DNA from: Fredinandcohnia onubensis
GTDB taxonomy: Bacteria > Bacillota > Bacilli > Bacillales > Bacillaceae_L
Length of the DNA stretch: 64,000 nucleotides
Reading direction: 5' to 3'
Assembly (NCBI RefSeq): GCF_031181385.1
Contig: NZ_JAPSKV010000002.1
Span: 62,001 to 126,000 of the forward strand
The position numbers were made by a program, and so were the translations under genes. Below the pieces are notes generated by a model, which saw nothing but the letters and a program-made list of their open reading frames with translations, had not been told where the DNA came from and searched no databases. Below, piece by piece: positions 1-64,000 of the stretch (positions are counted from its first letter, which is position 1; each line of letters starts with the position of its first letter).

Positions 1-899
1 GCATCCTTGCCTTCATCAAGCCAACTGTATACTTGAGAAAGCCCTTCTTTTGCCTTCCATCTTACAAGTGGCCTTCCACTTGATAAAAATACCTCAGACA
101 TTTCAACCGGTTGGCCAGGTTTTGCGTCTAAAATTGTGACTGACTTTGCATAACCAGCTTCTGAGAAACTATAGGCTAATGGTGAACCTGAATATCTTGC
201 CATTGTTTTCGCTCTTGATACCATTTGCGGGCGATGCAAATGCCCTAATGCAACATATTGTGCTGCTTCCGGAAGGCTTGTGGCTGCAACGGTGTACGCT
301 CCGCCAACTTCTATTGGTCGCTCAGAATCAGTGCTACTGCCACCTGTCACATAGATATGGCTCATTGCGATATTAATCGTTTCAGGTGTGAAAGATTTAC
401 TCATTTGTTCAAAGATCCCTTGAATCCGTTGGTCATATTTATCGCGAAGCATTAATTCTTCATGAGATTCAGATAGTACTTCAGCCAATCGTGACTCAGA
501 CGGGTATGGTAATGCTGCTAGTTTAAGAGTTTCATTTGTAGAGGGTACATAGATGGTTTGGACATCCATCGTTGGCAAGCCCAGCAATTGAATTCCCTGA
601 CCGTGCGCAAGTGGTGATGCTGCTGACAAGCGGTCAGGGTTATCATGGTTTCCTGCAATGATTGATATTGGTCTCTTACCCCCATTTGATAAACGAGAAA
701 TACTTTCATAGAATAAGCTTTCAGCTGCAGCGGGTGGATTCACTGTATCGAAGGCATCTCCAGCCATTAGCACAACATCGATTTTTTCTTCCTCGACAAT
801 TTTTACAAGCTCATCCAAGAATTGTGCTTGTTCTTCTAATCTACTTCTTCCCTCAAGTGATCGACCTAAATGCCAATCGGCGGTGTGAAGAATTCTCAT
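1..899 (-). CDS. sbcD: Exonuclease SbcCD subunit D (C-terminus cut by window edge)
   Basis: Mre11-family nuclease subunit of the SbcCD complex, which cleaves DNA hairpins and processes double-strand ends together with the SbcC ATPase. The ATG is at 899 and 299 codons run off the left edge; full family members are about 390 residues. Calcineurin-like metallophosphoesterase motifs are present: D8-x-H10 at the N-terminus (ADWH), the GD box with D48 (MAGDAF), the GNHD box at about 83-86 and a GHLH motif near residue 218. These supply the two-metal active site. It lies downstream of addB-addA as in B. subtilis, where sbcC follows. A terminator-like hairpin separates it from addA, so it probably has its own promoter or depends on readthrough. 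The call is firm; only the C-terminal cap domain is missing. Confidence 0.93.
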   Translation of the reverse strand, partial: MRILHTADWHLGRSLEGRSRLEEQAQFLDELVKIVEEEKIDVVLMAGDAFDTVNPPAAAESLFYESISRLSNGGKRPISIIAGNHDNPDRLSAASPLAHGQGIQLLGLPTMDVQTIYVPSTNETLKLAALPYPSESRLAEVLSESHEELMLRDKYDQRIQGIFEQMSKSFTPETINIAMSHIYVTGGSSTDSERPIEVGGAYTVAATSLPEAAQYVALGHLHRPQMVSRAKTMARYSGSPLAYSFSEAGYAKSVTILDAKPGQPVEMSEVFLSSGRPLVRWKAKEGLSQVYSWLDEGKD

Positions 900-990
900 T
901 TGAAAGTCCCCTTTCTAAACCGTAATCCAGTACTATTATTTTAACATAGGAGGCTGCCTAGAAATGGTAGAGTTAACTGGAAATTGACAT

Positions 991-1023
991 AAAAAGCACT
1001 GCCCTTAAAGAAGAGCAGTACTT
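991..1023 (-). terminator. Intrinsic terminator after addA
   Basis: Stem AAGCACTGC / GCAGTACTT with one mismatch. On the minus strand it is followed by a run of T. It sits just past the addA stop codon and upstream of sbcD. Confidence 0.6.
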
Positions 1024-1029
1024 CTTAAA

Positions 1030-4000
1030 CTACACCTCTAACAAATGGCCACCATCAAAAAAGTATAAATACTTTTCTGTGAGTGGTTTTCTCCAAATGT
1101 GTTCAATGGCCTTACTATATAATTCAAGCTGTACACGATAACGTTCTTCAAGTTCAGGCTTTGCATCTTCAAAACTTCTGAACTTACCAGTAATCGTATC
1201 TGTTTTATAATCAATCAGAACAATTCCTTTATCATCTTCAAAAATACAGTCAATGACCCCTTGGATGAGGACATTTTCCTGTTGTTCATCAGACCAGTCC
1301 GCATAGGCTTCAATAGCCGGAATAGCTACACTAAACGGAACTTCTCGTCTTACATTTTCAGCTGTAAGCATCCGCTTTGTAAGATCCGATTTAAAAAATC
1401 CCGAAATACTTGCTACATCAATAACATCCGCCTGCTCCTGTGTTATTAATTCATGATGAACCATTTTTTGAATCTGCTCGCGAATTGATTCTTCATTTAT
1501 TGGTTCACTAAGGCTAATATGTTGCATAACCATGTGCATCGCTGTACCACGTTCTGCAGGTGTTAATGATTTTTGCTGCATGAACCTTGGCCGGTCTGCA
1601 GAGCTTGAGCGGAACTTTGGAAGAAAGAGTGTGTCACTATGTTCATCCATGCTCTCTCTTTGTCTTTTGATTTCTGAAACAGACTGTTTGGAACGCTTAT
1701 TTGCTGCAGATTTAAATGGATATTTCCAAGTTAATTGATGTTCAATTCTTTCTAAAAGTTCACTACTAACTGGAATTGGCTTTCCATCTTTCATTGCTGC
1801 TTCTATTTGTTCTTGCTTGCTTTCTTCCCCAACCTCAATTTTTTGTAACTCTACAGAAGGGATTGTCCGAATCTTCCATTTTGCTGGATGATTTACGATA
1901 TCTGCTGGGAGTTGGTCTACTGATTCTTCCCCTCGTAGCAACACAGCATCCTTATGTCGAATTAAACCGTGGCCGATCCAATCTAAATAGGTTTTTGCAC
2001 CTGCTCTTAAATGGTCTGCAATTAACCATTCTTTGTTTTGAAGTGTGGCCTGCCATCTACCAATTTGTTTTTCTACATCCTTCACCGTACCTACAAGATA
2101 TAGCTTTTCCTTTGCTCTCGTAAGGGCAACATAAAGAACACGCATTTCTTCTGAAATCAGTTCTAGATGCATTTTCTTCTTAATCGCAAGCATTGGTAGA
2201 GTTGGATAGCTAATCCGAAGCGTTGGATTCACATATTTCGTTCCAAATCCAAGCTCTTTATCTAATAAATATTTTTTATTTAAATCCATCATATTAAATT
2301 GCTTTGAAAGTCCACCAACAAATACAACCGGGAACTCTAGTCCCTTACTTTTATGAATTGTCATAAGGCGGACAACGTCCTCTTGTTCACCAAGGGCTCT
2401 AGCTGTACCTAAATCATCCCCACGATCCTGCATGCGTTCAATAAAACGCAAGAATCGAAATAAGCCTCTAAAGGATGTTGCTTCATATTGACGGGCACGG
2501 TCGTACAGGGCACGAAGGTTTGCTTGACGTTGCTTTCCTCCAGGCATACCCCCTACAAAATCATAAAAGTATGTTTCTCGATACAATTGCCAAATCAAAT
2601 CAGATAATGAACCAGTTCTTGCTCTTGTACGCCAGCTATCTAATTTATGATAAAAATCGGATACTTTCCCGTGTGTTGCATCATCAGAGGATACTTCTTT
2701 TAGAAATACTTTCAACGCCTCATAGTAAGGACTGTTTTTTTCATACGTTCGAATCTTGGCAAGCTCATCGGCTTCTAGTCCAACAATTGGTGAACGTAAA
2801 ACGGATGCGAGTGGAATATCCTGGTATGGATTATCAATTACCTTCAGTAAGGACATCATAACGCTGACTTCTGTCGCATCAAAATAGCCAGTTGAAAGAT
2901 CGGCATAAATCGGAATGCCTTGTTGTTTGAATTCCTCCATAATTTGAGGAGCCCATGGCATTGAACGCATCAAAATGACAATATCGCGATAAGTTATGCT
3001 CCTCATTCGATTTTCTTTACGATCATACACTTGGAACCCAGAAGAAATCATGTCCTTGATTTGCTTCGCCATCGCGCGAGCTTCAAGCTGTGCTGTTTCA
3101 AGCTCTGCCTCGTCAAAGAGAATCATTGGCTCCTCATCTTCTTCGTTATCTTCTGGCTCAAAACTCGCCACTTCTTGGCCATTCTTATCAATTAACAATA
3201 GTTCAGCGGCCATTTGATTACTTTCAGGGTAATCAGCTCCTAGCTTTAGCTCAGCATCATCGTCATATTCAATTTCACCAACGGCTTCACCCATGATTTG
3301 TTTGAACAGATAATTCGTTCCGTCCAAGACCTCAGCACGGCTACGGAAGTTTTTCGATAAATCAATTCTTAATCCACTATTTTCCCCTAATTGGGTAAAC
3401 CTTTTATATTTACTTAAGAACAGCATCGGTTCTGCAAGCCTGAAACGGTATATTGACTGCTTCACATCCCCAACCATAAACATATTTCCAGTTGCTTCTC
3501 CGTCTTTTGTAACTAGCTTTAAAATAGACTCTTGTACCATATTGGTATCCTGATACTCATCCACAAAAGCCTCTTCAAATTGGAGACGGTATTCAAGCGC
3601 TGCTTCGGAAGGCACTAACTCGTCTGACGAAGTCCTATCTTTTCGTAGAATCTCAAGACAATAATGCTCTAAATCAGAAAAGTCAACTAGGCCCTTTTCT
3701 TCTTTTACCTTCTGAAATCTTTCACCGAATTCAATTACAAGTTCAACAAGCATCTCGATCGAAGGCTGCATTTCTTTTATGTTGTCTAAATAGCTTTCTG
3801 GAGGACGGCTGAACAAATCTTCCTTTATTTTTTCAACCAGCTTTTTTGCGTCATCTCTGAGCTTTGATACCTGTTCCTTCAGATATTCATCATACTCATC
3901 ACCCTTAACAGGCTTCGCTCTACCAAACACTAGAGTCTGCATTTCATGATAAAGAGCCGTCCATGAGTGGTTCTTTGCATGTAAGAGTCGATGGATCTGC

Positions 4001-4791
4001 TCAAGGTCTGCTTCAATATTTTCTGCCCTTGGAGCGGGTCCCCCAGGCATTCGAATTAAATCCATCGCATGTTCTAAATTAGCTTTTGCCCCCTCAAGCT
4101 GAAGAGAAATATCCGCTAACAAATATGGAATATATGGGGTTTGATCCAAGCTCTGGTCATCTACTCGGTAATCCTCCACAATTTGCTTAAGCCACTCATT
4201 AGGCGCTGGGTGTGCTCGTGAAAATTCATATAGTTTCCGGATCATATTTTGCAATTCAACATCGGTGCGGTCATTCGTAAAACGATCAACTAAGTCAAAG
4301 AATTTAGTGTTTTCGAGTTTACTGTAATGCTCTTCAAAAAGTTCCTCCATTACCTCATCCCGCATTAACTCCGCCTCAGTTGAATCTGCTATTCGAAATC
4401 CAGGGTCAATGTCAATTAAATAGTAAAACTTTCGAATGACCTCCAAACAGAAAGAGTGAATCGTTGAGATTGAAGCTCGATTGAGTAAGCTAAGTTGACG
4501 TCTAACATGTAAGGAGGCTGGATCTTCCTTTAATGCTTTTTCTAGTGCTTCTCCAATTCGATTTCTCATTTCAGCCGCAGATGCATTTGTAAAAGTCACA
4601 ACAAGTAAACGGTCAACATCAACTGGATGTTCCTTAGATAATATTTTTCTAATAATCCGCTCAACAAGAACTGCCGTTTTACCAGAACCCGCTGCAGCTG
4701 CGACTAAAATATCTTGACCACTTGAGACAATTGCTTTCCATTGATCATCGGTCCATTGACTTCCTTCTGGTTTTGGTATGAGATTAGTCAT
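1030..4791 (-). CDS. addA: ATP-dependent helicase/nuclease subunit A (AddA)
   Basis: UvrD/SF1 helicase and RecB-type nuclease subunit of the AddAB complex, which resects double-strand breaks to Chi and loads RecA. The protein has 1253 residues, close to the family norm. Walker A is AAAAGSGKTA at residues 31-40, helicase motif II is FVDEYQDTN near residue 412, and the C-terminal nuclease signature LIDYKTD lies about 50-60 residues from the end. The ATG at 4791 overlaps the end of addB by 8 nt and has a GGAGGTG ribosome binding site inside addB, so the two subunits are translationally coupled. Confidence 0.97.
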   Translation of the reverse strand: MTNLIPKPEGSQWTDDQWKAIVSSGQDILVAAAAGSGKTAVLVERIIRKILSKEHPVDVDRLLVVTFTNASAAEMRNRIGEALEKALKEDPASLHVRRQLSLLNRASISTIHSFCLEVIRKFYYLIDIDPGFRIADSTEAELMRDEVMEELFEEHYSKLENTKFFDLVDRFTNDRTDVELQNMIRKLYEFSRAHPAPNEWLKQIVEDYRVDDQSLDQTPYIPYLLADISLQLEGAKANLEHAMDLIRMPGGPAPRAENIEADLEQIHRLLHAKNHSWTALYHEMQTLVFGRAKPVKGDEYDEYLKEQVSKLRDDAKKLVEKIKEDLFSRPPESYLDNIKEMQPSIEMLVELVIEFGERFQKVKEEKGLVDFSDLEHYCLEILRKDRTSSDELVPSEAALEYRLQFEEAFVDEYQDTNMVQESILKLVTKDGEATGNMFMVGDVKQSIYRFRLAEPMLFLSKYKRFTQLGENSGLRIDLSKNFRSRAEVLDGTNYLFKQIMGEAVGEIEYDDDAELKLGADYPESNQMAAELLLIDKNGQEVASFEPEDNEEDEEPMILFDEAELETAQLEARAMAKQIKDMISSGFQVYDRKENRMRSITYRDIVILMRSMPWAPQIMEEFKQQGIPIYADLSTGYFDATEVSVMMSLLKVIDNPYQDIPLASVLRSPIVGLEADELAKIRTYEKNSPYYEALKVFLKEVSSDDATHGKVSDFYHKLDSWRTRARTGSLSDLIWQLYRETYFYDFVGGMPGGKQRQANLRALYDRARQYEATSFRGLFRFLRFIERMQDRGDDLGTARALGEQEDVVRLMTIHKSKGLEFPVVFVGGLSKQFNMMDLNKKYLLDKELGFGTKYVNPTLRISYPTLPMLAIKKKMHLELISEEMRVLYVALTRAKEKLYLVGTVKDVEKQIGRWQATLQNKEWLIADHLRAGAKTYLDWIGHGLIRHKDAVLLRGEESVDQLPADIVNHPAKWKIRTIPSVELQKIEVGEESKQEQIEAAMKDGKPIPVSSELLERIEHQLTWKYPFKSAANKRSKQSVSEIKRQRESMDEHSDTLFLPKFRSSSADRPRFMQQKSLTPAERGTAMHMVMQHISLSEPINEESIREQIQKMVHHELITQEQADVIDVASISGFFKSDLTKRMLTAENVRREVPFSVAIPAIEAYADWSDEQQENVLIQGVIDCIFEDDKGIVLIDYKTDTITGKFRSFEDAKPELEERYRVQLELYSKAIEHIWRKPLTEKYLYFFDGGHLLEV

Positions 4792-7700
4792 GAATTTTCA
4801 CACCTCCATTCCGAATTTTCTCGAGAATAACGTCTTTACTTTCATTTTGGAGAACTCGGTACTTGTTTTCCTCTAAACTTTGGTCAAACTGACAAACAGA
4901 TTTAAACGAACAGAACGTACAAGGCGTTTTATCCTTAAGCTTATATGGTGCAATATCGATCTCACCATCTGTTATCCTGTTTCCAGTGTTTTTAAAGACT
5001 CCACGTACATGGTTGCGAAGATATCCCAATTCTTCTTCACTTGCCACTTGTGAATTAGAGTAAAAGCTACCGTCCTTCTTAATGGCTGCAGAGACAATTT
5101 GGGAGTAGCCTGTTCCGAGTGATTGGTCCATTAAACGAACAGATTCCTCATCCCCTAATAAGAGTCCTTTCATTTTAAATCTCTTAAAAATTTCCTCTTC
5201 AATTTTATCCTCAGACAGGACTTTATTTGAATGAATTAATGGATCATGAATATGGAAATATAGAACACCTGCAGGTTTTGCAGCCGTACCAATCCAATCT
5301 TTCGAATGCGTAATGATTACATCCAAATACGTTAACATTTGTAAAGCAAGTCCATAATAAACCTCTGAAAGATTAAGTGCCTTTTGACTAGACTTATAGT
5401 CGATCACTCGTAAAAGCACACCATTTGAACTTTCTGCTTTATCAACTCGGTCTATTCTACCTATGAGCTCCATTGTACTGCCATTATCCAAATTAAAACG
5501 AATTGGTGGAAGTGGGCCCTTCTTACCAAATCCTAGCTCAATCCCTACTGGGGCAAAGCCACTTGCTTTCGCATGGTCACTTAAAATCTTTGATGCACGA
5601 CTGATGATTTTTTGTAATTTATGCATGATATAGTGATAACGGTTTGAGCTTAATAAAATTTCCTTCTGTAATCGTGGAGCTAATTCTTCTACTGCTTTTA
5701 TGGCTAACTTGTCACACTGTTCCTTTGTTAAGTCCCGCCAGTCGATACCATTCTTTCGTAAAAAATCGGCAATATTCTTTAAAGCCGCATGGAATAAATC
5801 ACCGATATCTGGTGATTCCAAGCGAAATACTTTCCGTTCTTTCAACTGAAGTCCATAGCTTGCAAAATGAGAGAAAGGACAGCCCTGGAACACTTCCATT
5901 CGAGAAACGCTCCCTTGAATATGGTCACCATATAGGGCATCCGTTATTTCTTTTGATAGCTTTTTCGGTTTGTTTTTATAAAATAAACTACTTAATACAA
6001 GCTGACTTTTATCTTTCATTTCATCGTGGTTTGCAAAATAATTGTATACATCCCACCATAAATCCTGAATTGGATACTGCTTTTTCCAAGCCTGTAATTG
6101 TGTTGCCAATGAAGATAAGGCAACATCAGGATTCACAATGTATTCTAACTGTTCTATAGCTGGTAACTCAGAAGGTTCATTCATGTAAAACTTTTCTTCT
6201 GCATTTGGAAATAGATCCTTCAGACGTTTTATGATTGGTGATGGAAGAAGTGACTTTCCTTCTTCATTAGCTAAAGGATAACTGATATACAAAGCTTCCT
6301 GTGGACTAGTTAGTGCACAATAAATAAGGAAATTTTCATCTAAAAGAGTCTCTCGACTTCCTGGCGCTAATTGTAAGCCAGCATCACCTAATGTTTCTCG
6401 GTCTGATTCCGAAAATACACCTTCTTCATTTGGACGTGCAGGAAGGACACCATCATTCGCACCGATAATAAAGGTACATTTAATGTTTGATAATCTAGAC
6501 CGTTCCAAGCTTGCGACAAGGACTTGGTCTATCGCAGGCGGCACTAGTGCGAATCGCATGCTTTCCAACCCAGTTTCAATCATGTTACTAAACGTAGTAA
6601 TGGAAACTTTTTCGTCACCAACGATTTCAACATATTGATCTAGTAGTTCTAAAACCGCATTCCACACCTGATCATTTTCTCTTGCTTCCGAAAGTCGTCC
6701 AGCGAGTTCTGCGTTCAACTTTAACTCTTCCATTTTTGCAGGGATTTCAAGATCCTCTAAATAAAGAAAAAGTGCCTCACACATCCCCCTACCGTTCTTC
6801 GCCTTTTGGAGACGTTTCCCGAGGGAAAGTAATGGGCGGGCAATCATGTCACGAAGATCATTTAGCTTGTCCTCATATTCACGTTCGTTGTCTGTTTGCG
6901 GAAGGTCTGAATCCTCTAATCCCCTAATGCGCTTATATTTCCATCGGTTATCATTTGTCCATTTATAGCCTTGAATCCCGTACTCAAGGACATAGTTTTC
7001 AAGCTTGTCCATGTCCTCTCGAAGTGTTGAAATCTCTTCACCAAAAGGATATAGGAGATCTGTTTTAACACAACGAAATACAGACTCATATCGCCAATTG
7101 CTATTTACGACCTCAAGACTTGAACGGATCAATTCAATTAATGGATGATTTAACATCGATCGTTTTTGGTCAATGAAAAATGGGATGTGATAATCCTGAA
7201 AGATTGTTTCAATGATTTCATGATAATCACTCGCATTGCGAATCATAATTGCAATATCACGATATCGATAATTTTTATCCCTTGCTAATTTTTGAATTTC
7301 ACGCGCAATCCCTTCTATTTCAGCACGTCGGTTTACCGCTTGGTTTAGTGTGATTGACGTCCGACCTTGATATGGAACTGTTGGTCTTTCATCAAAATAT
7401 CTTTCTAGATGTGCTAACGAAGGTTCAGAAGAGTACCGATATTGACTTGTTAACAAAACGGGCTCCTCAACCTTTATGCTATTTTCTTGAGCGAACTGAA
7501 TAATAGATTGATAGGTTTTTCCAGTCATTCGGAAAAGACTTAAATCATGTGGCGGAACTTCATACGCCTTATCAATCGTTAAAGCAATTGTTACTTTCTT
7601 TGAGACTTTCATAAGCTGCCCTAAGACTTCAAGCTCCTGAGGGGTAAAACTATGGAATCCATCAATTAAGATTTCTGCTTCTTTAATATAAGTAGATTGA

Positions 7701-8272
7701 GGAATTTTTTCCGCTAAAAGTCGTAAATAATCTTCAGAATCTACGTATTTCTCAAATAGATGTTTTTCTAATTCATCATATAAGAGTTGAAGATCATGTA
7801 ATTTATCTGAAAGTACTTTATTATCAGGTGAAACTGTTTGTTTTTGTTCTTCAAGAGTTTCAGGAGTGACACAATATCGTTTAAACTCCGCGACCATTTC
7901 TTCCATTTGAGTAATAAATCCATTTTTATCAGCAGCACGTGAGAAAACCTTAAGATCCTGTTTTTTGGAATCAATAATTTTACGAAGCAGCATATTCACT
8001 CCAACATTATTCACATGATAACGGCTCATTCCCCCTGTTTCCTGCAACACTCGCCATGCCAAACGAGTAAAACTAAATACTTGAGCTCTCATCATACCGC
8101 CAATTCCAGGGGTGTTGATTAAATCATATTCTGATTGGAACGTCATTTGGTCTGGAACTAAATACACAATCGGAAAACCTGTTGGGTCGTCTAGAAGCTT
8201 TGAACGAATATCTTCAAGACATGTGTATGATTTCCCTGTACCAGCACGTCCCAATATAAATTGTAGAGACAT
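4784..8272 (-). CDS. addB: ATP-dependent helicase/deoxyribonuclease subunit B (AddB)
   Basis: Partner of AddA, with an inactivated-helicase fold that recognises Chi and a second RecB-like nuclease domain. The protein has 1162 residues. Walker A GRAGTGKS is at residues 8-15. The C-terminal nuclease motif reads VIDYKSSQK. The four cysteines that hold a 4Fe-4S cluster in this family are present: one in GCPFSHF and three in the CxxCx5C-type stretch CTFCSFKSVC near the end. The ATG at 8272 has an AGGAGG ribosome binding site 8 nt upstream. It is the first gene of addB-addA. Confidence 0.97.
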   Translation of the reverse strand: MSLQFILGRAGTGKSYTCLEDIRSKLLDDPTGFPIVYLVPDQMTFQSEYDLINTPGIGGMMRAQVFSFTRLAWRVLQETGGMSRYHVNNVGVNMLLRKIIDSKKQDLKVFSRAADKNGFITQMEEMVAEFKRYCVTPETLEEQKQTVSPDNKVLSDKLHDLQLLYDELEKHLFEKYVDSEDYLRLLAEKIPQSTYIKEAEILIDGFHSFTPQELEVLGQLMKVSKKVTIALTIDKAYEVPPHDLSLFRMTGKTYQSIIQFAQENSIKVEEPVLLTSQYRYSSEPSLAHLERYFDERPTVPYQGRTSITLNQAVNRRAEIEGIAREIQKLARDKNYRYRDIAIMIRNASDYHEIIETIFQDYHIPFFIDQKRSMLNHPLIELIRSSLEVVNSNWRYESVFRCVKTDLLYPFGEEISTLREDMDKLENYVLEYGIQGYKWTNDNRWKYKRIRGLEDSDLPQTDNEREYEDKLNDLRDMIARPLLSLGKRLQKAKNGRGMCEALFLYLEDLEIPAKMEELKLNAELAGRLSEARENDQVWNAVLELLDQYVEIVGDEKVSITTFSNMIETGLESMRFALVPPAIDQVLVASLERSRLSNIKCTFIIGANDGVLPARPNEEGVFSESDRETLGDAGLQLAPGSRETLLDENFLIYCALTSPQEALYISYPLANEEGKSLLPSPIIKRLKDLFPNAEEKFYMNEPSELPAIEQLEYIVNPDVALSSLATQLQAWKKQYPIQDLWWDVYNYFANHDEMKDKSQLVLSSLFYKNKPKKLSKEITDALYGDHIQGSVSRMEVFQGCPFSHFASYGLQLKERKVFRLESPDIGDLFHAALKNIADFLRKNGIDWRDLTKEQCDKLAIKAVEELAPRLQKEILLSSNRYHYIMHKLQKIISRASKILSDHAKASGFAPVGIELGFGKKGPLPPIRFNLDNGSTMELIGRIDRVDKAESSNGVLLRVIDYKSSQKALNLSEVYYGLALQMLTYLDVIITHSKDWIGTAAKPAGVLYFHIHDPLIHSNKVLSEDKIEEEIFKRFKMKGLLLGDEESVRLMDQSLGTGYSQIVSAAIKKDGSFYSNSQVASEEELGYLRNHVRGVFKNTGNRITDGEIDIAPYKLKDKTPCTFCSFKSVCQFDQSLEENKYRVLQNESKDVILEKIRNGGVKIHD

Positions 8273-8439
8273 ATAGTAACCTCCTAAAGAGAAGAATCAT
8301 TCGTTTCATTCTTATCTTCTAATTGTATCAAAAAAAATGTCGAACAGTGAATTGTATCACCATCCAGATTCTAGAAATGTTCTTTTTTATAACAAGGATT
8401 CCAGTTAAGGCATATGTTACAAAGAGGTGGTGGTTTATA

Positions 8440-9591
8440 TTGAAGCGGTTATTTCTTGTAGCATTTTTACTTATTATTACGGGCGTTTTTGTGGCCTCCA
8501 ATATTTATACTTTCATTCCAATTTATCCAAGCATTTCAGATTCCATCGATATTACGATTGAAAAAGCAGTGCTTGGAGGTAGCGTCTTTTCATTTTTCTA
8601 TGCGATAGGCTTACTAACCTTTGGCCCACTTTCTGAAAGGGTAGGTAGAAAAAAAGTGATCGTCTCTGGCTTATTCTTCTCAATTGTTACGACCTGGTTA
8701 GTTGGTTTTTCCTTTAATGAGGCAAGTCTATATGTTTTTCGAGGATTACAAGGGATTGCTCTTGGAAGCTTTGCACCGGTTGCATTTGCCTATACCTTTG
8801 AAATATTTCCAGTTCGACATCAAACCCTAGTTCTTGCCCTTATCAATAGCGGTTTTTTAATTGCTGGAATCCTTGGACAGCTCATGAGCTCAAGTATCAC
8901 TTATTTTTATGGTTGGGAGTATGTTTTTTATAGTTTTGCTGGGATCTATCTTGTCCTTTTTATAGGTAGTTTGTTTATCTACCCAAGTGTGCCAGTTATG
9001 AAAGAAGCAAATGCCTCTCTCTTACAAGACTTTTATAAAATTGTAAAAAACCCTTCATTAGTCATATGCTATTTAATCACTTTTTCAATTTTGCTATCCT
9101 TTATTTCATTTTATGATGGCATCGGTCAATACTTAAATGAACGGCATAGGGTCGACGAACAGACATTATTCAAGTTCAGGTCAATTGGCCTTATTGGAGC
9201 GTCTCTATCTCTATTCACAGGAAAATTGGTTCAACAATTCGGCGACCGTCGAACATTATTAATTGGATTAAGTTTAGCTACTACTAGCCTACTTTGTCTT
9301 TTAATGTCCAAAACACCAGGAGTTATTGCTGTTTTAAGCATACCTTTTGTTGCATCAATATCATTGCTCTTCCCTTCGATCATATCCTTAGTAGGCAAGT
9401 TGGGAGAACACGCACGCGGTTCTGCTATTTCTTTATATTCCTTTACATTATTAACCGGCGCTAGCTTTGGTCCAATTATAGCCTCAGCTTTAGATTTTCC
9501 TATTTTACTAGTAAGCCTTATTGGAGTGTTTATCTTCAACATAGCCTTAAGCATGCGATTAAAATTATCCTATGTAAAAGGGTACCACTAG
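8440..9591 (+). CDS. MFS transporter
   Basis: Twelve-helix major facilitator superfamily membrane transporter of 383 residues. I chose the TTG at 8440 because AGAGGTGG lies about 8 nt upstream and the first transmembrane segment (KRLFLVAFLLIITGVF) starts right after it. Extending upstream adds 39 residues with no initiation site. The loop 2-3 signature GPLSERVGRKK (residues 62-72) is a good match to MFS motif A. An arginine-containing helix 4 (YVFRGLQGI) is typical of drug or sugar efflux members. The substrate cannot be read from the sequence. The gene is convergent with the flavodoxin gene and the two coding ends overlap by 4 nt. Confidence 0.85.
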   Translation: MKRLFLVAFLLIITGVFVASNIYTFIPIYPSISDSIDITIEKAVLGGSVFSFFYAIGLLTFGPLSERVGRKKVIVSGLFFSIVTTWLVGFSFNEASLYVFRGLQGIALGSFAPVAFAYTFEIFPVRHQTLVLALINSGFLIAGILGQLMSSSITYFYGWEYVFYSFAGIYLVLFIGSLFIYPSVPVMKEANASLLQDFYKIVKNPSLVICYLITFSILLSFISFYDGIGQYLNERHRVDEQTLFKFRSIGLIGASLSLFTGKLVQQFGDRRTLLIGLSLATTSLLCLLMSKTPGVIAVLSIPFVASISLLFPSIISLVGKLGEHARGSAISLYSFTLLTGASFGPIIASALDFPILLVSLIGVFIFNIALSMRLKLSYVKGYH

Positions 9592-9607
9592 ACAGTGATA
9601 CCCTTTT
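9576..9607. terminator. Shared bidirectional terminator inside two convergent gene ends
   Basis: 14-bp stem with one mismatch, AAAAGGGTACCACT / AGTGATACCCTTTT, with a 4-nt loop. It has A-runs on one side and T-runs on the other, so it works on both strands. It overlaps the stop codons of the MFS gene and the flavodoxin gene. Confidence 0.8.
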
Positions 9608-10043
9608 GACTATTTACCCGTTCTGTTACAACTCGGGCAAAGCGCTCGAACCGAGGTTCATCGATCCGCTGTGGCATTAATTCAATTTTTATGGTCGCCG
9701 CCAACTTCGAGTGTACATAAAGCATATCGCGAAATTCATCAACCGCCCCACAAAAATTCGGATAGCATTGGTCCCCTGTACCAAAAACTCCTGTTACAAT
9801 ACCGTTTGTAGGACCGTTCTCAATAGCTCGATAAAGCCGAAGCATTTCATGCGGAATTTCCCCATTCCCCCATGTATAGGTCCCTATGATAATGACATCA
9901 AATGATCCTAATTCGTAATAAGGAAAGTGTTCCACCTGATAGACATAACACTCACTGGTATACCTTCTCATATAATGGTTGATGATTTTTGCTGCTTCCT
10001 CTGTATTGCCTGTTATTGATGTATAGACAATAGCGACTTTCAT
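9588..10043 (-). CDS. Flavodoxin of the ribonucleotide reductase operon
   Basis: Short-chain flavodoxin of 151 residues. The FMN phosphate loop is YTSITGNTEEAA (residues 7-18). FMN ring loops follow at TYTWGNGEIP (about 55-64) and GTGDQCYPNFCG (about 89-100). It is the third gene of the nrd operon, 2 nt after the beta subunit, with a weak ribosome binding site that suggests coupled translation. By context it probably donates electrons to, or helps activate, the class I reductase, as NrdI does in class Ib systems. It is a conventional flavodoxin sequence rather than a clear NrdI, so I leave the symbol empty. Confidence 0.85.
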   Translation of the reverse strand: MKVAIVYTSITGNTEEAAKIINHYMRRYTSECYVYQVEHFPYYELGSFDVIIIGTYTWGNGEIPHEMLRLYRAIENGPTNGIVTGVFGTGDQCYPNFCGAVDEFRDMLYVHSKLAATIKIELMPQRIDEPRFERFARVVTERVNSQKGITV

Positions 10044-10045
10044 AC

Positions 10046-11092
10046 TTATAGCTCATCAAATCCATTGGATTGGGATACCTTCGTATAAGTCCGTGATTTT
10101 TGCTCAAAGAAGTCAGATTTGGTATCATTCATCATCTCATCACTAAACACCTGAATCCATGACATTGGGTTTTCTTTTTCTTCATATAGATTTTGAAAAC
10201 CAAGTTGGCGGAAGCGCTTGTTCGCAAGATACTCGACATACTCTTCAAATTCACGTAAATCGATTCCATCAATGTCTTTTAAAATATAGCGTGCCCACTC
10301 CTTTTCAAGCTCCACTGCCTGTCCAATTGATTTATAAACATATTCTTTGTTTTCTTCGGTATTCAAATCTGGGTTCTCTGATAAAAGAATTCGAACAAAT
10401 TGTGCAATGAAATATGCATGTTGCATTTCGTCTCTTTGAATATAGCTAATCATTGTACTAGTCTTAAGCATTTTTTGCTGCCTAGCTAGATTATAGAAAA
10501 AGGCAAACCCCGCATAAAAATAGATTCCTTCTAGATTAATCGAATTAATCGCTAACTTAAACAAATTTTCCGGAGTTGGATGTTCCCTAAAACCTTCGTA
10601 AGCCTCTAAAATCAATTGATTCCTTTTTCGGACAATTGGGTCTTCCTTCGCCTGATTAAAACGCATTTTTTGTTCGGGTAAAGGCACAAGTGAGCTCAGA
10701 ATATAAGAATATGATTCATTATGAACGGCTTCCTGTTGTGAAATTACTGCAAAAATGGCTTTAAAACTAGAGTCCGTCACATAATCCATTACCTGGTTCA
10801 TTGTCGGTGTTTGCAAACTATCTAATGATGCAAGTTGCGTATTGATTCGTAAAAATACATCCTTTTCAATAGAACTTAGTTGATCCCATTGCTTGATGTC
10901 ATCCTGCATGTTGATTTCTTGTGCTTTCCAAAAATTCGAAAGCAAGGTTTGATAGAGTGTATACATTTGTGGATATGCGATATCGTTCCAATTCAATAGT
11001 CCTGAGGTTTCTCCATTAATGATTCCTGTTGATTTATTCGGATACTCTGGATTAAACAATTTTATTTTTGTTAATGGCTGATTACTCGTCAT
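10046..11092 (-). CDS. nrdB: Class I ribonucleoside-diphosphate reductase, beta (radical) subunit
   Basis: Small subunit that houses the dimetal and tyrosyl radical cofactor for dNTP synthesis. The protein has 348 residues. All expected metal ligands are present by alignment to E. coli NrdB: D91, E121, H124, E188, E222 and H225. The radical tyrosine is Y128, seven residues after E121 (QEAVHNESY). This rules out the metal-free subclass. The ATG at 11092 follows the alpha gene by 15 nt with a ribosome binding site, and the flavodoxin gene follows by 2 nt. Whether it is best called NrdB or NrdF is uncertain; the metal (Fe or Mn) cannot be read from sequence. Confidence 0.92.
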   Translation of the reverse strand: MTSNQPLTKIKLFNPEYPNKSTGIINGETSGLLNWNDIAYPQMYTLYQTLLSNFWKAQEINMQDDIKQWDQLSSIEKDVFLRINTQLASLDSLQTPTMNQVMDYVTDSSFKAIFAVISQQEAVHNESYSYILSSLVPLPEQKMRFNQAKEDPIVRKRNQLILEAYEGFREHPTPENLFKLAINSINLEGIYFYAGFAFFYNLARQQKMLKTSTMISYIQRDEMQHAYFIAQFVRILLSENPDLNTEENKEYVYKSIGQAVELEKEWARYILKDIDGIDLREFEEYVEYLANKRFRQLGFQNLYEEKENPMSWIQVFSDEMMNDTKSDFFEQKSRTYTKVSQSNGFDEL

Positions 11093-11107
11093 CTGCTTGA
11101 TTCCTCC

Positions 11108-13396
11108 TTAACTATGGCATAGTTCACATTCTTCAATTTCTGCTTGTGACGTGCTTCTCACATAATACGTTGTCTTAAGTCCTTGTCTCCAAGCCTCTAT
11201 ATGAAGCTGTAAAAGATCCTTTGCTTTAATGTCATGTCTAACATACAGATTGAAGCTAATTCCCTGGTCGATATGACGTTGGCGTGCTGCATTTTGTCTA
11301 ATGCTCCAAATCTGATCCACTTCGTGACGTGCTTTTCGATAAAACTCATACGTCTTATAATTGATATCAGGGGCGGTAACTTTAAACTTAAAATTCTTTT
11401 TTTCCTCCGCATATTCAGCCGCATAGATTGGGTCAATTCCATCTGTGGAACCTCCGATTTTAGCTGTCGATGAATTTGGAGCCACAGCCATTAGCCAGCC
11501 ATTGCGTATTCCATGTTTAGATATATTTTCTTGAAGCTTACTCCATCGTTCCGACGAATACTTTCTGCGAGTAAAATAGATTCCCGATTCCCATTCAGAA
11601 CCTTTAAATTTACTATAAGCTCCTTTTTCCTTCGCTAGCTCCATCGATGATTTGATTGCATTATAAGCAATTGCTTCATATAGTTCATCTGCAAATTGAA
11701 CAGCCTCATCAGATTCCCAATAAATACCCTTTAACGCTAAAAGATGATGCCAACCGAAGGTACCTAATCCTACTGCTCGAAACTTCTTATTTGTAAGGTC
11801 AGCTTGTTTAACCGATATCGTATTTAAATCCACAACATTATCAAGCATCCTAACCTGGATTCGAATTAATCGTTCAAGGACATCGTCTCCGATAGCTCTT
11901 GGTAGATTGACAGAGGAGAGATTACAAACCACAAAGTCACCAGGCTTACGTACAATTACAATATTTCCTTCATCGTCGATATACTCCTTCGTAATCGCTG
12001 TTTCTGACATATTTTGAGCGATTTCTGTACATAAATTACTGCAAAAAATCGAGGTTCGTCCTGTTCCTAAAAGGTGTTTGTTCGGATTCTGGCGATTTAC
12101 TTCATCGCGATAAAACATGTATGGTGTTCCAGTTTCTAATTGAGCAATCATGATCCTTGCCATAACATCCATTGCACGATAGGATTTACGTGGTAATAGT
12201 GGATGATTCACAGCTTCCAAGTATTTTTCGGTGAAGTATTTTACATCCTCTTCATCGTAAAAATCCTCGAGACCTAATGGGTTTCCGTTCTCATCTTTCC
12301 AGCCCATGATTTGCTTTACTTCATGTGGACAAAAAGTGTGCCACTCCCCAATACTTCTGCCGTTCTCATCTACCTCTTGCAGCTTTTCCATAAACAAATC
12401 AGGTATGGAAACCCCTGTAAAGATATCGTGGGCCTTACGTCGTTCGTCTCCATTATTTGTTTTTAAATCTAGAAAGCCATTCATAATATCTTTGTGGAAA
12501 AGGTCTAAATAGATGGCAATGGCTCCTTGGCGTTGTCCTAATTGATCAACACTTACTGCTGTATCATTGATAAGGCGAATCCATGGAACAATCCCAGAAG
12601 AATTCCCTTTAAATTTCTTTATGTCAGAACCTAATGCGCGAACCTTGCCATAATATACACCAATTCCGCCACCATCTTTTGATAATCTAGCAATATCCCA
12701 GTTGTTTAAATAAATTCCATCAAGTGAGTCCTCAACAGTATCAATGAAACAAGAGGACAACTGACCAAAACTTTTACCTGCATTTGATAGAGTAGGAGTG
12801 GCCACTGTCATATATAAATTACTTAACGCCCAATAGGCTTCTTTCACATAAGTTAGACGAACTTCCCTTACCTCATGCTGCATTAATGTCATCGCGATTA
12901 TCATGAATCGCTCCTGTGGAAGTTCGTAAATATTTCGTTCGTAATCCCTTGCAAGATAGCGATCCGCTAATAAAAACAAACCAATGTATGTAAATAAATG
13001 ATCTTTAGAAGGATCTATTACATCTCCTAGTTCAATTATTTCATCCTTAGAATAGGAGTTTATTAATTCGTTAGAATATATTCCTTTTGATGTTAGCTCC
13101 TGTAACAACTCATACAAACTGCCATATTTTAGCGCACTGTTGTAATTTCTATTAGTTGCAGCTTTTTCATACAGTTCATTTAAATAGAGATTAGCCGCTA
13201 AATATGTCCAGTTGGGTTGATCCATGGCAATTTTGTTTAAGGAATAAAAAAGTGCATGCTGGTTCGCTTCAAATGTAGTGACATTCATTCCCTGCAATTT
13301 GTTTCGAATTTCGGTCGTGTCGAGCTGGTAGGTACTTTCTGCATATTCAAGCGAGTGTAAAACTGAATCCAATTCCCCTTGTGTTGTAATATTCAT
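11108..13396 (-). CDS. nrdA: Class I ribonucleoside-diphosphate reductase, alpha (catalytic) subunit
   Basis: Catalytic subunit that reduces ribonucleoside diphosphates in the cytoplasm. The protein has 762 residues. Redox cysteines C216 (QLSSCF) and C491 (FVVCNLSS) flank the active site. The thiyl radical cysteine is C456 in SNLCTEI, with N454 and E458. The C-terminal shuttle pair is C757/C760 (ECELCHS). I do not see a full N-terminal ATP-cone, so overall activity inhibition by dATP may be absent. The ATG at 13396 has a GGGAGAGAAA-type ribosome binding site. The mRNA leader carries a cobalamin riboswitch with an adjacent terminator, so expression should fall when B12 is plentiful. That would make sense if the genome also has a B12-dependent class II reductase. 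Confidence 0.93.
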   Translation of the reverse strand: MNITTQGELDSVLHSLEYAESTYQLDTTEIRNKLQGMNVTTFEANQHALFYSLNKIAMDQPNWTYLAANLYLNELYEKAATNRNYNSALKYGSLYELLQELTSKGIYSNELINSYSKDEIIELGDVIDPSKDHLFTYIGLFLLADRYLARDYERNIYELPQERFMIIAMTLMQHEVREVRLTYVKEAYWALSNLYMTVATPTLSNAGKSFGQLSSCFIDTVEDSLDGIYLNNWDIARLSKDGGGIGVYYGKVRALGSDIKKFKGNSSGIVPWIRLINDTAVSVDQLGQRQGAIAIYLDLFHKDIMNGFLDLKTNNGDERRKAHDIFTGVSIPDLFMEKLQEVDENGRSIGEWHTFCPHEVKQIMGWKDENGNPLGLEDFYDEEDVKYFTEKYLEAVNHPLLPRKSYRAMDVMARIMIAQLETGTPYMFYRDEVNRQNPNKHLLGTGRTSIFCSNLCTEIAQNMSETAITKEYIDDEGNIVIVRKPGDFVVCNLSSVNLPRAIGDDVLERLIRIQVRMLDNVVDLNTISVKQADLTNKKFRAVGLGTFGWHHLLALKGIYWESDEAVQFADELYEAIAYNAIKSSMELAKEKGAYSKFKGSEWESGIYFTRRKYSSERWSKLQENISKHGIRNGWLMAVAPNSSTAKIGGSTDGIDPIYAAEYAEEKKNFKFKVTAPDINYKTYEFYRKARHEVDQIWSIRQNAARQRHIDQGISFNLYVRHDIKAKDLLQLHIEAWRQGLKTTYYVRSTSQAEIEECELCHS

Positions 13397-13430
13397 CTAT
13401 TTCTCTCCCTTAACAATTTATTCGCTAAAA

Positions 13431-13461
13431 TAAAAAATCCGCCCAATTGAATTGAGCGGAT
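13431..13461 (-). terminator. Riboswitch-linked terminator in front of nrdA
   Basis: On the minus strand a near-perfect 12-bp stem (ATCCGCTCAATT pairing with AATTGGGCGGAT, one G-T pair) is followed by six T. It lies between the cobalamin aptamer and the nrdA ribosome binding site, so it is the likely expression platform of the riboswitch. Confidence 0.85.
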
Positions 13462-13549
13462 GAAACGATAACATCAAGAGAGCACAAGAGTTGCCCTACC
13501 TGTCGCCACCGTTTCATCTTCCCAATCCCCGAAGAAGGTGAAACATCTT

Positions 13550-13740
13550 AAGAAAAGACAGGTCTCCTGACTAATGCGTCACTCTACTTTGAACCCTTCC
13601 CATATAAGTACCTTTATTTAAGTGATCTTATACAGTGGCCTGTTCATTTCGTCAGCATTTACAGTTGCGGGGGCAGTTCTGGACTTTCACCAGATTCCCT
13701 TTTAAGCACAAATGGCATCTCCTCCCAAGGCTAAACACAA
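13550..13740 (-). ncRNA. Cobalamin (adenosylcobalamin) riboswitch
   Basis: Read on the minus strand, this leader carries the conserved aptamer core in the right order: GGGAATCTGGTGAAAGTCC, then ACTGCCCCCGCAACTGTAA, then GCCACTG (the B12 box), GGGAAGG, and AGTCAGGAGACCTG. These blocks define the cobalamin riboswitch class. It is the leader of the nrd operon, about 155 nt upstream of the nrdA start, and is followed by an intrinsic terminator. By family knowledge ligand binding turns expression off. Confidence 0.95.
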
Positions 13741-13832
13741 TATGTAGTTGTTAAAATTCAAAATCTATCAATATATACTATTACATTTAATAATAAGGGA
13801 CACCTACTATTTTAGCAAGACAAAAATTGACA

Positions 13833-13852
13833 ATTATTTCTCGAGAAATAAT
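13833..13852. promoter_or_regulatory. 20-bp perfect palindrome, possible operator
   Basis: ATTATTTCTCGAGAAATAAT is a perfect palindrome in the intergenic region between the divergent nrd leader and the VOC gene. Next to it a TTGACA reads on the plus strand at 13827-13832. It does not match the NrdR, LexA or Fur consensus as I know them. It may be an operator for the nrd promoter, the VOC gene, or both. Confidence 0.45.
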
Positions 13853-13954
13853 GCCTTGAGCTTTTTCTAAAGGTGAAAAAGTGTATGATATCTTTAGTAA
13901 ATAGAAATCATAGTGTAGGGCAACTTACTGATTTTAAAAAGGAGTGTTTTGTGA

Positions 13955-14365
13955 ATGAAAGGAAAAGCGACACCTTATTTAATGTTTAATGGGAATGCGA
14001 AAGAAGCTTTGGAATATTATAAGGAGATATTTGAGGGCAAAATATTGGATGTTCAAACATATGCTCAGGCAGGTTATGAAACTCAGGACTGGGCTAATGA
14101 CCGACTCATACATGGTAAATTTAAAAAGAATGACTTCTTAATAATGGTATCAGATGACTCTCCCGACCAAAGTGTAGCTTTCGGAAACAATATCTCTTTA
14201 GTTATAGAATTTGAAAGTGAAGAGGAAATTACGAAAACCTATAATGACCTAAAGCAAAAAGGCACTGTGTTCATGGAATTACAAGATACATTTTGGGGTG
14301 CAAAATATGCAAAAGTAAAGGACCAATTCGGGATCATTTGGGACTTAAACTACGAAATGAAGTAA
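13955..14365 (+). CDS. VOC family protein (PhnB/glyoxalase-like)
   Basis: 136-residue member of the vicinal oxygen chelate superfamily, PhnB-like subgroup. The N-terminal pattern TPYLMFNGNAKEALEYYKEIF and the C-terminal WGAKYAKVKDQFGIIWDLNY are typical of this group (beta-alpha-beta modules with a late FGxxWxL signature). PhnB-like proteins have mostly unknown substrates, and the gene name does not imply a phosphonate role. The ATG at 13955 has an AAAAGGAG ribosome binding site and a strong terminator follows, so it is monocistronic. Confidence 0.8.
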   Translation: MKGKATPYLMFNGNAKEALEYYKEIFEGKILDVQTYAQAGYETQDWANDRLIHGKFKKNDFLIMVSDDSPDQSVAFGNNISLVIEFESEEEITKTYNDLKQKGTVFMELQDTFWGAKYAKVKDQFGIIWDLNYEMK

Positions 14366-14370
14366 ATGAT

Positions 14371-14400
14371 ATTCCCCTAGCAACTAGGGGAATTGTTTTT
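14371..14400 (+). terminator. Terminator after VOC gene
   Basis: Perfect 10-bp stem ATTCCCCTAG / CTAGGGGAAT with a 3-nt loop, followed by TGTTTTT. It ends next to the stop codon of the convergent GNAT gene. Confidence 0.9.
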
Positions 14401-14938
14401 ATTTCTTCCATTCATGTTTTAGCAGCCCATAAAAGTACATATCAAATCGCTTCCCGTCGCGCTCTAGAAATTCTCTTGAGGTGCCTTCTCTAACAAATCC
14501 TAACTTTTCATACAAGGCGATGGCCCTCTCATTGTACTGAAAAACGGATAATTGGATTCTATGAAGATTTAATTCTTGGAAAGCAAAATCCAGCACGAGC
14601 TGTATGGCTTCGTATCCAAGCCCTCGATTACGGTTTCCTTCTCCACCTATTGCGATTGCTAGCCATGCATTTCGATGCGGCCAAATAATACTATCAATGT
14701 CCACAAATCCAACTAATTTATCAGTCTCCAATTCTTTAATCCCAAATACAAACTCTTTCTCGTTTTTCTGTTCAACCCACTCTTTAAAAGCTGAATGATG
14801 TTTAGGAAAGGATGGTAAAGTGTCTAGATTTCTAAGTAACTCTTGATCCTCATACCAACTTACAATGGACGGAACATCATCTTCTTTAATTCTAACAAGC
14901 TGGACTTTTTTTCCTCTTAACAAATTGTACGTAATCAT
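14399..14938 (-). CDS. GNAT family N-acetyltransferase (RimJ/RimL type)
   Basis: 179-residue acetyl-CoA-dependent N-acetyltransferase. The core fold is recognisable. The region around residues 95-125 (AIAIGGEGNRNRGLGYEAIQLVLDFAF) holds the acetyl-CoA pyrophosphate-binding loop R/Q-x-x-G-x-G/A. The C-terminal beta-alpha (ERAIALYEKLGFVREGTSREFLERDGKRFDMYFYGLLKHEW) is characteristic of the RimJ/RimL branch. The acceptor is unknown. The ATG at 14938 has GGGAG upstream. It is a single gene between two terminators. Confidence 0.85.
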   Translation of the reverse strand: MITYNLLRGKKVQLVRIKEDDVPSIVSWYEDQELLRNLDTLPSFPKHHSAFKEWVEQKNEKEFVFGIKELETDKLVGFVDIDSIIWPHRNAWLAIAIGGEGNRNRGLGYEAIQLVLDFAFQELNLHRIQLSVFQYNERAIALYEKLGFVREGTSREFLERDGKRFDMYFYGLLKHEWKK

Positions 14939-15018
14939 TTAAATTACTCCCTTATTCTTACTATGAGAGTAATTCAACATTTTTGGTAAAAATCCTTTAG
15001 AAATATTTTTCAGGTCAT

Positions 15019-15057
15019 ATAAAAAACGAGAGAAAAACACTACGTTTTTCTCTCGTT
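15019..15057 (-). terminator. Terminator after the surface nucleotidase gene
   Basis: Perfect 14-bp inverted repeat AACGAGAGAAAAAC / GTTTTTCTCTCGTT with a 5-nt loop. On the minus strand it is followed by a T-run. It lies about 20 nt past the stop codon. Confidence 0.9.
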
Positions 15058-15077
15058 ACTAGCCTTTTTACAGTCTA

Positions 15078-18000
15078 TTAAGCTGTTTTTCTTCTGTTTA
15101 CATAGAGGAGACCAACAGCTACTAGGATTAGGGAAAGTCCAACCACTAACATGTTAGCCATATTCGTAGCTGTTATAGGAAGTTTTTTCCCTCCATTAGA
15201 ATTCTTCGAATCAGAATCTTTTACAGTTGAGTCATTTGTATCAGAACCCTTCACTTCAGAACCGGGACTTTCTTTAGTATCTTCAACTTCTAACACACCA
15301 AATGTACTAAAGTGATCGGTAGTAGCAGTAATTTTGCCATCTTTGTATTCGCCACCGACCAATTCCCATTCCTTACTTTGTGGATTCCAATAGAAAACCT
15401 TCACTTTTTTCGGATCATCCACTGTTTTAGGGTCAATCGAAAAAGTCATTGTGACTTTTTCGTTGAACTTGTGATAGCCCTTGCCTTCGGATTTGATTGT
15501 AAAATCATAGGCAACTAAAGCATCCTTACGATTGTCCTTCTGTACTTTAATTTCCGTTTCACTATCAGGTAAGATAGATGAAGGAATTTGAAGGTCAACC
15601 ACGCCATTTGAGATGACTAATGTTGCACTTGCTGCTTTAAGTTTCGCAATTGCTTCAGAGCTCAATGATACAAAAATTGTATTTTTCTTTTCAGGAACTT
15701 CAACTCTAACAATAGCTCCTTCTTTTAGTTCGCCTAAATCATCTGCAGATACTACATATTTGTTTCCTCTCTCGGCTTCTGGAGTAACAACAATAATCTG
15801 CGGTTCCTCTTCGCCTGGTGTTGTAGTAACATCAACGATTCTACCTTCAGTTTCAGTTGGGATTCCCTTACTACCAAGGCTCACTAAATGCTCACGGAAG
15901 TTTTCCCAATCAGAAAGTCCTAAATCTGTTACACGGCCTTCTTCGTAAGCTTTTGCAAATACGTCATAGCCGTCTCCACCTTTAGCTGTGAAAGCATTTG
16001 TAGCAATAATATAGGTAGTATTATCATCAACAGCTACAAGGTTTCCATTAGCATCTACAATGTAAACAGCAACTACACGTTCGCCTGCTGGTTTCGAAGA
16101 ATCGAATTCTACCTTACCTCCAGCAACATGTAGGAAACCACCATTCTCATTCGGATACTTGCTAACAGAAATTTCAAACGCTTCTTTCAGCTCAGCACCT
16201 GTTAATTCCATCGTAGCTAACGTATTACCAAATGGAAGAACTGTGATTACTTCACCTACTGTGATTGGACCTATATTAATTGCTGCACGAATCCCACCAC
16301 CATTTTGTAAAGCCATCACTACATTTTCACCAGTAAATTCTCTTGCTTTTTTAAGCATTCCATCTGTAATTAAGTTTCCTAAGATTGTTTCGTTTTTCCG
16401 TACACTTGGTTTTGTATTATCACCATTTGTACGTGGGTTTGCTAATTCTATAGGAGTTGATACTCCAATTTCCTCTTGTGCTACTTTGTCAACCTGGGCT
16501 TTGTACGGTGCTAATACTTCTGCTGCTTCAGGATCAACCTCTTGATCACCGATTGAAATTAATTCCCCAGCATGTTCAATTACTACACCTTTTTCATCGA
16601 ATACTACATCCAGCACACCTAGGTTGCTATTCGCATTACCTGCTTGAACGATTACTGTAGGTGTTTCATCTTTTGCAACAACGGATGGCACATCCAATGC
16701 TGTATGACTATGTCCACCTACAATAATATCGATGCCTTCTACACTTTCAGCTAGGATTAAGTCGTTATCAACCGCAGCATTATCATCATAACCAATATGT
16801 GTTAATGCAATAATTTTGTTGACTCCTTCTGCTTCAAAAGCTTCAACAGCTTTTTCAGCTTCTTGTAGATAGTTTTCAAATGCTATTGAACCCGGGCTTG
16901 AAATGTCAGCAGTTTCTTCTGTTGTTAAACCGAAGATACCGACTTTATCACCGTTAACCTCTTTGATGATTCCATTGTAAATTTGTCCATTATCAATTTC
17001 AGATGCGATAGAATCATTGAAAATCCCATCAAATTTAGCATCCTTCGAGAAATCAACATTGGCACTGACAAATGGGAACTTAGCTCCCTTGATAAATTCA
17101 ACTAATTTTTGATGTCCTTCAGATGAAGAACCTAAGTCAAATTCATGGTTACCAAAGGTCATTGCATCGAAGCCCATTAAATTCATCATGGCTAAATCTG
17201 CTTTTCCAAGGAACTCATTAAAATACAGTGTTCCAGTAAATGCATCTCCTGCATGAAGAAGTAGTGCATTCGGATCTTTGGCTCTTTCATCTTTCACTGC
17301 CGTTACCGTTTTAGGCATCTTTTCTAAGGCAGCATGCGTATCGTTTGTATGCAGTACAGTTAAGTTAAATTGACCTACCACATCAACGATTCTACCTTCA
17401 ACCTCAGTTGGTATTCCCTCGCTTCCAAGACTTACTAAATGGTCACGGAAGTTTTCCCAATCAGAAAGACCTAAGTCTGTTACACGGCCTTCTTCGTAGG
17501 CTTTTTCAAATACGGTATAGCCGTCTCCACCTTTAGCTGTGAAGGCGTTAGTTGCAATAGTATACATCTTCTCATCTTGTACTTCGACATACTCACCATC
17601 TTCGTTCAAGTAAGATACGGATACCACGCGTTCATGTTCTGGTTTAGTCGAGTCAAATTTAACTTTACCGCCAGCAAGATGTAAAAATCCACCATTTTCT
17701 CCAGGGTACTTGCTTACGGAGATTTCAAATGCCTCTTTCAATTCAGCGCCAGTAATATCCATTGTTGCTAACGTGTTACCAAATGGAAGAACTGTAATTA
17801 CTTCACCAGTTGTGATTGGGCCAGCATCGATAGCAGCACGGATTCCACCGCCGTTTTGTAAAGCCATTATCACGTCTTTACCTGTGAATGATTTTGCTTT
17901 TTCAAGCATACCGTCTGTAATTAAGTTACCAAGAATCGTTTCGTTTCTACGTACGCTTGGTTTTGTATCATCACCACTTGTACGTGGGTTTTCTAATTCA

Positions 18001-21000
18001 ATAGGAGTTGAGACTCCGATTTCTGTATTAGCCACTTCTTCAACTTTTGCCTTGAATGGTGCTAATACGGCCTGAGCTTCTTCGTCAGGATCTTGTCCTT
18101 TAATTTCAATTAATTTACCATCATGTGTCTCAACTACACCATTTTCGTCGAATTCAACATTTAGAACACCTAAGTTGCTGTTTGCATTACCTGTTTGAAC
18201 GATTAATGTAGGTGTTTCATCTTTTGCAACAACGACTGGTTCAGCCAATTCTGTATGGCTATGTCCACCAACAATAACGTCAATTCCTTCCACTTGTTCT
18301 GCTAGGATTAAGTCGTTATCTACAGCAGCATTATCGTCATAACCAATATGAGTTAGTGCAATAATTTTGTTAACCTCTTGTGCTTCAAATGCTTCAACAG
18401 CTTTTCTTGCTTCATCAAGGTAGTTTTCGAATTCAATTGAACCTGGGCTTGAAATGTCAGAGGTTTCTTCTGTTGTTAAACCGAATATACCCACTTTCTC
18501 ACCGTTTACTTCTTTGATGATTCCATTGTAAATTTGTCCATTTTCAATTTCAGATGCGATAGAATCATTAAATATCCCATCAAATTTAGCATCCTTTGAG
18601 AAATCAACATTGGCACTTACAAATGGAAATTGTGCACTTTGGATAAATTCGACTAATTTTTGATGTCCTTCACTTGAAGAACCTAAGTCAAATTCATGGT
18701 TACCGAAGGTCATTGCATCGAAGCCCATTAGATTCATCATGGCTAAATCTGCTTCTCCTTGGAACTCATTAAAATACAGTGTTCCTGTAAAAGCATCTCC
18801 TGCATGAAGAAGGAGCGAATCAGGATTTTCTGCTCTTACTTCCTTCACTGCAGTTACCGTTTTAGGCATGTTGTCTAAGGAAGCATGAGTATCATTTGTG
18901 TGCATGATGGTTAAGTCATAATTATCTTTAAGGTCAACTTGAACCATTACCGGGTCATGGTCACTCGCACGCCCCGCCATATCTGTAAAATCTGCATTAA
19001 TGTGTAAAATATCAATTTCAGTTCCAGGTACTAAGTTATTTGATACCACAATGTGGTCTAAAACTTGTGAGTTACCTTGGAACAGATATGTGTAACGATC
19101 ACTTAGTTCAACATGATTAATCATGTTGGTCATTAAGTCGCCTTCGTGGATTTTAAGAGACTCAGAGAATTGGAAATCGTTAAAATCACCAACTGATACG
19201 ACATTTGCATCTGGGTTATCAGATTTTATTTCTTCAATAAAGTCATAAACAATATTCGCAATTTGTTTACGTTGAACTTCACTACCATATACCGGCGGTT
19301 GTGTTGAACCGAATAATGGAGTGTCTCCAGATTTGGAGTTCCAGTGGTTAACAATAACCACAACATCTTCACCTTGGAAGGTAAATTGTGCTGCTAAAGG
19401 TTTACGGCTGTTATCAAATGCTGCATTTGTAGGATCAATTCGTCCAGGGTTAAGTGTTAATTTACCATCATCATAACCAACAGCTGTTGTTGCATCACCA
19501 GCCTGAATTCCCTCTGGCAAAGAAACACGTTCTGGATTATATAGGAATCCAACACGTATATTTGCATTAGGTGCTCCACCGTCTTGGTTATTAACAGGAT
19601 CAATATTTAAATATTGATATTCAGGACCACCCGCAGCAACAATTGCTTGAATCAAACGTTCATAACTTTCGTTAGCGGCTGCATCTCCTGTACTTTGTCC
19701 ATTGTTATCTTGAACCTCAGTTACCCCGATGATGTCAGGACTCTTCATGTCTTGAACAAAAGCTCTTGCTAATTTTTGAGCTTTATCGTCTGATGTTTCT
19801 TTCGTATTATTTGAGAAGTTTTCTAAATTGTAAGAAGCAATCGTTAGCTTATCATCTTCTTTAACAATTGTTGTTGTCTCAGGTTCTGCAATACCTTTAA
19901 CATGGTTTGATTGCATGTCTTCTAAATCAACATAGATCTTATAGTTTTGGAATCCATAGTTTACTACACCTGTGATCGGTCCTGTAAATTTGTCTCCTGT
20001 TGCTACCTCGAAATCTCTAGCAGCATTATTATCATACATTTTAAACTGGATACGATCCGGATTCGCATTGTCTTCCGTTAGTAATACTCCACCATGAAGA
20101 GTATCCGTTTTTCTGTTTTCTAAAACTGTAATCAAATCTCCGTGTTCTTGAGGTGCAACAGCCTTAACTGTTCCAACTTCAACAAGCATTCCTTCAATAC
20201 TTTCCCAGAAATCAATTGCATCTTCTTCTGGGTCAAACTCTCCGAAACTATCATTATCAATCACTTGATTTGGTAGATTGTCGCTCGTAATTTTTATTGT
20301 TTCAGGTAAATCAACGGTTTCCTCAAGCTTTGTTACCTTACCGCCCTGATCATCTCGTGCATTGATTTGTGTAACGGATAGGTCAGTCTTTTGTTTTGTG
20401 TCATAATACCCATCTATATGAAACTCATTGACAGTACCTGTTACGCTTACTAGATTACCTATTTCCACATCTGCTACTTGGTTTCCTGTATAAATCACGA
20501 TACCTTCAGATGTTTTTGGATTGTTATCCTTTTTATCATCTGGAGTTTGCATATGAAAATAGTTGCCACTACCAATTTTGTAGATATACGTAACGATACC
20601 TTCAACATTTTCGACTTTCACATTATCTAATGGAGATTCATGAGATTCTCCTTGGATATCATGAATATTGATTTCTTCAGCATCGTATACTGTATATATA
20701 TATTCTTTTACTTCACTGGCTGTTAAACCTTCTTTTACAGCAAAGGCTTTAATTGTTACATCTTCATTAACAGTAATTGGTTCACCATATTTTTGACCAT
20801 TTTCAACTGTCGGTTCAGAACCATCTATTGTGAAGTAAATTTCTGCACCTTCAGTTGTTGTAGATAAAGTTACCTTTGTTCCGGTAGGAACCATACCTGA
20901 TGGTTGAGATGCACCAACTGGTTGAGCTTTTGATGAATCTGCTACGATATCTGCTTGTCCACGAGGAATGATTTGATAATCTTGATCAAATTGTTGAACG

Positions 21001-21962
21001 ATACCAGTAATAGAATCATAAGTAGTACCAACAGTCAGGTCCAATGTACCTTTTTCATCACGAACTAAAAATTCTGTACCATCTTCGGCTTTGGCTGTAT
21101 AATTTGCCCAGCCATTTCCTTGGTTTACATCGATTAATTCTACATTTTTTACTAGAGCTAGTTTAGATTCGTTCTCTTCATTAACTTTAGCCCCTGCTAA
21201 TTCAACTGGAGAGGGTACACCTTTATCTTCTGTTTTTTCAATCAATGTTGCAGGATCTAATTGCAATAACCCTCTATAATCTTTTAATGAACCACTTACA
21301 GTGATTTCATCACCAAGTTGAACATCTAAAGAAGTTGGACGAACCGCAATTGCAGCTGTTTCATCTTGAATGTGAATTGTATTCTTTAATAATGCAGTTA
21401 CTGTACCTTTTACTGCGGCTTGACCAGTACCTTGGGTGCGAGCTTCAGCAATTGTGATTACTGTTGGTTGCTCAGGTTCTGGAGTTGGTTCACCAGGGTT
21501 GGAATCACCGTCAAGAAATTCATAAGAAGATGCGTTTCTTAATCCTGGAACACTAAAATATGCTTCAAGGCTCCCTGTAATAGCTACTTTTCTTTGAAAA
21601 TTTTCTGGATGATCTACTAAGTTTATCCCTGTTCGAACATCACCTTTTGGTAACTGTACAGGTAAAATCTTAGCAGGATCAGTTTCGTTTGGATCATCAG
21701 CTAAACCAAGATTTGTATTAATATCGAATGGACTTACTTGGTCGTAGCTTGTTCCACTTTTAGCCGTTCCAACAATATATCCTTGTACTGTAGCTGTGCC
21801 AGTATTATTTGCAATTGCATCTGCTACAGTTTTATAGGATGTTTGTTCAACAGTTGCTTCTGCTGCACTAACAGCAGGTGCGAAGTTTAATAGAGTAGTA
21901 GGCACTATTAAACTAAAAACAAATAAGATCGATAGTAATTTTCTTACTATGCCTTTTTTCAC
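15078..21962 (-). CDS. Giant sortase-anchored nuclease/5'-nucleotidase with duplicated module
   Basis: 2294-residue secreted, cell-wall-anchored phosphoesterase related to B. subtilis YhcR and YfkN. Order of parts: signal peptide (1-33, cleavage after VSA); OB-fold/DUF-type nucleic-acid-binding domains (about 35-340); chitobiase-type repeat (about 354-424); another OB-like region; endonuclease/exonuclease/phosphatase domain (about 704-1010: YNLENF, VTEVQD, VSVGDFNDF, SDHDPV); 5'-nucleotidase/cyclic phosphodiesterase module 1 (about 1015-1525) and module 2 (about 1530-2044), each with HTNDTHA, HAGDAF, FGNHEFD and GGHSHT; a beta-rich region; an acidic linker; LPITA near residue 2261, a hydrophobic helix and RRK. 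It should break down extracellular nucleic acids and nucleotides for phosphate and nucleosides. The GTG at 21962 has a GAGGGGAG ribosome binding site. The gene is monocistronic. Confidence 0.92.
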   Translation of the reverse strand: MKKGIVRKLLSILFVFSLIVPTTLLNFAPAVSAAEATVEQTSYKTVADAIANNTGTATVQGYIVGTAKSGTSYDQVSPFDINTNLGLADDPNETDPAKILPVQLPKGDVRTGINLVDHPENFQRKVAITGSLEAYFSVPGLRNASSYEFLDGDSNPGEPTPEPEQPTVITIAEARTQGTGQAAVKGTVTALLKNTIHIQDETAAIAVRPTSLDVQLGDEITVSGSLKDYRGLLQLDPATLIEKTEDKGVPSPVELAGAKVNEENESKLALVKNVELIDVNQGNGWANYTAKAEDGTEFLVRDEKGTLDLTVGTTYDSITGIVQQFDQDYQIIPRGQADIVADSSKAQPVGASQPSGMVPTGTKVTLSTTTEGAEIYFTIDGSEPTVENGQKYGEPITVNEDVTIKAFAVKEGLTASEVKEYIYTVYDAEEINIHDIQGESHESPLDNVKVENVEGIVTYIYKIGSGNYFHMQTPDDKKDNNPKTSEGIVIYTGNQVADVEIGNLVSVTGTVNEFHIDGYYDTKQKTDLSVTQINARDDQGGKVTKLEETVDLPETIKITSDNLPNQVIDNDSFGEFDPEEDAIDFWESIEGMLVEVGTVKAVAPQEHGDLITVLENRKTDTLHGGVLLTEDNANPDRIQFKMYDNNAARDFEVATGDKFTGPITGVVNYGFQNYKIYVDLEDMQSNHVKGIAEPETTTIVKEDDKLTIASYNLENFSNNTKETSDDKAQKLARAFVQDMKSPDIIGVTEVQDNNGQSTGDAAANESYERLIQAIVAAGGPEYQYLNIDPVNNQDGGAPNANIRVGFLYNPERVSLPEGIQAGDATTAVGYDDGKLTLNPGRIDPTNAAFDNSRKPLAAQFTFQGEDVVVIVNHWNSKSGDTPLFGSTQPPVYGSEVQRKQIANIVYDFIEEIKSDNPDANVVSVGDFNDFQFSESLKIHEGDLMTNMINHVELSDRYTYLFQGNSQVLDHIVVSNNLVPGTEIDILHINADFTDMAGRASDHDPVMVQVDLKDNYDLTIMHTNDTHASLDNMPKTVTAVKEVRAENPDSLLLHAGDAFTGTLYFNEFQGEADLAMMNLMGFDAMTFGNHEFDLGSSSEGHQKLVEFIQSAQFPFVSANVDFSKDAKFDGIFNDSIASEIENGQIYNGIIKEVNGEKVGIFGLTTEETSDISSPGSIEFENYLDEARKAVEAFEAQEVNKIIALTHIGYDDNAAVDNDLILAEQVEGIDVIVGGHSHTELAEPVVVAKDETPTLIVQTGNANSNLGVLNVEFDENGVVETHDGKLIEIKGQDPDEEAQAVLAPFKAKVEEVANTEIGVSTPIELENPRTSGDDTKPSVRRNETILGNLITDGMLEKAKSFTGKDVIMALQNGGGIRAAIDAGPITTGEVITVLPFGNTLATMDITGAELKEAFEISVSKYPGENGGFLHLAGGKVKFDSTKPEHERVVSVSYLNEDGEYVEVQDEKMYTIATNAFTAKGGDGYTVFEKAYEEGRVTDLGLSDWENFRDHLVSLGSEGIPTEVEGRIVDVVGQFNLTVLHTNDTHAALEKMPKTVTAVKDERAKDPNALLLHAGDAFTGTLYFNEFLGKADLAMMNLMGFDAMTFGNHEFDLGSSSEGHQKLVEFIKGAKFPFVSANVDFSKDAKFDGIFNDSIASEIDNGQIYNGIIKEVNGDKVGIFGLTTEETADISSPGSIAFENYLQEAEKAVEAFEAEGVNKIIALTHIGYDDNAAVDNDLILAESVEGIDIIVGGHSHTALDVPSVVAKDETPTVIVQAGNANSNLGVLDVVFDEKGVVIEHAGELISIGDQEVDPEAAEVLAPYKAQVDKVAQEEIGVSTPIELANPRTNGDNTKPSVRKNETILGNLITDGMLKKAREFTGENVVMALQNGGGIRAAINIGPITVGEVITVLPFGNTLATMELTGAELKEAFEISVSKYPNENGGFLHVAGGKVEFDSSKPAGERVVAVYIVDANGNLVAVDDNTTYIIATNAFTAKGGDGYDVFAKAYEEGRVTDLGLSDWENFREHLVSLGSKGIPTETEGRIVDVTTTPGEEEPQIIVVTPEAERGNKYVVSADDLGELKEGAIVRVEVPEKKNTIFVSLSSEAIAKLKAASATLVISNGVVDLQIPSSILPDSETEIKVQKDNRKDALVAYDFTIKSEGKGYHKFNEKVTMTFSIDPKTVDDPKKVKVFYWNPQSKEWELVGGEYKDGKITATTDHFSTFGVLEVEDTKESPGSEVKGSDTNDSTVKDSDSKNSNGGKKLPITATNMANMLVVGLSLILVAVGLLYVNRRKTA
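15830..18925 (-). repeat. Tandem intragenic duplication of a 5'-nucleotidase module
   Basis: Two modules of about 515 codons each (module 1 about 17385-18925, module 2 about 15830-17375) have long stretches of near-identical protein and DNA sequence. An example is the block around GYDDNAAVDNDLILAE, present in both. They differ by scattered substitutions along their whole length, so this is an evolved tandem duplication and not an assembly copy. Confidence 0.9.
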
Positions 21963-22154
21963 AGTTTTCTCCCCTCACTTAGTAAATTAGTAGAATATGG
22001 TACGCCTACATAATACTGGGAAAGGGGTATTTGGTCAATAAAATTTACGAAAATTAAACAAAAGTATTACAAAATATTAGTATAATACACGAACAATAGG
22101 TAAATAGTCATAGTCTAATGTTAATGTTTTTTTCTTTAGATAACCTTACAACAC

Positions 22155-22192
22155 AAAAAACGACCACAAATGGAAAAAGTAGCCGTTTTTTA
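22155..22192 (-). terminator. Terminator-like hairpin after acyl-CoA ligase 1
   Basis: Imperfect inverted repeat AAAAAACGAC / GCCGTTTTTT with a loop of about 17 nt, downstream of the ligase stop on the minus strand. The long loop makes it weaker than the other terminators here. Confidence 0.45.
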
Positions 22193-22230
22193 TACGATAT
22201 AATATATATAAACTCACAATTTGTTTTACC

Positions 22231-23733
22231 TTAACCAACTAAATTTTTATATGTCTTTTGCAAATAACTTTTATTAATCTTTCCCACATGTGTTTTAGGG
22301 ATCTCCTCCACAAAGATAAACTCTTTTGGTACTTTATATTTGCCTATCTTTTCTTGACAGAACTCTATTAATTCACTTTTTGAGACCTGTTGGTCTGGCA
22401 TTAAGGAGACCACACCAATCACCATTTCTCCCCATTTTTTATGGGGTACACCAATAACAGCAACCTCATTAATAGCAGGGTGCTTGCTTATACATTGTTC
22501 AACCTCAAGTGGGTATACATTTTCTCCACCTGTGATAATCATTTCTTTCTTGCGCCCCACAATATAGTGATAGCCTTCTTCATCACATCTTGCTAAATCC
22601 CCTGTGTGCAACCACCCGTCATTGTACACTTCCTTTGTTGCATCCGGATTATTCCAATAATGATGGAATACATGTTTTCCACGAATCAATAGCTCTCCAA
22701 CTTCTCCAGCCTTTGCCTCATGTCCTTCGGCTGTCATAATCTTCACTTCATTAAAAAACATGGCCTTTCCAACAGACCCTCTTCGAAACCTTGATATCTT
22801 CGGATCAATAAAAAAATTATTTGGCCCCGCCTCTGTTAAACCATAACCTTCTTTAAAAGATAATCCCTTTTCTTCAAAAGCGTGGTAAATTTCGAGTGGG
22901 CAAGGCGCTCCCCCAGATAGAAAGGTATGCATGGTTGGAAATGTCACATTTTTGAAAGAAGGGGTGTTAACCATCATATGGTACATCGTTGGAACGAGTA
23001 AAACGATTGTACATCCTTCTTGATTAATAATTTGAATGGCACGTTTGGGCTCAAAGTTTCTTGCTATTACAACCTTGCCCCCCATCATTAAAATTGGAAT
23101 GGATAATGCATTAAGACCCCCTGTATGGAACATTGGCATATATGTTAAAGTCACATCTTCTGCTGACAAATTCCAGCTCACAATTGTATTTAACCCGTTC
23201 CACAAAATAGATTGATGAGAAAGAACAACTCCTTTCGGTTTTCCTGTTGTTCCACCTGTATAAATGATCGCCAATGGGTCTTCTTCTAGAATGCACTCCT
23301 CTGGTTCAATTGAGGTACTTACTACATTTACAATCCGATGATACTCCTCAGAATCAATTTTTATGATTTTCCTAGATTTATTTTCTTGTAATAAATCCTC
23401 AAATTGGCTTGAGAATGCAACAAGTTTTGGTGACGAATTTGAAAGTATATAATCGATTTCTTCACTCGATAAGCGCCAATTTAGCGGCACAAAGATTGCC
23501 CCAATTTTTCCACATGCAAATAGCAAATCGAAATAACTAACATCATTTGGAGATATTAGTGCTACACGATCTCCCTTCTTGATGCCAATTGTTCTAAAAA
23601 AGTAAGCGATACTTTCCGCACGTTTATTCAGTTCCTGAAAGGTAAATCGGCTGCCAGTTTCTCCATCCACGACAGCAATCGAATCAGGTGATAGTCGAGC
23701 CCGATTTGCAATCCAATCCAGTTCCCACCTCAC
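22231..23733 (-). CDS. AMP-binding acyl-CoA ligase 1 of the SARP-linked cluster
   Basis: Adenylate-forming enzyme of 500 residues that activates a carboxylic acid with ATP and CoA. The P-loop-like motif is IIYTGGTTGKPKG (156-168). The A5-type GYGLTEAGPN, the YxxGDLxxxDExGYxxIxGRKK block and the C-terminal lysine motif (THVGKINK) are all present. The acid substrate is unknown; the fold is of the long/medium-chain or aromatic ligase type. The GTG at 23733 has an AAGGAGAG ribosome binding site. It is its own transcription unit: the SDR terminator lies just upstream, and its promoter carries two TGTAACT heptamers. The cluster contains a second ligase (32560-34041). Confidence 0.9.
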   Translation of the reverse strand: MRWELDWIANRARLSPDSIAVVDGETGSRFTFQELNKRAESIAYFFRTIGIKKGDRVALISPNDVSYFDLLFACGKIGAIFVPLNWRLSSEEIDYILSNSSPKLVAFSSQFEDLLQENKSRKIIKIDSEEYHRIVNVVSTSIEPEECILEEDPLAIIYTGGTTGKPKGVVLSHQSILWNGLNTIVSWNLSAEDVTLTYMPMFHTGGLNALSIPILMMGGKVVIARNFEPKRAIQIINQEGCTIVLLVPTMYHMMVNTPSFKNVTFPTMHTFLSGGAPCPLEIYHAFEEKGLSFKEGYGLTEAGPNNFFIDPKISRFRRGSVGKAMFFNEVKIMTAEGHEAKAGEVGELLIRGKHVFHHYWNNPDATKEVYNDGWLHTGDLARCDEEGYHYIVGRKKEMIITGGENVYPLEVEQCISKHPAINEVAVIGVPHKKWGEMVIGVVSLMPDQQVSKSELIEFCQEKIGKYKVPKEFIFVEEIPKTHVGKINKSYLQKTYKNLVG

Positions 23734-23769
23734 AACTATCTCTCCTTACGTCTTCTTAATTCTATTCTT

Positions 23770-23802
23770 ACTATAGAAGACAGGAGTTACATGGAAGTTA
23801 CA
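23770..23802 (-). promoter_or_regulatory. SARP-type promoter: tandem TGTAACT heptamers upstream of ligase 1
   Basis: On the minus strand: TGTAACT, 4 nt, TGTAACT (complement of 23785-23791 and 23796-23802), 9 nt, then the -10 TATAGT (complement of 23770-23775). The heptamer repeat period is 11 bp. No good -35 hexamer is present at the expected distance. The same arrangement, with identical heptamer and spacings, precedes livK at 31440-31472. This matches the direct-repeat geometry known for SARP activators, and such a regulator is encoded at 34771-38007. Confidence 0.7.
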
Positions 23803-23815
23803 TGAGGTTAGTTAT

Positions 23816-23844
23816 AAAAAAAAGAGTGGGTCTCCCACTCTTTT
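23816..23844 (-). terminator. Terminator after the SDR gene
   Basis: Stem AAAAGAGTGGG / CCCACTCTTTT with a 3-nt loop and a long T-run on the minus strand. It ends the long livK-to-SDR operon. Confidence 0.9.
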
Positions 23845-23846
23845 CG

Positions 23847-24584
23847 TTACATCATAATCCCACCATCAACATGCAAGGTTGTTCCATTCACATAATCGGC
23901 TTCATCGGAGGATAAAAATAAATACGCATTAGCGATATCCGATGGCTTCCCCAGTTTTTGAAGTGGAATCATTTGCTTTAATTGATTGATAACTTTTTCA
24001 GGAACGGTTGCAACCATTCCTGTTTCAATAAATCCGGGTACAACTGCATTGACGTTAATTCCTTTTCTGCCCAACTCTTTTGCCCATGTTTTGGTCATCC
24101 CTACTACCGCGGCCTTAGATGCTGCATAGTTTGTTTGCCCAACATTTCCATATACACCCGTTACAGACGAGGTACTGACAATCTTTCCTTTACCATTTGC
24201 AATCAGGTGTGGAACCACTGCTTGTGTACAATTGAAAACGCCTGTTAAGTTCACATCAATAACCTTTTGAAAGTCTTCCTGAGATAGCTTTGTCAACATC
24301 GCATCACGAGTAATTCCAGCATTGTTTATTAAAATATCAATCTTTCCAAACCGCTCCATTACAGCAGCAACCATTTGATCGACACTGTTTCTATCTGCAA
24401 CATCGACCTGAAAGAACTCAACATCTGCACCTTGTTCCTTTAATTCCTCTGCTCTCTTTGCACCTGTTGTGTCATAGTCTGTTAACGCAACTTTTGCTCC
24501 TTCTCGGACAAATGTGATAGCAGCTTCTAGCCCTAGTCCGTTAGCTGCTCCTGTGATAATAGCTACCTTATCCTTTAATCTCAT
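23847..24584 (-). CDS. Short-chain dehydrogenase/reductase (FabG-like)
   Basis: NAD(P)-dependent oxidoreductase of 245 residues, classical SDR family. The cofactor motif is TGAANGLG (11-18). NNAG is at 87-90, N112 is in the VNLTG motif, and the catalytic Ser140, Tyr153 and Lys157 (YAASK) are present. D36 after the second strand (LTDYD) favours NAD over NADP. It is FabG-like and could act on a 3-hydroxyacyl or 3-oxoacyl thioester. The ATG overlaps the hydrolase stop codon (ATGA) and has a GAGGAG ribosome binding site. It is the last gene before a strong terminator. Confidence 0.9.
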   Translation of the reverse strand: MRLKDKVAIITGAANGLGLEAAITFVREGAKVALTDYDTTGAKRAEELKEQGADVEFFQVDVADRNSVDQMVAAVMERFGKIDILINNAGITRDAMLTKLSQEDFQKVIDVNLTGVFNCTQAVVPHLIANGKGKIVSTSSVTGVYGNVGQTNYAASKAAVVGMTKTWAKELGRKGINVNAVVPGFIETGMVATVPEKVINQLKQMIPLQKLGKPSDIANAYLFLSSDEADYVNGTTLHVDGGIMM

Positions 24585-25492
24585 TTTGCAGGCTCCTCTT
24601 GCTTCATAAATTTATGCATTTCACTTAACAATAAGTCTAGATTATCGATTAACGGCGAGTGGCCACAATCCTCAAGTTCAACAAATGTAGCGTTATCCCC
24701 TAAATCCTCGATAATTTCCTTTGCCATATTTTCTAGTACAACATAATCCCTGTCACCACGCATCACTAGCACTGGGATATTAATACGGTCTACCAGTCCT
24801 GTTCCCTCCGTTAAACCATTGTGATGATGACTGATATTAAAAGTATTTAATGAAAAATAAACTTCAGCAAGATTTCGCTGTGTCATCATATCCTCTAGAT
24901 ACTCATCATAATGCGCTTCTTCAGGTTGTCTTTTGGTGTAAATGGCCGCATTCCAAATCGCTTTTAATGTTTCTTTATCTCGATTGTTATAAGCGGTTTG
25001 GATTGGGATTGTACGTGCTAGATCTTGGTGAATGTCATCCATCGTCTTTAAACGATATGAAAAATCCATCTTCCCGTCAGCACCTAAGCCAAAGAAGGGA
25101 AACCCCCTCGTTGATGCTGATGCCAACAGTATTAGCTTCGAGCAAAGTCCAGGATGGTCTACGACAAACTGCATTCCTACAGCACCACCAGTCGACCAAC
25201 CGACCATTGTAAAGTCTGACAAGCCTAATTCGTCAACGAATAGCTTAATATCATCAGAAAAGTCCTTTATTGACTGAACTTTTTTGTGGTAGGTTGAAAT
25301 ACCAAAACCTCTCATATCAACTGCATAGACTTTGTAATCGCTGTCAAGATTTTCAATAACTATATCCCAGTGCTTTGATGAGGACATGTTCCCGTGAACA
25401 AGTAGTACAATTTTATCCCCACCCTCACGTTCCCGATATCCTAACGTTTCTCCATTTGCTAGATTAACAGATTTCAGTTCGACAGCTGGCAT
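24581..25492 (-). CDS. Alpha/beta hydrolase
   Basis: Alpha/beta-fold hydrolase of 303 residues. The oxyanion motif is HGNMSS (33-38). The nucleophile elbow is GWSTGG with Ser100. An acid residue (D247 or D249 in MRGDRDY) and His278 (CGHSPL) complete the triad. It could hydrolyse an ester, a thioester or a C-C bond; the sequence does not decide. I chose the ATG at 25492 (MPAVEL) because a GGGGGGAT stretch lies 7 nt upstream. A longer frame to 25528 starts inside the KAS III gene without a site. It overlaps the KAS III stop by 19 nt and the SDR start by 4 nt, so translation is coupled. Confidence 0.87.
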   Translation of the reverse strand: MPAVELKSVNLANGETLGYREREGGDKIVLLVHGNMSSSKHWDIVIENLDSDYKVYAVDMRGFGISTYHKKVQSIKDFSDDIKLFVDELGLSDFTMVGWSTGGAVGMQFVVDHPGLCSKLILLASASTRGFPFFGLGADGKMDFSYRLKTMDDIHQDLARTIPIQTAYNNRDKETLKAIWNAAIYTKRQPEEAHYDEYLEDMMTQRNLAEVYFSLNTFNISHHHNGLTEGTGLVDRINIPVLVMRGDRDYVVLENMAKEIIEDLGDNATFVELEDCGHSPLIDNLDLLLSEMHKFMKQEEPAK

Positions 25493-26511
25493 GAACGATC
25501 CCCCCATTTTATTGCCGTGGCCCCCCACGCATATCCAATTCCTGCACTCACTAACACAACAAGATCTCCTTCTTTTATTTTACCTTTTTTTTCCGCTATT
25601 TCCAAAGAAAGAATTTGATCTATTTGACCGATATGCCCATATTCATTTAAATAGATTGATTGTTCCTCAGATAGGCCTAATTCCTTTAACACGTAATCAT
25701 GGGCTGATTTCTTCATGTGGAGAATACCTAAATAATCAATATCTTTCTCTGTATATCCACTTTTTTCTACGGCAGTTCGAATAACCTTAAGAAAGTTTTG
25801 CATGGACTTTTCTTCAAGCCGCTGCTTCATCCCCTCTGGGTCAAGGACATCGAGCATGTTTAATTTTTGCTCAAGCGCCTCTTTTGTCATTGGATATTTT
25901 GTTCCCCCTGCTACCACAACAACGTCCTCGGAAAATGCACCGTCCGTTATAATATGACTTTCAAGGACGTGGTTTTTTTGTGCACCTCTTTGTAAAAGAA
26001 TTGCACCTCCACCAGCTCCTAGATTATACATAAAGCGAGTTCTCAGATTCTCGTAATCAATGAAATCTACATTGCGATAACCACCTGCAAGTAAAACCGT
26101 TTTAATAGAGTCATCCGACTTCATCATATTCTTAGCGACTTTTAAAGCCATGATTGTCGTACCACAGCGCATCGCAACGTCAAATCCCCAAGCATTAACC
26201 GCACCAAGCTCTTGTTGCATCTTAATCGCAGCTGTCCACAAGGGATATTCCTTATGTTCTTCTCCGATATAAATAATTAAATCGATATCTAGTGGATCGA
26301 TCTTTGCTTTGTTTATAGCTTCTCTTGCTGCTTTTATTCCCATTTCACACGTATGGTCATCAGGTCCGGGAATTGGCTTTTTGAATATGCCCAGTTTCTT
26401 TTCAACAATTTCCTTGGGTATCCCGCTCATTCGTGAAATGTCTTCTCCAGTTAGAAAATCATTTGGAATGTAAATTCCTGTACTTATAATTCCAACTGAT
26501 TGCAAAGTCAA
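25474..26511 (-). CDS. KAS III-like condensing enzyme 1 (Cys-His-His)
   Basis: Thiolase-superfamily protein of 345 residues with a FabH-like layout. The nucleophile is C116 (FDVAMRCGTT). The first active-site His is H265 (LHMKKSAHD). The position that is Asn in FabH (HGNTSA in E. coli) is His293 here (YGHIGQID). Loss of the HQAN motif and the Asn-to-His change argue against a housekeeping FabH. Its role may be another Claisen-type condensation or the reverse cleavage. The start is TTG at 26511 with GAGGAG 9 nt upstream, inside the end of the small upstream gene. A paralogue with the same change is at 31491-32498. Confidence 0.85.
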   Translation of the reverse strand: MTLQSVGIISTGIYIPNDFLTGEDISRMSGIPKEIVEKKLGIFKKPIPGPDDHTCEMGIKAAREAINKAKIDPLDIDLIIYIGEEHKEYPLWTAAIKMQQELGAVNAWGFDVAMRCGTTIMALKVAKNMMKSDDSIKTVLLAGGYRNVDFIDYENLRTRFMYNLGAGGGAILLQRGAQKNHVLESHIITDGAFSEDVVVVAGGTKYPMTKEALEQKLNMLDVLDPEGMKQRLEEKSMQNFLKVIRTAVEKSGYTEKDIDYLGILHMKKSAHDYVLKELGLSEEQSIYLNEYGHIGQIDQILSLEIAEKKGKIKEGDLVVLVSAGIGYAWGATAIKWGDRSCQLSN

Positions 26512-26517
26512 TGTGAG

Positions 26518-26697
26518 TCACTCCTCTATTACACGTTTCATGTACTGAACAGCATCATCTAAATCTGTAACAACTACTTCATCTTCCCCTTGAACATGGC
26601 TTACCTTTATCCGCCATTGCTTTTTCATTGTCTCACTATCAACATGAATTAAGGCACAACGGACAACGAATGAAGTTATGGTTTGATTATCATTCAT
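26518..26697 (-). CDS. 59-residue protein of unknown function in the acyl-CoA cluster
   Basis: Small gene between livM and KAS III-like 1. The ATG at 26697 has GGAGAAAGGG just upstream, and the stop lies 6 nt before the KAS III start. The protein begins MNDNQTITSF, appears beta-rich in the middle (KQWRIKVSHVQGEDEVVVTD) and ends in an acidic helix (LDDAVQYMKRVIEE). I do not recognise the family. The tight spacing and good ribosome binding site argue it is real. It could be an accessory subunit of the neighbouring condensing enzyme. Confidence 0.75.
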   Translation of the reverse strand: MNDNQTITSFVVRCALIHVDSETMKKQWRIKVSHVQGEDEVVVTDLDDAVQYMKRVIEE

Positions 26698-26709
26698 GAC
26701 CCTTTCTCC

Positions 26710-27717
26710 TTAGCCAGCAATTTTTTCTTTATCGACGTCTTTCGTTTTATGCGTACCCTTCCTTTTATAAAACCACGACTTTACAGTTCCGACGATTCCC
26801 ATTGGGAAGAACATAACGGCTAAGATATATAAAATGCCAAAGAAGATCATCCATCGTTCAAAAATCCAATGAACCTTTGCAAGTCCTGTTAGCCAATGGT
26901 GGGCAAATTCAATTAGTCCCGCTCCAATGATGGCTCCAACAAGCGTCCCTACTCCACCAATGATCGTCATGAGAAGAGCATCCAATGTCACATCGAGCGC
27001 AAATACTGAAGTATTTACAAAACGTAGTGTAAGAACATACATCGAACCAGAAACACTTGCGATAACACCAGCTACAATACTTGCAATGATCTTATAATGA
27101 ATCACATTGTAGCCTAGTGACTCTGTCCGTGGCTCATTTTCCCGGATAGCTTGAAGAACTCTCCCTAGAGGAGATTCTGTAAATCTCTTTAACACTAAAA
27201 AAACAACAATCATAAGAATTAATGTAATAAAATAAAGAGTCATCCGATCTTTAAAAACATCAGGGATGCGAAAAGTAAATCCGTCATTCCCCCTTGTTAA
27301 CGACCTCCACTTTTCTGCAGCTACTAAAAACAAGCCTGAGAACGCCAACGTCAGCATCGCATAAAAGTGACTCTTTAACCGTAGTGAGAGTAAACCGACA
27401 ACATAACTTAAAATGGCTGCCAGTATCATTCCAACAATAATCGATAGTAAAAATATAGGAACTGTTGGGTCAAAGCGATCTAAAAGAATTCCTGTCGAAT
27501 AGGCACCTATTCCAAAAAACATGGCATGCCCAAATGAAACAATCCCTGTAAAACCTAGTAAGATATCATAGCTCATTGCAAAGACAGCAAAAATAAAAAT
27601 TTGTGTAAATAAAATTAATATACTTCTAGTATCATTGATAAATGGATAACATAGAAGGAACACAGCTGCTGCAATGTAAATAATATTAGCTTTTGAAGAA
27701 CCAGTAAGAAGCTTCAT
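26710..27717 (-). CDS. livM: Branched-chain amino acid-type ABC transporter permease (LivM)
   Basis: Inner-membrane permease of 335 residues from the ATG at 27717 (MKLLTG), chosen over an upstream GTG at 27735 because AAGGGGTGAGG is then a proper ribosome binding site. It has about ten hydrophobic segments. The LivM signature region around ENEPRTESLGYNVIHYKIIAS and the GGVGTLVGAIIGA stretch are both present. It pairs with LivH to form the channel. It ends in a basic, hydrophilic tail. Liv-type importers in catabolic clusters often carry substrates other than amino acids, so the name is by family only. Confidence 0.9.
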   Translation of the reverse strand: MKLLTGSSKANIIYIAAAVFLLCYPFINDTRSILILFTQIFIFAVFAMSYDILLGFTGIVSFGHAMFFGIGAYSTGILLDRFDPTVPIFLLSIIVGMILAAILSYVVGLLSLRLKSHFYAMLTLAFSGLFLVAAEKWRSLTRGNDGFTFRIPDVFKDRMTLYFITLILMIVVFLVLKRFTESPLGRVLQAIRENEPRTESLGYNVIHYKIIASIVAGVIASVSGSMYVLTLRFVNTSVFALDVTLDALLMTIIGGVGTLVGAIIGAGLIEFAHHWLTGLAKVHWIFERWMIFFGILYILAVMFFPMGIVGTVKSWFYKRKGTHKTKDVDKEKIAG

Positions 27718-27721
27718 TTCC

Positions 27722-28582
27722 TCACCCCTTTGCACCGAATAATCCTTGTGGTCTAAAAATTAATACAACGGCCATTAGAAGCATATTAACTGCTAGTGAT
27801 AATTCTGGGACGTAGTAGGCCATGAAGGATCCCGATAACCCTACTAGGATTGCTGCAAACAGGGAGCCTGTAATACTTCCCATACCACCGATAACAACGA
27901 CAATAAATGCGAGTATCGCAAATTCCATTCCCATCTCTGCATAAATTTGGCCGGAATATGGTCCTAGTAATACACCACCAAGTGCTGCCATAGCTGCACC
28001 TACCATAAAGACAAGCATAAAAATCTTTTTAATATTGATTCCAAGTGATTGAACCATTTCTTTGTTAATTACACCGGCACGAACAATTAATCCGATTTTT
28101 GTATTTTTAAGGATATAGTAAATGAGGAAGAAAACTAGAAATCCAACCAATATGATAAACAAGCGATATTTGATTAAAATAACCCCGCCAAATTCCCAGC
28201 TCCCGCTTAAATATTCAGGGGTTTTCGCACTTAATTGGTTCGGTCCCCAAACGACCTTCAACATTTCAGAAAGAACGATCATAACCCCTAGCGTGATCAA
28301 AATTTGCTGAACATGATTTCCATATACAGGAGTTACAATGAATTTTTCCATAAGTAAACCTAAAATAAGTCCTGTAATCAGGGCAGTAATAATTCCGGCT
28401 ACAAAGCTTCCAGTTTGCCCATATGACCAAACTCCTGCATATGCTCCCCAGGCAAACAAACCTCCATGCGCAAAGTTTAGGACATCCATAAGACCAAAAA
28501 TCAAGGTTAACCCTGCTGCAAGTAGAAAAACTAACATACCTGTAGCAAGGCCGTTAATCGTTAAATTGATGATTGCTTCCAC
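27722..28582 (-). CDS. livH: Branched-chain amino acid-type ABC transporter permease (LivH)
   Basis: Membrane permease of 286 residues, LivH family. Motifs include GLMDVLNFAHGGLFAWGAY (residues about 30-48) and the GGMGSITGSLFAAILVG segment, where the ATPase contacts the permease. It ends with RPQGLFG, a very common C-terminus in this family. The GTG start at 28582 has a GGAGG ribosome binding site. It lies between livF and livM in one operon. Confidence 0.92.
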   Translation of the reverse strand: MEAIINLTINGLATGMLVFLLAAGLTLIFGLMDVLNFAHGGLFAWGAYAGVWSYGQTGSFVAGIITALITGLILGLLMEKFIVTPVYGNHVQQILITLGVMIVLSEMLKVVWGPNQLSAKTPEYLSGSWEFGGVILIKYRLFIILVGFLVFFLIYYILKNTKIGLIVRAGVINKEMVQSLGINIKKIFMLVFMVGAAMAALGGVLLGPYSGQIYAEMGMEFAILAFIVVVIGGMGSITGSLFAAILVGLSGSFMAYYVPELSLAVNMLLMAVVLIFRPQGLFGAKG

Positions 28583-28613
28583 AAATTTTTCCTCCTTTCA
28601 CCAATGATTCCAA

Positions 28614-29321
28614 CTAAGCAATTCCTAAATATTGTTTACGGAGTTGTTCGTTTTCTTTTAACTCCTTCATTTCACCACGATGTACGGTTCTTCCATCGTC
28701 AATAATGAAAAAGCGGTCTCCAATCGTACTTGCCATGATAAAGTTTTGCTCCACGAGTACAATTGTCGTTTTTGATTTCATCTCTTGAATGGATTCCATT
28801 ACTTTTTCAACAACAATTGGTGCTAGTCCCTTACTTGGTTCGTCAATGAGCAATAAGTCATTGTTATTGACATATGCTCTGGCAATTGAAAGCATTTGTT
28901 TTTGTCCACCACTGAGATTTCCGCCCTTTCTTTTCCAGAACTTCTTCAAATCTGGAAACAGATTCAAAATATAATCTAGGCGTTCCTTCGTTGCTTCATT
29001 TTCCTTTTTAATTGCAACTTTCATATTTTCTTCTACAGTCAACTCTCCGAATATCCCTTGGTCTTCAGGGACATAGCCAATTCCTTTTGTGGCAATATGG
29101 TAGGTTGCTAGACCTGAAATGTTCTCACCATTAAAATCGATTTTTCCTTTAGCCGGTGGATTAAGTCCCATAATCGACCTTAAGGTAGTTGTTTTGCCGG
29201 CACCATTTCTGCCTAATAGAACAGTAACCTCTCCTTTTTTAGCCTCAAATGAAACGCCTTGAAGTATATGAAATTGATCAATATAGGTTTCTATTCCCTC
29301 AACCTTAAGATGCAGTGTCAT
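28614..29321 (-). CDS. livF: ABC transporter ATP-binding protein (LivF)
   Basis: ATPase of 235 residues. Walker A is GRNGAGKTT (about 37-45), the signature is LSGGQKQ, Walker B is LLLIDEPSKGLAP and the switch His is replaced by the LivF-type sequence VLVEQN. It overlaps the end of livG by 17 nt and has a TAGGAGG ribosome binding site. It works with LivG as the cytoplasmic motor of the importer. Confidence 0.93.
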   Translation of the reverse strand: MTLHLKVEGIETYIDQFHILQGVSFEAKKGEVTVLLGRNGAGKTTTLRSIMGLNPPAKGKIDFNGENISGLATYHIATKGIGYVPEDQGIFGELTVEENMKVAIKKENEATKERLDYILNLFPDLKKFWKRKGGNLSGGQKQMLSIARAYVNNNDLLLIDEPSKGLAPIVVEKVMESIQEMKSKTTIVLVEQNFIMASTIGDRFFIIDDGRTVHRGEMKELKENEQLRKQYLGIA

Positions 29322-30072
29322 CGTACAAACCTCCTAAATACGCTGATTGAACTGTTTCATTGTTCATGATTTCTTCCGGTGTTCCATCAGCAAGCAATCT
29401 GCCGTTAAATAAGACCATCACACTATCAGAAAGATCAAGAATCATATCCATTTTGTGTTCAATCAAAATAATAGTCCGATTCCCTTCCTCCTTAATTTTT
29501 TTGATAACCTCTAGGATTGCAGGAACCTCCTCAAGTGACATTCCAGCAGTTGGTTCATCAAGTAACAGAACCTCAGTCTCCAATGCCAACAACATGGCTA
29601 TTTCTAATTTGCGTTTTTCTCCATGTGCAAGGTTTTTAGCGATTGCATCAGCTTTATTATCAAGAAGAACAAGCGATAAAATCTGTAAAGCCTTTTCTTC
29701 GAATTGTGGATATTTACGGAAATGCTTAAACATTTGGTAGCGAACACCAGATTCCGATTGAACGGCTAATCGTACGTTTTCTAGAACAGTCAAATTTGGA
29801 AACACATTTGTTATTTGAAAGGATCGACCGATTCCTTTACGTGTACGTACTGTTGGAGATAATTTTGTAATATCTTCTCCTTGTAAGAAAACTTGGCCAG
29901 CAGTCGGTGTAAGCTGACCACTTAATAAATTGAAAAAAGTTGTTTTGCCGGCACCATTGGGGCCAATAATTGATTTGAAGTGGTTCGGAGGAACTGAAAA
30001 ATTCACATTATCAACAGCTACATGCCCTCCAAAAGCGATTGTCAGATTTTTCGTTTCAATAATATTCATCAC
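29305..30072 (-). CDS. livG: ABC transporter ATP-binding protein (LivG)
   Basis: ATPase of 255 residues. Walker A is GPNGAGKTT. The signature is degenerate, as usual in LivG (LAHGEKRKLEIAMLLA). Walker B is LLLDEPTAGMS and the switch segment is LIEHKMD. It starts at GTG 30072 or ATG 30069; GAGGTG lies upstream at a workable distance for either. It is followed by livF in the same operon. Confidence 0.93.
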   Translation of the reverse strand: MMNIIETKNLTIAFGGHVAVDNVNFSVPPNHFKSIIGPNGAGKTTFFNLLSGQLTPTAGQVFLQGEDITKLSPTVRTRKGIGRSFQITNVFPNLTVLENVRLAVQSESGVRYQMFKHFRKYPQFEEKALQILSLVLLDNKADAIAKNLAHGEKRKLEIAMLLALETEVLLLDEPTAGMSLEEVPAILEVIKKIKEEGNRTIILIEHKMDMILDLSDSVMVLFNGRLLADGTPEEIMNNETVQSAYLGGLYDDTAS

Positions 30073-30138
30073 GTATTTTCACCTCTTTTTTCTAAAAGTA
30101 AGCTTCGGTAGTAATCCTACCGAAGCTTATCGTTCAAA

Positions 30139-31392
30139 TTAGTTGCGAACTGGTGGAGCTGTTTCCTCTGGGCTTAACTCTCTTATTAAGACTGGAACTG
30201 GATAATCCACACCATCAACTTTTTCCAGGCGAATCGCATATAAAGTTTGAAGAGCTTGGTGATCTTCTTCACGGAATGTCATTTTTCCTTTCGGTGTATC
30301 AAAGCTCATTCCTTCCATTGCTTCGATTAGTTTATCTGCATTCGTATCGCCATCTGTCTTCTTAATCGCTTCCACAATTGCTAAGGCAGCCGTCATTCCT
30401 CCTGGAGTAAATAAGTCAGGAACTTCACCATTGAACTTTTCTTTGTGTTTTTCAACTAACCAATCGTTAATCTCATTTTTCGGAAGTTGATGATAGTATA
30501 CTGTGAATCCTTCCATTCCAACTAACGCTTCCATTGTTGCAAGTGCTGGGATATCTGGAGCACCTGTGGAAATTTTAATACCATTTTCTTGAACCTTCAT
30601 ATCTGCAATTTGGTTCCAAGGTGAATTTGCACCTGCCCACACAACAAATAAATAATCAGGCTTTGCTTCAATAATCTTTTGGATATTTGAAGTAAAGTCA
30701 GTTGCTGCAGGATCTGCATATTCTTCATGGATAATTTCAGCACCTAAATTTTCGGCGGCTTCCTTAAAGGCTGCAACTCCATCTCGACCGAAAGCATAAT
30801 CTGGTGCAAGGGTTGCAATTTTAACCCCTTCTTTTGCAATTGCTGCCGCACCTGCAACCGCATCCTGTGATGAATTACGGGCTGTTCTAAATATATACTC
30901 ATTCCAATCTGCACCTGTAATACTGTCTGCTGCAGCTGGTTCAACAATCATAATCTTTTCATATTCTTCAGCTAATGGAAGAACAGCTAATGTGTCTGCT
31001 GAACTTGATGATCCAACTAAGAAGTCAACTCCGTCTTCTTCAATTAATTTTGTTGCTTTTTGAATGGCAACTTCTGGTTTTGTCTCAGTATCCTCTACAA
31101 AGAATTCGATTTTTTGACCATTTACTTCCATCGTCCCGTCTGTAGCGTACTCGAGGCCGAGTTCAAATCCTTGTGTTGACTGCTTTCCGTAGGATTCAAG
31201 CCCACCACTTAATGAAGCAAGCACACCAATTTTGATTGGATCCTTTGATTCTTCTGCTGGTTTGTCTGAATCTCCTGAGCTTGGATTCTCTTCTTCTGTA
31301 GTTGATGACCCTGAGCTACATGCTGCAGCAATCACCATTAGCATGGCAAGCATGCTTAAAAAAAGCATTTTACGAAATGAGTAATTCTTCAT
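30139..31392 (-). CDS. livK: Liv-type ABC transporter substrate-binding lipoprotein
   Basis: Extracytoplasmic receptor of 417 residues. The ATG at 31392 (MKNYSFRK) follows an AAGGGGGAAGG ribosome binding site, so I use it in place of an upstream in-frame start. The lipoprotein signal has lipobox IAAAC at about residues 21-25, then a Ser/Glu-rich linker. The mature part is a type 1 periplasmic-binding fold (PIKIGVLASLSGGLESYGKQ). It is first in the operon livK-G-F-H-M, then the small gene, KAS III-like, hydrolase and SDR. The promoter carries tandem TGTAACT heptamers. The ligand is not identifiable from sequence. An acid processed by the downstream enzymes is a reasonable guess. Confidence 0.9.
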   Translation of the reverse strand: MKNYSFRKMLFLSMLAMLMVIAAACSSGSSTTEEENPSSGDSDKPAEESKDPIKIGVLASLSGGLESYGKQSTQGFELGLEYATDGTMEVNGQKIEFFVEDTETKPEVAIQKATKLIEEDGVDFLVGSSSSADTLAVLPLAEEYEKIMIVEPAAADSITGADWNEYIFRTARNSSQDAVAGAAAIAKEGVKIATLAPDYAFGRDGVAAFKEAAENLGAEIIHEEYADPAATDFTSNIQKIIEAKPDYLFVVWAGANSPWNQIADMKVQENGIKISTGAPDIPALATMEALVGMEGFTVYYHQLPKNEINDWLVEKHKEKFNGEVPDLFTPGGMTAALAIVEAIKKTDGDTNADKLIEAMEGMSFDTPKGKMTFREEDHQALQTLYAIRLEKVDGVDYPVPVLIRELSPEETAPPVRN

Positions 31393-31439
31393 TTTTCCTT
31401 CCCCCTTATATTCGTTGAAACTGTGAAACCTTTGCATTC

Positions 31440-31472
31440 ATCGTACTTGAGGATAGTTACAACTGAGTTACA
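31440..31472 (-). promoter_or_regulatory. SARP-type promoter: tandem TGTAACT heptamers upstream of livK
   Basis: On the minus strand: TGTAACT, 4 nt, TGTAACT (complement of 31455-31461 and 31466-31472), 9 nt, then the -10 TACGAT (complement of 31440-31445). The repeat period is 11 bp and no consensus -35 is present. The heptamers, period and 9-nt spacer are identical to the site at 23770-23802. Confidence 0.7.
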
Positions 31473-31490
31473 AAATCACTTTAGAATTTT

Positions 31491-32498
31491 TCAGACACCC
31501 TTCCATTGAATAACAGTAGCAGCCCATGTATAACCCGTTCCGGCACTTACTGCAACCGCAATGTCCCCTTCAGATATTTTACCTTGCTCATTAGCAAAAT
31601 GCAGGCCAATACATGGGTCTAGTGCCGACATATGTCCATGATGATCTAAATAAATTGTATTTTCTTCTGGTATCTGTAATATTTGAAGTAGTTCTCTAAA
31701 CATGGAGCGTTTCGTATGTAGTGGTAGAAGAACTTTAATATCTTGAAGTGAATAGCCGCTTTTCTGCAATGAATTTCGAATTACTTTTTCAAAATTGGGA
31801 ATGGATACAGGGTCAAGTCTCTCCTTCATTCTGGATGGATCATGTACATCGATATAATGTTGCCTATTTACTACTGTTTCAATGCTTGGAAAAAGCTTAG
31901 AGCCTCCAGCGGGTACCCGAACATCCTCATAAAATGAACCATCGGTGATTATCGAGCTTTCAAGAATTTCACTTAAAGTGGAATTTTTCTTAACGAGTAC
32001 AGCTGCCCCGCCATCACCAAAATTAAACATAAACCTGGAACGGGGGTTTTCGTAATCAATAATTTGTGATTCCTTACAACCTCCAACTAGTAAAATGTTT
32101 TCTATGGTTTTATCTGATGTAAGCATATCCTTTGCCACTTTTAAAGCAATAGGAAAACAAGAGCTCACATTCATTAATTCAAAGGCATATGCGTTTTTCG
32201 TTCCTAATTCAAATTGAAGCTTTGGAGCACATGACCAGACTAAATAATCCTTATGTGGACTACCAAAATAGATAACAACATCAATTGATAAAGGATCTAT
32301 TTTAGAAAATAGTTGCTTTGCAGCCTCAATTCCTAGGTCAGTAGCCTGCATTGTATCGTCGGACACATGCTTTTGATACAAACCGAATTTCTCAATGATA
32401 ACCTGTTCAGGAATTCCGGTTTTTTTAGACAATTCCGCTGCTGTTTCAATTCCTTTTGGAAAATATACACTTGTCGCTTCAATTCCAACATTTATCAT
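31491..32498 (-). CDS. KAS III-like condensing enzyme 2 (Cys-His-His)
   Basis: 335-residue paralogue of the 25474-26511 protein. The nucleophile is C114 (MNVSSCFPIA), the His is H261 (LPLHTKRSMF), and the FabH Asn position is His289 (HHGHMSALD). As in its paralogue, the FabH HQAN box is lost. It shares the patterns IDYENxRxRFMxN and IITDGxFxEDVxVxAGGxK with paralogue 1, so they form a distinct subfamily. They may work as a pair or a heteromer. The ATG at 32498 has AAGGGGGAT upstream. It is third in tetR-ligase 2-KAS 2. Confidence 0.85.
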   Translation of the reverse strand: MINVGIEATSVYFPKGIETAAELSKKTGIPEQVIIEKFGLYQKHVSDDTMQATDLGIEAAKQLFSKIDPLSIDVVIYFGSPHKDYLVWSCAPKLQFELGTKNAYAFELMNVSSCFPIALKVAKDMLTSDKTIENILLVGGCKESQIIDYENPRSRFMFNFGDGGAAVLVKKNSTLSEILESSIITDGSFYEDVRVPAGGSKLFPSIETVVNRQHYIDVHDPSRMKERLDPVSIPNFEKVIRNSLQKSGYSLQDIKVLLPLHTKRSMFRELLQILQIPEENTIYLDHHGHMSALDPCIGLHFANEQGKISEGDIAVAVSAGTGYTWAATVIQWKGV

Positions 32499-32559
32499 AC
32501 TAATCCCCCTTCTGATTGAACCATCATACCTGTTGCCCAGTTAATACAAATTTCCTTTT

Positions 32560-34041
32560 TTATGAATTAACTAGCTGGTTCTTCTGAATTTTCCCTGTCG
32601 CATTCCTTGGTAGTTTTTCGATAAACTCTATTTTTTGAGGAATCTTGTATCTAGCCAAAAATAGTTTGCAATATTCGATAATTTCCTCTTCTGTTAGTAA
32701 ACTCTCTTTCTTTTTTACAACAAAGGCTACTGGAGTTTCTCCCCATTTCACATCAACAACTCCTACTACAGCTACCTCTACAACATCTGCTAACTGACCA
32801 ATTATTTGTTCAAGTTCCAACGGGTAAATGTTTTCTCCACCGGAAATAATCATTTCTTTTTTCCTTCCCACTATATACAAAAATCCCTCTTCATCAACCC
32901 TTGCTAAATCTCCTGTGTATAACCATCCATCCTGAAGAGCTTCAGCTGTTGCTTCTGGTCTATTCCAGTATTCTTTCATTACATTTGGACCACGGACAAT
33001 GAGTTCTCCAATAGCTCCCCTTTTAACAATAGCTCCCTCTGAATCTATTAATTTATAATCACAAAACATAACAGGCTTTCCAATAGACCCGATTTTCCGT
33101 TTAGCATCCTCTTTAGAAAGCATAAACAATGTTGGTGATGTTTCAGTCATCCCAAACCCTTGACCAAACAGTAACCCCTTATCAAAAAAAGCCTGAATTA
33201 GTTCATGAGGACATGGTGCACCACCGTTATAAAACCATCGTACAGATTCCAAATTGGTCTTTTCAAAAGAAGGACTATTCAAAATGGCCTGATGAATTGT
33301 AGGAACGCCCATTACAATTGTCACTTGATGCTGCTCAATCAACGATAAAGCCTTCTCCGAATCAAATTTTCCCTCAGGTAAAATTATGGTCCCTCCAGTA
33401 AAGAGGGTCGGAAATGCAAATAAACCAATTCCACCAATATGAAAAAGTGGAAGTAACACAAGTGAACGGTCATTTGATGTGATATCAATTGCAGTACAAT
33501 TATTGATGGCATTCCAAAACATATTATCCTGTGTTAAAACCGCCCCCTTAGGCTTACCGGTTGTTCCCGAAGTATAACAAATTATAAAGGGAGCGCTTTC
33601 ATTAATATGTAAAGAAATGTTCTTATTTCTATCTTCAAGATTCCTTACGTTTTCTATAGAAATTATTTCTCTCAATTTACTTTTCTTCTGTAACGAAATA
33701 GCTGTATTTTTAAAGACATTTTCTAAAAATAGAACCTCTGTCCCACTATCATTAAATTGGTATAAAAGCTCATTTTCCGTTAAACGAGTGTTAAGAGGGA
33801 CAGCGATACATTCTAGTTTTGCTATTGCAAATAATAAAACAATATATTCATATCTATTATGGGATAAGATCGCAATGCGTTCTCCTGCCTTTATAGATAA
33901 ATCTTGTTTTAGGAAAGTAGCTAATTTGTCTACATCTTGTTTCAAAACTTTATAGGAGATCTGTTCTTTTTCTGTAATTACGGCTATACGCTCTGGATGT
34001 AAATCTGCTCTTTTATCAATCCAATAAGCAATGCCTTGCAT
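32560..34041 (-). CDS. AMP-binding acyl-CoA ligase 2 of the SARP-linked cluster
   Basis: Adenylate-forming enzyme of 493 residues. The core motif is CYTSGTTGKPKGA (about 155-167). GQGFGMTETSP, the YTGDLARVDEEGFLYIVGRKKEMIISG block and the C-terminal NATGKIQK lysine are all present. It is related to the 22231-23733 ligase but clearly diverged, so the two may have different acid substrates. Some MenE-like features (short length, similar core) are seen, but the context does not suggest menaquinone synthesis. The ATG at 34041 has an AAGGAGGAG ribosome binding site, 15 nt after tetR. Confidence 0.88.
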   Translation of the reverse strand: MQGIAYWIDKRADLHPERIAVITEKEQISYKVLKQDVDKLATFLKQDLSIKAGERIAILSHNRYEYIVLLFAIAKLECIAVPLNTRLTENELLYQFNDSGTEVLFLENVFKNTAISLQKKSKLREIISIENVRNLEDRNKNISLHINESAPFIICYTSGTTGKPKGAVLTQDNMFWNAINNCTAIDITSNDRSLVLLPLFHIGGIGLFAFPTLFTGGTIILPEGKFDSEKALSLIEQHQVTIVMGVPTIHQAILNSPSFEKTNLESVRWFYNGGAPCPHELIQAFFDKGLLFGQGFGMTETSPTLFMLSKEDAKRKIGSIGKPVMFCDYKLIDSEGAIVKRGAIGELIVRGPNVMKEYWNRPEATAEALQDGWLYTGDLARVDEEGFLYIVGRKKEMIISGGENIYPLELEQIIGQLADVVEVAVVGVVDVKWGETPVAFVVKKKESLLTEEEIIEYCKLFLARYKIPQKIEFIEKLPRNATGKIQKNQLVNS

Positions 34042-34056
34042 AAAGACTCCTCCTTG

Positions 34057-34662
34057 TTATTCCTTTTTAAGTCCATCAAATATTAGTGTCATTGCTGCTT
34101 CAAACGCCTCCTCTGGGACATCCTGTTGCTCCCAATACACCCATCTCATTCCAAGAAATTGACCAATTGACATTAAGCAATACGCAACCGTTTCTTGATC
34201 AATTTCTTTAAATTCCCCAACTTCGATTCCAGCATCAAGACTTTTTAAGAAGCCATTTGCGAGTTTATCATAGTACCATCTATAAAGTTCTTTATCGACC
34301 ACTACCGCTTGTTGAACAATACTATATAAATTTCTATGGCTCTTTACCCAATTAAAGAAAGCCTTGAAACCTTTCCTTTGTGCATCTTCGAAATTTTTAG
34401 ATTTACTCATTTCTTCTTTTATTGCTAAACGAAGTTCACGACTATATTGTCGAATTAGTTCGTCAAAGATATCTTTTTTTGAGGGAAAATAATTATAAAA
34501 TGTACCCTGAGCAACGTTTGCTTCTTGTGAAATATTTACAATTGAAGTTTCATAGTATCCCTTTTGTCCAAATACCTCCTCTGCTGCACGTAATAGTTTC
34601 TCTCTTGTTTCTAGCCCTTTTTGAGTCAATACTTTTTCTTCAGACTTAATTGTTTCTGACAC
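34057..34662 (-). CDS. TetR family transcriptional regulator
   Basis: TetR-type repressor of about 201 residues. The N-terminal helix-turn-helix is TREKLLRAAEEVFGQKGYYETSIVNISQEANVAQGTFYNYFPSKKDIFDEL. The C-terminal ligand domain resembles those of fatty-acid/acyl-CoA-responsive members, but the ligand is unknown. A GTG at 34662 fits the GAGAGGTGA ribosome binding site better than the upstream GTG at 34671. It is the first gene of tetR-ligase 2-KAS 2 and has a good sigma-A-like promoter, so it probably controls its own operon. Confidence 0.88.
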   Translation of the reverse strand: MSETIKSEEKVLTQKGLETREKLLRAAEEVFGQKGYYETSIVNISQEANVAQGTFYNYFPSKKDIFDELIRQYSRELRLAIKEEMSKSKNFEDAQRKGFKAFFNWVKSHRNLYSIVQQAVVVDKELYRWYYDKLANGFLKSLDAGIEVGEFKEIDQETVAYCLMSIGQFLGMRWVYWEQQDVPEEAFEAAMTLIFDGLKKE

Positions 34663-34683
34663 CTGAATCACCTCTCAGTTTTT

Positions 34684-34711
34684 ATTATATGTGAATTTTA
34701 GAATTTTACAA
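34684..34711 (-). promoter_or_regulatory. Promoter of the tetR operon
   Basis: On the minus strand the -35 TTGTAA (complement of 34706-34711), a 16-nt spacer and the -10 TATAAT (complement of 34684-34689). The direct repeat GAATTTTA GAATTTTA (plus strand) overlaps the spacer and could be part of an operator. Confidence 0.6.
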
Positions 34712-34721
34712 CAATTTTTTA

Positions 34722-34757
34722 CAAAAAAATAAACTACTATCCTGTAGTAGTTTATTG
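34722..34757 (-). terminator. Terminator after the SARP-type regulator gene
   Basis: Perfect 12-bp inverted repeat AATAAACTACTA / TAGTAGTTTATT with a 5-nt loop, followed by seven T on the minus strand. Confidence 0.92.
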
Positions 34758-34770
34758 GACATTCGATTAT

Positions 34771-37700
34771 CTATTTTTGTGTTTGAAGGACCATTTCGTA
34801 CATTTGTTTTGTTGTTTGCATTGGCTCTACTCCTAGTTCTTCCTCCAATGCCGCAACACATTTTCTATACCACTTGATTGCTTGGGGACGGTTGTTTTTA
34901 TGATAGTAGCAAAACATCAATAATCGATAAGCTTCTTCCCATGTACGGTCCTTTGCTAGAATTTGTTCACACCAATAAATGGCTTCTTCAAATTTTTCCG
35001 TTTGAACATAGCCTTGCGCAATGCGTTCCGCACCCCGTAAAAATAATACTTGAAGCCTTTCCCTCTCACCCAAGCACCAATCTTCATATCTTCGGTTTGG
35101 TAAATAATCACCTTCATAGTATTCTAATGCTCGCCGTAAGCATTTGATAATCTGATCAGTATCCTTTTCATGCAAACCAGCATGGATCCATTCTTCGAAT
35201 TCGATAATATCTAACTGATAGCCGGCTTCCTGATTCAACCCATAAGATGATCCTATCCGTTGGATAAAAAACGGAGTCGATCTAGCGACACGGTTTGGCT
35301 CTAATGCATTGTTTAATGCATTTAAAGCAACCTTAAAATCTCTCGCTGCTGCTGCTTCTTCATGCTCTGGCCAAAGCATCGCAAATATTTCTTCGCGTGC
35401 AATCATTCGATTTCGCATCGTTACAAAAAGCTCAAGCAACTCCTTAGCCTTTCCACGCTGCCAATCAGATTCTTCCACCTCTTGACTGCCAAGCCACACT
35501 CGAAATTTACCTAAAGTTTGAATTCGTAATGTGTAACCAGGATGAGATGTGATATTTGAATATCCTAAATCATTTAGCAATTGATTTACATACGGAAGAT
35601 GAATTCCTTCCTTCTGAGCTTCTAATAACAAAGGCACAATATTATATAAATCTAGCGGTCCAAAAGTCGTTCGTTTTGTTAGGATAAAATCATATCCTCC
35701 AACCTGCAGTTTCTTGAGAAAGTTCGTAATGAAATCTTTAAAAGCTTCCCGGTTCTTCTGATGAAAATAGAGAAATGCAAACCAAAGCTGCGTTAGTACA
35801 ACTCCATATTGGTCACCACAATTTGTATACAAAGCCTCGCATCTTGTTAAATATTGTTCAGCATCCTCCCATTTTTCATTATGAACAGAAGAAATTCCCA
35901 TGCATAATAAAATTAGTGCAGATAGCCATGCGTCCTTTACCTTTTCTGTCTCATCCAAGGCCCTATTGCCATATTCAATGGCACGGTCATATAATCCTCG
36001 ATTTCCATTTAGAAGACATAAGCCCATCAAGGGTTCTGCCTTTCCTCTTGATACATTTATTTCATCCATAATTTCAAGAGCTGTTTCATAGCATTGTGAT
36101 GCTAATGAAGAATCATATTTATCGAGTAATTGCACCGCATGTCCCATACGCATCCAGCCACAAGCCTCAACAAATGGTGCTTGAAATTGAACTCCTTGCT
36201 TTATCCCGGATTCTGCGAGCTCTTTTGCTGCTTGCCCATTGCCCATAAAGGCTTCGATTAAGGATAACAGTAGATCTGTTTCGCGATGAGATTGCTGTAA
36301 ATGAATGGTTTTCTGATTTCTTTCAACCAATTTCTTTTGTGAAAGAATTTTTTTCGCTTCTACAAGTTTACCAGTTCGTAAATAAAGCCTAGATTCCAAG
36401 TTTCCATCTAATAGTGGAATATTTAGGCTTCTCCCTTTTTCAAACCATTTTTTCGCTTTATTAGCTTGGCCCGCATTTGCAAGGTTTTCAGCCATTAATT
36501 GGTATAATCTACTTTTATCCTCATTAGATGAGGACTCATTTTCTTCAAGAGCCTCAATCGCCTGTAATAAATAGCGCTCAGCTTTACCCGGTTGGATTGT
36601 ATCAAGATAGATTCTCGCTTGTCCCTCATATGCCTTGCTTAAACTCAGAAGGTCTCTGGCAGACTGTGCTAGGTGTATTGTTTTTATGTAACAATCCTCA
36701 GCCTCTTCATAGGAACACCGGTACCTCAATGCTTCCCCCTTATATAGCCATAATAGGTAATAATGATTCATAAGAGAGTCTGGAATGTTTTTAATCCGGT
36801 CCAACAAACCCTCAAGTTGCCCGTTTTGTATCATTTTCTTTCCATAATGGTGGAGAATTTCTGCTATTCCCTCAAAATCTCGAATTGCCTCAAGATGATA
36901 TATTGCTTGATTAAAATCACCAATTCGTTGATAATATCTTGCAGTTTGAATATGGAGGTTATTAAAATGCCGATCATTTGTCGAGAATAACCTTTGCTCA
37001 AGAAACTCCTTAAACAAAGCATGGTATCGATACTGCCCTTCTCCAATCGAAAGTAAAAAAAGATTATGGTCAGAAAGCTCCTTTAACATTTCTGCTGAAC
37101 TTCGAATTCCTAAAACCTCGTCACATACTTTTCCATTTACTTCTTCAAATATGCAAGTGTTCTCTAGAAATTGCTGGATCATTGGAGGTTGTTTCATAAA
37201 CACTTCCATCGCAAGGAAACGAAATAACTCATCAAGTGATTTTGATTTATTATTGAGAATCGATTCCAAGCCACCGTCAGAAGAAAGTTGTTGGCGAATC
37301 ATGCCAATTGCAATAATCCATCCTTCTGTCAGTGAAAAGATTTTTTCAATTTCTTTCTCAGTCATATCCCCTTCGTACAAATCACTTAACAGGACTTCAA
37401 CCTCATCATACGAAAACATGAGGTCGCGCTGCCGTATCTCTAAGAGTTCTTCTTTCACAATCATCGAAGTCAGAAAAGCCCAGGAAGGTTTTTTCCTACT
37501 TGAGATTACAAGATTTAAATTGGGTGGAAGATGTTGAATCAACCATGTCATCCACTGGTCAATTGAAGAAGAATGCTGAATCAAATGGTAATCATCGATG
37601 ACAAGCATAATACTCGAATCTAGTATGGTAATTTCATTAATAAATAACGAGCAAAGGGTTCGTATTTCTTCATCACGTACATACCGTTCAATATTTTCAA

Positions 37701-38007
37701 CATATAGTAGGAGTTCTGTTCCAAAACCTTGGTGATTTTTCCGTATAGCATAGACCACATAGATTAAAAATGGAATAATGTCATCATCATTTGGTCCTAC
37801 ACTATACCAACACGACAACTTTTTCTGATCACGAATAAAAGATGCAAGTGCAGTTGTTTTACCATATCCCGCTCCAGAATGTAGAATGGTTAGCGGATAT
37901 CTTGGAATCGTTTTCATTTTTTTCATCAATGAAGGTCTTCTCAATATGGTGTCCTTTAAGTTCGGTGGAGTAATTTTTGTCTGTAGAACTTGTATCTTGG
38001 TACCCAT
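34771..38007 (-). CDS. MalT-like STAND ATPase regulator with SARP/BTAD DNA-binding end
   Basis: Large transcriptional regulator of 1078 residues. The N-terminus is a MalT-type signal-transduction ATPase with Walker A HSGAGYGKTT (43-52) and Walker B-like IMLVIDDYHL (about 129-138). The middle (about 370-800) is a run of TPR-like helices. The last 250 residues carry a winged-helix domain (TLGKFRVWLG ... RGKAKELLELFVTMRNRMIAREEIFAMLWP) and a bacterial transcriptional activation domain, the SARP combination. In MalT the LuxR helix-turn-helix is at the C-terminus; here a SARP module takes its place. The ATG at 38007 has a GGGGGG ribosome binding site. It is monocistronic and upstream of the acyl-CoA cluster, whose two promoters bear SARP-like repeats. 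Confidence 0.9.
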   Translation of the reverse strand: MGTKIQVLQTKITPPNLKDTILRRPSLMKKMKTIPRYPLTILHSGAGYGKTTALASFIRDQKKLSCWYSVGPNDDDIIPFLIYVVYAIRKNHQGFGTELLLYVENIERYVRDEEIRTLCSLFINEITILDSSIMLVIDDYHLIQHSSSIDQWMTWLIQHLPPNLNLVISSRKKPSWAFLTSMIVKEELLEIRQRDLMFSYDEVEVLLSDLYEGDMTEKEIEKIFSLTEGWIIAIGMIRQQLSSDGGLESILNNKSKSLDELFRFLAMEVFMKQPPMIQQFLENTCIFEEVNGKVCDEVLGIRSSAEMLKELSDHNLFLLSIGEGQYRYHALFKEFLEQRLFSTNDRHFNNLHIQTARYYQRIGDFNQAIYHLEAIRDFEGIAEILHHYGKKMIQNGQLEGLLDRIKNIPDSLMNHYYLLWLYKGEALRYRCSYEEAEDCYIKTIHLAQSARDLLSLSKAYEGQARIYLDTIQPGKAERYLLQAIEALEENESSSNEDKSRLYQLMAENLANAGQANKAKKWFEKGRSLNIPLLDGNLESRLYLRTGKLVEAKKILSQKKLVERNQKTIHLQQSHRETDLLLSLIEAFMGNGQAAKELAESGIKQGVQFQAPFVEACGWMRMGHAVQLLDKYDSSLASQCYETALEIMDEINVSRGKAEPLMGLCLLNGNRGLYDRAIEYGNRALDETEKVKDAWLSALILLCMGISSVHNEKWEDAEQYLTRCEALYTNCGDQYGVVLTQLWFAFLYFHQKNREAFKDFITNFLKKLQVGGYDFILTKRTTFGPLDLYNIVPLLLEAQKEGIHLPYVNQLLNDLGYSNITSHPGYTLRIQTLGKFRVWLGSQEVEESDWQRGKAKELLELFVTMRNRMIAREEIFAMLWPEHEEAAAARDFKVALNALNNALEPNRVARSTPFFIQRIGSSYGLNQEAGYQLDIIEFEEWIHAGLHEKDTDQIIKCLRRALEYYEGDYLPNRRYEDWCLGERERLQVLFLRGAERIAQGYVQTEKFEEAIYWCEQILAKDRTWEEAYRLLMFCYYHKNNRPQAIKWYRKCVAALEEELGVEPMQTTKQMYEMVLQTQK

Positions 38008-38067
38008 CCCATAACCCCCCTTCTTCTAAAAATTGATAATTTTGGTACTATTTTATCATATCCAAGC

Positions 38068-38100
38068 TAAAAAAGAACTCGAATTTCGACTGAGTTCTTT
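38068..38100 (-). terminator. Terminator after sipV
   Basis: Stem AAAGAACTC / GAGTTCTTT with an 11-nt loop, followed by T-rich sequence on the minus strand. Confidence 0.75.
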
Positions 38101-38131
38101 GTGATGTTATAGATGATTTATTAAGTTCTTC

Positions 38132-38692
38132 TTAGTTTAATAGTTCCATTTTGTCGAAAGGCCAGTATTTCATATTAACCTTTCCCACAACTTGCTCCAT
38201 CTTTACAAAACCAAAATGGCGACTATCCCAACTGTCTATACGATTATCGCCAATAACGAAAATATGATTTTCGGGAACTGTTGATTTTCCTGCCACTTTT
38301 TCAAGGGTAAAATCACCTGTTAATTGTCCAACGAATAGCTCCTTTTTAAAAGTATCTAAAAATGGTTCGGGAACACTCTTTCCGTTTACATAAAGTACAT
38401 CGTCACGATATTCGATATGATCCCCTGGCAATCCAATAACCCGCTTTACAAAATCTTCTTCTTTATTTTTATGGAATACAACAATATCAAAGCGGTCAAG
38501 TTCCCCAATTTTCATCCCAATCTTGTTGACCATTAGGAGGTTTCCATCCTCGAGGGTTGGCATCATTGATTCACCCTCGACTATGTAGTTTGTAAAAAAG
38601 AAGGTTCGCAAAAAAACTACAATAATCAAACTGATTCCTAAAGATTTACCAAAAGAAAAATGATGTTTTTTCTTTGCTGGGGTTTCCTCCAC
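38132..38692 (-). CDS. sipV: Type I signal peptidase
   Basis: Membrane-bound leader peptidase of about 186 residues (SipS/SipV class). A single N-terminal transmembrane segment (LGISLIIVVFLRTFFF, about 18-33) is followed by the catalytic Ser42 (VEGESMMPTL) and the general base Lys83 (DFVKRVIGLPGD). The downstream boxes GDNRIDSWDSRHFG are present. Start: GTG at 38692 with GGTGGAG upstream is preferred over GTG at 38710. Adjacent to yhjE as in B. subtilis, hence the symbol. Confidence 0.92.
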   Translation of the reverse strand: MEETPAKKKHHFSFGKSLGISLIIVVFLRTFFFTNYIVEGESMMPTLEDGNLLMVNKIGMKIGELDRFDIVVFHKNKEEDFVKRVIGLPGDHIEYRDDVLYVNGKSVPEPFLDTFKKELFVGQLTGDFTLEKVAGKSTVPENHIFVIGDNRIDSWDSRHFGFVKMEQVVGKVNMKYWPFDKMELLN

Positions 38693-38719
38693 CAAAACTC
38701 CACCCTTCACTTTAGCATT

Positions 38720-39340
38720 TTACGCCTCATCTTCCTTAAGACGAGTCGGCTTTACTTTTAACCTTGCTTCTACTCTTTTACCTACAATCCATAGTACAAA
38801 TATTATAATAACTACAATTATCGTTCGAACTGGTTGTTGAAAAAGAGCTCGTATATCATAGCCTATGAAGCTAATAGTGAATATCATTACTAATTTTCCA
38901 CTTAAAACTGCTAAAACAAATTGAGGTGTACTTACTCTTGAAAGCCCGGCTACTAGATTAATTGCCGCTGATGGGGTAAATGGAAAACATAATAGGAGGA
39001 ATATTGGACCAAATCCGTGCCGTTCAACCCAGTTAATAAGACCTTTCACCTTTTTATGACGACTGACAAATGAAAAGAATCTTTTTTGACCATACTTACG
39101 AACTAGGAAAAAGACAAGGAGAGAACCACCAATTGCCCCTACCCATGAATACAAAAACCCAAGCCAAAGTCCAAATGCATTCGCATTCGCTACGACAAAT
39201 GCAACAAGTGGTAGAAACGGGAGAAACGCTTCTAACATTGGAAGAACAATTCCAGGCAATGGACCAAATGACCGATAATCCTTTAATAATTCTTCAATAT
39301 TTTTCAGTGTAATGAGTTCTTTAATTGCTTCTATGTCCAT
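38720..39340 (-). CDS. yhjE: TVP38/TMEM64 family membrane protein
   Basis: Polytopic membrane protein of 206 residues in the SNARE-associated/TVP38 (DedA-related) group. It has about five hydrophobic segments. The family core LVAFVVANANAFGLWLGFLYSWVGAIGGSLLVFFLVRKYG and the motif FPFTPSAAINLVAGLSRV are both clear. Members are lipid-scrambling or flippase-like in related families, but the exact role here is unknown. It ends in a Lys/Arg-rich cytoplasmic tail. The ATG at 39340 has AAGGAGAT upstream. It is co-oriented with sipV, 28 nt apart. Confidence 0.85.
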   Translation of the reverse strand: MDIEAIKELITLKNIEELLKDYRSFGPLPGIVLPMLEAFLPFLPLVAFVVANANAFGLWLGFLYSWVGAIGGSLLVFFLVRKYGQKRFFSFVSRHKKVKGLINWVERHGFGPIFLLLCFPFTPSAAINLVAGLSRVSTPQFVLAVLSGKLVMIFTISFIGYDIRALFQQPVRTIIVVIIIFVLWIVGKRVEARLKVKPTRLKEDEA

Positions 39341-39416
39341 AAGAATCTCCTTGTTAGCTTACTCCCCTTATTGTACACCCAATTGGGCATTACTACCAAA
39401 AATAATTTTCACATAG

Positions 39417-39450
39417 AAAAAGACACTAGCATTTAGGTCTAGTGTCTTTC
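39417..39450 (-). terminator. Terminator after the S9 peptidase gene
   Basis: Perfect 11-bp stem AAAGACACTAG / CTAGTGTCTTT with a 9-nt loop, followed by TT on the minus strand. Confidence 0.88.
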
Positions 39451-39456
39451 CAATTC

Positions 39457-41448
39457 TTATACGAGATATTCTACAAACCAATCTTTTATATGGTCAAGGC
39501 GGGCCACTCTTAATTTTGGATTTCCGCTTCTAGATAATTCATGGTTAGCACCTGGGAAACGAACAAATTTTGTTGGTTTCTTTTGGTGTTTCAAGGCAAC
39601 ATAGAACTGTTCTGCCTGTTCGATCGGACAACGGAAATCACGCTCACCATGGATGATTAATAAAGGAGTTTCTACATTCCCCACATATTTGAGTGGTGAG
39701 TGATTCCATAACTTTTCAGGATCTTCAAGGAAATTCCCTTTTAACTCCCATTCAGTAAAGAAGTACCCAATATCACTTACCCCATAAAAACTAAGCCAGT
39801 TAGAGATTGAACGCTGCGTAACCGCGGCTTTAAATCGATTTGTATGACCTACGATCCAATTCGTCATGAAACCGCCATAGCTACCACCTGTTACACCAAG
39901 CTTTGTTTCATCAACAAAGTCAAAATGCTCTACAGCATAATCAGTTGCTGCCATCACATCTAAATAGTCCTTGCCACCATAATCACCTCGAACAGCATCA
40001 ACAAATTGCTGCCCATAGCCATGGCTTCCCCTTGGATTTGTAAAGACAACAACAAATCCCTTACTAGTTAACACTTGAAACTCATGAAAATATGTATTGG
40101 CATACATCGCATGAGGCCCACCATGTACTTCAATAATTGTTGGATACTTTTTACCTTCTTCATAGCCAAACGGCTTCATCACCCAACCATTAATTTCCCA
40201 GCCATCTGGAGCATTAAATGTAAAACTTTGCGCATCTGATAATTCAATATCCTGTAAAAATGCTTCATTTACATTTGTGAGTCGATTTATTTCGCCAGTA
40301 CTTAAATCTAAATAATATAAATCTCCTGGTTCTGTTGGTTTACTTATACCAACAACTGCCTTATGATTTTTTACTGTTAATGCAAATACATGCTGGTTCT
40401 CGAATAAGGATGGATAGATTTCACCCTCAATTGAACCATAATAAACTCCTGTGCTGCCATGGTTACTTAGCAGAAAGTAGTAACTTCTGCTATCTTCGTT
40501 CCAGATGACACCAGGATTGGAGCCACCTAATTGTAAGTCAGCAGCAACACAATCTCCAACATATGCATCTAACTCACTTGTTAAACAAGAAAGCTCAGCA
40601 CTTTCAATTGTATATAACCAAATTTTTGGTAAAGTGGCACCTGCAAATTCTTGTTCATGTCCAATTAATGCAATATATTGGCCATCCGGTGACCAAGAAG
40701 GGGTACCAAAGTTACCTGTGCCGTTCGTAATCTTTTCATTGCTCTTATCTTTAAGTGACATCACATAGACATCCGAAATCAAATTATAATCTGAATCCTC
40801 ACTAATATCACCTACAAATGTAAGTTTTGATCCATCTGGAGACCAACATCCTGCCGTATAATCATGTTCCCCTGATGTTAATTGCTCCACTGCACCGGTA
40901 GCCACATCTACCAATGCAAGATGTTGATTTTTATTATCTAAAAATCCTGCTGCATCAGATTTATAACGGATTCTCTCGACAACCATCGGTTCAAGTTTTT
41001 TATCATCTTCGTCCTTCTTCTGCTTTTCTTTATCCGTAACGCTCTCGTCATGTGCTAATGAGGTAGTAAATAAGATCTTTGAACCATCCGGTGACCAGAT
41101 CGGATTTCGTGCCCCGTTTGCACAATATGTTATTTGTTTTGGTTCACCACCGTTTGTATGTAAGCGATAGATTTGCTGTTTTCCAGAACGATTCGATACA
41201 AATGCAATTGATTCTCCATCCGGGGACCAACGTGGCGAACCGTCTCTCACATCGCCAAAAGTCCATTGAGTAACCTTACCTTCAACAGTGCCAACATATA
41301 AATGTGAGTTATACTCGTGCTTATCCTTATTAATTTCAGTCTCCACAAACACATATTTGCTTCCATCTGGAGAAAATTGTGGATCATTGACTGTTTTTAA
41401 TTCATATAAATCCTCTGCTACAATGCCTCTACGTTTTATCTCTGTCAT
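39457..41448 (-). CDS. S9 family peptidase (acylaminoacyl-peptidase/YuxL type)
   Basis: Prolyl-oligopeptidase-family serine peptidase of 663 residues, expected in the cytoplasm (no signal peptide). The N-terminal half is a TolB/WD40-like beta-propeller with repeated WSPDG motifs at several positions. The C-terminal alpha/beta hydrolase domain has the triad Ser523 (GGSYGG), Asp604 (ERDFRC) and His636 (GANHEL). It trims oligopeptides or acylated peptides. It resembles B. subtilis YuxL. The ATG at 41448 has GGGAGAAG upstream. It is a single gene ending at a strong terminator. Confidence 0.92.
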   Translation of the reverse strand: MTEIKRRGIVAEDLYELKTVNDPQFSPDGSKYVFVETEINKDKHEYNSHLYVGTVEGKVTQWTFGDVRDGSPRWSPDGESIAFVSNRSGKQQIYRLHTNGGEPKQITYCANGARNPIWSPDGSKILFTTSLAHDESVTDKEKQKKDEDDKKLEPMVVERIRYKSDAAGFLDNKNQHLALVDVATGAVEQLTSGEHDYTAGCWSPDGSKLTFVGDISEDSDYNLISDVYVMSLKDKSNEKITNGTGNFGTPSWSPDGQYIALIGHEQEFAGATLPKIWLYTIESAELSCLTSELDAYVGDCVAADLQLGGSNPGVIWNEDSRSYYFLLSNHGSTGVYYGSIEGEIYPSLFENQHVFALTVKNHKAVVGISKPTEPGDLYYLDLSTGEINRLTNVNEAFLQDIELSDAQSFTFNAPDGWEINGWVMKPFGYEEGKKYPTIIEVHGGPHAMYANTYFHEFQVLTSKGFVVVFTNPRGSHGYGQQFVDAVRGDYGGKDYLDVMAATDYAVEHFDFVDETKLGVTGGSYGGFMTNWIVGHTNRFKAAVTQRSISNWLSFYGVSDIGYFFTEWELKGNFLEDPEKLWNHSPLKYVGNVETPLLIIHGERDFRCPIEQAEQFYVALKHQKKPTKFVRFPGANHELSRSGNPKLRVARLDHIKDWFVEYLV

Positions 41449-41614
41449 TCTTCTCCCGTCCTTTTTTACGAATTGTCAAAGTAGTACCTCATACATTATG
41501 CACCACTATTAAAAGTATTTCGACACTAGAAATACTTTTTCCTTCTCTCTTCTTGATTCTTCTAAAAATATGTCTTATTATATATGCAAACATACGTTCT
41601 AAAAAAGAGGGATA

Positions 41615-41983
41615 ATGATGACAAGAATACCTGAGGATGACCGAGCTATTTTTGAAAAAGCTATCTTTTTACCAATGGTTCTTACCATCCTTAATCGTGA
41701 TCTGACAGCAATAGAAACAGCTGGCTTTAAGTTAAAAAAGCCGTATCTCCATTTACTTGAACATACAATGAAGAAGGTTCAAAAAGACCTCTATACAATT
41801 AAACAACAAATGAAAAAGAAAAATATGAAGGTATGGGAAAAACAAAGAGATGAGGCATTCACATTATTTTCATTCATGTATCGAGGCTATGAAGAGGAAC
41901 ATAACTACTTTAACCCACGGATTCGAAATGAAGTTCAACAGTTGCTTGAATCCTATTTCGTCGAAAAAAATGACAATGATTAA
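41615..41983 (+). CDS. yhjD: YhjD-like conserved protein next to comK
   Basis: 122-residue soluble, helical protein with many Lys/Glu and no signal peptide. The sequence MTRIPEDDRAIFEKAIFLPMVLTILNRDL is the kind I associate with the small Bacillus YhjD family; the match is from memory and from its place beside comK and yhjE. Function unknown. Two ATGs overlap (41615 and 41618); the AAAGAGGG ribosome binding site fits either. It is convergent with comK. Confidence 0.7.
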   Translation: MMTRIPEDDRAIFEKAIFLPMVLTILNRDLTAIETAGFKLKKPYLHLLEHTMKKVQKDLYTIKQQMKKKNMKVWEKQRDEAFTLFSFMYRGYEEEHNYFNPRIRNEVQQLLESYFVEKNDND

Positions 41984-42016
41984 ATTTAATCAATGTAATA
42001 CTGGGAAACTAATTCA

Positions 42017-42571
42017 TTATTGATGATCAGATTGATTTGGTATAGTTTCATTGTTTTGAGGATTTAGTATAAAATTAATGCGTTTATTAGGCTTGTCCAT
42101 TCTATTGGTAACAATTGTTCGCAGTTGTGCAGTTCTATGGAGTTGGTTTTGGAAGGAGCCTTTCGAGATTTGCAATTTAATAGCTTGTTTATTTGTAAAA
42201 ATAACAGTTGTGTTCTCATTCACACTATATCTGCAATCTGAAACATAGTTATGAGATAGCCATGCACAGTCTTGCTTTGTTGGCGATGAGGTTGGAAATA
42301 AAAAAATCTTATTAGACGCTTCAACAATAATCGGGGCTTTATGAGTCACTCCCATGATTTCACGTGTCCCTTCTTGCCTGCCTTTAAGTGAGCTTCCAAA
42401 ATAACGGCAGCTTCGGTCGACGATCTCTGTTGGCTTCATGGCTACAACATATTCACCTTCAACTTCAAGTACCCTTGAGCAAGTATTTTTTCCTATTTCA
42501 ATAGGTAATACTGCCATTGTGTCTGGATTAATTTCATATTCCATCAGATAATTCGTTTGCTTAACCTCCAT
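42017..42571 (-). CDS. comK: Competence transcription factor ComK
   Basis: Master activator of genetic competence, 184 residues (192 in B. subtilis). Diagnostic stretches match ComK: DRSCRYFGSSLKGRQEGTRE, the SHKAPIIVEASNKIFLFPT-like block and the HRTAQLRTIV segment. It binds AT-rich K-boxes as a tetramer to activate DNA uptake genes. The ATG at 42571 has a GGGGTTG ribosome binding site. I did not find a clear pair of AAAA-N5-TTTT boxes in its own upstream region, so auto-activation is not supported by eye. A long hairpin element sits about 130 nt upstream. The C-terminal tail is diverged (NPQNNETIPNQSDHQ) and shorter than in B. subtilis. Confidence 0.93.
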   Translation of the reverse strand: MEVKQTNYLMEYEINPDTMAVLPIEIGKNTCSRVLEVEGEYVVAMKPTEIVDRSCRYFGSSLKGRQEGTREIMGVTHKAPIIVEASNKIFLFPTSSPTKQDCAWLSHNYVSDCRYSVNENTTVIFTNKQAIKLQISKGSFQNQLHRTAQLRTIVTNRMDKPNKRINFILNPQNNETIPNQSDHQ

Positions 42572-42696
42572 CTATTCAACCCCTTCAAATTATTATAATA
42601 TTTTCACTAATGGAAGCATTTTCATAATAACACTTCTAGGTATTTATAACTATACAGTTCACAAAAAATTCACAAAAAAGAGTGGAATTTCTTAAT

Positions 42697-42830
42697 CAAA
42701 TACGCCCTGGCGTATTTGCGTCCGATTTTTTTCGAGCATGCTCGAAAACTTACCTTTGAAAAATCGTGACATCCACCGGAGGCTTTAACTTATTCAGACG
42801 GGGTACCAACCCCGACTGTATATAGTTAAA
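42697..42830. repeat. Composite structured intergenic element upstream of comK
   Basis: Three successive fold-backs: a perfect 10-bp palindrome arm pair (CAAATACGCC / GGCGTATTTG, 42697-42718); an 18-bp perfect palindrome TTTCGAGCATGCTCGAAA (42730-42747) nested in CGATTTTT / AAAAATCG; and a long hairpin (42784-42830) with TTTAACT / AGTTAAA outside and CAGACGGGG / CCCCGACTG inside around TACCAA. A purine-rich CCGGAGG lies between them. It has the look of a dispersed Bacillus repeat or a structured RNA. No gene covers 42572-42883. Confidence 0.7.
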
Positions 42831-42883
42831 ATGCTCTTTTGGGATATAAAAACATTTTTAAAAGAAAACCACCAAGTTCATTT

Positions 42884-43096
42884 CTATGAATTTTCATTTA
42901 TTTGTCCAAGTTCTTTTTCGGCTAGATAGGAGTTTGCTTGTTCTAATGTCGTATGCTCATCAACCGAATTACCCGCATAGGCAGATTCAGAAAGAAAAGG
43001 ATTATTCGTATCTAGGGCATTTGACATTCCGAAAACTGGATTTAATGGTGTATTCTTTGGGATATCGTGATTTGAACCCTCATTTAAATTTTTCAC
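42884..43096 (-). CDS. Small hydrophilic protein of unknown function
   Basis: 70-residue protein beginning MKNLNEGSNHDIPKNTP, rich in Asn, Ser and Glu, with no hydrophobic segment. The GTG at 43096 has an excellent GGAGGTGG ribosome binding site, which is the main evidence for a real gene. I do not recognise the family. The composition (Asn/Glu/Ser-rich, low complexity, few aromatics) recalls small spore-related proteins of Bacillus, but there is no firm motif. It is divergent from the IDEAL-domain gene and upstream of comK. Confidence 0.7.
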   Translation of the reverse strand: MKNLNEGSNHDIPKNTPLNPVFGMSNALDTNNPFLSESAYAGNSVDEHTTLEQANSYLAEKELGQINENS

Positions 43097-43260
43097 ATTT
43101 TTCCACCTCCATTATTATCATGCATGTAAATACAAATTATCATTCAAGAATTTAACTTTAGTCAGAGTATTCCAAATAAATTTTTAAAAAGTCTAAAAAT
43201 TCGGTTGATTTTACGTGTCCACCCAAATATACTATTAAAAAGGATTAGGAGTGAGCTTTC

Positions 43261-43497
43261 ATGAAAAAAAGAAAAACATACTCTGAGATCATGAAGTCAC
43301 GGGATACGAAAAATTTCAAAGCACCAAGGGAATCGGTATTAGACATATATATTCAAATGATTATCGATGAGAGCCTATTTAAAAGAAGAAAAGAGCTATT
43401 GGAAACGAGGGTTAATGAAGCAATTGATTCAAAAAACGAAGGATTGTTTATGGAAGCTTCAGCTGAGTATCGCAAATTATTTAGCAAAACGTCATAA
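43261..43497 (+). CDS. yhzC: IDEAL domain-containing protein
   Basis: 78-residue protein. The C-terminal IDEAL domain spans about residues 30-75 (YIQMIIDESLFKRRKELLETRVNEAIDSKNEGLFMEASAEYRKL), with the family core IDESLxxxRKExLxxxIxxALD-type pattern. Function unknown; the domain is small, helical and common in Bacillus. The gene lies next to comK in B. subtilis too. The ATG at 43261 has AGGAGTGAG about 8 nt upstream. It is followed by a bidirectional terminator. Confidence 0.82.
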   Translation: MKKRKTYSEIMKSRDTKNFKAPRESVLDIYIQMIIDESLFKRRKELLETRVNEAIDSKNEGLFMEASAEYRKLFSKTS

Positions 43498-43526
43498 GAT
43501 AATATTGTAAAGTCCAAAAATAACCG

Positions 43527-43561
43527 AAAAAACTGACTAACAATTTGTTAGCCAGTTTTTT
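43527..43561. terminator. Bidirectional terminator between yhzC and aceA
   Basis: Inverted repeat AACTGACTAACAA / TTGTTAGCCAGTT (one A-C mismatch) flanked by A-run and T-run. It serves the plus-strand IDEAL gene and the minus-strand aceA. Confidence 0.88.
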
Positions 43562-43571
43562 ATGAGCCGTA

Positions 43572-44849
43572 TTATTTTGAAAACTGTGCTTCTTCAGTAG
43601 AGCCTTTTAGAGCAGTTGTAGAAGATGTTCCTCCTGTAATGACCTGTGCCACTTCATCGAAATATCCTGTTCCTACTTCACGTTGATGTCTTGTAGCTGT
43701 GTAACCATGCTTTTCGCTTGCAAATTCAGCCTCCTGAAGCTCTGAATATGCCCCCATTCCTCTTTCTTTATAGCCTCTAGCTAATTCAAACATGCTGTGG
43801 TTTAGAGCATGGAATCCAGCCAATGTAACAAATTGGAATTTGTAACCCATTTTTCCAATTTCTTTTTGGAAATTCTCAATGGTCTTTTCATCTAGTTTCT
43901 TCTTCCAGTTAAAAGATGGAGAACAATTATAGGCTAATAGCTTACCAGGAAACTTCTCATGAATAGCATCTGCAAAACACTGTGCTTGTTCTAAGTCTGG
44001 CTCAGACGTTTCACACCAAATCAAATCAGCATATGGTGCGTATGCCAAACCACGTGCAATTGCTTGGTCAATACCTGCCTTTGTCCGAAAGAACCCTTCT
44101 GGTGTTCGTTCACCTGTAATGAATTCCTGATCAACAGGATCGATATCACTTGTTATTAAGTCTGCAGCGTCAGCATCAGTTCTAGCTACTAAAATTGTTG
44201 GTACTCCCATTACGTCGGTAGCTAGTCGAGCGGAAATTAAGTTTCGTACGGCTGTTTGTGTTGGTAATAAAACCTTTCCACCTAAATGGCCACATTTCTT
44301 TTCAGATGAAAGTTGGTCTTCAAAATGAACACCAGCAGCACCCGCTTCGATCATGCCTTTCATTAATTCAAATACATTCAACTGTCCGCCAAAACCTGCC
44401 TCTGCATCTGCCACAATAGGAGCAAACCAGTCGGTGTCACCTTGGCCTTCTAAATGTTGAATCTGATCTGCACGTTGTAGCGCTTGGTTAATACGCTTTA
44501 CAACACTTGGTACACTGTTGGCTGGATAAAGACTTTGGTCAGGATACATGTGCCCTGAGAGGTTCGCATCAGCAGCTACCTGCCACCCACTTAAATAGAT
44601 TGCTTTTAAACCTGCTTTTACTTGTTGCACAGCTTGATTGCCAGTTAATGCACCTAGTGCATGAATATAATCCTCTGTATGAAGAAGGTTCCAAAGCTTT
44701 TCAGATCCTCTACGCGCCAATGTGTGTTCAATATCGATTGAACCACGTAAGCGAATCACATCCTCAGCACTATAAGGTCTTTCAATTCCTTTCCATCTTG
44801 AATCCATTTCCCAGCTTTCTTGAATTTTTTGAACTCTTTCGTTTGTCAT
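43572..44849 (-). CDS. aceA: Isocitrate lyase
   Basis: Cleaves isocitrate to glyoxylate and succinate, the first step of the glyoxylate shunt. The protein has 425 residues. The signature KKCGHLGGK contains the catalytic C186; upstream is the metal-binding [10 protein letters not shown] block, and WCETSEPD and NCSPSFNW follow, as in all bacterial isocitrate lyases. The ATG at 44849 has an AAGGAGGAAT ribosome binding site. It is 36 nt downstream of aceB in the same operon. Expected to be induced for growth on acetate or fatty acids. Confidence 0.97.
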
Positions 44850-44885
44850 TTTATATTCCTCCTTGTATTTTACTCATTTTTTAAT

Positions 44886-46475
44886 TTATAAAATTTCATA
44901 TCCAGGTAAAGTTAAAAATTCAACAAACTCATCATTTGTTACTAAGTCCTCAAACAGACGTGTTGCATCTGCAAAACGACCTGCTTCAAATGCTTCTGAC
45001 CCGATTTCTTGTTTAATGTTTTCAAGCTCTTCTTCTTTCAGTTGATGAACTAGCTCAAGTGTAACCTTTCTTCCATCCGCTAGTATTCCTTTTGGATGGC
45101 GGATCCACTGCCAAACCTGAGCTCTAGAGATTTCAGCTGTAGCTGCATCCTCCATTAGATTATGAATCGGTGCGGCACCATGCCCGCGAAGCCATGATTC
45201 AATGTATTGAATGCCAACATTGATATTCGTACGAACTCCTTGCTCTGTAATAGCTCCTTCTGGAACAGCAATGAGTTCCTCGGCCGTCACTTGAACGTCT
45301 TCACGTTTTTTATGAATTTGGTTAGCTCCAAGCATAACTGTATTAAATACTTCCCTAGCAACCGGCACGAGACCTGGATGAGCCACCCATGTGCCGTCAT
45401 GACCATTGTTCGCTTCACGTTCCTTATCTACTCTTACTTTAAGAAAGGCTTCCTCATTAGCTTTCGGGTTATTTTTTACAGGTATTTGGGCAGCCATCCC
45501 ACCAATAGCATGAACATTGCGTTTATGGCAAGTCTTAATGACATGCTGTGAATAAGCACTCATAAATGGGGCTGTCATCGTGACCACCGAGCGGTCTGGT
45601 AATATCACATCTTCTACATTTCGAAATCTTTTTAAATAGCTAAAAATATAATCCCATCTACCACAATTTAGCCCTGCAGAGTGTTCTTTTAGTTCATATA
45701 AAATTTCATCTACTTCAAAGGTTGCTAGAATCGTTTCAATTAATACAGTTGCCTTTATCGTTCCTTGGGGAATTCCCATTTCATTTTGTGCATTGATAAA
45801 AACATCATTCCAAAGTCTTGCTTCAAGATGGCTTTCCATCTTTGGCAAATAATAATATGGACCACTTCCATTCTCAATCAAGTATTTCGCATTATGATAA
45901 AAATAAAGTCCAAAATCTAGTAAACTCGCTGAGATACGGTTGCCATCAAGTTGTATATGTTTCTCTTCTAAATGCCAGCCACGTGGGCGGACAACAAGTG
46001 TTGCAGTTACATCGTCAAGCTGATATTTCTTTCCGTTTTGATTTTCAAATGTGATTGTCTTTCTTACGGCATCTCGTAGATTTATCTGTCCCTCGATAAT
46101 GTTATTCCAAGTTGGAGAGGTAGCATCCTCAAAATCAGCCATGAATACTTTTGCTCCTGAATTTAATGCATTAATGATCATTTTCCGATCAACTGGGCCA
46201 GTAATTTCAACTCGCCGATCCTCTAGGTCTTTTGGAATCTGCGCAACTGTCCAATCTCCATTTCGGATATGCTCTGTTTCAGGCAAAAATGTTGGCATCT
46301 TTCCATTATCGATTTCGTTTTGTCTTTGCTGTCTCTTTTCTACTAGTTGTTTCCTCCTCTCTCCAAAGTTTCGCTCTAGTTTTTCAATGAAGTTCAATGC
46401 CTGGGGTGTCAAAATTTCTTCATACTGCTCATTCATCTTTCCCATGATCTGAATTCCTGAGGTTTGTGTCGTCAT
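44886..46475 (-). CDS. aceB: Malate synthase A
   Basis: Condenses glyoxylate with acetyl-CoA to malate. The protein has 529 residues, malate synthase A type. Recognisable blocks: [13 protein letters not shown] (about 113-125), [14 protein letters not shown] (about 160-173), [19 protein letters not shown] with the Mg-binding Glu, and [14 protein letters not shown]. It is first in the aceB-aceA operon. The ATG at 46475 has an AAGGAAGG ribosome binding site. The promoter region has an inverted repeat flanking the likely -10. Confidence 0.97.
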
Positions 46476-46523
46476 TTTGTCCCTAACACCTTCCTTGTAT
46501 TGTTATAATACAGATTATTAATT

Positions 46524-46551
46524 CTAAAAGTATTATATAACACACTTTTAG
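46524..46551 (-). promoter_or_regulatory. aceBA promoter with inverted repeat around the -10
   Basis: 8-bp arms CTAAAAGT / ACTTTTAG separated by 12 nt. On the minus strand the central sequence holds TATAAT, preceded 17 nt upstream by a weak TTCCAA. The dyad covers the likely -10 of the aceBA operon and could be a repressor site. Confidence 0.5.
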
Positions 46552-46631
46552 GAATTGGAACATTTTTCTGTATATTTTTATATAACAATTAAAAAATAGT
46601 AATTCTGTACTATAACAACACAAAAATAAAG

Positions 46632-46670
46632 AAAGCCTTGTTAACAGATTTCACTCTGAAAACAAGGCTA
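46632..46670 (-). terminator. Terminator after yhfN
   Basis: Stem AGCCTTGTT / AACAAGGCT with an 18-nt loop, followed by TTCTTTATTTTT on the minus strand. Confidence 0.75.
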
Positions 46671-46676
46671 ATTAGG

Positions 46677-47939
46677 TTATTTCTCACTCTTTTCAAATTC
46701 GTTCGTATACGTAATTCTTTCAAGCATTGTTGGGTGTCCGTATCTGAACATTTTCACTAAGAATGGTGGATTCACTTGACTTAAACCGGCTTTTGATAAT
46801 TCCTGGAATGACGAAACTGCTGCCTTGTTATCCTCCGTCATTTCAAGAGCGTACAAATCAGCTGACTTTTCCTGGTGTCTTGAAACAGCATTTGAAAATG
46901 GGTCAGAAACAAAACTTAATACAGAGATTAGTAATAGAAACACTGGAAGAACGGCAATATCTTTTACACTTGATATCTTAAACATATGGCCCCATTTTCT
47001 AACCATAAAGGACATAAGCTTACTAATAATAAAGAGGCCTACTAGGGTTAAAAGCAAATAACCTGCAATTCCAATATAAATGTGCTTCATCACGTAATGC
47101 CCCATCTCATGGGCCATAATAAATAAAATTTCATCTTCACTCAGACGTTGAAGTGTTGTATCCCATAGCACAATTCGTGAGTTAGATCCTATTCCTGTTA
47201 CATATGCATTAAGGGCATTTGTTTTTTCAGACATATTCACTTCAAATACATGGTCCGCAGGAATTTCCGCACGATCTGCCAATTCAAGAATCTTTGTTTC
47301 TAACTCTTTATTAGTTAATGGAAAAAAGTCGTTGTAAAGTGGATCTATAATAACTGGTTGTACAAACATGAGAAACATGGAAAATGGGATTGATAGAAGC
47401 CAAGCATGGAACCACCATCTTTTCTCATTTCTTCGAATCAACCAGAATAAAACGCCCACAATTAAAATCATTAACGCATAATTCACCCAAAAATCAATCA
47501 ATAAATCCTTCATCCAGCCTTGAGTCGACTGTACAGTAATATTATATGATTTTGAAACATTGTAGCTAATCCATGATAGCGGAAATGACAAAACTTCTAC
47601 CAACAAGGAGAGCCAGAATAAATAAATCGCTGTCTGTAGGATTGAAAACTTAGCTGATACTTTTGACCAATCACGGAATTTTGCTGAAATCCCAATCACG
47701 AGGACAAGTATATAAATCAACCATTCAAACGGTACTGACAGGAAAAACAAAAGGTTTCTAATTTGTGAATACTCTTGACTTAATAAAAGCTCACGATCAT
47801 TCATAAATGTCTGTGGATCCGCTGGGCTCCCTTTTAGCTGTGCAGGGATGTCGGTATTTGCTCCAAAAAATAAATACCATGCTATAAATAAACCAAAAAC
47901 GAGATAAATCCCAAGTGACCATCCGATTACTTTTTTCAC
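46677..47939 (-). CDS. yhfN: M48 family membrane metalloprotease (CAAX prenyl protease 1-like)
   Basis: Integral-membrane zinc peptidase of 420 residues. The GTG at 47939 is chosen because AAAGGGGGA lies about 8 nt upstream; a further 23 codons upstream lack a site. The zinc motif is HEMGH (277-281), with the third ligand probably in the DLYALEM segment (the ExxxD helix: EKSADLYALE). An N-terminal CAAX prenyl protease-type domain has several transmembrane helices. It matches B. subtilis YhfN in type and genomic region. Likely role: membrane protein quality control; substrate unknown. Confidence 0.9.
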   Translation of the reverse strand: MKKVIGWSLGIYLVFGLFIAWYLFFGANTDIPAQLKGSPADPQTFMNDRELLLSQEYSQIRNLLFFLSVPFEWLIYILVLVIGISAKFRDWSKVSAKFSILQTAIYLFWLSLLVEVLSFPLSWISYNVSKSYNITVQSTQGWMKDLLIDFWVNYALMILIVGVLFWLIRRNEKRWWFHAWLLSIPFSMFLMFVQPVIIDPLYNDFFPLTNKELETKILELADRAEIPADHVFEVNMSEKTNALNAYVTGIGSNSRIVLWDTTLQRLSEDEILFIMAHEMGHYVMKHIYIGIAGYLLLTLVGLFIISKLMSFMVRKWGHMFKISSVKDIAVLPVFLLLISVLSFVSDPFSNAVSRHQEKSADLYALEMTEDNKAAVSSFQELSKAGLSQVNPPFLVKMFRYGHPTMLERITYTNEFEKSEK

Positions 47940-48099
47940 TATGCTGTCCCCCTTTATGTACAACCCTCTTAGTAGTATTTTAGTTAAAAGTAGGGCCAGA
48001 TAGAACAATGACTTTCCTTATATCTTCATTTTTGACAATATAAGCGTATAAAAAACTCATTGATTTCTAATTCATAATTAGTTATCATGAATGAAATAT

Positions 48100-48327
48100 A
48101 ATCGAAATTCTGTGATGAAGAGAGTAGTCCTGATGTAACCTTAGCGAGTTGGGGATGGTGGAAGCCCAATGGTGAAATCAAGATGAACCGCACTTCTGAG
48201 AAGCCCACCTGAAATAAGTAGGGTGTGCCGGGGGAACCCGTTACTTATTAAGTTAGGTTCATCGTGAACAAGTAGAGTGGTACCGCGGGTAAATCTCGTC
48301 TCTTTTTTAGAGACGGGATTTTTTTAT
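48100..48327 (+). ncRNA. T-box leader (tRNA-sensing riboswitch)
   Basis: Conserved T-box parts in order: Stem I with GATGAAGAGAGTAG, AGCGAGTTGGGGATGGTGGAAGCCC, the specifier side GATGAACCGCACTTCTGAG, a central stem, the T-box AGTAGAGTGGTACCGCGGGT (48271-48290), and a terminator (stem AATCTCGTCTC / GAGACGGGATT, then seven T) at 48292-48326. If the usual purine follows the specifier codon, the codon reads CGC (Arg); CCG (Pro) is an alternative register. Only a short broken frame follows. Confidence 0.93.
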
Positions 48328-48347
48328 CTTTAAAGGAGGGTTAGAAA

Positions 48348-48460
48348 ATGAATGTTATACAAGTGTATGCCGAAGCAATATCCAAACAGTCCGTTCTGTT
48401 ACCATCGTACTTAAAGAAGGATTACGATTGCTAGGAGTAAAAGCACCAGAGGAAATGTAG
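48348..48460 (+). pseudogene. Frameshifted short reading frame after the T-box
   Basis: An ATG at 48348 has a fine AAAGGAGGG ribosome binding site. The first frame gives MNVIQVYAEAISKQ and ends at 48434 after 28 residues. A second frame overlapping it reads TVRSVTIVLKEGLRLLGVKAPEEM and stops at 48460. One base added near 48382 would join them into a protein of about 37 residues. It may be a frameshifted small gene, the remnant of a deleted T-box-regulated gene, or a sequencing error. I do not recognise the product. A GC-rich hairpin (48463-48486) follows. Confidence 0.5.
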
Positions 48461-48488
48461 TAGGCCCAGGACCTTGTGTCCCGGGCTC

Positions 48489-48794
48489 TTATTCTGGATG
48501 ATACTGATATTTTTTCAGGTCAATTATACCGTTAACAACCTCTATCCCTTCATCCTCTAGAAAGATGACTTGAGCAGCACGTGTTTCCTCATCTGTGATT
48601 GCCATTTCACCCTTGGAGTTGATAACCCGGAACCAAGGAAGGTTATATTTCTTACTCATCGAATGAAGGATTCTCACAACCTGCCTTGCACCTCTTGGAC
48701 TTCCAGCGAGTTTTGCAATCTGTCCATAAGTCATAACCTGTCCAGAAGGTATTTGCTTAATAATTCTAATAACACTTTCGGTAAATGGTTTCAT
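48489..48794 (-). CDS. Alkyltransferase-like protein (MGMT family, no acceptor Cys)
   Basis: 101-residue protein of the MGMT/ATL DNA-binding fold. The helix-turn-helix and arginine finger region is GQVMTYGQIAKLAGSPRGARQVVRIL (19-43). Where true methyltransferases have PCHRV with the acceptor cysteine, this has PWFRV (53-57). It therefore cannot remove alkyl groups itself. ATL proteins bind O6-alkylguanine and direct it to nucleotide excision repair. The ATG at 48794 lies 48 nt after the enoyl-CoA hydratase stop codon. Confidence 0.88.
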   Translation of the reverse strand: MKPFTESVIRIIKQIPSGQVMTYGQIAKLAGSPRGARQVVRILHSMSKKYNLPWFRVINSKGEMAITDEETRAAQVIFLEDEGIEVVNGIIDLKKYQYHPE

Positions 48795-48842
48795 ATTAAC
48801 TTTGTCCTAACACTAAAAATAATTATTGTGAGCTTACTAAAT

Positions 48843-49619
48843 TTATTTCCCTTTATAGTTCGGTTTTCTTTTTTCATTAAAGGCAGCTAGAGCTTCCACC
48901 CTGTCCTCTGTCGGGATAATCACTTCATACGCTTTGCGTTCTATCTTAAAGCCTGTATGTAGGTCAGTGTTCAACCCTTGCTTAATAGCAAATTTAGCTT
49001 GTTGTAAGGCAAGAGGGCCGTTCTTTAACATACCATTTGCTAGCTTCATGGAAGCTTCCATTAATTCTTCACGCGGTACAACACTTGAAACAATCCCATA
49101 CTCTTTCGCCTCTTCGGCGCTAATTCGTTTTGCCGTTAAAATTAGCTCCATTGCTTTTGTTTCACCAATTAGACGGGGAAGTCGTTGCGTTCCCCCAGCT
49201 CCAGGAATGATTGCCAGACTTGTTTCTGTCAACCCCATCTGTGTATTTTCAACTGAAATTCGGAAATCACAAGCTAGTGCAAGCTCCATTCCACCACCAA
49301 ATGCATAGCCATTAATAGCAGCAATAGTTGGCTGTGGTAAATCTCCAATACTAGCAAAAACCTGACCTATTTTATATACGTTTCTTCTGACCTCTGCTTC
49401 ATTTAATGTTTTACGTTCCTTTAAATCTGCACCCACACTAAATGCTTTTTCACCTGTTGCAGTAATGATAACAACGCGAACATCGGCATTTGTACGGATA
49501 TCCTCGACCACCTCATCAAGTGTTTTAAGCATCTCATAATTAAAACAGTTCAAAGCTTCTGGGCGATTCAATGTGACAGTTGCAACGTGATTTTCAACTT
49601 GGTATAAAACTGTAGTCAT
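48843..49619 (-). CDS. Enoyl-CoA hydratase/isomerase
   Basis: Crotonase-family enzyme of 258 residues that hydrates enoyl-CoA. The oxyanion loop is SVGADLKE (about 61-68). Both catalytic glutamates are present: E112 in GGGMELALACD and E132 in GLTETSLAIIPGAGG. The ATG at 49619 has GAGGTGG upstream. It lies downstream of lcfB on the same strand, behind a terminator, and so is probably its own unit, but a link to fatty acid use is likely. Confidence 0.92.
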   Translation of the reverse strand: MTTVLYQVENHVATVTLNRPEALNCFNYEMLKTLDEVVEDIRTNADVRVVIITATGEKAFSVGADLKERKTLNEAEVRRNVYKIGQVFASIGDLPQPTIAAINGYAFGGGMELALACDFRISVENTQMGLTETSLAIIPGAGGTQRLPRLIGETKAMELILTAKRISAEEAKEYGIVSSVVPREELMEASMKLANGMLKNGPLALQQAKFAIKQGLNTDLHTGFKIERKAYEVIIPTEDRVEALAAFNEKRKPNYKGK

Positions 49620-49713
49620 AATTCCACCTCTTCTATAATTTAATATCGCTTACATCCTATTTCGCTTCAAACTAAAAAATTCCTTTAACAATTTTTATCA
49701 GCGTCTACATACT

Positions 49714-49742
49714 AAAAAGAACAGGCCGTATGACCTGTTCGT
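49714..49742 (-). terminator. Terminator after lcfB
   Basis: 7-bp stem GAACAGG / CCTGTTC with an 8-nt loop, followed by TTTTTAGT on the minus strand. Confidence 0.75.
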
Positions 49743-49747
49743 CTACC

Positions 49748-51301
49748 TTATTTATTCGTAACTAAATCCTTTAAAGCACGACGAAGAATCTTTCCGGTCG
49801 TATTTTTAGGAAGTTCTTCTAAGAATTCTATTTTACTAGGGAGCTTGTATTTAGCTAAATGCTCACGACAATAATCAAGAAGATTCTCTTCTGTTAAATC
49901 TTCTTCCTTCTTTACAACATAACAGAGAACTGCCTCACCCAGATTCGGGTCTGGTACGCCAACAACAGCAACTTCAACAACACCAGGATGATTATAAAGT
50001 ACTTCTTCTACTTCTCTTGGATAAACATTATATCCACCAACATTGATCATATCTTTCTTGCGGTCAACGATATAATAATAACCTTCTTCATCCATCTTTG
50101 CTAAATCACCCGTATAAAGCCAGCCATTGCGTAAGGTTGCAGCACTTTCTTCAGGCATTTTATAATAGCCTTTCATGACATTTGGGCCACGAACAATCAA
50201 CTCTCCAACCTGACCAACTGGAACTTCGTCACCATTTTCGTCAACAACCTTATTCTCCACATTTACAATGTTTGTCCCAATTGAGCCTGGTTTACGTGGC
50301 CGATCTAACGGATTAAAGCAGGTTACAGGTGATGCCTCGGATAAACCATAACCTTCAGATACAAGAACATTGAACTTCTGCTCAAAGCTCTTTAAAAGCG
50401 CAACCGGCATTGCTGCACCGCCTGAAATACATAAGCGCAAAGAGCTTAGGTCCTCAGGATTTCCATCAGAAAATTGGAGGAGAAAATTATACATCGTTGG
50501 TACCCCCGCGAAAACAGTTGCCTGATGCTCACGCGCGATTTGGAATATTTCCTTTGGGCTGAACTTAGGTATAATCAGCATTGTTCCACCGCTCATCAAC
50601 GGTGCATTTAATGCGACTGTCATGCAGAAAACATGGAACATCGGTAAGGTTGTAATAACCCTATCCTGATCAGAAATTTTTAGGTATTCCGCAACATCCC
50701 TTGCATTGCTGTACAAATTCATGTGAGTCAACATTGCACCTTTTGGTTTACCCGTTGTACCAGATGTGTACAAGATTACGGCAACATCCTCATCTTCAAG
50801 CGTTGGTCCATCGTATGAGAGTTGACCTGAGCCAACAACTTCTGTAAACGATTTCAATTTAGGGTAGATTGATAGTTTTGTGACATCGACTCCACTATTT
50901 GTACCCTGTGGTGTTTCGCAAACAATGAGATGTTCAACTTTCGGAAGGTGTTCATTCATCTTTTCAAAAAGTGGAACAAGCAAGTCTAATATTATGACAG
51001 CCCTTACATCTCCGTTGTTAATAATGTACCCGATTTCATCCGGCGTATATATCGGATTAATTGGGATAACTGTTGCCCCTACACGTAGAGCACCGTAAAA
51101 CCCAATTACAAAATGAGGTGTGTTGCCCAGTACTAGAGCAATGTAATCACCCTTTTTAATTCCCAGCTTCTCCAAGCCATTTGCAAACTTTGTAACTGCA
51201 CCATCTAATTCAGCATATGTACTTACATTACCTTGAAAAATATATGCTGGTTTGTCGAAGTATTTCTGTGCTGTTTCCCCTAGTCGTGATGATAGATTCA
51301 A
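49748..51301 (-). CDS. lcfB: Long-chain fatty acid-CoA ligase
   Basis: Activates long-chain fatty acids for beta-oxidation. The protein has 517 residues from a TTG at 51301 (LNLSSRLGET) with AGGGAGGG just upstream. A longer frame to 51346 would start inside the FadR operator and is rejected. Motifs: LYTSGTTGKPKGA, EGYGLSEASP, YTGDLAKMDEEGYYYIVDRKKDMINVGG, and the C-terminal KNTTGKILRR lysine. It matches B. subtilis YhfL/LcfB in type and location. A sigma-A-type promoter and a FadR box precede it. Confidence 0.95.
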   Translation of the reverse strand: MNLSSRLGETAQKYFDKPAYIFQGNVSTYAELDGAVTKFANGLEKLGIKKGDYIALVLGNTPHFVIGFYGALRVGATVIPINPIYTPDEIGYIINNGDVRAVIILDLLVPLFEKMNEHLPKVEHLIVCETPQGTNSGVDVTKLSIYPKLKSFTEVVGSGQLSYDGPTLEDEDVAVILYTSGTTGKPKGAMLTHMNLYSNARDVAEYLKISDQDRVITTLPMFHVFCMTVALNAPLMSGGTMLIIPKFSPKEIFQIAREHQATVFAGVPTMYNFLLQFSDGNPEDLSSLRLCISGGAAMPVALLKSFEQKFNVLVSEGYGLSEASPVTCFNPLDRPRKPGSIGTNIVNVENKVVDENGDEVPVGQVGELIVRGPNVMKGYYKMPEESAATLRNGWLYTGDLAKMDEEGYYYIVDRKKDMINVGGYNVYPREVEEVLYNHPGVVEVAVVGVPDPNLGEAVLCYVVKKEEDLTEENLLDYCREHLAKYKLPSKIEFLEELPKNTTGKILRRALKDLVTNK

Positions 51302-51327
51302 TTTTCTCCCTCCCTCAGTCAATATTA

Positions 51328-51345
51328 TGAATGAATGGTCATTCA
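51328..51345. promoter_or_regulatory. FadR operator of lcfB
   Basis: TGAATGAATGGTCATTCA fits the B. subtilis FadR (YsiA) box TGAATGANTANTCATTCA with one central mismatch. It lies about 30 nt downstream of the -10, in the leader, where FadR would block transcription until long-chain acyl-CoA is present. lcfB is a known FadR target in B. subtilis. Confidence 0.88.
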
Positions 51346-51375
51346 TTTATTGACAAAAAATAAAATTCTAAATAT

Positions 51376-51404
51376 ATTATATTGAAAGAAAGTTTTACTA
51401 TCAA
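51376..51404 (-). promoter_or_regulatory. lcfB promoter
   Basis: On the minus strand the -35 TTGATA (complement of 51399-51404), a 17-nt spacer and a perfect -10 TATAAT (complement of 51376-51381), upstream of the FadR box. Confidence 0.8.
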
Positions 51405-51425
51405 GATGGTATTGCATATTTTTAT

Positions 51426-51462
51426 AAAAAGCGGACTAGATTGTATGAATCTAATCCGCTTT
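51426..51462 (-). terminator. Terminator after lplJ
   Basis: Long stem AAAGCGGACTAGATT / AATCTAATCCGCTTT with one mismatch and a 5-nt loop, followed by TTTATAAA on the minus strand. Confidence 0.88.
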
Positions 51463-51472
51463 CGTCATTTAC

Positions 51473-52462
51473 TTAATAAATTAAATTGATAAAATCATCC
51501 TTCGTAATTTTCCCGAAATAATGCTGAATATCAACATTCTCTAATGCTTGCTCTAGCTCCGCTTTTTCATATTTTGTTCCAATTAAACGCTTTTCTATAT
51601 CTTCTACATCACCCACACCAAAGAAGTCTCCAAAAATTTTACAGTTTTCTATCATTCCCTTTTGTACTTCTAGTCGCACATCAATCGAACCTACAGGGAA
51701 GCGATGAGTATGCTGGTAATTGAATTTTGGAGATTTTCCGTAGTTCCAATCCCAGTTTTGATAGCGTTCTTTTGAAATTTCATGAATGTTTTCCCAATCC
51801 TTATCTGTTAGTACATATTCAGGTATATCACCATCGGTGTTAAATATGTAGCGTAGCAGCATTTGTTTAAATTCTTCAATTGTAATTTTTTCATTTAGGA
51901 ATTCGCTAATATTCGCAACTCTACTTCTTACAGATTTAATCCCTTTCGACTCAATTTTATCTTTTTTCACTTTAAGTGCTGATACTACATGGTCAATTTC
52001 TGAATCGAACATCAGTGTTCCGTGGCTGAACATTCTACCCCTTGTTGAAAATTGAGCGTTTCCGGATATTTTTCTTCCTTCCACCTCAATATCATTTCGG
52101 CCACTTAGCTGGGCATTTACACCAAGTTTATGTAATGCTTCAATTACAGGCTCCGTAAACTTTTTATAATTGTGGAAGCTTTCTCCGTCGTCCTTCGTAA
52201 TAAAACTAAAATTTAAATTTCCTAGGTCATGGTAAACAGCTCCACCACCCGATAAGCGTCTCACTACTTTTATCCCATTGTCTTCTACATACTGCGTATT
52301 GATTTCCTCAATTGTGTTCTGATTTTTTCCAATGATAATAGACGGAGCATTTATATAAAATAATAAGTAAGTCTCATTTATATCTAAATTTTTTAGTGCA
52401 TACTCCTCAATGGCTAAATTAATTTGTGGATCATGTATTCCTTTATTATCGATAAATAACAT
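51473..52462 (-). CDS. lplJ: Lipoate-protein ligase
   Basis: ATP-dependent ligase of 329 residues that attaches free lipoate to the E2 and GcvH lipoyl domains. The LplA core is present: FYINAPSIIIGKNQN, the RRLSGGGAVYHDLGNLNFSF signature (about 68-87) and the SGNAQFSTRGRMFSHGTLMF block with the lysine-containing loop GRKISGNAQ. A C-terminal accessory domain (about 240-329) is complete. The ATG at 52462 lies 6 nt after the yhfI stop, so the two form an operon. Confidence 0.95.
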   Translation of the reverse strand: MLFIDNKGIHDPQINLAIEEYALKNLDINETYLLFYINAPSIIIGKNQNTIEEINTQYVEDNGIKVVRRLSGGGAVYHDLGNLNFSFITKDDGESFHNYKKFTEPVIEALHKLGVNAQLSGRNDIEVEGRKISGNAQFSTRGRMFSHGTLMFDSEIDHVVSALKVKKDKIESKGIKSVRSRVANISEFLNEKITIEEFKQMLLRYIFNTDGDIPEYVLTDKDWENIHEISKERYQNWDWNYGKSPKFNYQHTHRFPVGSIDVRLEVQKGMIENCKIFGDFFGVGDVEDIEKRLIGTKYEKAELEQALENVDIQHYFGKITKDDFINLIY

Positions 52463-52468
52463 CGTTTT

Positions 52469-53200
52469 TCACTCCCAAGTTAGTCCTGATTTTGCTAATT
52501 TGATAAGGCCATTAAATTGTGCTGAAGCTTGAATAACAAGGTCTCCATGATTTCCATAATGAGGCAGATGTGTTAACCAAAGTTCCCTTACATTAGCCTC
52601 TTTAGCAATCTTACCTACTTCTGTACTATTCATATGGCCCATATTTGATCCATCTTGGTCCGCATACAGATTACATTCACAAATAAATAGGTCTGCGTCT
52701 TGTGTAAACGGAATAAACTCTTCTAGAAAGCTTGAGTCAGCTGAAAATACAACAGTCTGTCCAGCTGCTGTAATTCTCATTGCATAGCATACAACTGGAT
52801 GCTTCGTCTTCATAAATGAAATTGAAAATGGACCAATTTTGATCTTTTCATCTGGATTGTATGCAATCGCTATTGTATGTCCTTTATGTCCCAATTTTAC
52901 AAAGCTTTCTTGATCGTCCGTATGGCCATATATCGGCAGTTCCTTATGGTGATTATGTATTGCACTTGTTACAAGTCTTGCATACTGCATCGGACCAATA
53001 TCTGCTATATGGTCATGATGGTAATGAGATATTATCATCGCATCAAGCTCATCTATTGTTAGATAGTTTTGAAGCTGTGCTAGTACACCACTTCCGCAAT
53101 CAACGAGTAACCGAAAACCGTCATGCTCAAATAAATAACCAGATGTAGCTTCATTCACAGCTGGAAATCCACCCCAAAATCCAACTACCGTAACCTTCAT
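52469..53200 (-). CDS. yhfI: MBL-fold metal-dependent hydrolase
   Basis: Metallo-beta-lactamase-fold protein of 243 residues. The metal motif is SHYHHDHIAD (about 58-67). A later aspartate is in FSADSS (about 153-158) and a terminal histidine in LTHLPHYGNHGD. The group includes RNase Z-like and cyclic-nucleotide phosphodiesterase-like members, and the substrate here is unknown. The ATG at 53200 has GAAGGTGAT upstream. It is first in yhfI-lplJ, the same pair as in B. subtilis. Confidence 0.9.
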   Translation of the reverse strand: MKVTVVGFWGGFPAVNEATSGYLFEHDGFRLLVDCGSGVLAQLQNYLTIDELDAMIISHYHHDHIADIGPMQYARLVTSAIHNHHKELPIYGHTDDQESFVKLGHKGHTIAIAYNPDEKIKIGPFSISFMKTKHPVVCYAMRITAAGQTVVFSADSSFLEEFIPFTQDADLFICECNLYADQDGSNMGHMNSTEVGKIAKEANVRELWLTHLPHYGNHGDLVIQASAQFNGLIKLAKSGLTWE

Positions 53201-53316
53201 AGGATCACCTTCTCTCCCTTAAAATAACTACTCTTCAATGGTTTACCCTACCCACTACCACTATAATCGATACGCAAAAAAATTTCACTTTTAAATAAAT
53301 TGTTACAAAACAGTTA

Positions 53317-53346
53317 TTGACATATTTTCGACTGTTATAGTACACT
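53317..53346 (+). promoter_or_regulatory. yhfH promoter
   Basis: Perfect -35 TTGACA (53317-53322), an 18-nt spacer and the -10 TACACT (53341-53346), about 30 nt upstream of the yhfH start. Confidence 0.6.
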
Positions 53347-53376
53347 ATAAATAACAAAGAAACGGAGGGGTTGTAA

Positions 53377-53505
53377 ATGTTAGTAAAAAGTACAGAATTT
53401 TTTAAAAACCTACCACCCAAAAAATGTGCAGAGTGTGGCAATGATATCGACGAACAGCATGAGTGCTACGGCAACAAATGCGACCACTGTAACGAAATTA
53501 AATAA
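53377..53505 (+). CDS. yhfH: YhfH-family small zinc-ribbon-like protein
   Basis: 42-residue protein, below the size often called. It begins MLVKSTEFFKNLPPKKC and has two CxxC pairs (CAEC at about 17-20, CDHC at about 35-38) plus a cysteine and histidine between them, so it probably binds one zinc. It resembles the B. subtilis YhfH family and sits at the same place, between yhfI and hemY. The ATG at 53377 has an ACGGAGGGG ribosome binding site. It is preceded by a good promoter and followed by a terminator. Function unknown. Confidence 0.85.
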   Translation: MLVKSTEFFKNLPPKKCAECGNDIDEQHECYGNKCDHCNEIK

Positions 53506-53506
53506 C

Positions 53507-53535
53507 AAAAGGAAGGCCTAGGCCTTCCTTTTATT
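53507..53535. terminator. Bidirectional terminator between yhfH and hemY
   Basis: Perfect 12-bp stem AAAAGGAAGGCC / GGCCTTCCTTTT with a 2-nt spacer, with A-run and T-run flanks. It serves both convergent genes. Confidence 0.9.
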
Positions 53536-53536
53536 T

Positions 53537-54967
53537 TTATACTAAAACTGGTGTAGTTTCTTTTAAATATTCTATTACCTTGTTAACCGCTTCTTCACCT
53601 TGGTCAATACAGTCAGGCAGTCCTAGACCCTCATAAGAGCTTCCAGCTAAAAAGACACCTGGTAGTTGTTCGGCAACATTGTTCTTAACAGATTCAATCC
53701 TGTCCTTGTGCCCTACTGTGTATTGCGGCATTGCATCTTTCCATCTTGTTACTATAGAAAATTCAGGTTGGTCTGTAATATTCATTGTTTTGTTTAAATC
53801 ATCAAGAACAACTTTGACAATTTCTTCATCTGATTGATCAACGATTGCTTCGTCTCCCGCTTTACCAACATAGCAACGAAGGAGCACTTTACCTTCTGGA
53901 GTCGTATGCGGCCATTTTTTATGGGTCCAAGTAACTGCCGTAATAATATAATCATTATTCCTTGATACAACAAAACCAGTTCCATCAATATCTTTTTTAA
54001 TGGCTTCTTCAGGGAAAGCCATTGCAACAGTAGCTACTGATGTAGAAGGCATTTCTTTCAAGGAATCGAAAAATGAGTATTGGTTAAAAATGGATTGTGT
54101 TACGTGATGAGGTGTGGCAACAACTACACTATCCGCCGTAATCTCTTTTCCATTGTTCAGTTTTATAACATAATGGCTACTTTGTTTTTCAATACCTTCA
54201 ACCTTAATTCCCTTAAAAACGGTCCCAGGCTCAAGTTTTGCTTCAATTGCATCTATGAATGATTGTAATCCAGTTGTTACAGTTAAGAACTGTCCCTTTG
54301 GAGCTGAAATTGTTTCCCCACTTGGCTTTGGTTTTGGTGGTGTTGTTTGCTTCATGCCTACGATTAGGCTTCGATATTTCTGCTCAACTTGATAGAATTG
54401 AGGGAAAGTCGACATTAAACTTAGTTGGTCAATATCCCCAGCATATATCCCTGAAAGTAATGGCTCAATAAGGTTTTCAACGACCTCATCACCCAGTCTT
54501 CTTCTAAAAAATTGACCAAGTGATTGATCGCCTTCACCAGGTGTACGAGGTAACACAAAATCCATTGCCGCACGAAGTTTACCAAACGGGGTAAACAAAC
54601 CTGTAGTGATGAATGGTCCAATTTGAGTTGGTATTCCCATGATAGATCCACCTGGCATTGGATGGAGCTTTCCGTTCACAAGAACATATGATTTACCAGC
54701 AGTATTGTTAACCAATTTATCCCCTAGACCAACCTCATTGACAAGCCGGGAGGCACTCTTTTTCCTAGCTAAAAAGGAATCTGGACCTCTTTCAATGACA
54801 AAACCATCTCGCTCTACGGTTTGTACCTTTCCACCAAGTCGATGGCTTGCTTCTAAAAGGGTACACTTTATGTCTAAGCCCTTCTCTCTTGCCTCTTTCT
54901 GGAGATAATAAGCTACAGTTAAACCAGTAATCCCGCCACCTATTACAACTACCTTTTGATTACTCAC
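53537..54967 (-). CDS. hemY: Coproporphyrinogen III oxidase (HemY/CgoX)
   Basis: FAD-dependent oxidase of 476 residues in haem synthesis. The N-terminal FAD motif is VVVIGGGITGLTVAYYL (about 5-21), followed by GGKVQTVERDGFVIERGPDSFLARK. The C-terminal FAD-binding part is GVFLAGSSYEGLGLPDCIDQG. In Gram-positive bacteria this protein oxidises coproporphyrinogen III to coproporphyrin III, the substrate of HemH in the coproporphyrin-dependent route. The GTG at 54967 has GAAGGCG upstream. It is the third hem gene, after hemE and hemH; the gap to hemH holds a repeat element. Confidence 0.95.
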   Translation of the reverse strand: MSNQKVVVIGGGITGLTVAYYLQKEAREKGLDIKCTLLEASHRLGGKVQTVERDGFVIERGPDSFLARKKSASRLVNEVGLGDKLVNNTAGKSYVLVNGKLHPMPGGSIMGIPTQIGPFITTGLFTPFGKLRAAMDFVLPRTPGEGDQSLGQFFRRRLGDEVVENLIEPLLSGIYAGDIDQLSLMSTFPQFYQVEQKYRSLIVGMKQTTPPKPKPSGETISAPKGQFLTVTTGLQSFIDAIEAKLEPGTVFKGIKVEGIEKQSSHYVIKLNNGKEITADSVVVATPHHVTQSIFNQYSFFDSLKEMPSTSVATVAMAFPEEAIKKDIDGTGFVVSRNNDYIITAVTWTHKKWPHTTPEGKVLLRCYVGKAGDEAIVDQSDEEIVKVVLDDLNKTMNITDQPEFSIVTRWKDAMPQYTVGHKDRIESVKNNVAEQLPGVFLAGSSYEGLGLPDCIDQGEEAVNKVIEYLKETTPVLV

Positions 54968-55004
54968 TTAACATCGCCTTCTTTCAATAGGATGTCAAAA
55001 AATC

Positions 55005-55123
55005 GGATGAAAATGACACATCGAACTTCTTCGTTGGCTTGCTTTTCCGTTGCTCACGTATTAACTGCATACGTTCCGCTACTCAAAGCTGCACCGCCTC
55101 GAACTTCTCGGTCCTTTTCATCC
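55005..55123. repeat. 119-bp intergenic element with inverted termini
   Basis: The ends GGATGAAAATGAC (55005-55017) and GTCCTTTTCATCC (55111-55123) are inverted repeats with 12 of 13 matches. Inside is a hairpin, ACGTAT / ATACGT around TAACTGC, and two near-copies of CGAACTTCT. It sits between hemH and hemY. I recall similar sequences in other Bacillus intergenic regions, which suggests a dispersed, non-coding family. No CDS is supported here. Confidence 0.65.
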
Positions 55124-55165
55124 TCCTTTTGAACACTCATTTAAATGTAAAAATTCAATGACCAT

Positions 55166-56098
55166 TTATTTTTTTAGTTCTTTTAAAACAACTGTTGCCA
55201 AACAATCGATAAATTCTGGCTTTGAATTTGGCATTTCAGGACGGTAATAGCTTACACCTAACTCTTCTGTAACAACTTTACATTCGTAATCATTGTCATA
55301 GAGGACCTCTAAGTGATCTGCTACAAATCCAACAGGAATGTAGACAAATGCTTTGTAGCCTTTTTCGTTGTAAAGGTCTCTAGTTAGGTCCTGAACATCG
55401 GGACCCAACCATGGTTCAGGGGTGTTACCTGCACTTTGCCAGCCTATTTCATAATTCTTGATACCTGCTGCTTCAGCAATTAAATCAGCAGTTTCTTGTA
55501 ACTGACTAGGATAAGGATCGCCAGCAGCAATAATTTTTTCAGGCAGACTATGTGCTGAAACGATTAATACTGCATTCTCACGTTCTTCTTCTGGCATTGA
55601 AGCAAACACCTGCTTCACCTGTTTTGCCCAGTAATCAATAAACTTTGGCTCTTTATACCAACTTTCTACAGAAGTAATAGTTGGCCCCCCAAGCTTTTCT
55701 GCCTCTTCTTTCGCACGACCATTATAGGCTTTTACACTAAAGGTTGAAAAATGAGGTGCAAGAACTAGACTCACAGCTTCCCGGGTTCCATCCTGTTTCA
55801 TTTGAGCTACTGCATCCTCAATGAATGGCTCAATATGCTTTAAACCTTGATACAATTTAAACTCAATTTCATCTTGTATTTGATTTAAATGTTCTTCAAG
55901 TTTTTCACCTTGTTCAGTAGTAATTTTTGCAAGAGGTGAAATCCCACCAATTGCTTCATAACGATTACGTAAGTCCTCAAGCATCTCTGGTGAGGGCTTA
56001 CGACCGTGACGTATATGTGTATAATATCGTTCGATATCCTCTTCTTTATATGGAGTACCGTATGCCATTACGAGTAATCCCATTTTCTTTTTTGTCAT
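55166..56098 (-). CDS. hemH: Ferrochelatase (coproporphyrin III type, HemH/CpfC)
   Basis: Inserts ferrous iron into the porphyrin. The protein has 310 residues, typical of the soluble Bacillus enzyme. Motifs: [27 protein letters not shown] at the N-terminus, the active-site region around [13 protein letters not shown] with its His (about 183), and [19 protein letters not shown] with the paired Glu. There is no 2Fe-2S extension. The ATG at 56098 is 23 nt after hemE. It works between HemE/HemY and HemQ in the Gram-positive pathway. Confidence 0.96.
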
Positions 56099-56120
56099 TT
56101 AATACACCTCAGAAGCTAGA

Positions 56121-57158
56121 TTAATTTTTACTTGAATACTCGTGGATAAATGTAGTTAGACGCTTTAGTGTCTCTGGATTAACATCTGGGAACACACCAT
56201 GTCCAAGGTTGAATATATAACCCGGTTGTTGCATTCCCTGGTCTAGGATTTCTTTTGCTTTTTCTTCAATGACTTCCCAAGGAGCTAGTAGAATTGCTGG
56301 ATCAAGATTTCCTTGAACTGCTTTTGTAATTCCAAGTTCTCTTGCTTGCATAATTGGCAAGCGCCAATCAAGTCCTACAACATCCAGCGGTAAGTCATGC
56401 CATTCTAATGCTAAATGGCTTGCTCCTACTCCGAACATGATTAATGGTACATTCTCTTCACGAAGTGCAGTAAAAATACGATGCATAACTGGTTTAATGA
56501 AATGACGGTAGTCTGCCACATTTAATGCTCCTACCCAAGAGTCAAAAATTTGTACAGCCTTTGCACCCGCAGCTATTTGTGACTTTACATATGTAATTGT
56601 CATTTCAGCTAGTTTATCCATTAGAGCAAACCATGCATCAGGTTGTGCGTACATGAAAGCTTTCGTTTTATTATAGTTTTTTGAAGGTCCACCTTCAATC
56701 ATATAGCTTGCTAATGTAAATGGTGCTCCTGCAAATCCAATCAACGGAACGGAGAGTTGTTCAGTCGTTAATAGCTTAATTGTATCAAGTACATACGGAA
56801 CATCTTCTTCAGGATGAATTTCACCAAGTTTCTCAACGTCCTTTACGGAACGGATTGGGTTACTGATGACAGGTCCAACTCCTGCTTTGATTTCAACATC
56901 TACCCCAAGTGCTGGAAGTGGAGACATAATGTCTTTATATAGAATTGCTGCGTCCACATCATATTGCTCAACTGGAAGTCTTGTCACATATGCACATAAC
57001 TCAGGCTGATGTGTAATTTCAAACAGTCCGTATTTTTCTTTAATTTTTCGGTATTCTGGCTGGGATCGTCCCGCTTGGCGCATATACCAAACCGGTACAT
57101 GTTCCGTTTTTTCACCCCTTGCCGCTCTTAACAAAGTATCATTAAAACCCTTTTGCAT
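56121..57158 (-). CDS. hemE: Uroporphyrinogen decarboxylase
   Basis: Removes four carboxyl groups from uroporphyrinogen III to give coproporphyrinogen III. The protein has 345 residues. Signatures: [17 protein letters not shown] (about 21-37, the PVWxMRQAGR box with the key Arg) and [19 protein letters not shown] (about 140-158), with an Asp-containing [12 protein letters not shown] segment. The ATG at 57158 starts the hemE-hemH-hemY cluster. A GTCAAA-AA-TTTGAC dyad lies upstream at about 57302-57315. Confidence 0.96.
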
Positions 57159-57328
57159 ATGTATTTACCTTCCTTTCAACATCTTCACACAATAGTCTTT
57201 ATAATAGCATAAGTAAGTATTATTTATTGAATTGAACATTTCATCCTCACTTTATCACTATAATTGTTTCTACTATCCTTGTATACAAAACCGAGGCAAA
57301 TGTCAAAAATTTGACGAACATTCACAGA

Positions 57329-57360
57329 TAAAGGGTGGTGAAATGAACACCACCCTTTAA
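57329..57360 (-). terminator. Terminator after pbpF
   Basis: Perfect 11-bp stem AAAGGGTGGTG / CACCACCCTTT with a 7-nt loop; short T-run on the minus strand. Confidence 0.7.
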
Positions 57361-57366
57361 CATGTT

Positions 57367-59505
57367 TTATTTACTAGAGAAAAAGGTAGGCTTAACAACT
57401 TGAGATTTTGTTCCTTCTTCTTTCGTCTGGGAGTTAAAAGGGACTACAAAATAAGATGGTATCGAAAATATATTTACATTTTCAATCTCAAAGTCCCCAC
57501 TCCCTCTAACAGAACCCACATATTTAACAGACTTTGCATTCTCCTCATATATTCGATATTCAACCCGTTCATCTTCCGCAGGTGTCCATTTTAGGGAAAC
57601 CGTAAATAATCCAAGTGGTTTGAAGGTCAAGCTAGCTTTAACATCATCAATTTTCGCGAGCCGTATCGGTGGCTCAAGTTCCTCTACATCCTTTGGAGCC
57701 GAAAAAGCTGATACTTTCTTAAGTTCAGATTGATCAAGAATCTTTTTAAAGAGTTTCGTCGGAGATGCACTTCCACCTTTTAAATAATGAGTGGCATCTG
57801 TAGAATCATAGCCCATCCAAATTGCCCCTACCACGGAAGGTGTGAATCCGACAAACCAAGCATCCTTTATTCCATTTTCTACACCAGGTAAATTGGTTGT
57901 CCCAGTTTTCCCTGCAAGTGCACCCTGATAAGTTCCCACCCTTGCAGTACCATTATCGACAACACCTTCAAGCATTCTTGTCATATACCAAGCCGTTTGT
58001 TTTGAAAAAGCTTCAGTCTCATGTGTCGATGCCTCTCCAATCACTTTTCCTTCACGGTTTACTATTTTACTAATGACATGTGGTTCAATCACTTTTCCAT
58101 CACGGGCAAAGGCGCGATAGGCTTTTGCCATTGCAATAGGAGAAATTCCTTCTTTAAGTCCACCTAAAGCGATCGATAAGCCTTGGTCTGGAATTGTAAT
58201 ACCTGCTTTCGTTAAATATTTTTTAGCTGTATCAATGCCAACTCTATCAAGCATCCAAACAGCTGGAGCATTTGATGACTCGACTAAAGCATCATACATT
58301 GAAATTTCACCTTTATATATACCTGAATAATTGCTTGGTTTATATTCACCATAGGTTAATTTTTTATCAACCAACATGGAATATGGTTCAAATTCATCTT
58401 CTTCCAATGCCGGTCCGTAAACTGCCAACGGTTTAATCGTTGATCCTGGTTGTCGTTTAATTACAACACGATTAATGCCTCGACTTACATAATGCCTACC
58501 GCCAATACTAGCTAAAACACCACCTGTATCATTATCTAATAGTACAAAGGCACCTTCTACATTTTCATCAACACCCGGAAAGTTCTTTTGATCCTTAAAT
58601 AGCTCGAAAGCTGTTTTTTGAATCTCCAAGTGAAGAGGAACAGTAATTGTATAACCACCTCTAAGCAATTCTTCATTTGATAATTGATAGCGTGTCTTCG
58701 CTTCATCAAATACCATATCAATATAGGTTACTAATGCCGGGTCTCGTTCTACCTCATGGACATTTAGAGAAAGAGTCTTTCCTTGGACTCTAACAGCTTC
58801 CTCTGGCTGTAAAAACCCTCTTTTCTCCATTAAGTTAATGACCAAGTCCCGTCTTTGTTTACTTTTTTGAGGATTCAAGATTGGTGAATAAGTTGATGGT
58901 GCTTTCGGTATTGCTGCAAGTAGCGCACCTTCTTCAACCGATAATTCACTTACATTTTTATTAAAATAAAATTTTGATGCAGATTGAATTCCGTATGCAC
59001 CGTGACCAAAATAAATTTGATTTAAATACATTTCTAAGAGCTCTTGCTTGCTGTACTCTTCCTCTAAATTAATGGCAATGATCAATTCTTTCGTTTTTCG
59101 CAAGAATGTTTTTTCATTTGTAAGGAAGACATTCTTCGCAAGCTGTTGTGTTATCGTACTTCCACCTTCTACCTTTCCACCAGCAATAATATCTTTGTAT
59201 ATGGCTCTAGCAATTGCTTGAAGATCGATACCATGGTGTTGATAAAACCGAGTATCTTCTACTGTAATAAATGCCTGCTGTACATATTCCGGAATTTCCT
59301 TAATCGGTACAATATCCCGATTCTCATAATATAATTTCGTAATAAACTGTCCATCTTCATCAACAAGTTTTGTTGCTGAATTCATAACAAGTTTTTTGTC
59401 ATCAATGACATAGTCACCTGCATATATGATAAGCAAATACGCACACAATCCAAGGACAAACGAACCGATAATAATAAATAATGAGAGAAATAATTTTCTT
59501 TTCAT
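57367..59505 (-). CDS. pbpF: Class A penicillin-binding protein (PBP 2C-like)
   Basis: Bifunctional peptidoglycan synthase of 712 residues. The N-terminal membrane anchor is about residues 5-28. The glycosyltransferase domain holds the catalytic E83 ([13 protein letters not shown]) and the [12 protein letters not shown] box. The transpeptidase domain has the nucleophile Ser355 (QPGSTIKP), an SSN motif and KTGTTN at about 533-538. A fibronectin-like C-terminal extension (about 630-712) is present. Its place upstream of hemE and beside hmoB agrees with B. subtilis pbpF. In that species PbpF acts in vegetative wall and forespore peptidoglycan. The ATG at 59505 has an AAGGAGGT ribosome binding site. 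Confidence 0.94.
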
Positions 59506-59530
59506 ACTGTGACCTCCTTGGAATAGTTAA

Positions 59531-59650
59531 AAGCGGAAGCGGCTCGATCAGCCCTGACAAGCATAAGAAAAGCCGGCTAGAAGGATGCAGTTTATCCTTC
59601 TTGACGGATTGGCTTATGACCTCGAGGGGCTAGGCGCTGCAGCTAGATAT
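59531..59650. repeat. 120-bp intergenic long-hairpin element
   Basis: One long nested fold: inner stem AGAAGGAT / ATCCTTCT (59579-59586, 59594-59601) with a GCAGTTT loop, then CCG / CGG, CATAAG / CTTATG (59562-59567, 59613-59618) and AGCCC / GGGCT (59550-59554, 59627-59631). It lies in the divergent pbpF-hmoB interval. I recall elements of this build between genes in many Bacillus genomes. No CDS. Confidence 0.7.
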
Positions 59651-59741
59651 AATGAATTCGATCTTAGTTGGTTATGTTATCTTTTAGTATAACTGTAAAA
59701 GATTCTCACTATGTATGGCCTATAAATAAAGGAGGAATAAT

Positions 59742-60248
59742 GTGAATTTTTATATGGCGTTCGGTACAATTGAGTTTTTGAAAAAACTCCAGGAAAAGCA
59801 CAAAAATGAAAACATGACTGCTTTTTATAATAACGAAACAGCCATTCTGCTCCATGAAACATCTAAGAAATCTGTTTTTGCCGCACCACGAAAATATGAA
59901 GTTCTCACTGCTTCAGGGGACATTGAGAGTGCGAAATTTTCTGCATTCACATATATCCCTGTATCTGAGGAAGGCAAACCGTTATTTGAATACAACATCA
60001 CCCGAATGGGTACTGTGTTTCAGAACACTCCAGGATTTATTGCCTTTCGGGCACTAAGGCCAATAAAAAATGATTCTTTTGTAGTTGTGAGTTTTTGGGA
60101 AAAAGAATCCTTTTATTTAGATTGGACACGCTCGGAAGGTTTTGAACAGCTTGAACAAGTTATTGAAAAAACGAAAGCCGGCTTAAGCCAAACAGTCTTT
60201 TCTGGCCCTGTTTATACAAAAACTTTTCATTCCTTAACAGATGATTAA
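59742..60248 (+). CDS. hmoB: Haem-degrading monooxygenase HmoB
   Basis: 168-residue protein with a C-terminal antibiotic-biosynthesis-monooxygenase-type (ABM) ferredoxin-like domain (about 75-160: FEYNITRMGTVFQNTPGFIAFRALRPIKNDSFVVVSFWEKESFYLDWTRSEGF). B. subtilis HmoB (YhgC, 166 residues) is next to pbpF and hemEHY, as here. It opens haem to release iron. The GTG at 59742 has an AAAGGAGG ribosome binding site. It is divergent from pbpF. Confidence 0.9.
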   Translation: MNFYMAFGTIEFLKKLQEKHKNENMTAFYNNETAILLHETSKKSVFAAPRKYEVLTASGDIESAKFSAFTYIPVSEEGKPLFEYNITRMGTVFQNTPGFIAFRALRPIKNDSFVVVSFWEKESFYLDWTRSEGFEQLEQVIEKTKAGLSQTVFSGPVYTKTFHSLTDD

Positions 60249-60362
60249 AATTTGTGTGCACTCCTCACACCTAATCCCCAGCTACATATTCTGTAATACA
60301 AACATAGGTTAACGTGTAGTTACCTCTGCTTGAATTCGGAATTAGCGAATGGGGGTTTAACA

Positions 60363-61781
60363 ATGTTAGTGGAATTAACCGCCCTGCATTGGATATATGT
60401 TTCGTTTATCTTCTTAATCATTGGTTTTATGGTGATGAGGAGGGACACTTCACTTATTTGTATTATCGGAATCTTTCTTCTCGCCATCACAGCAACTGGA
60501 TCAATAAGTGCATCCGTTAGTGGAGTCTTTAATAGCTTTACTTATGCAATAACCGAGTTACTCTCAACCATACTCGTCATATCGATTATTGTTTCAATGA
60601 GTAAAGCATTAACGGTCACGGGAATCAATGATATCATGATTGCTCCTTTTGCAAAACTTATCCGTTCCCCTGCTCTTGCTTATTGGACCATTGGTATTGT
60701 CATGATGGTGATTTCATGGTTTTTCTGGCCATCCCCAGCTGTTGCCCTTATCGGTGCGGTACTTTTACCGGTAGCAATGAGAGTAGGTTTGCCCGCTTTG
60801 GGTGTCGCAATGGCAATGAATTTGTTCGGTCACGGAATTGCATTGTCGAGTGATTTTATCATTCAAGCCGCCCCTAAGCTTACAGCAGATGCTGCTGGTC
60901 TTGAGGTTATGGAGGTTGTAAAAGCAAGTATACCTTTAGTTTTTGTGATGGGAATTGTAACAACTGTTGCAGCATACTACTTACTCCGTCGCGATATGCG
61001 AAAAGAGACTCTTTCTGTAGGTAGTAACTCTAACTATTCAAATCCGTTGACAAAGGATCTCTCAGAAAAAGAAGAAGAACGTTTAAGAAGCTTACTTTCT
61101 ACTAACGCGAAACGTCTCTTTGCCATTTTAATCCCAATCCTTTTTGCCCTAGATGTTGTTGCCATGTCTGTCTTGAATCTTTCCGGTGGAGACGCAACAG
61201 CACTTGTTGGTGGAACCTCTATCTTTATTCTTCTACTAATCTCACTTGTTGCTCATAAAAATGCGGGATTAGAAAAAACAACAACCTATTTAATTGAAGG
61301 CTTCCAATTCGGATTCAAAGTATTCGGTCCGGTCATTCCAATCGCCGCGTTTTTCTATCTTGGGGACTCTGGTTTTGTAAAAATCATTGGCGACTTTTTA
61401 CCAGAACATTCACAGGGAATAGTGAATGACCTTGGAGTTAGTCTTGCATCTGTTGTACCATTAAACGCCCCAGTCAGCGCGGTTACCTTAACCATTGTCG
61501 GTGCTATTACGGGCTTAGATGGCTCAGGTTTTTCAGGAATTTCATTAGCTGGATCACTTGCTGCATTATTCTCATCCGCCCTCGGGGCTGGTGCTGCGAC
61601 ATTAACCGCACTTGGTCAAATTGCCGCAATTTGGGTCGGTGGCGGAACCCTCGTTCCATGGGCGCTCATCCCTGCTGCTGCAATATGCGGTGTCGACCCA
61701 TTTGAACTTGCTAGGAAGAACTTACTTCCGGTAACAATTGGATTGGTAGTAACAACCATTGTAGCGATGTTTTTAATATAA
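60363..61781 (+). CDS. yhfA: Membrane permease (YhfA-like)
   Basis: Integral-membrane protein of 472 residues from the ATG at 60363, which has ATGGGGG upstream. It has about 11-12 hydrophobic segments. It resembles the DcuC/CitM-like and YhfA groups of putative permeases. The repeated Gly/Ala-rich helices (NLFGHGIALSSDFIIQAAPKLTADA in the first half; GVDPFELARKNLLPVTIG near the end) suggest an inverted-repeat ion transporter fold. Substrate unknown; small carboxylates are possible. Symbol by position and type only. Confidence 0.7.
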   Translation: MLVELTALHWIYVSFIFLIIGFMVMRRDTSLICIIGIFLLAITATGSISASVSGVFNSFTYAITELLSTILVISIIVSMSKALTVTGINDIMIAPFAKLIRSPALAYWTIGIVMMVISWFFWPSPAVALIGAVLLPVAMRVGLPALGVAMAMNLFGHGIALSSDFIIQAAPKLTADAAGLEVMEVVKASIPLVFVMGIVTTVAAYYLLRRDMRKETLSVGSNSNYSNPLTKDLSEKEEERLRSLLSTNAKRLFAILIPILFALDVVAMSVLNLSGGDATALVGGTSIFILLLISLVAHKNAGLEKTTTYLIEGFQFGFKVFGPVIPIAAFFYLGDSGFVKIIGDFLPEHSQGIVNDLGVSLASVVPLNAPVSAVTLTIVGAITGLDGSGFSGISLAGSLAALFSSALGAGAATLTALGQIAAIWVGGGTLVPWALIPAAAICGVDPFELARKNLLPVTIGLVVTTIVAMFLI

Positions 61782-61817
61782 AATTATTTTATAAAACAAA
61801 TATTATTATGAAATTAA

Positions 61818-61848
61818 ATAAAGCCTCTCGATTTGAGAGGCTCTTTCA
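61818..61848. terminator. Bidirectional terminator between yhfA and threonine aldolase
   Basis: 8-bp perfect stem AGCCTCTC / GAGAGGCT with a 5-nt loop and T-rich sequence on both sides. Confidence 0.85.
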
Positions 61849-62886
61849 AAGTTCATTACAATAATTTAAAAATATTTTTGCTGCTTTTTCTATATCTGCC
61901 TTACTTATTCCCCGATATGTTGTCATCCTTACAATCTCCTCTGACATACTTTTTACCATTAGTCCAGCATTCAATAGTTCATGTTCAAATTTTTTTGCTG
62001 GATAACCGCTTAAGGATACATCTACATTAACGATATTCGTTTCTACTAGATCTGGCTGGACTATTACGTTTTTACAGTTCTTAAGTAAACTTGCTAGAAT
62101 TTGCGCATGCTGGTGGTCATCATTTAGTCTTTCAACTTCTTCTTGTAAAGCAAGTATACCAGCAGATGCCACAATACCAGCCTGACGCATCCCTCCCCCG
62201 AGCAATTTTCTGACCTTCCTTGCACGTTTTATAAACTCCTTACTTCCACAAAGAAGTGAACCTATCGGTGCACTTAATCCTTTGGATAGACAAAACATAA
62301 CGGAATCAACCGAAACCAGCAATTCTTTAACAGGAATCTTATAATGTGTTGCCACATTAAAAATTCTTGCACCATCCATATGTATATGAATGTTGTACTC
62401 TTTTGCAAGTGAACATATCTCTTCAGTTTGTTGAACTGACATACATGTTCCACCTTTAAAATTATTAGAATTTTCTAAGCATAGTAGATTAATAGCCCTA
62501 TCCTTAAAAATTGACTGTAAGTGTTTTTTATTAGGAAAACCTTTTTCATCTGTATCATAAAAGGTTGGTTTTAAACCAAAGTATTCATCCATAAATGGTG
62601 ACTTTTCACTATAATAAATATGGTTATACTTACTAATAGCAACTGCATCTCCCCTTTGACAGTTAGTCACTAATGCAATAATATTTGCCATCGTACCACT
62701 GTTACAGAATAATGATTCTTCCTTCCCTGTTATTCTTGCTGCCAAATCTTCTAATCTATTTATCGTTGGGTCTTCCCCTTTTCCCTCTTTACCCCATCTA
62801 CCATCATCACCTACTACTGCTTTAAACATAGCCCTTCTCATTGATTCTGTTGGTTTTGTTAATGTGTCACTTCGTAAATCAATCAT
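61846..62886 (-). CDS. Threonine aldolase / beta-eliminating lyase family
   Basis: PLP-dependent fold-type I enzyme of 346 residues, low-specificity L-threonine aldolase family. Opening MIDLRSDTLTKPTESMRRAM is diagnostic. The PLP lysine is K202 in LSKGLSAPIGS. Histidine and aspartate contacts HIHMDGARIFNVA (about 164-176) and the YNHIYYSEK block are present. It should cleave threonine or allo-threonine to glycine and acetaldehyde. Stereospecificity is not readable. The start is an ATG at 62886. It ends at a bidirectional terminator. Confidence 0.88.
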   Translation of the reverse strand: MIDLRSDTLTKPTESMRRAMFKAVVGDDGRWGKEGKGEDPTINRLEDLAARITGKEESLFCNSGTMANIIALVTNCQRGDAVAISKYNHIYYSEKSPFMDEYFGLKPTFYDTDEKGFPNKKHLQSIFKDRAINLLCLENSNNFKGGTCMSVQQTEEICSLAKEYNIHIHMDGARIFNVATHYKIPVKELLVSVDSVMFCLSKGLSAPIGSLLCGSKEFIKRARKVRKLLGGGMRQAGIVASAGILALQEEVERLNDDHQHAQILASLLKNCKNVIVQPDLVETNIVNVDVSLSGYPAKKFEHELLNAGLMVKSMSEEIVRMTTYRGISKADIEKAAKIFLNYCNEL

Positions 62887-62918
62887 GGATTTATCCCTAC
62901 TTTATAGATTCTTAATCT

Positions 62919-62966
62919 AAAAAAGAAAGTGAGGTAAACTTAAACTAAATTTCCCTCACTTTCCTT
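62919..62966 (-). terminator. Terminator after prpB
   Basis: 10-bp perfect stem GAAAGTGAGG / CCTCACTTTC with a 19-nt loop, followed by TTTTTTAG on the minus strand. Confidence 0.75.
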
Positions 62967-62971
62967 ATTCA

Positions 62972-63877
62972 TTACTTTTCAGATAATACTGTTTTTGCAA
63001 TCTCTGTATCTAATTTTTCGAAATCATAATAACTTATTGTTTCATATAAGTCTTTTCTTGTTTGCATTCTGTCAAGGAATTGCTTCTGAGTACCTGTGTT
63101 TTTAATTTCAGTATAAACATCTTCGACAGCCTTCGCAGCTACTCTAAGTGAGGTAACTGGATAAATCACCATGCTATAGCCAAATATTTCAAACTCATTC
63201 GCACTATAATAAGGTGTCTTCCCAAACTCTGTCATATTAGCGAGTAATGGCGACTTCACCAAACTCTTCACTTTATGAAACTCCTCTTCTGAAGTTAAAG
63301 CTTCTGGGAAAATTGCATCGGCTCCTGCTTCAATATAAAGGTTTGCTCTCTCAATCGCTCGTTCAATCCCCTCAACAGCAACTGCATCTGTTCTAGCAAT
63401 TACAATTAAAGATGGAGCAACTTCTTTTATAATTCTTATTTTTTGGGCCATGTCTTCTGGACTTACAAGCTTCTTCCCATTAAGGTGTCCACATTTTTTA
63501 GGTAGATCTTGGTCTTCAATTTGAACCGCAGCAACCTTTGCTTCAACCATTTCCCGTGCTGTTCTAGCTGCATTAAGAACCCCACCAAACCCTGTATCGA
63601 TATCCACTAAAAGTGGTAAGTTTGATGCACGAATTAAATCTTTAGCCCGAGATGCTATTTCCTCAGAGGTAACAATGCCTAAGTCCGGCAGTCCCCTGCT
63701 TGCGGTGTATGCTGCCCCAGACAAATACAAAGCTTCAAATCCCGCTTCTCTAGCTACAAGTGCACTTATTCCATCATGTGCACCTGGAATTTGCATGATT
63801 GCAGGGTCTTCCATTTTCTTACGAAAAGCCGAAGCTAGTTCTTCTTGGCTTCGTTCTTTTTCAACAATCCAAGCCAT
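62972..63877 (-). CDS. prpB: Methylisocitrate lyase
   Basis: Cleaves 2-methylisocitrate to pyruvate and succinate in the 2-methylcitrate cycle for propionyl-CoA. The protein has 301 residues from the ATG at 63877, which has GAGGTGA 6 nt upstream (a GTG at 63886 is less well placed). The isocitrate lyase superfamily signature KKCGHLNGK carries the catalytic C129. The LVDIDTGFGG and QIEDQDLPK metal-binding blocks are present. It follows prpD by 22 nt in the same operon. It corresponds to B. subtilis YqiQ. Confidence 0.95.
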   Translation of the reverse strand: MAWIVEKERSQEELASAFRKKMEDPAIMQIPGAHDGISALVAREAGFEALYLSGAAYTASRGLPDLGIVTSEEIASRAKDLIRASNLPLLVDIDTGFGGVLNAARTAREMVEAKVAAVQIEDQDLPKKCGHLNGKKLVSPEDMAQKIRIIKEVAPSLIVIARTDAVAVEGIERAIERANLYIEAGADAIFPEALTSEEEFHKVKSLVKSPLLANMTEFGKTPYYSANEFEIFGYSMVIYPVTSLRVAAKAVEDVYTEIKNTGTQKQFLDRMQTRKDLYETISYYDFEKLDTEIAKTVLSEK

Positions 63878-63899
63878 TTCTTTCACCTCATATAGTCTT

Positions 63900-64000
63900 T
63901 TAAATTACTAACTTCGACATAAAATCATTCACATTCGTCTTAGATAGTTTTTCTATGTCTGCACATATTTCATAGATTTCGTTTACTTGCTTTTGTGGGA
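63900..64000 (-). CDS. prpD: 2-Methylcitrate dehydratase, 3' end (cut by window edge)
   Basis: The last 32 residues of a reading frame that runs off the right edge: PQKQVNEIYEICADIEKLSKTNVNDFMSKLVI. The pattern (IYEIC...LEKL...V.DFM..LV) is the typical C-terminus of MmgE/PrpD dehydratase. It precedes prpB, as expected for a methylcitrate cycle operon. It is a short fragment, so the call leans on context. Confidence 0.7.
   Translation of the reverse strand, partial: PQKQVNEIYEICADIEKLSKTNVNDFMSKLVI

Follow-up and report, generated by a model that had tools for sequence, protein, structure and literature searches.

A MalT-like regulator with a C-terminal SARP domain and its proposed role in polyhydroxybutyrate scavenging by Bacilli

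REG, a protein of 1078 aa encoded on the minus strand at 34771..38007 of a 64 kb stretch of the Fredinandcohnia onubensis genome (the window), probably activates a regulon for scavenging polyhydroxybutyrate (PHB) or 3-hydroxybutyrate, acting in a SARP-like manner at promoters without a -35 element (probability about 0.8). An earlier note on this DNA had linked two promoters with a shared site to a SARP protein encoded here and to a lipid or acid metabolism cluster. REG is, by its sequence, a hybrid regulator, and the type is known best from Streptomyces, where it controls antibiotics. The chances are slightly better than even that it belongs to a widespread polymer-sensing circuit of Bacilli, in which a MalT-type sensor would detect a polyester product and a SARP domain would adapt the housekeeping polymerase to -35-less promoters and so co-ordinate the extracellular PHB depolymerases with the import of oligomers, hydrolysis inside the cell and oxidation.

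Both sites were confirmed on the minus strand as 33-mers with the same heptamer, 11 bp period and 9 nt spacer that the earlier note had described. The site upstream of livK (31440-31472) reads TGTAACT-CAGT-TGTAACT-ATCCTCAAG-TACGAT, with the upstream heptamer at 31466..31472, the downstream heptamer at 31455..31461 and the -10 hexamer at 31440..31445, 9 nt past the second heptamer. The site upstream of ligB (23770-23802) reads TGTAACT-TCCA-TGTAACT-CCTGTCTTC-TATAGT, with heptamers at 23796..23802 and 23785..23791 and the -10 hexamer at 23770..23775. Alignment of cluster sites placed the predicted transcript starts at A 31433 (livK) and A 23763 (ligB). No consensus -35 was found at either promoter, again as claimed, and the direct repeats with an 11 bp period are of the kind that defines SARP target promoters. 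Mechanical ORF calling started livK at an ATG at 31437, which overlaps the -10; the start assigned by eye is 31392-31390, behind a ribosome site (AAGGGGGAAGGAAAA-ATG). A third heptamer-like sequence, TATAACT, upstream of the ligB site was rejected, its period being wrong. Among 98 cluster sites chosen at ≤1 mismatch, an A was found seven nt past the -10 in 87, and the heptamers varied by T to C at positions 7 and 3, plus one T to A. TANNNT began exactly 9 nt after the second heptamer in 86 of the 98, one more than the 8 bp published for SARP promoters between the 3' repeat and the -10 (PMC10936776), where the edge assigned to the repeat depends on register. The region upstream of REG in the window contained no site, even at three mismatches, and self-regulation of REG through the heptamer site was rejected on the sequence.

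In the 4.26 Mb genome, TGTAACT-N4-TGTAACT-N9-TANNNT occurred as two exact copies, both in the cluster, with two further matches at one mismatch and 21 at two. A reversed-pattern control at ≤2 mismatches gave 48 genome hits compared with 25 for the real pattern, and the extended consensus TGYAACY-N4-TGYAACY-N9-TANNNT gave two exact, no one-mismatch and nine two-mismatch matches against nine for the control. Weaker genome matches were thus no commoner than in the control, so only the exact copies are meaningful. The window contained only the two perfect matches, with nine matches at ≤3 mismatches against 8.1 expected. Across 299 order-level genomes, the exact repeat occurred at 111 sites compared with 20 for the reversed control (control summed by eye). 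The site pair is far beyond chance, and random occurrence in the genome, which the earlier note had named as a ground for refutation, was not what was found.

Presence of the site followed presence of REG. The exact repeat was found in 67 of 80 REG-positive and six of 219 REG-negative genomes (Fisher P=6e-46) and, in the 20 families that include REG-positive as well as REG-negative genomes, in 61 of 74 and two of 94, respectively (CMH P=6e-23; the test includes a family of one REG-positive and ten REG-negative genomes with no motif), P-values that overstate independence because the genomes are related by descent. The expected co-occurrence of motif and regulator homologues was thereby borne out. 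Ninety-three of the 111 exact sites shared a contig with REG and lay no more than 25 kb from it, 90 of these downstream on the same strand; one REG-positive genome had a site in trans (G024:C54). Orthologous clusters also carried the motif, as anticipated: in examined REG-positive stretches, a site with ≤2 mismatches preceded livK in 57 of the 57 that have this gene and ligB in 44 of 50. The six stretches without a ligB site at this threshold were L197, L238, L243, L244, L249 and L250; in the last two, which are included in both counts, REG is 34-35 % identical, the livK site is perfect and the ligB site is absent. The exact motif was missing from 13 of the 80 REG-positive genomes, and each of the 11 stretches fetched from these contained a site with one mismatch. 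Where REG is split (L200) or a fragment (L201), no livK cluster follows it. Outside the order, 11 of 20 fetched REG regions retain the site; sequence comparison indicates that the circuit extends beyond this family and order, into many Bacilli.

The six REG-negative genomes with the motif (G020, G036, G039, G082, G164 and G301) contain seven sites, a number in line with chance as judged from the control, which gave 20 hits in 299 genomes. The same gene (a PdaC/DUF3298 protein in L217) follows the site in both G039 and G082, and a shared ancestral site may apply there. REG paralogues from one family (L324, L326 and L329-L334) share the recognition helix and have no site nearby; a laxer search around them gave three matches only, with no gene start behind. 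At 13 loci that have a TetR cassette without an adjacent REG, none of 12 livK or ligB upstream regions (from 11 of the loci) contained a site, the best matches having 3-6 mismatches, and nine of these 13 genomes are without a REG orthologue. Sigma-54 or other substitute regulators were considered for the REG-less cassettes. The candidate ORFs, of 620-673 aa, lie between KAS1 and livK (L065, L071 and L079) or behind KAS1 (L074) and encode NHL beta-propeller proteins, and the idea was therefore dropped.

REG comprises a MalT-like STAND ATPase (approximately residues 8-410), TPR and a C-terminal SARP domain of wHTH plus BTAD (approximately 826-1076). Residues 8-409 aligned with the MalT structure PDB 8bob (E=3.1e-49), and the model NF003420 matched at 239 bits (E=1.1e-70), under its cut-off of 537. 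The SARP-type winged helix and BTAD that the earlier note had recognized were confirmed by sequence and predicted structure, with an OmpR-type winged helix followed by BTAD; the MalT-like STAND ATPase had been missed, and REG is not a canonical SARP, the domain occupying residues 826-1076 of 1078 rather than the N-terminal position of the SARP family. Sequence and predicted structure thus describe REG as a chimera of a MalT-type sensor and a C-terminal SARP domain. The effector domain of MalT is a LuxR-type HTH, unlike the SARP domain of REG; the models listed for REG at E≤1 included no LuxR HTH, and its C-terminus is wHTH-BTAD instead. All 79 of the REG proteins that were aligned share W879 (aligned with AfsR W74), K892 and V893. 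The AfsR base-contact residues T88 and R92 align with V893 and A897 and are not kept in REG, so base recognition must differ from that of AfsR.

All genes of the cluster lie on the minus strand. Between REG and livK is an accessory cassette (31491..34671) of TetR (34057-34671), ligA (32560-34041) and KAS1 (31491-32498), each assigned by Pfam; TetR is missing from 48 of 58 REG-positive stretches. The livK gene (30139..31392; Pfam Peripla_BP_6) encodes the solute-binding protein of a branched-chain-amino-acid-type ABC importer, and its closest solved relatives are unassigned substrate-binding proteins. The importer ATPase/permease set (26710..30072; Pfam ABC_tran and BPD_transp_2) consists of livG (29305-30072), livF (28614-29321), livH (27722-28582) and livM (26710-27735). 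KAS2 (25474..26511) is a 3-oxoacyl-ACP-synthase-III-like enzyme (NCBIfam NF005308, 535 bits, cut-off 315), followed by an alpha/beta hydrolase (24581..25528) of the intracellular scl-PHA (PHB) depolymerase family (NF050089, 457 bits, cut-off 300) that matched the poly(3-hydroxybutyrate) depolymerase structure PDB 8ynv (E=1.7e-89) and may act on imported oligomers. A short-chain dehydrogenase (SDR, 23847..24584; Pfam, NCBIfam), FabG- or acetoacetyl-CoA-reductase-like, is proposed to be a 3-hydroxybutyrate(-CoA) dehydrogenase. An intrinsic-terminator-like hairpin with a U run (23819..23845; fold -16.2 kcal/mol) separates it from the ligB site. The AMP-forming acyl-CoA ligase encoded by ligB (22231..23733; Pfam AMP-binding) is proposed to activate 3-hydroxybutyrate or acetoacetate.

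Extracellular-type PHB depolymerases stood behind a site at 12 of 14 loci in REG-positive genomes, the other two being without one, compared with none of 16 loci in REG-negative genomes (P=1e-6); in G103 and G158, they lie within the cluster. The link between REG and depolymerase presence was modest (14 of 80 REG-positive and 15 of 219 REG-negative genomes, P=0.013), and the strong result is the site ahead of the depolymerase rather than its presence. PHA synthase over cut-off showed no enrichment with REG (10 of 80 compared with 32 of 219 genomes, P=0.71), and REG was thus not associated with PHA synthesis; weaker synthase-like matches of about 200-310 bits were seen in other genomes. In the F. 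onubensis genome, no extracellular PHB depolymerase scored above the family cut-off and the PHA synthase model had no match, so that the substrate here must be supplied externally or be a different short hydroxy acid. Judged by gene families, the pathway is most likely PHB or 3-hydroxybutyrate catabolism and not general lipid metabolism, a point that the earlier note had missed.

The sequences establish the site, its conservation, its co-occurrence with REG, the domains of REG and the families to which the target genes belong. Strong comparative evidence argues for the link between REG and the site; DNA binding, activation rather than repression, the inducer, the substrates and the transcript starts of the circuit are inferred. 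The STAND ATPase/TPR sensor would receive the signal and the SARP domain would contact DNA. By analogy with MalT and maltotriose, the inducer is probably a PHB breakdown product (3-hydroxybutyrate, its oligomers or CoA ester). Two adjacent SARP domains would each occupy one heptamer. The heptamers, at approximately -39 to -22 relative to the predicted start, would substitute for the -35, and REG would bring the housekeeping RNA polymerase to the -10 that lies nine nt beyond them. One predicted transcript here is livKGFHM-KAS2-PHA depolymerase-SDR, and the other, past the terminator-like hairpin, is ligB. Targets of REG in other genera would include extracellular-type PHB depolymerases, joined in some clusters by a thiolase. 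The regulon would import and burn PHB fragments or 3-hydroxybutyrate freed outside the cell.

REG could bind the site and serve a different pathway, of other short or branched hydroxy or keto acids or of general fatty acid metabolism, which PHB depolymerases would have joined in some genera only. The CoA ligases, KAS III-like enzymes and liv importer are not specific to PHB, the genome shows neither an extracellular depolymerase over the cut-off nor a synthase match, and only 14 of 80 REG-positive genomes have PHB depolymerase relatives; the score of the cluster hydrolase far above the scl-PHA depolymerase cut-off, its match to a solved PHB depolymerase, the site at 12 of 14 extracellular-type depolymerase loci in REG-positive genomes and the place of these depolymerases within the cluster in G103 and G158 nevertheless make this reading unlikely. 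Mobilization of the cell's own stored PHB is less likely still. It would agree with the intracellular name of the hydrolase family and with the PhaZ, BdhA and AacS degradation route of B. thuringiensis described in PMC4908106, but the synthase is unmatched here and unenriched with REG, the weaker matches aside, and the importer and extracellular-type depolymerases share the same site.

Repression by REG, with the box blocking sigma access, is very improbable: the box does overlap the -35 region, where repressors also bind, but there is no -35 consensus left to block, the fixed distance from box to -10 is as expected if an activator touches the polymerase, and AfsR and MalT are activators (PMC10936776, PMC10427625). 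There is barely any likelihood that TetR or another local regulator binds the heptamers. TetR adjoins REG in the window, and TetR-family proteins commonly control acyl-CoA genes; however, 38 of the 48 REG-positive stretches without TetR have a livK site at ≤1 mismatch, the TetR cassettes without adjacent REG have none, and the heptamers are direct repeats, whereas TetR sites are as a rule palindromes. A chance pair of repeats, for which the AT-rich sequence and the control-like numbers at two or more mismatches might speak, has a negligible probability given the exact copies and their conservation before orthologous genes.

A widespread polymer-sensing circuit of this kind, if true, would show that the SARP promoter mechanism also works outside actinomycetes and apart from antibiotics, and would provide Bacilli with a dedicated regulator of bioplastic scavenging. 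The best-ranked titles and abstract starts of the open literature included no SARP circuit in Bacilli and no SARP-type regulator controlling PHB genes in Bacillales, which leaves absence unproven. The circuit ties a regulator to an operator that the eye can read and to a catabolic pathway, over many Bacilli genera. Three questions become testable together: whether a SARP domain can adapt the principal RNA polymerase in Firmicutes, what is detected by a MalT-like sensor that is not MalT itself, and by what means PHB degradation and uptake are turned on in soil bacilli. The operator also predicts which hydrolases of unknown function join the pathway.

In the published account of AfsR, a SARP activator on the afsS promoter (PDB 8hvr, 8k60; PMC10936776), the SARP domain is N-terminal, before NOD and TPR, whereas that of REG lies behind the MalT-like module; REG also differs in its TGTAACT heptamer and base-contact positions and in its occurrence in Bacilli with a catabolic regulon. 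PimR, a SARP-LAL regulator (PMC5930380), resembles REG in uniting a SARP domain and an ATPase part related to LAL/MalT and in heptamers with 4 nt spacers, and differs in its reverse domain order, its CGGCAAG heptamer, the three repeats of its main operator and its antibiotic cluster in Streptomyces. E. coli MalT shares with REG the STAND NOD and the start of the superhelical sensor (PDB 8bob) and, as proposed for REG, activates a polymer-catabolic regulon (PMC10427625). The hydrolase at 24581-25528 is similar to Bacillus PhaZ in both family model and structure match, and differs in that it belongs to an importer operon, in a genome where the PHA synthase model has no match.

The two 33-bp elements on the minus strand before livK (31440-31472) and the acyl-CoA ligase gene ligB (23770-23802) match their earlier description exactly in sequence and position, and the observation of two identical promoter elements is confirmed. 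Each reads TGTAACT-N4-TGTAACT (the exact repeat) with a -10 (TANNNT) 9 nt on, and no other exact copies occur in the genome. A consensus derived afterwards from relatives' sites, TGYAACY-N4-TGYAACY-N9-TANNNT, gave two perfect, no one-mismatch and nine two-mismatch matches genome-wide; a reversed control also gave nine at two mismatches, which leaves two promoters as this organism's predicted regulon. REG (34771-38007), a protein with a MalT-like STAND ATPase and a C-terminal SARP domain, heads a same-strand order of TetR, ligA (acyl-CoA ligase), KAS1, the first site, livKGFHM (an ABC importer), KAS2, a hydrolase, SDR, a terminator-like hairpin (23819-23845, between SDR and the second site), the second site and ligB. 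The likely start of livK is 31392; the mechanically called start (31437) overlaps the -10. KAS1 shows 97 % identity to F. onubensis, which puts the genome near Fredinandcohnia.

Co-occurrence of motif and REG in related genomes, as envisaged in the earlier note, was borne out. In a family sample (n=17), the exact repeat was present in 12 genomes and full-length REG in 13; all 12 with the repeat have full-length REG, and the repeat was found in none of the four without it. In an order sample (n=299), REG orthologues were identified in 80 genomes (76 full, four split or fragmentary), and the exact repeat was present in 67 of these versus 6 of 219 genomes without REG. Within 20 family labels holding both states, the proportions were 61/74 and 2/94. 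Eleven of the 13 REG-positive genomes without the exact repeat were fetched (G106 and G160 were left out), and all 11 carried a one-mismatch site within the stretch. Most exact sites (93 of 111) were on the contig of REG and within 25 kb of it, 90 of these downstream and on its strand. The remaining 18 comprised four cluster sites on a contig other than that of REG (one of them falls within a ligB ORF that was called too long), five before PHB (polyhydroxybutyrate)-depolymerase-type genes (G042, G184, G026 and two in G019, where the C38 match behind the site has an internal stop), one before a hydrolase gene in locus L255, one in a REG-positive genome without explanation and seven in REG-negative genomes.

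Sixty order stretches carrying whole or partial REG were examined, including the near-duplicate pairs L062/L254 and L081/L210; 58-stretch counts leave out L249 and L250 (identity filter). At ≤2 mismatches, a site was located upstream of livK in all 57 stretches that contain livK (52 direct, three masked by over-long ORF calls in L196, L209 and L222, plus L249 and L250) and upstream of ligB in 44 of the 50 that contain ligB (43 direct, L237 masked by an over-long ORF), being absent in L197, L238, L243, L244, L249 and L250. TANNNT followed at 9 nt in 47/52 livK and 41/43 ligB sites. Between SDR and the ligB site, L192-L195 (G071, G134, G255, G296) contain a 1017-1018-aa ORF, which in L192 encodes an AcrB/MMPL-type transporter.

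Among 98 non-redundant cluster sites, picked at ≤1 mismatch and without reference to TANNNT, this element lay exactly 9 nt on in 86, versus a maximum of 18 for the other spacings between 0 and 34. Apart from a single T to A, all heptamer changes were T to C, at position 7 or 3. Seven nucleotides past the -10 was an A in 87 sites, preceded by T or C in 85; this predicted start point is placed as a start point would be, and would place the upstream heptamer near -39 to -33 and the downstream one near -28 to -22. For comparison with this predicted span of about -39 to -22, AfsR at afsS (PMC10936776) has a box at -40 to -19, centred on -29.5 and overlapping the -35, where the SARP dimer contacts sigma region 4. 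The regulatory reading, in which REG would act at the putative site, is supported.

TetR, present in 10 and absent from 48 of 58 REG stretches, was considered as the binder, and is ruled out because the site keeps its position before livK with or without the intervening TetR-ligA-KAS1 cassette. The converse control took 13 named loci that have the cassette and no adjacent REG (nine genomes without a REG orthologue, among them G543 with partial 27-29 % matches, and four with REG elsewhere). No site was found in 12 livK/ligB upstream regions from 11 of these, best matches having 3-6 mismatches. L064 (Cytobacillus depressus) retains nearly the whole cluster (TetR-ligA-KAS1-livKGFHM-hydrolase-SDR-ligB), with REG absent and no heptamer site found, a case in which the circuit was naturally lost or replaced. 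In L065, L071, L074 and L079, also REG-less cassettes, the gene after KAS1 encodes an NHL beta-propeller protein of 620-673 aa.

Outside the order but within the same class, the site was retained in 11 of 20 fetched REG regions, ten of TGYAACY type and one (L338) with one mismatch; TANNNT followed at 9 nt in nine, whereas L336 has it at 8 nt and L328 lacks it. L337 has variants ending in G before livK, again with 9-nt spacing. One family (L324, L326, L329-L334) has second REG-like MalT-SARP paralogues (39-41 % identity), with no site nearby in any of the eight regions; their gene neighbourhood differs and their recognition helix is the same as that of REG.

The pathway is re-assigned, most likely to PHB/3-hydroxybutyrate (3HB) catabolism, with predicted substrates. 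With 457 bits against a cut-off of 300, the hydrolase (24581-25528) falls in the intracellular scl-PHA depolymerase family, its best solved relative being a poly(3-hydroxybutyrate) depolymerase. In L202, a thiolase lies between SDR and ligB, with a BktB-like best model scoring below that model's cut-off. With one extracellular-type PHB depolymerase as query (NF050058, 331 bits, cut-off 150), 46 matches were obtained in 29 of 299 genomes; in G103 and G158 the depolymerase is inside the cluster itself. Upstream regions of 30 loci were analysed, and a site (≤2 mismatches) preceded 12 of 14 from REG-positive genomes versus 0 of 16 from REG-negative genomes, even at three mismatches in the latter (Fisher P=1e-6). 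Site-to-start distances were 49-55 nt in nine and 155-168 nt in three. The site before depolymerases in trans is independent evidence for PHB function. In L255 (G273), a 418-aa hydrolase (10665-11921) lies 46 nt behind a perfect site; it has a signal-peptide-like start and GWSKG box, both by eye, and a weak LipA match, while Pfam and NCBIfam gave no model at the thresholds applied. The protein is a candidate for a different class of PHA depolymerase.

Since this organism's genome yielded no PHA synthase match and no extracellular depolymerase above cut-off, the favoured reading is that it scavenges external fragments or 3HB rather than drawing on stores of its own. Analogy with MalT, whose inducer maltotriose is a polymer breakdown product (PMC10427625), suggests that REG may respond to a 3HB oligomer, 3HB or its CoA ester. 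Elsewhere in the window, a 2294-aa protein (15078-21962) combines metallophosphoesterase/5'-nucleotidase units, an exonuclease-endonuclease-phosphatase domain, DUF6359, chitobiase-C/Fn3_assoc domains and an LPXTG-anchor-like end, and is probably a giant extracellular nucleic-acid scavenger.
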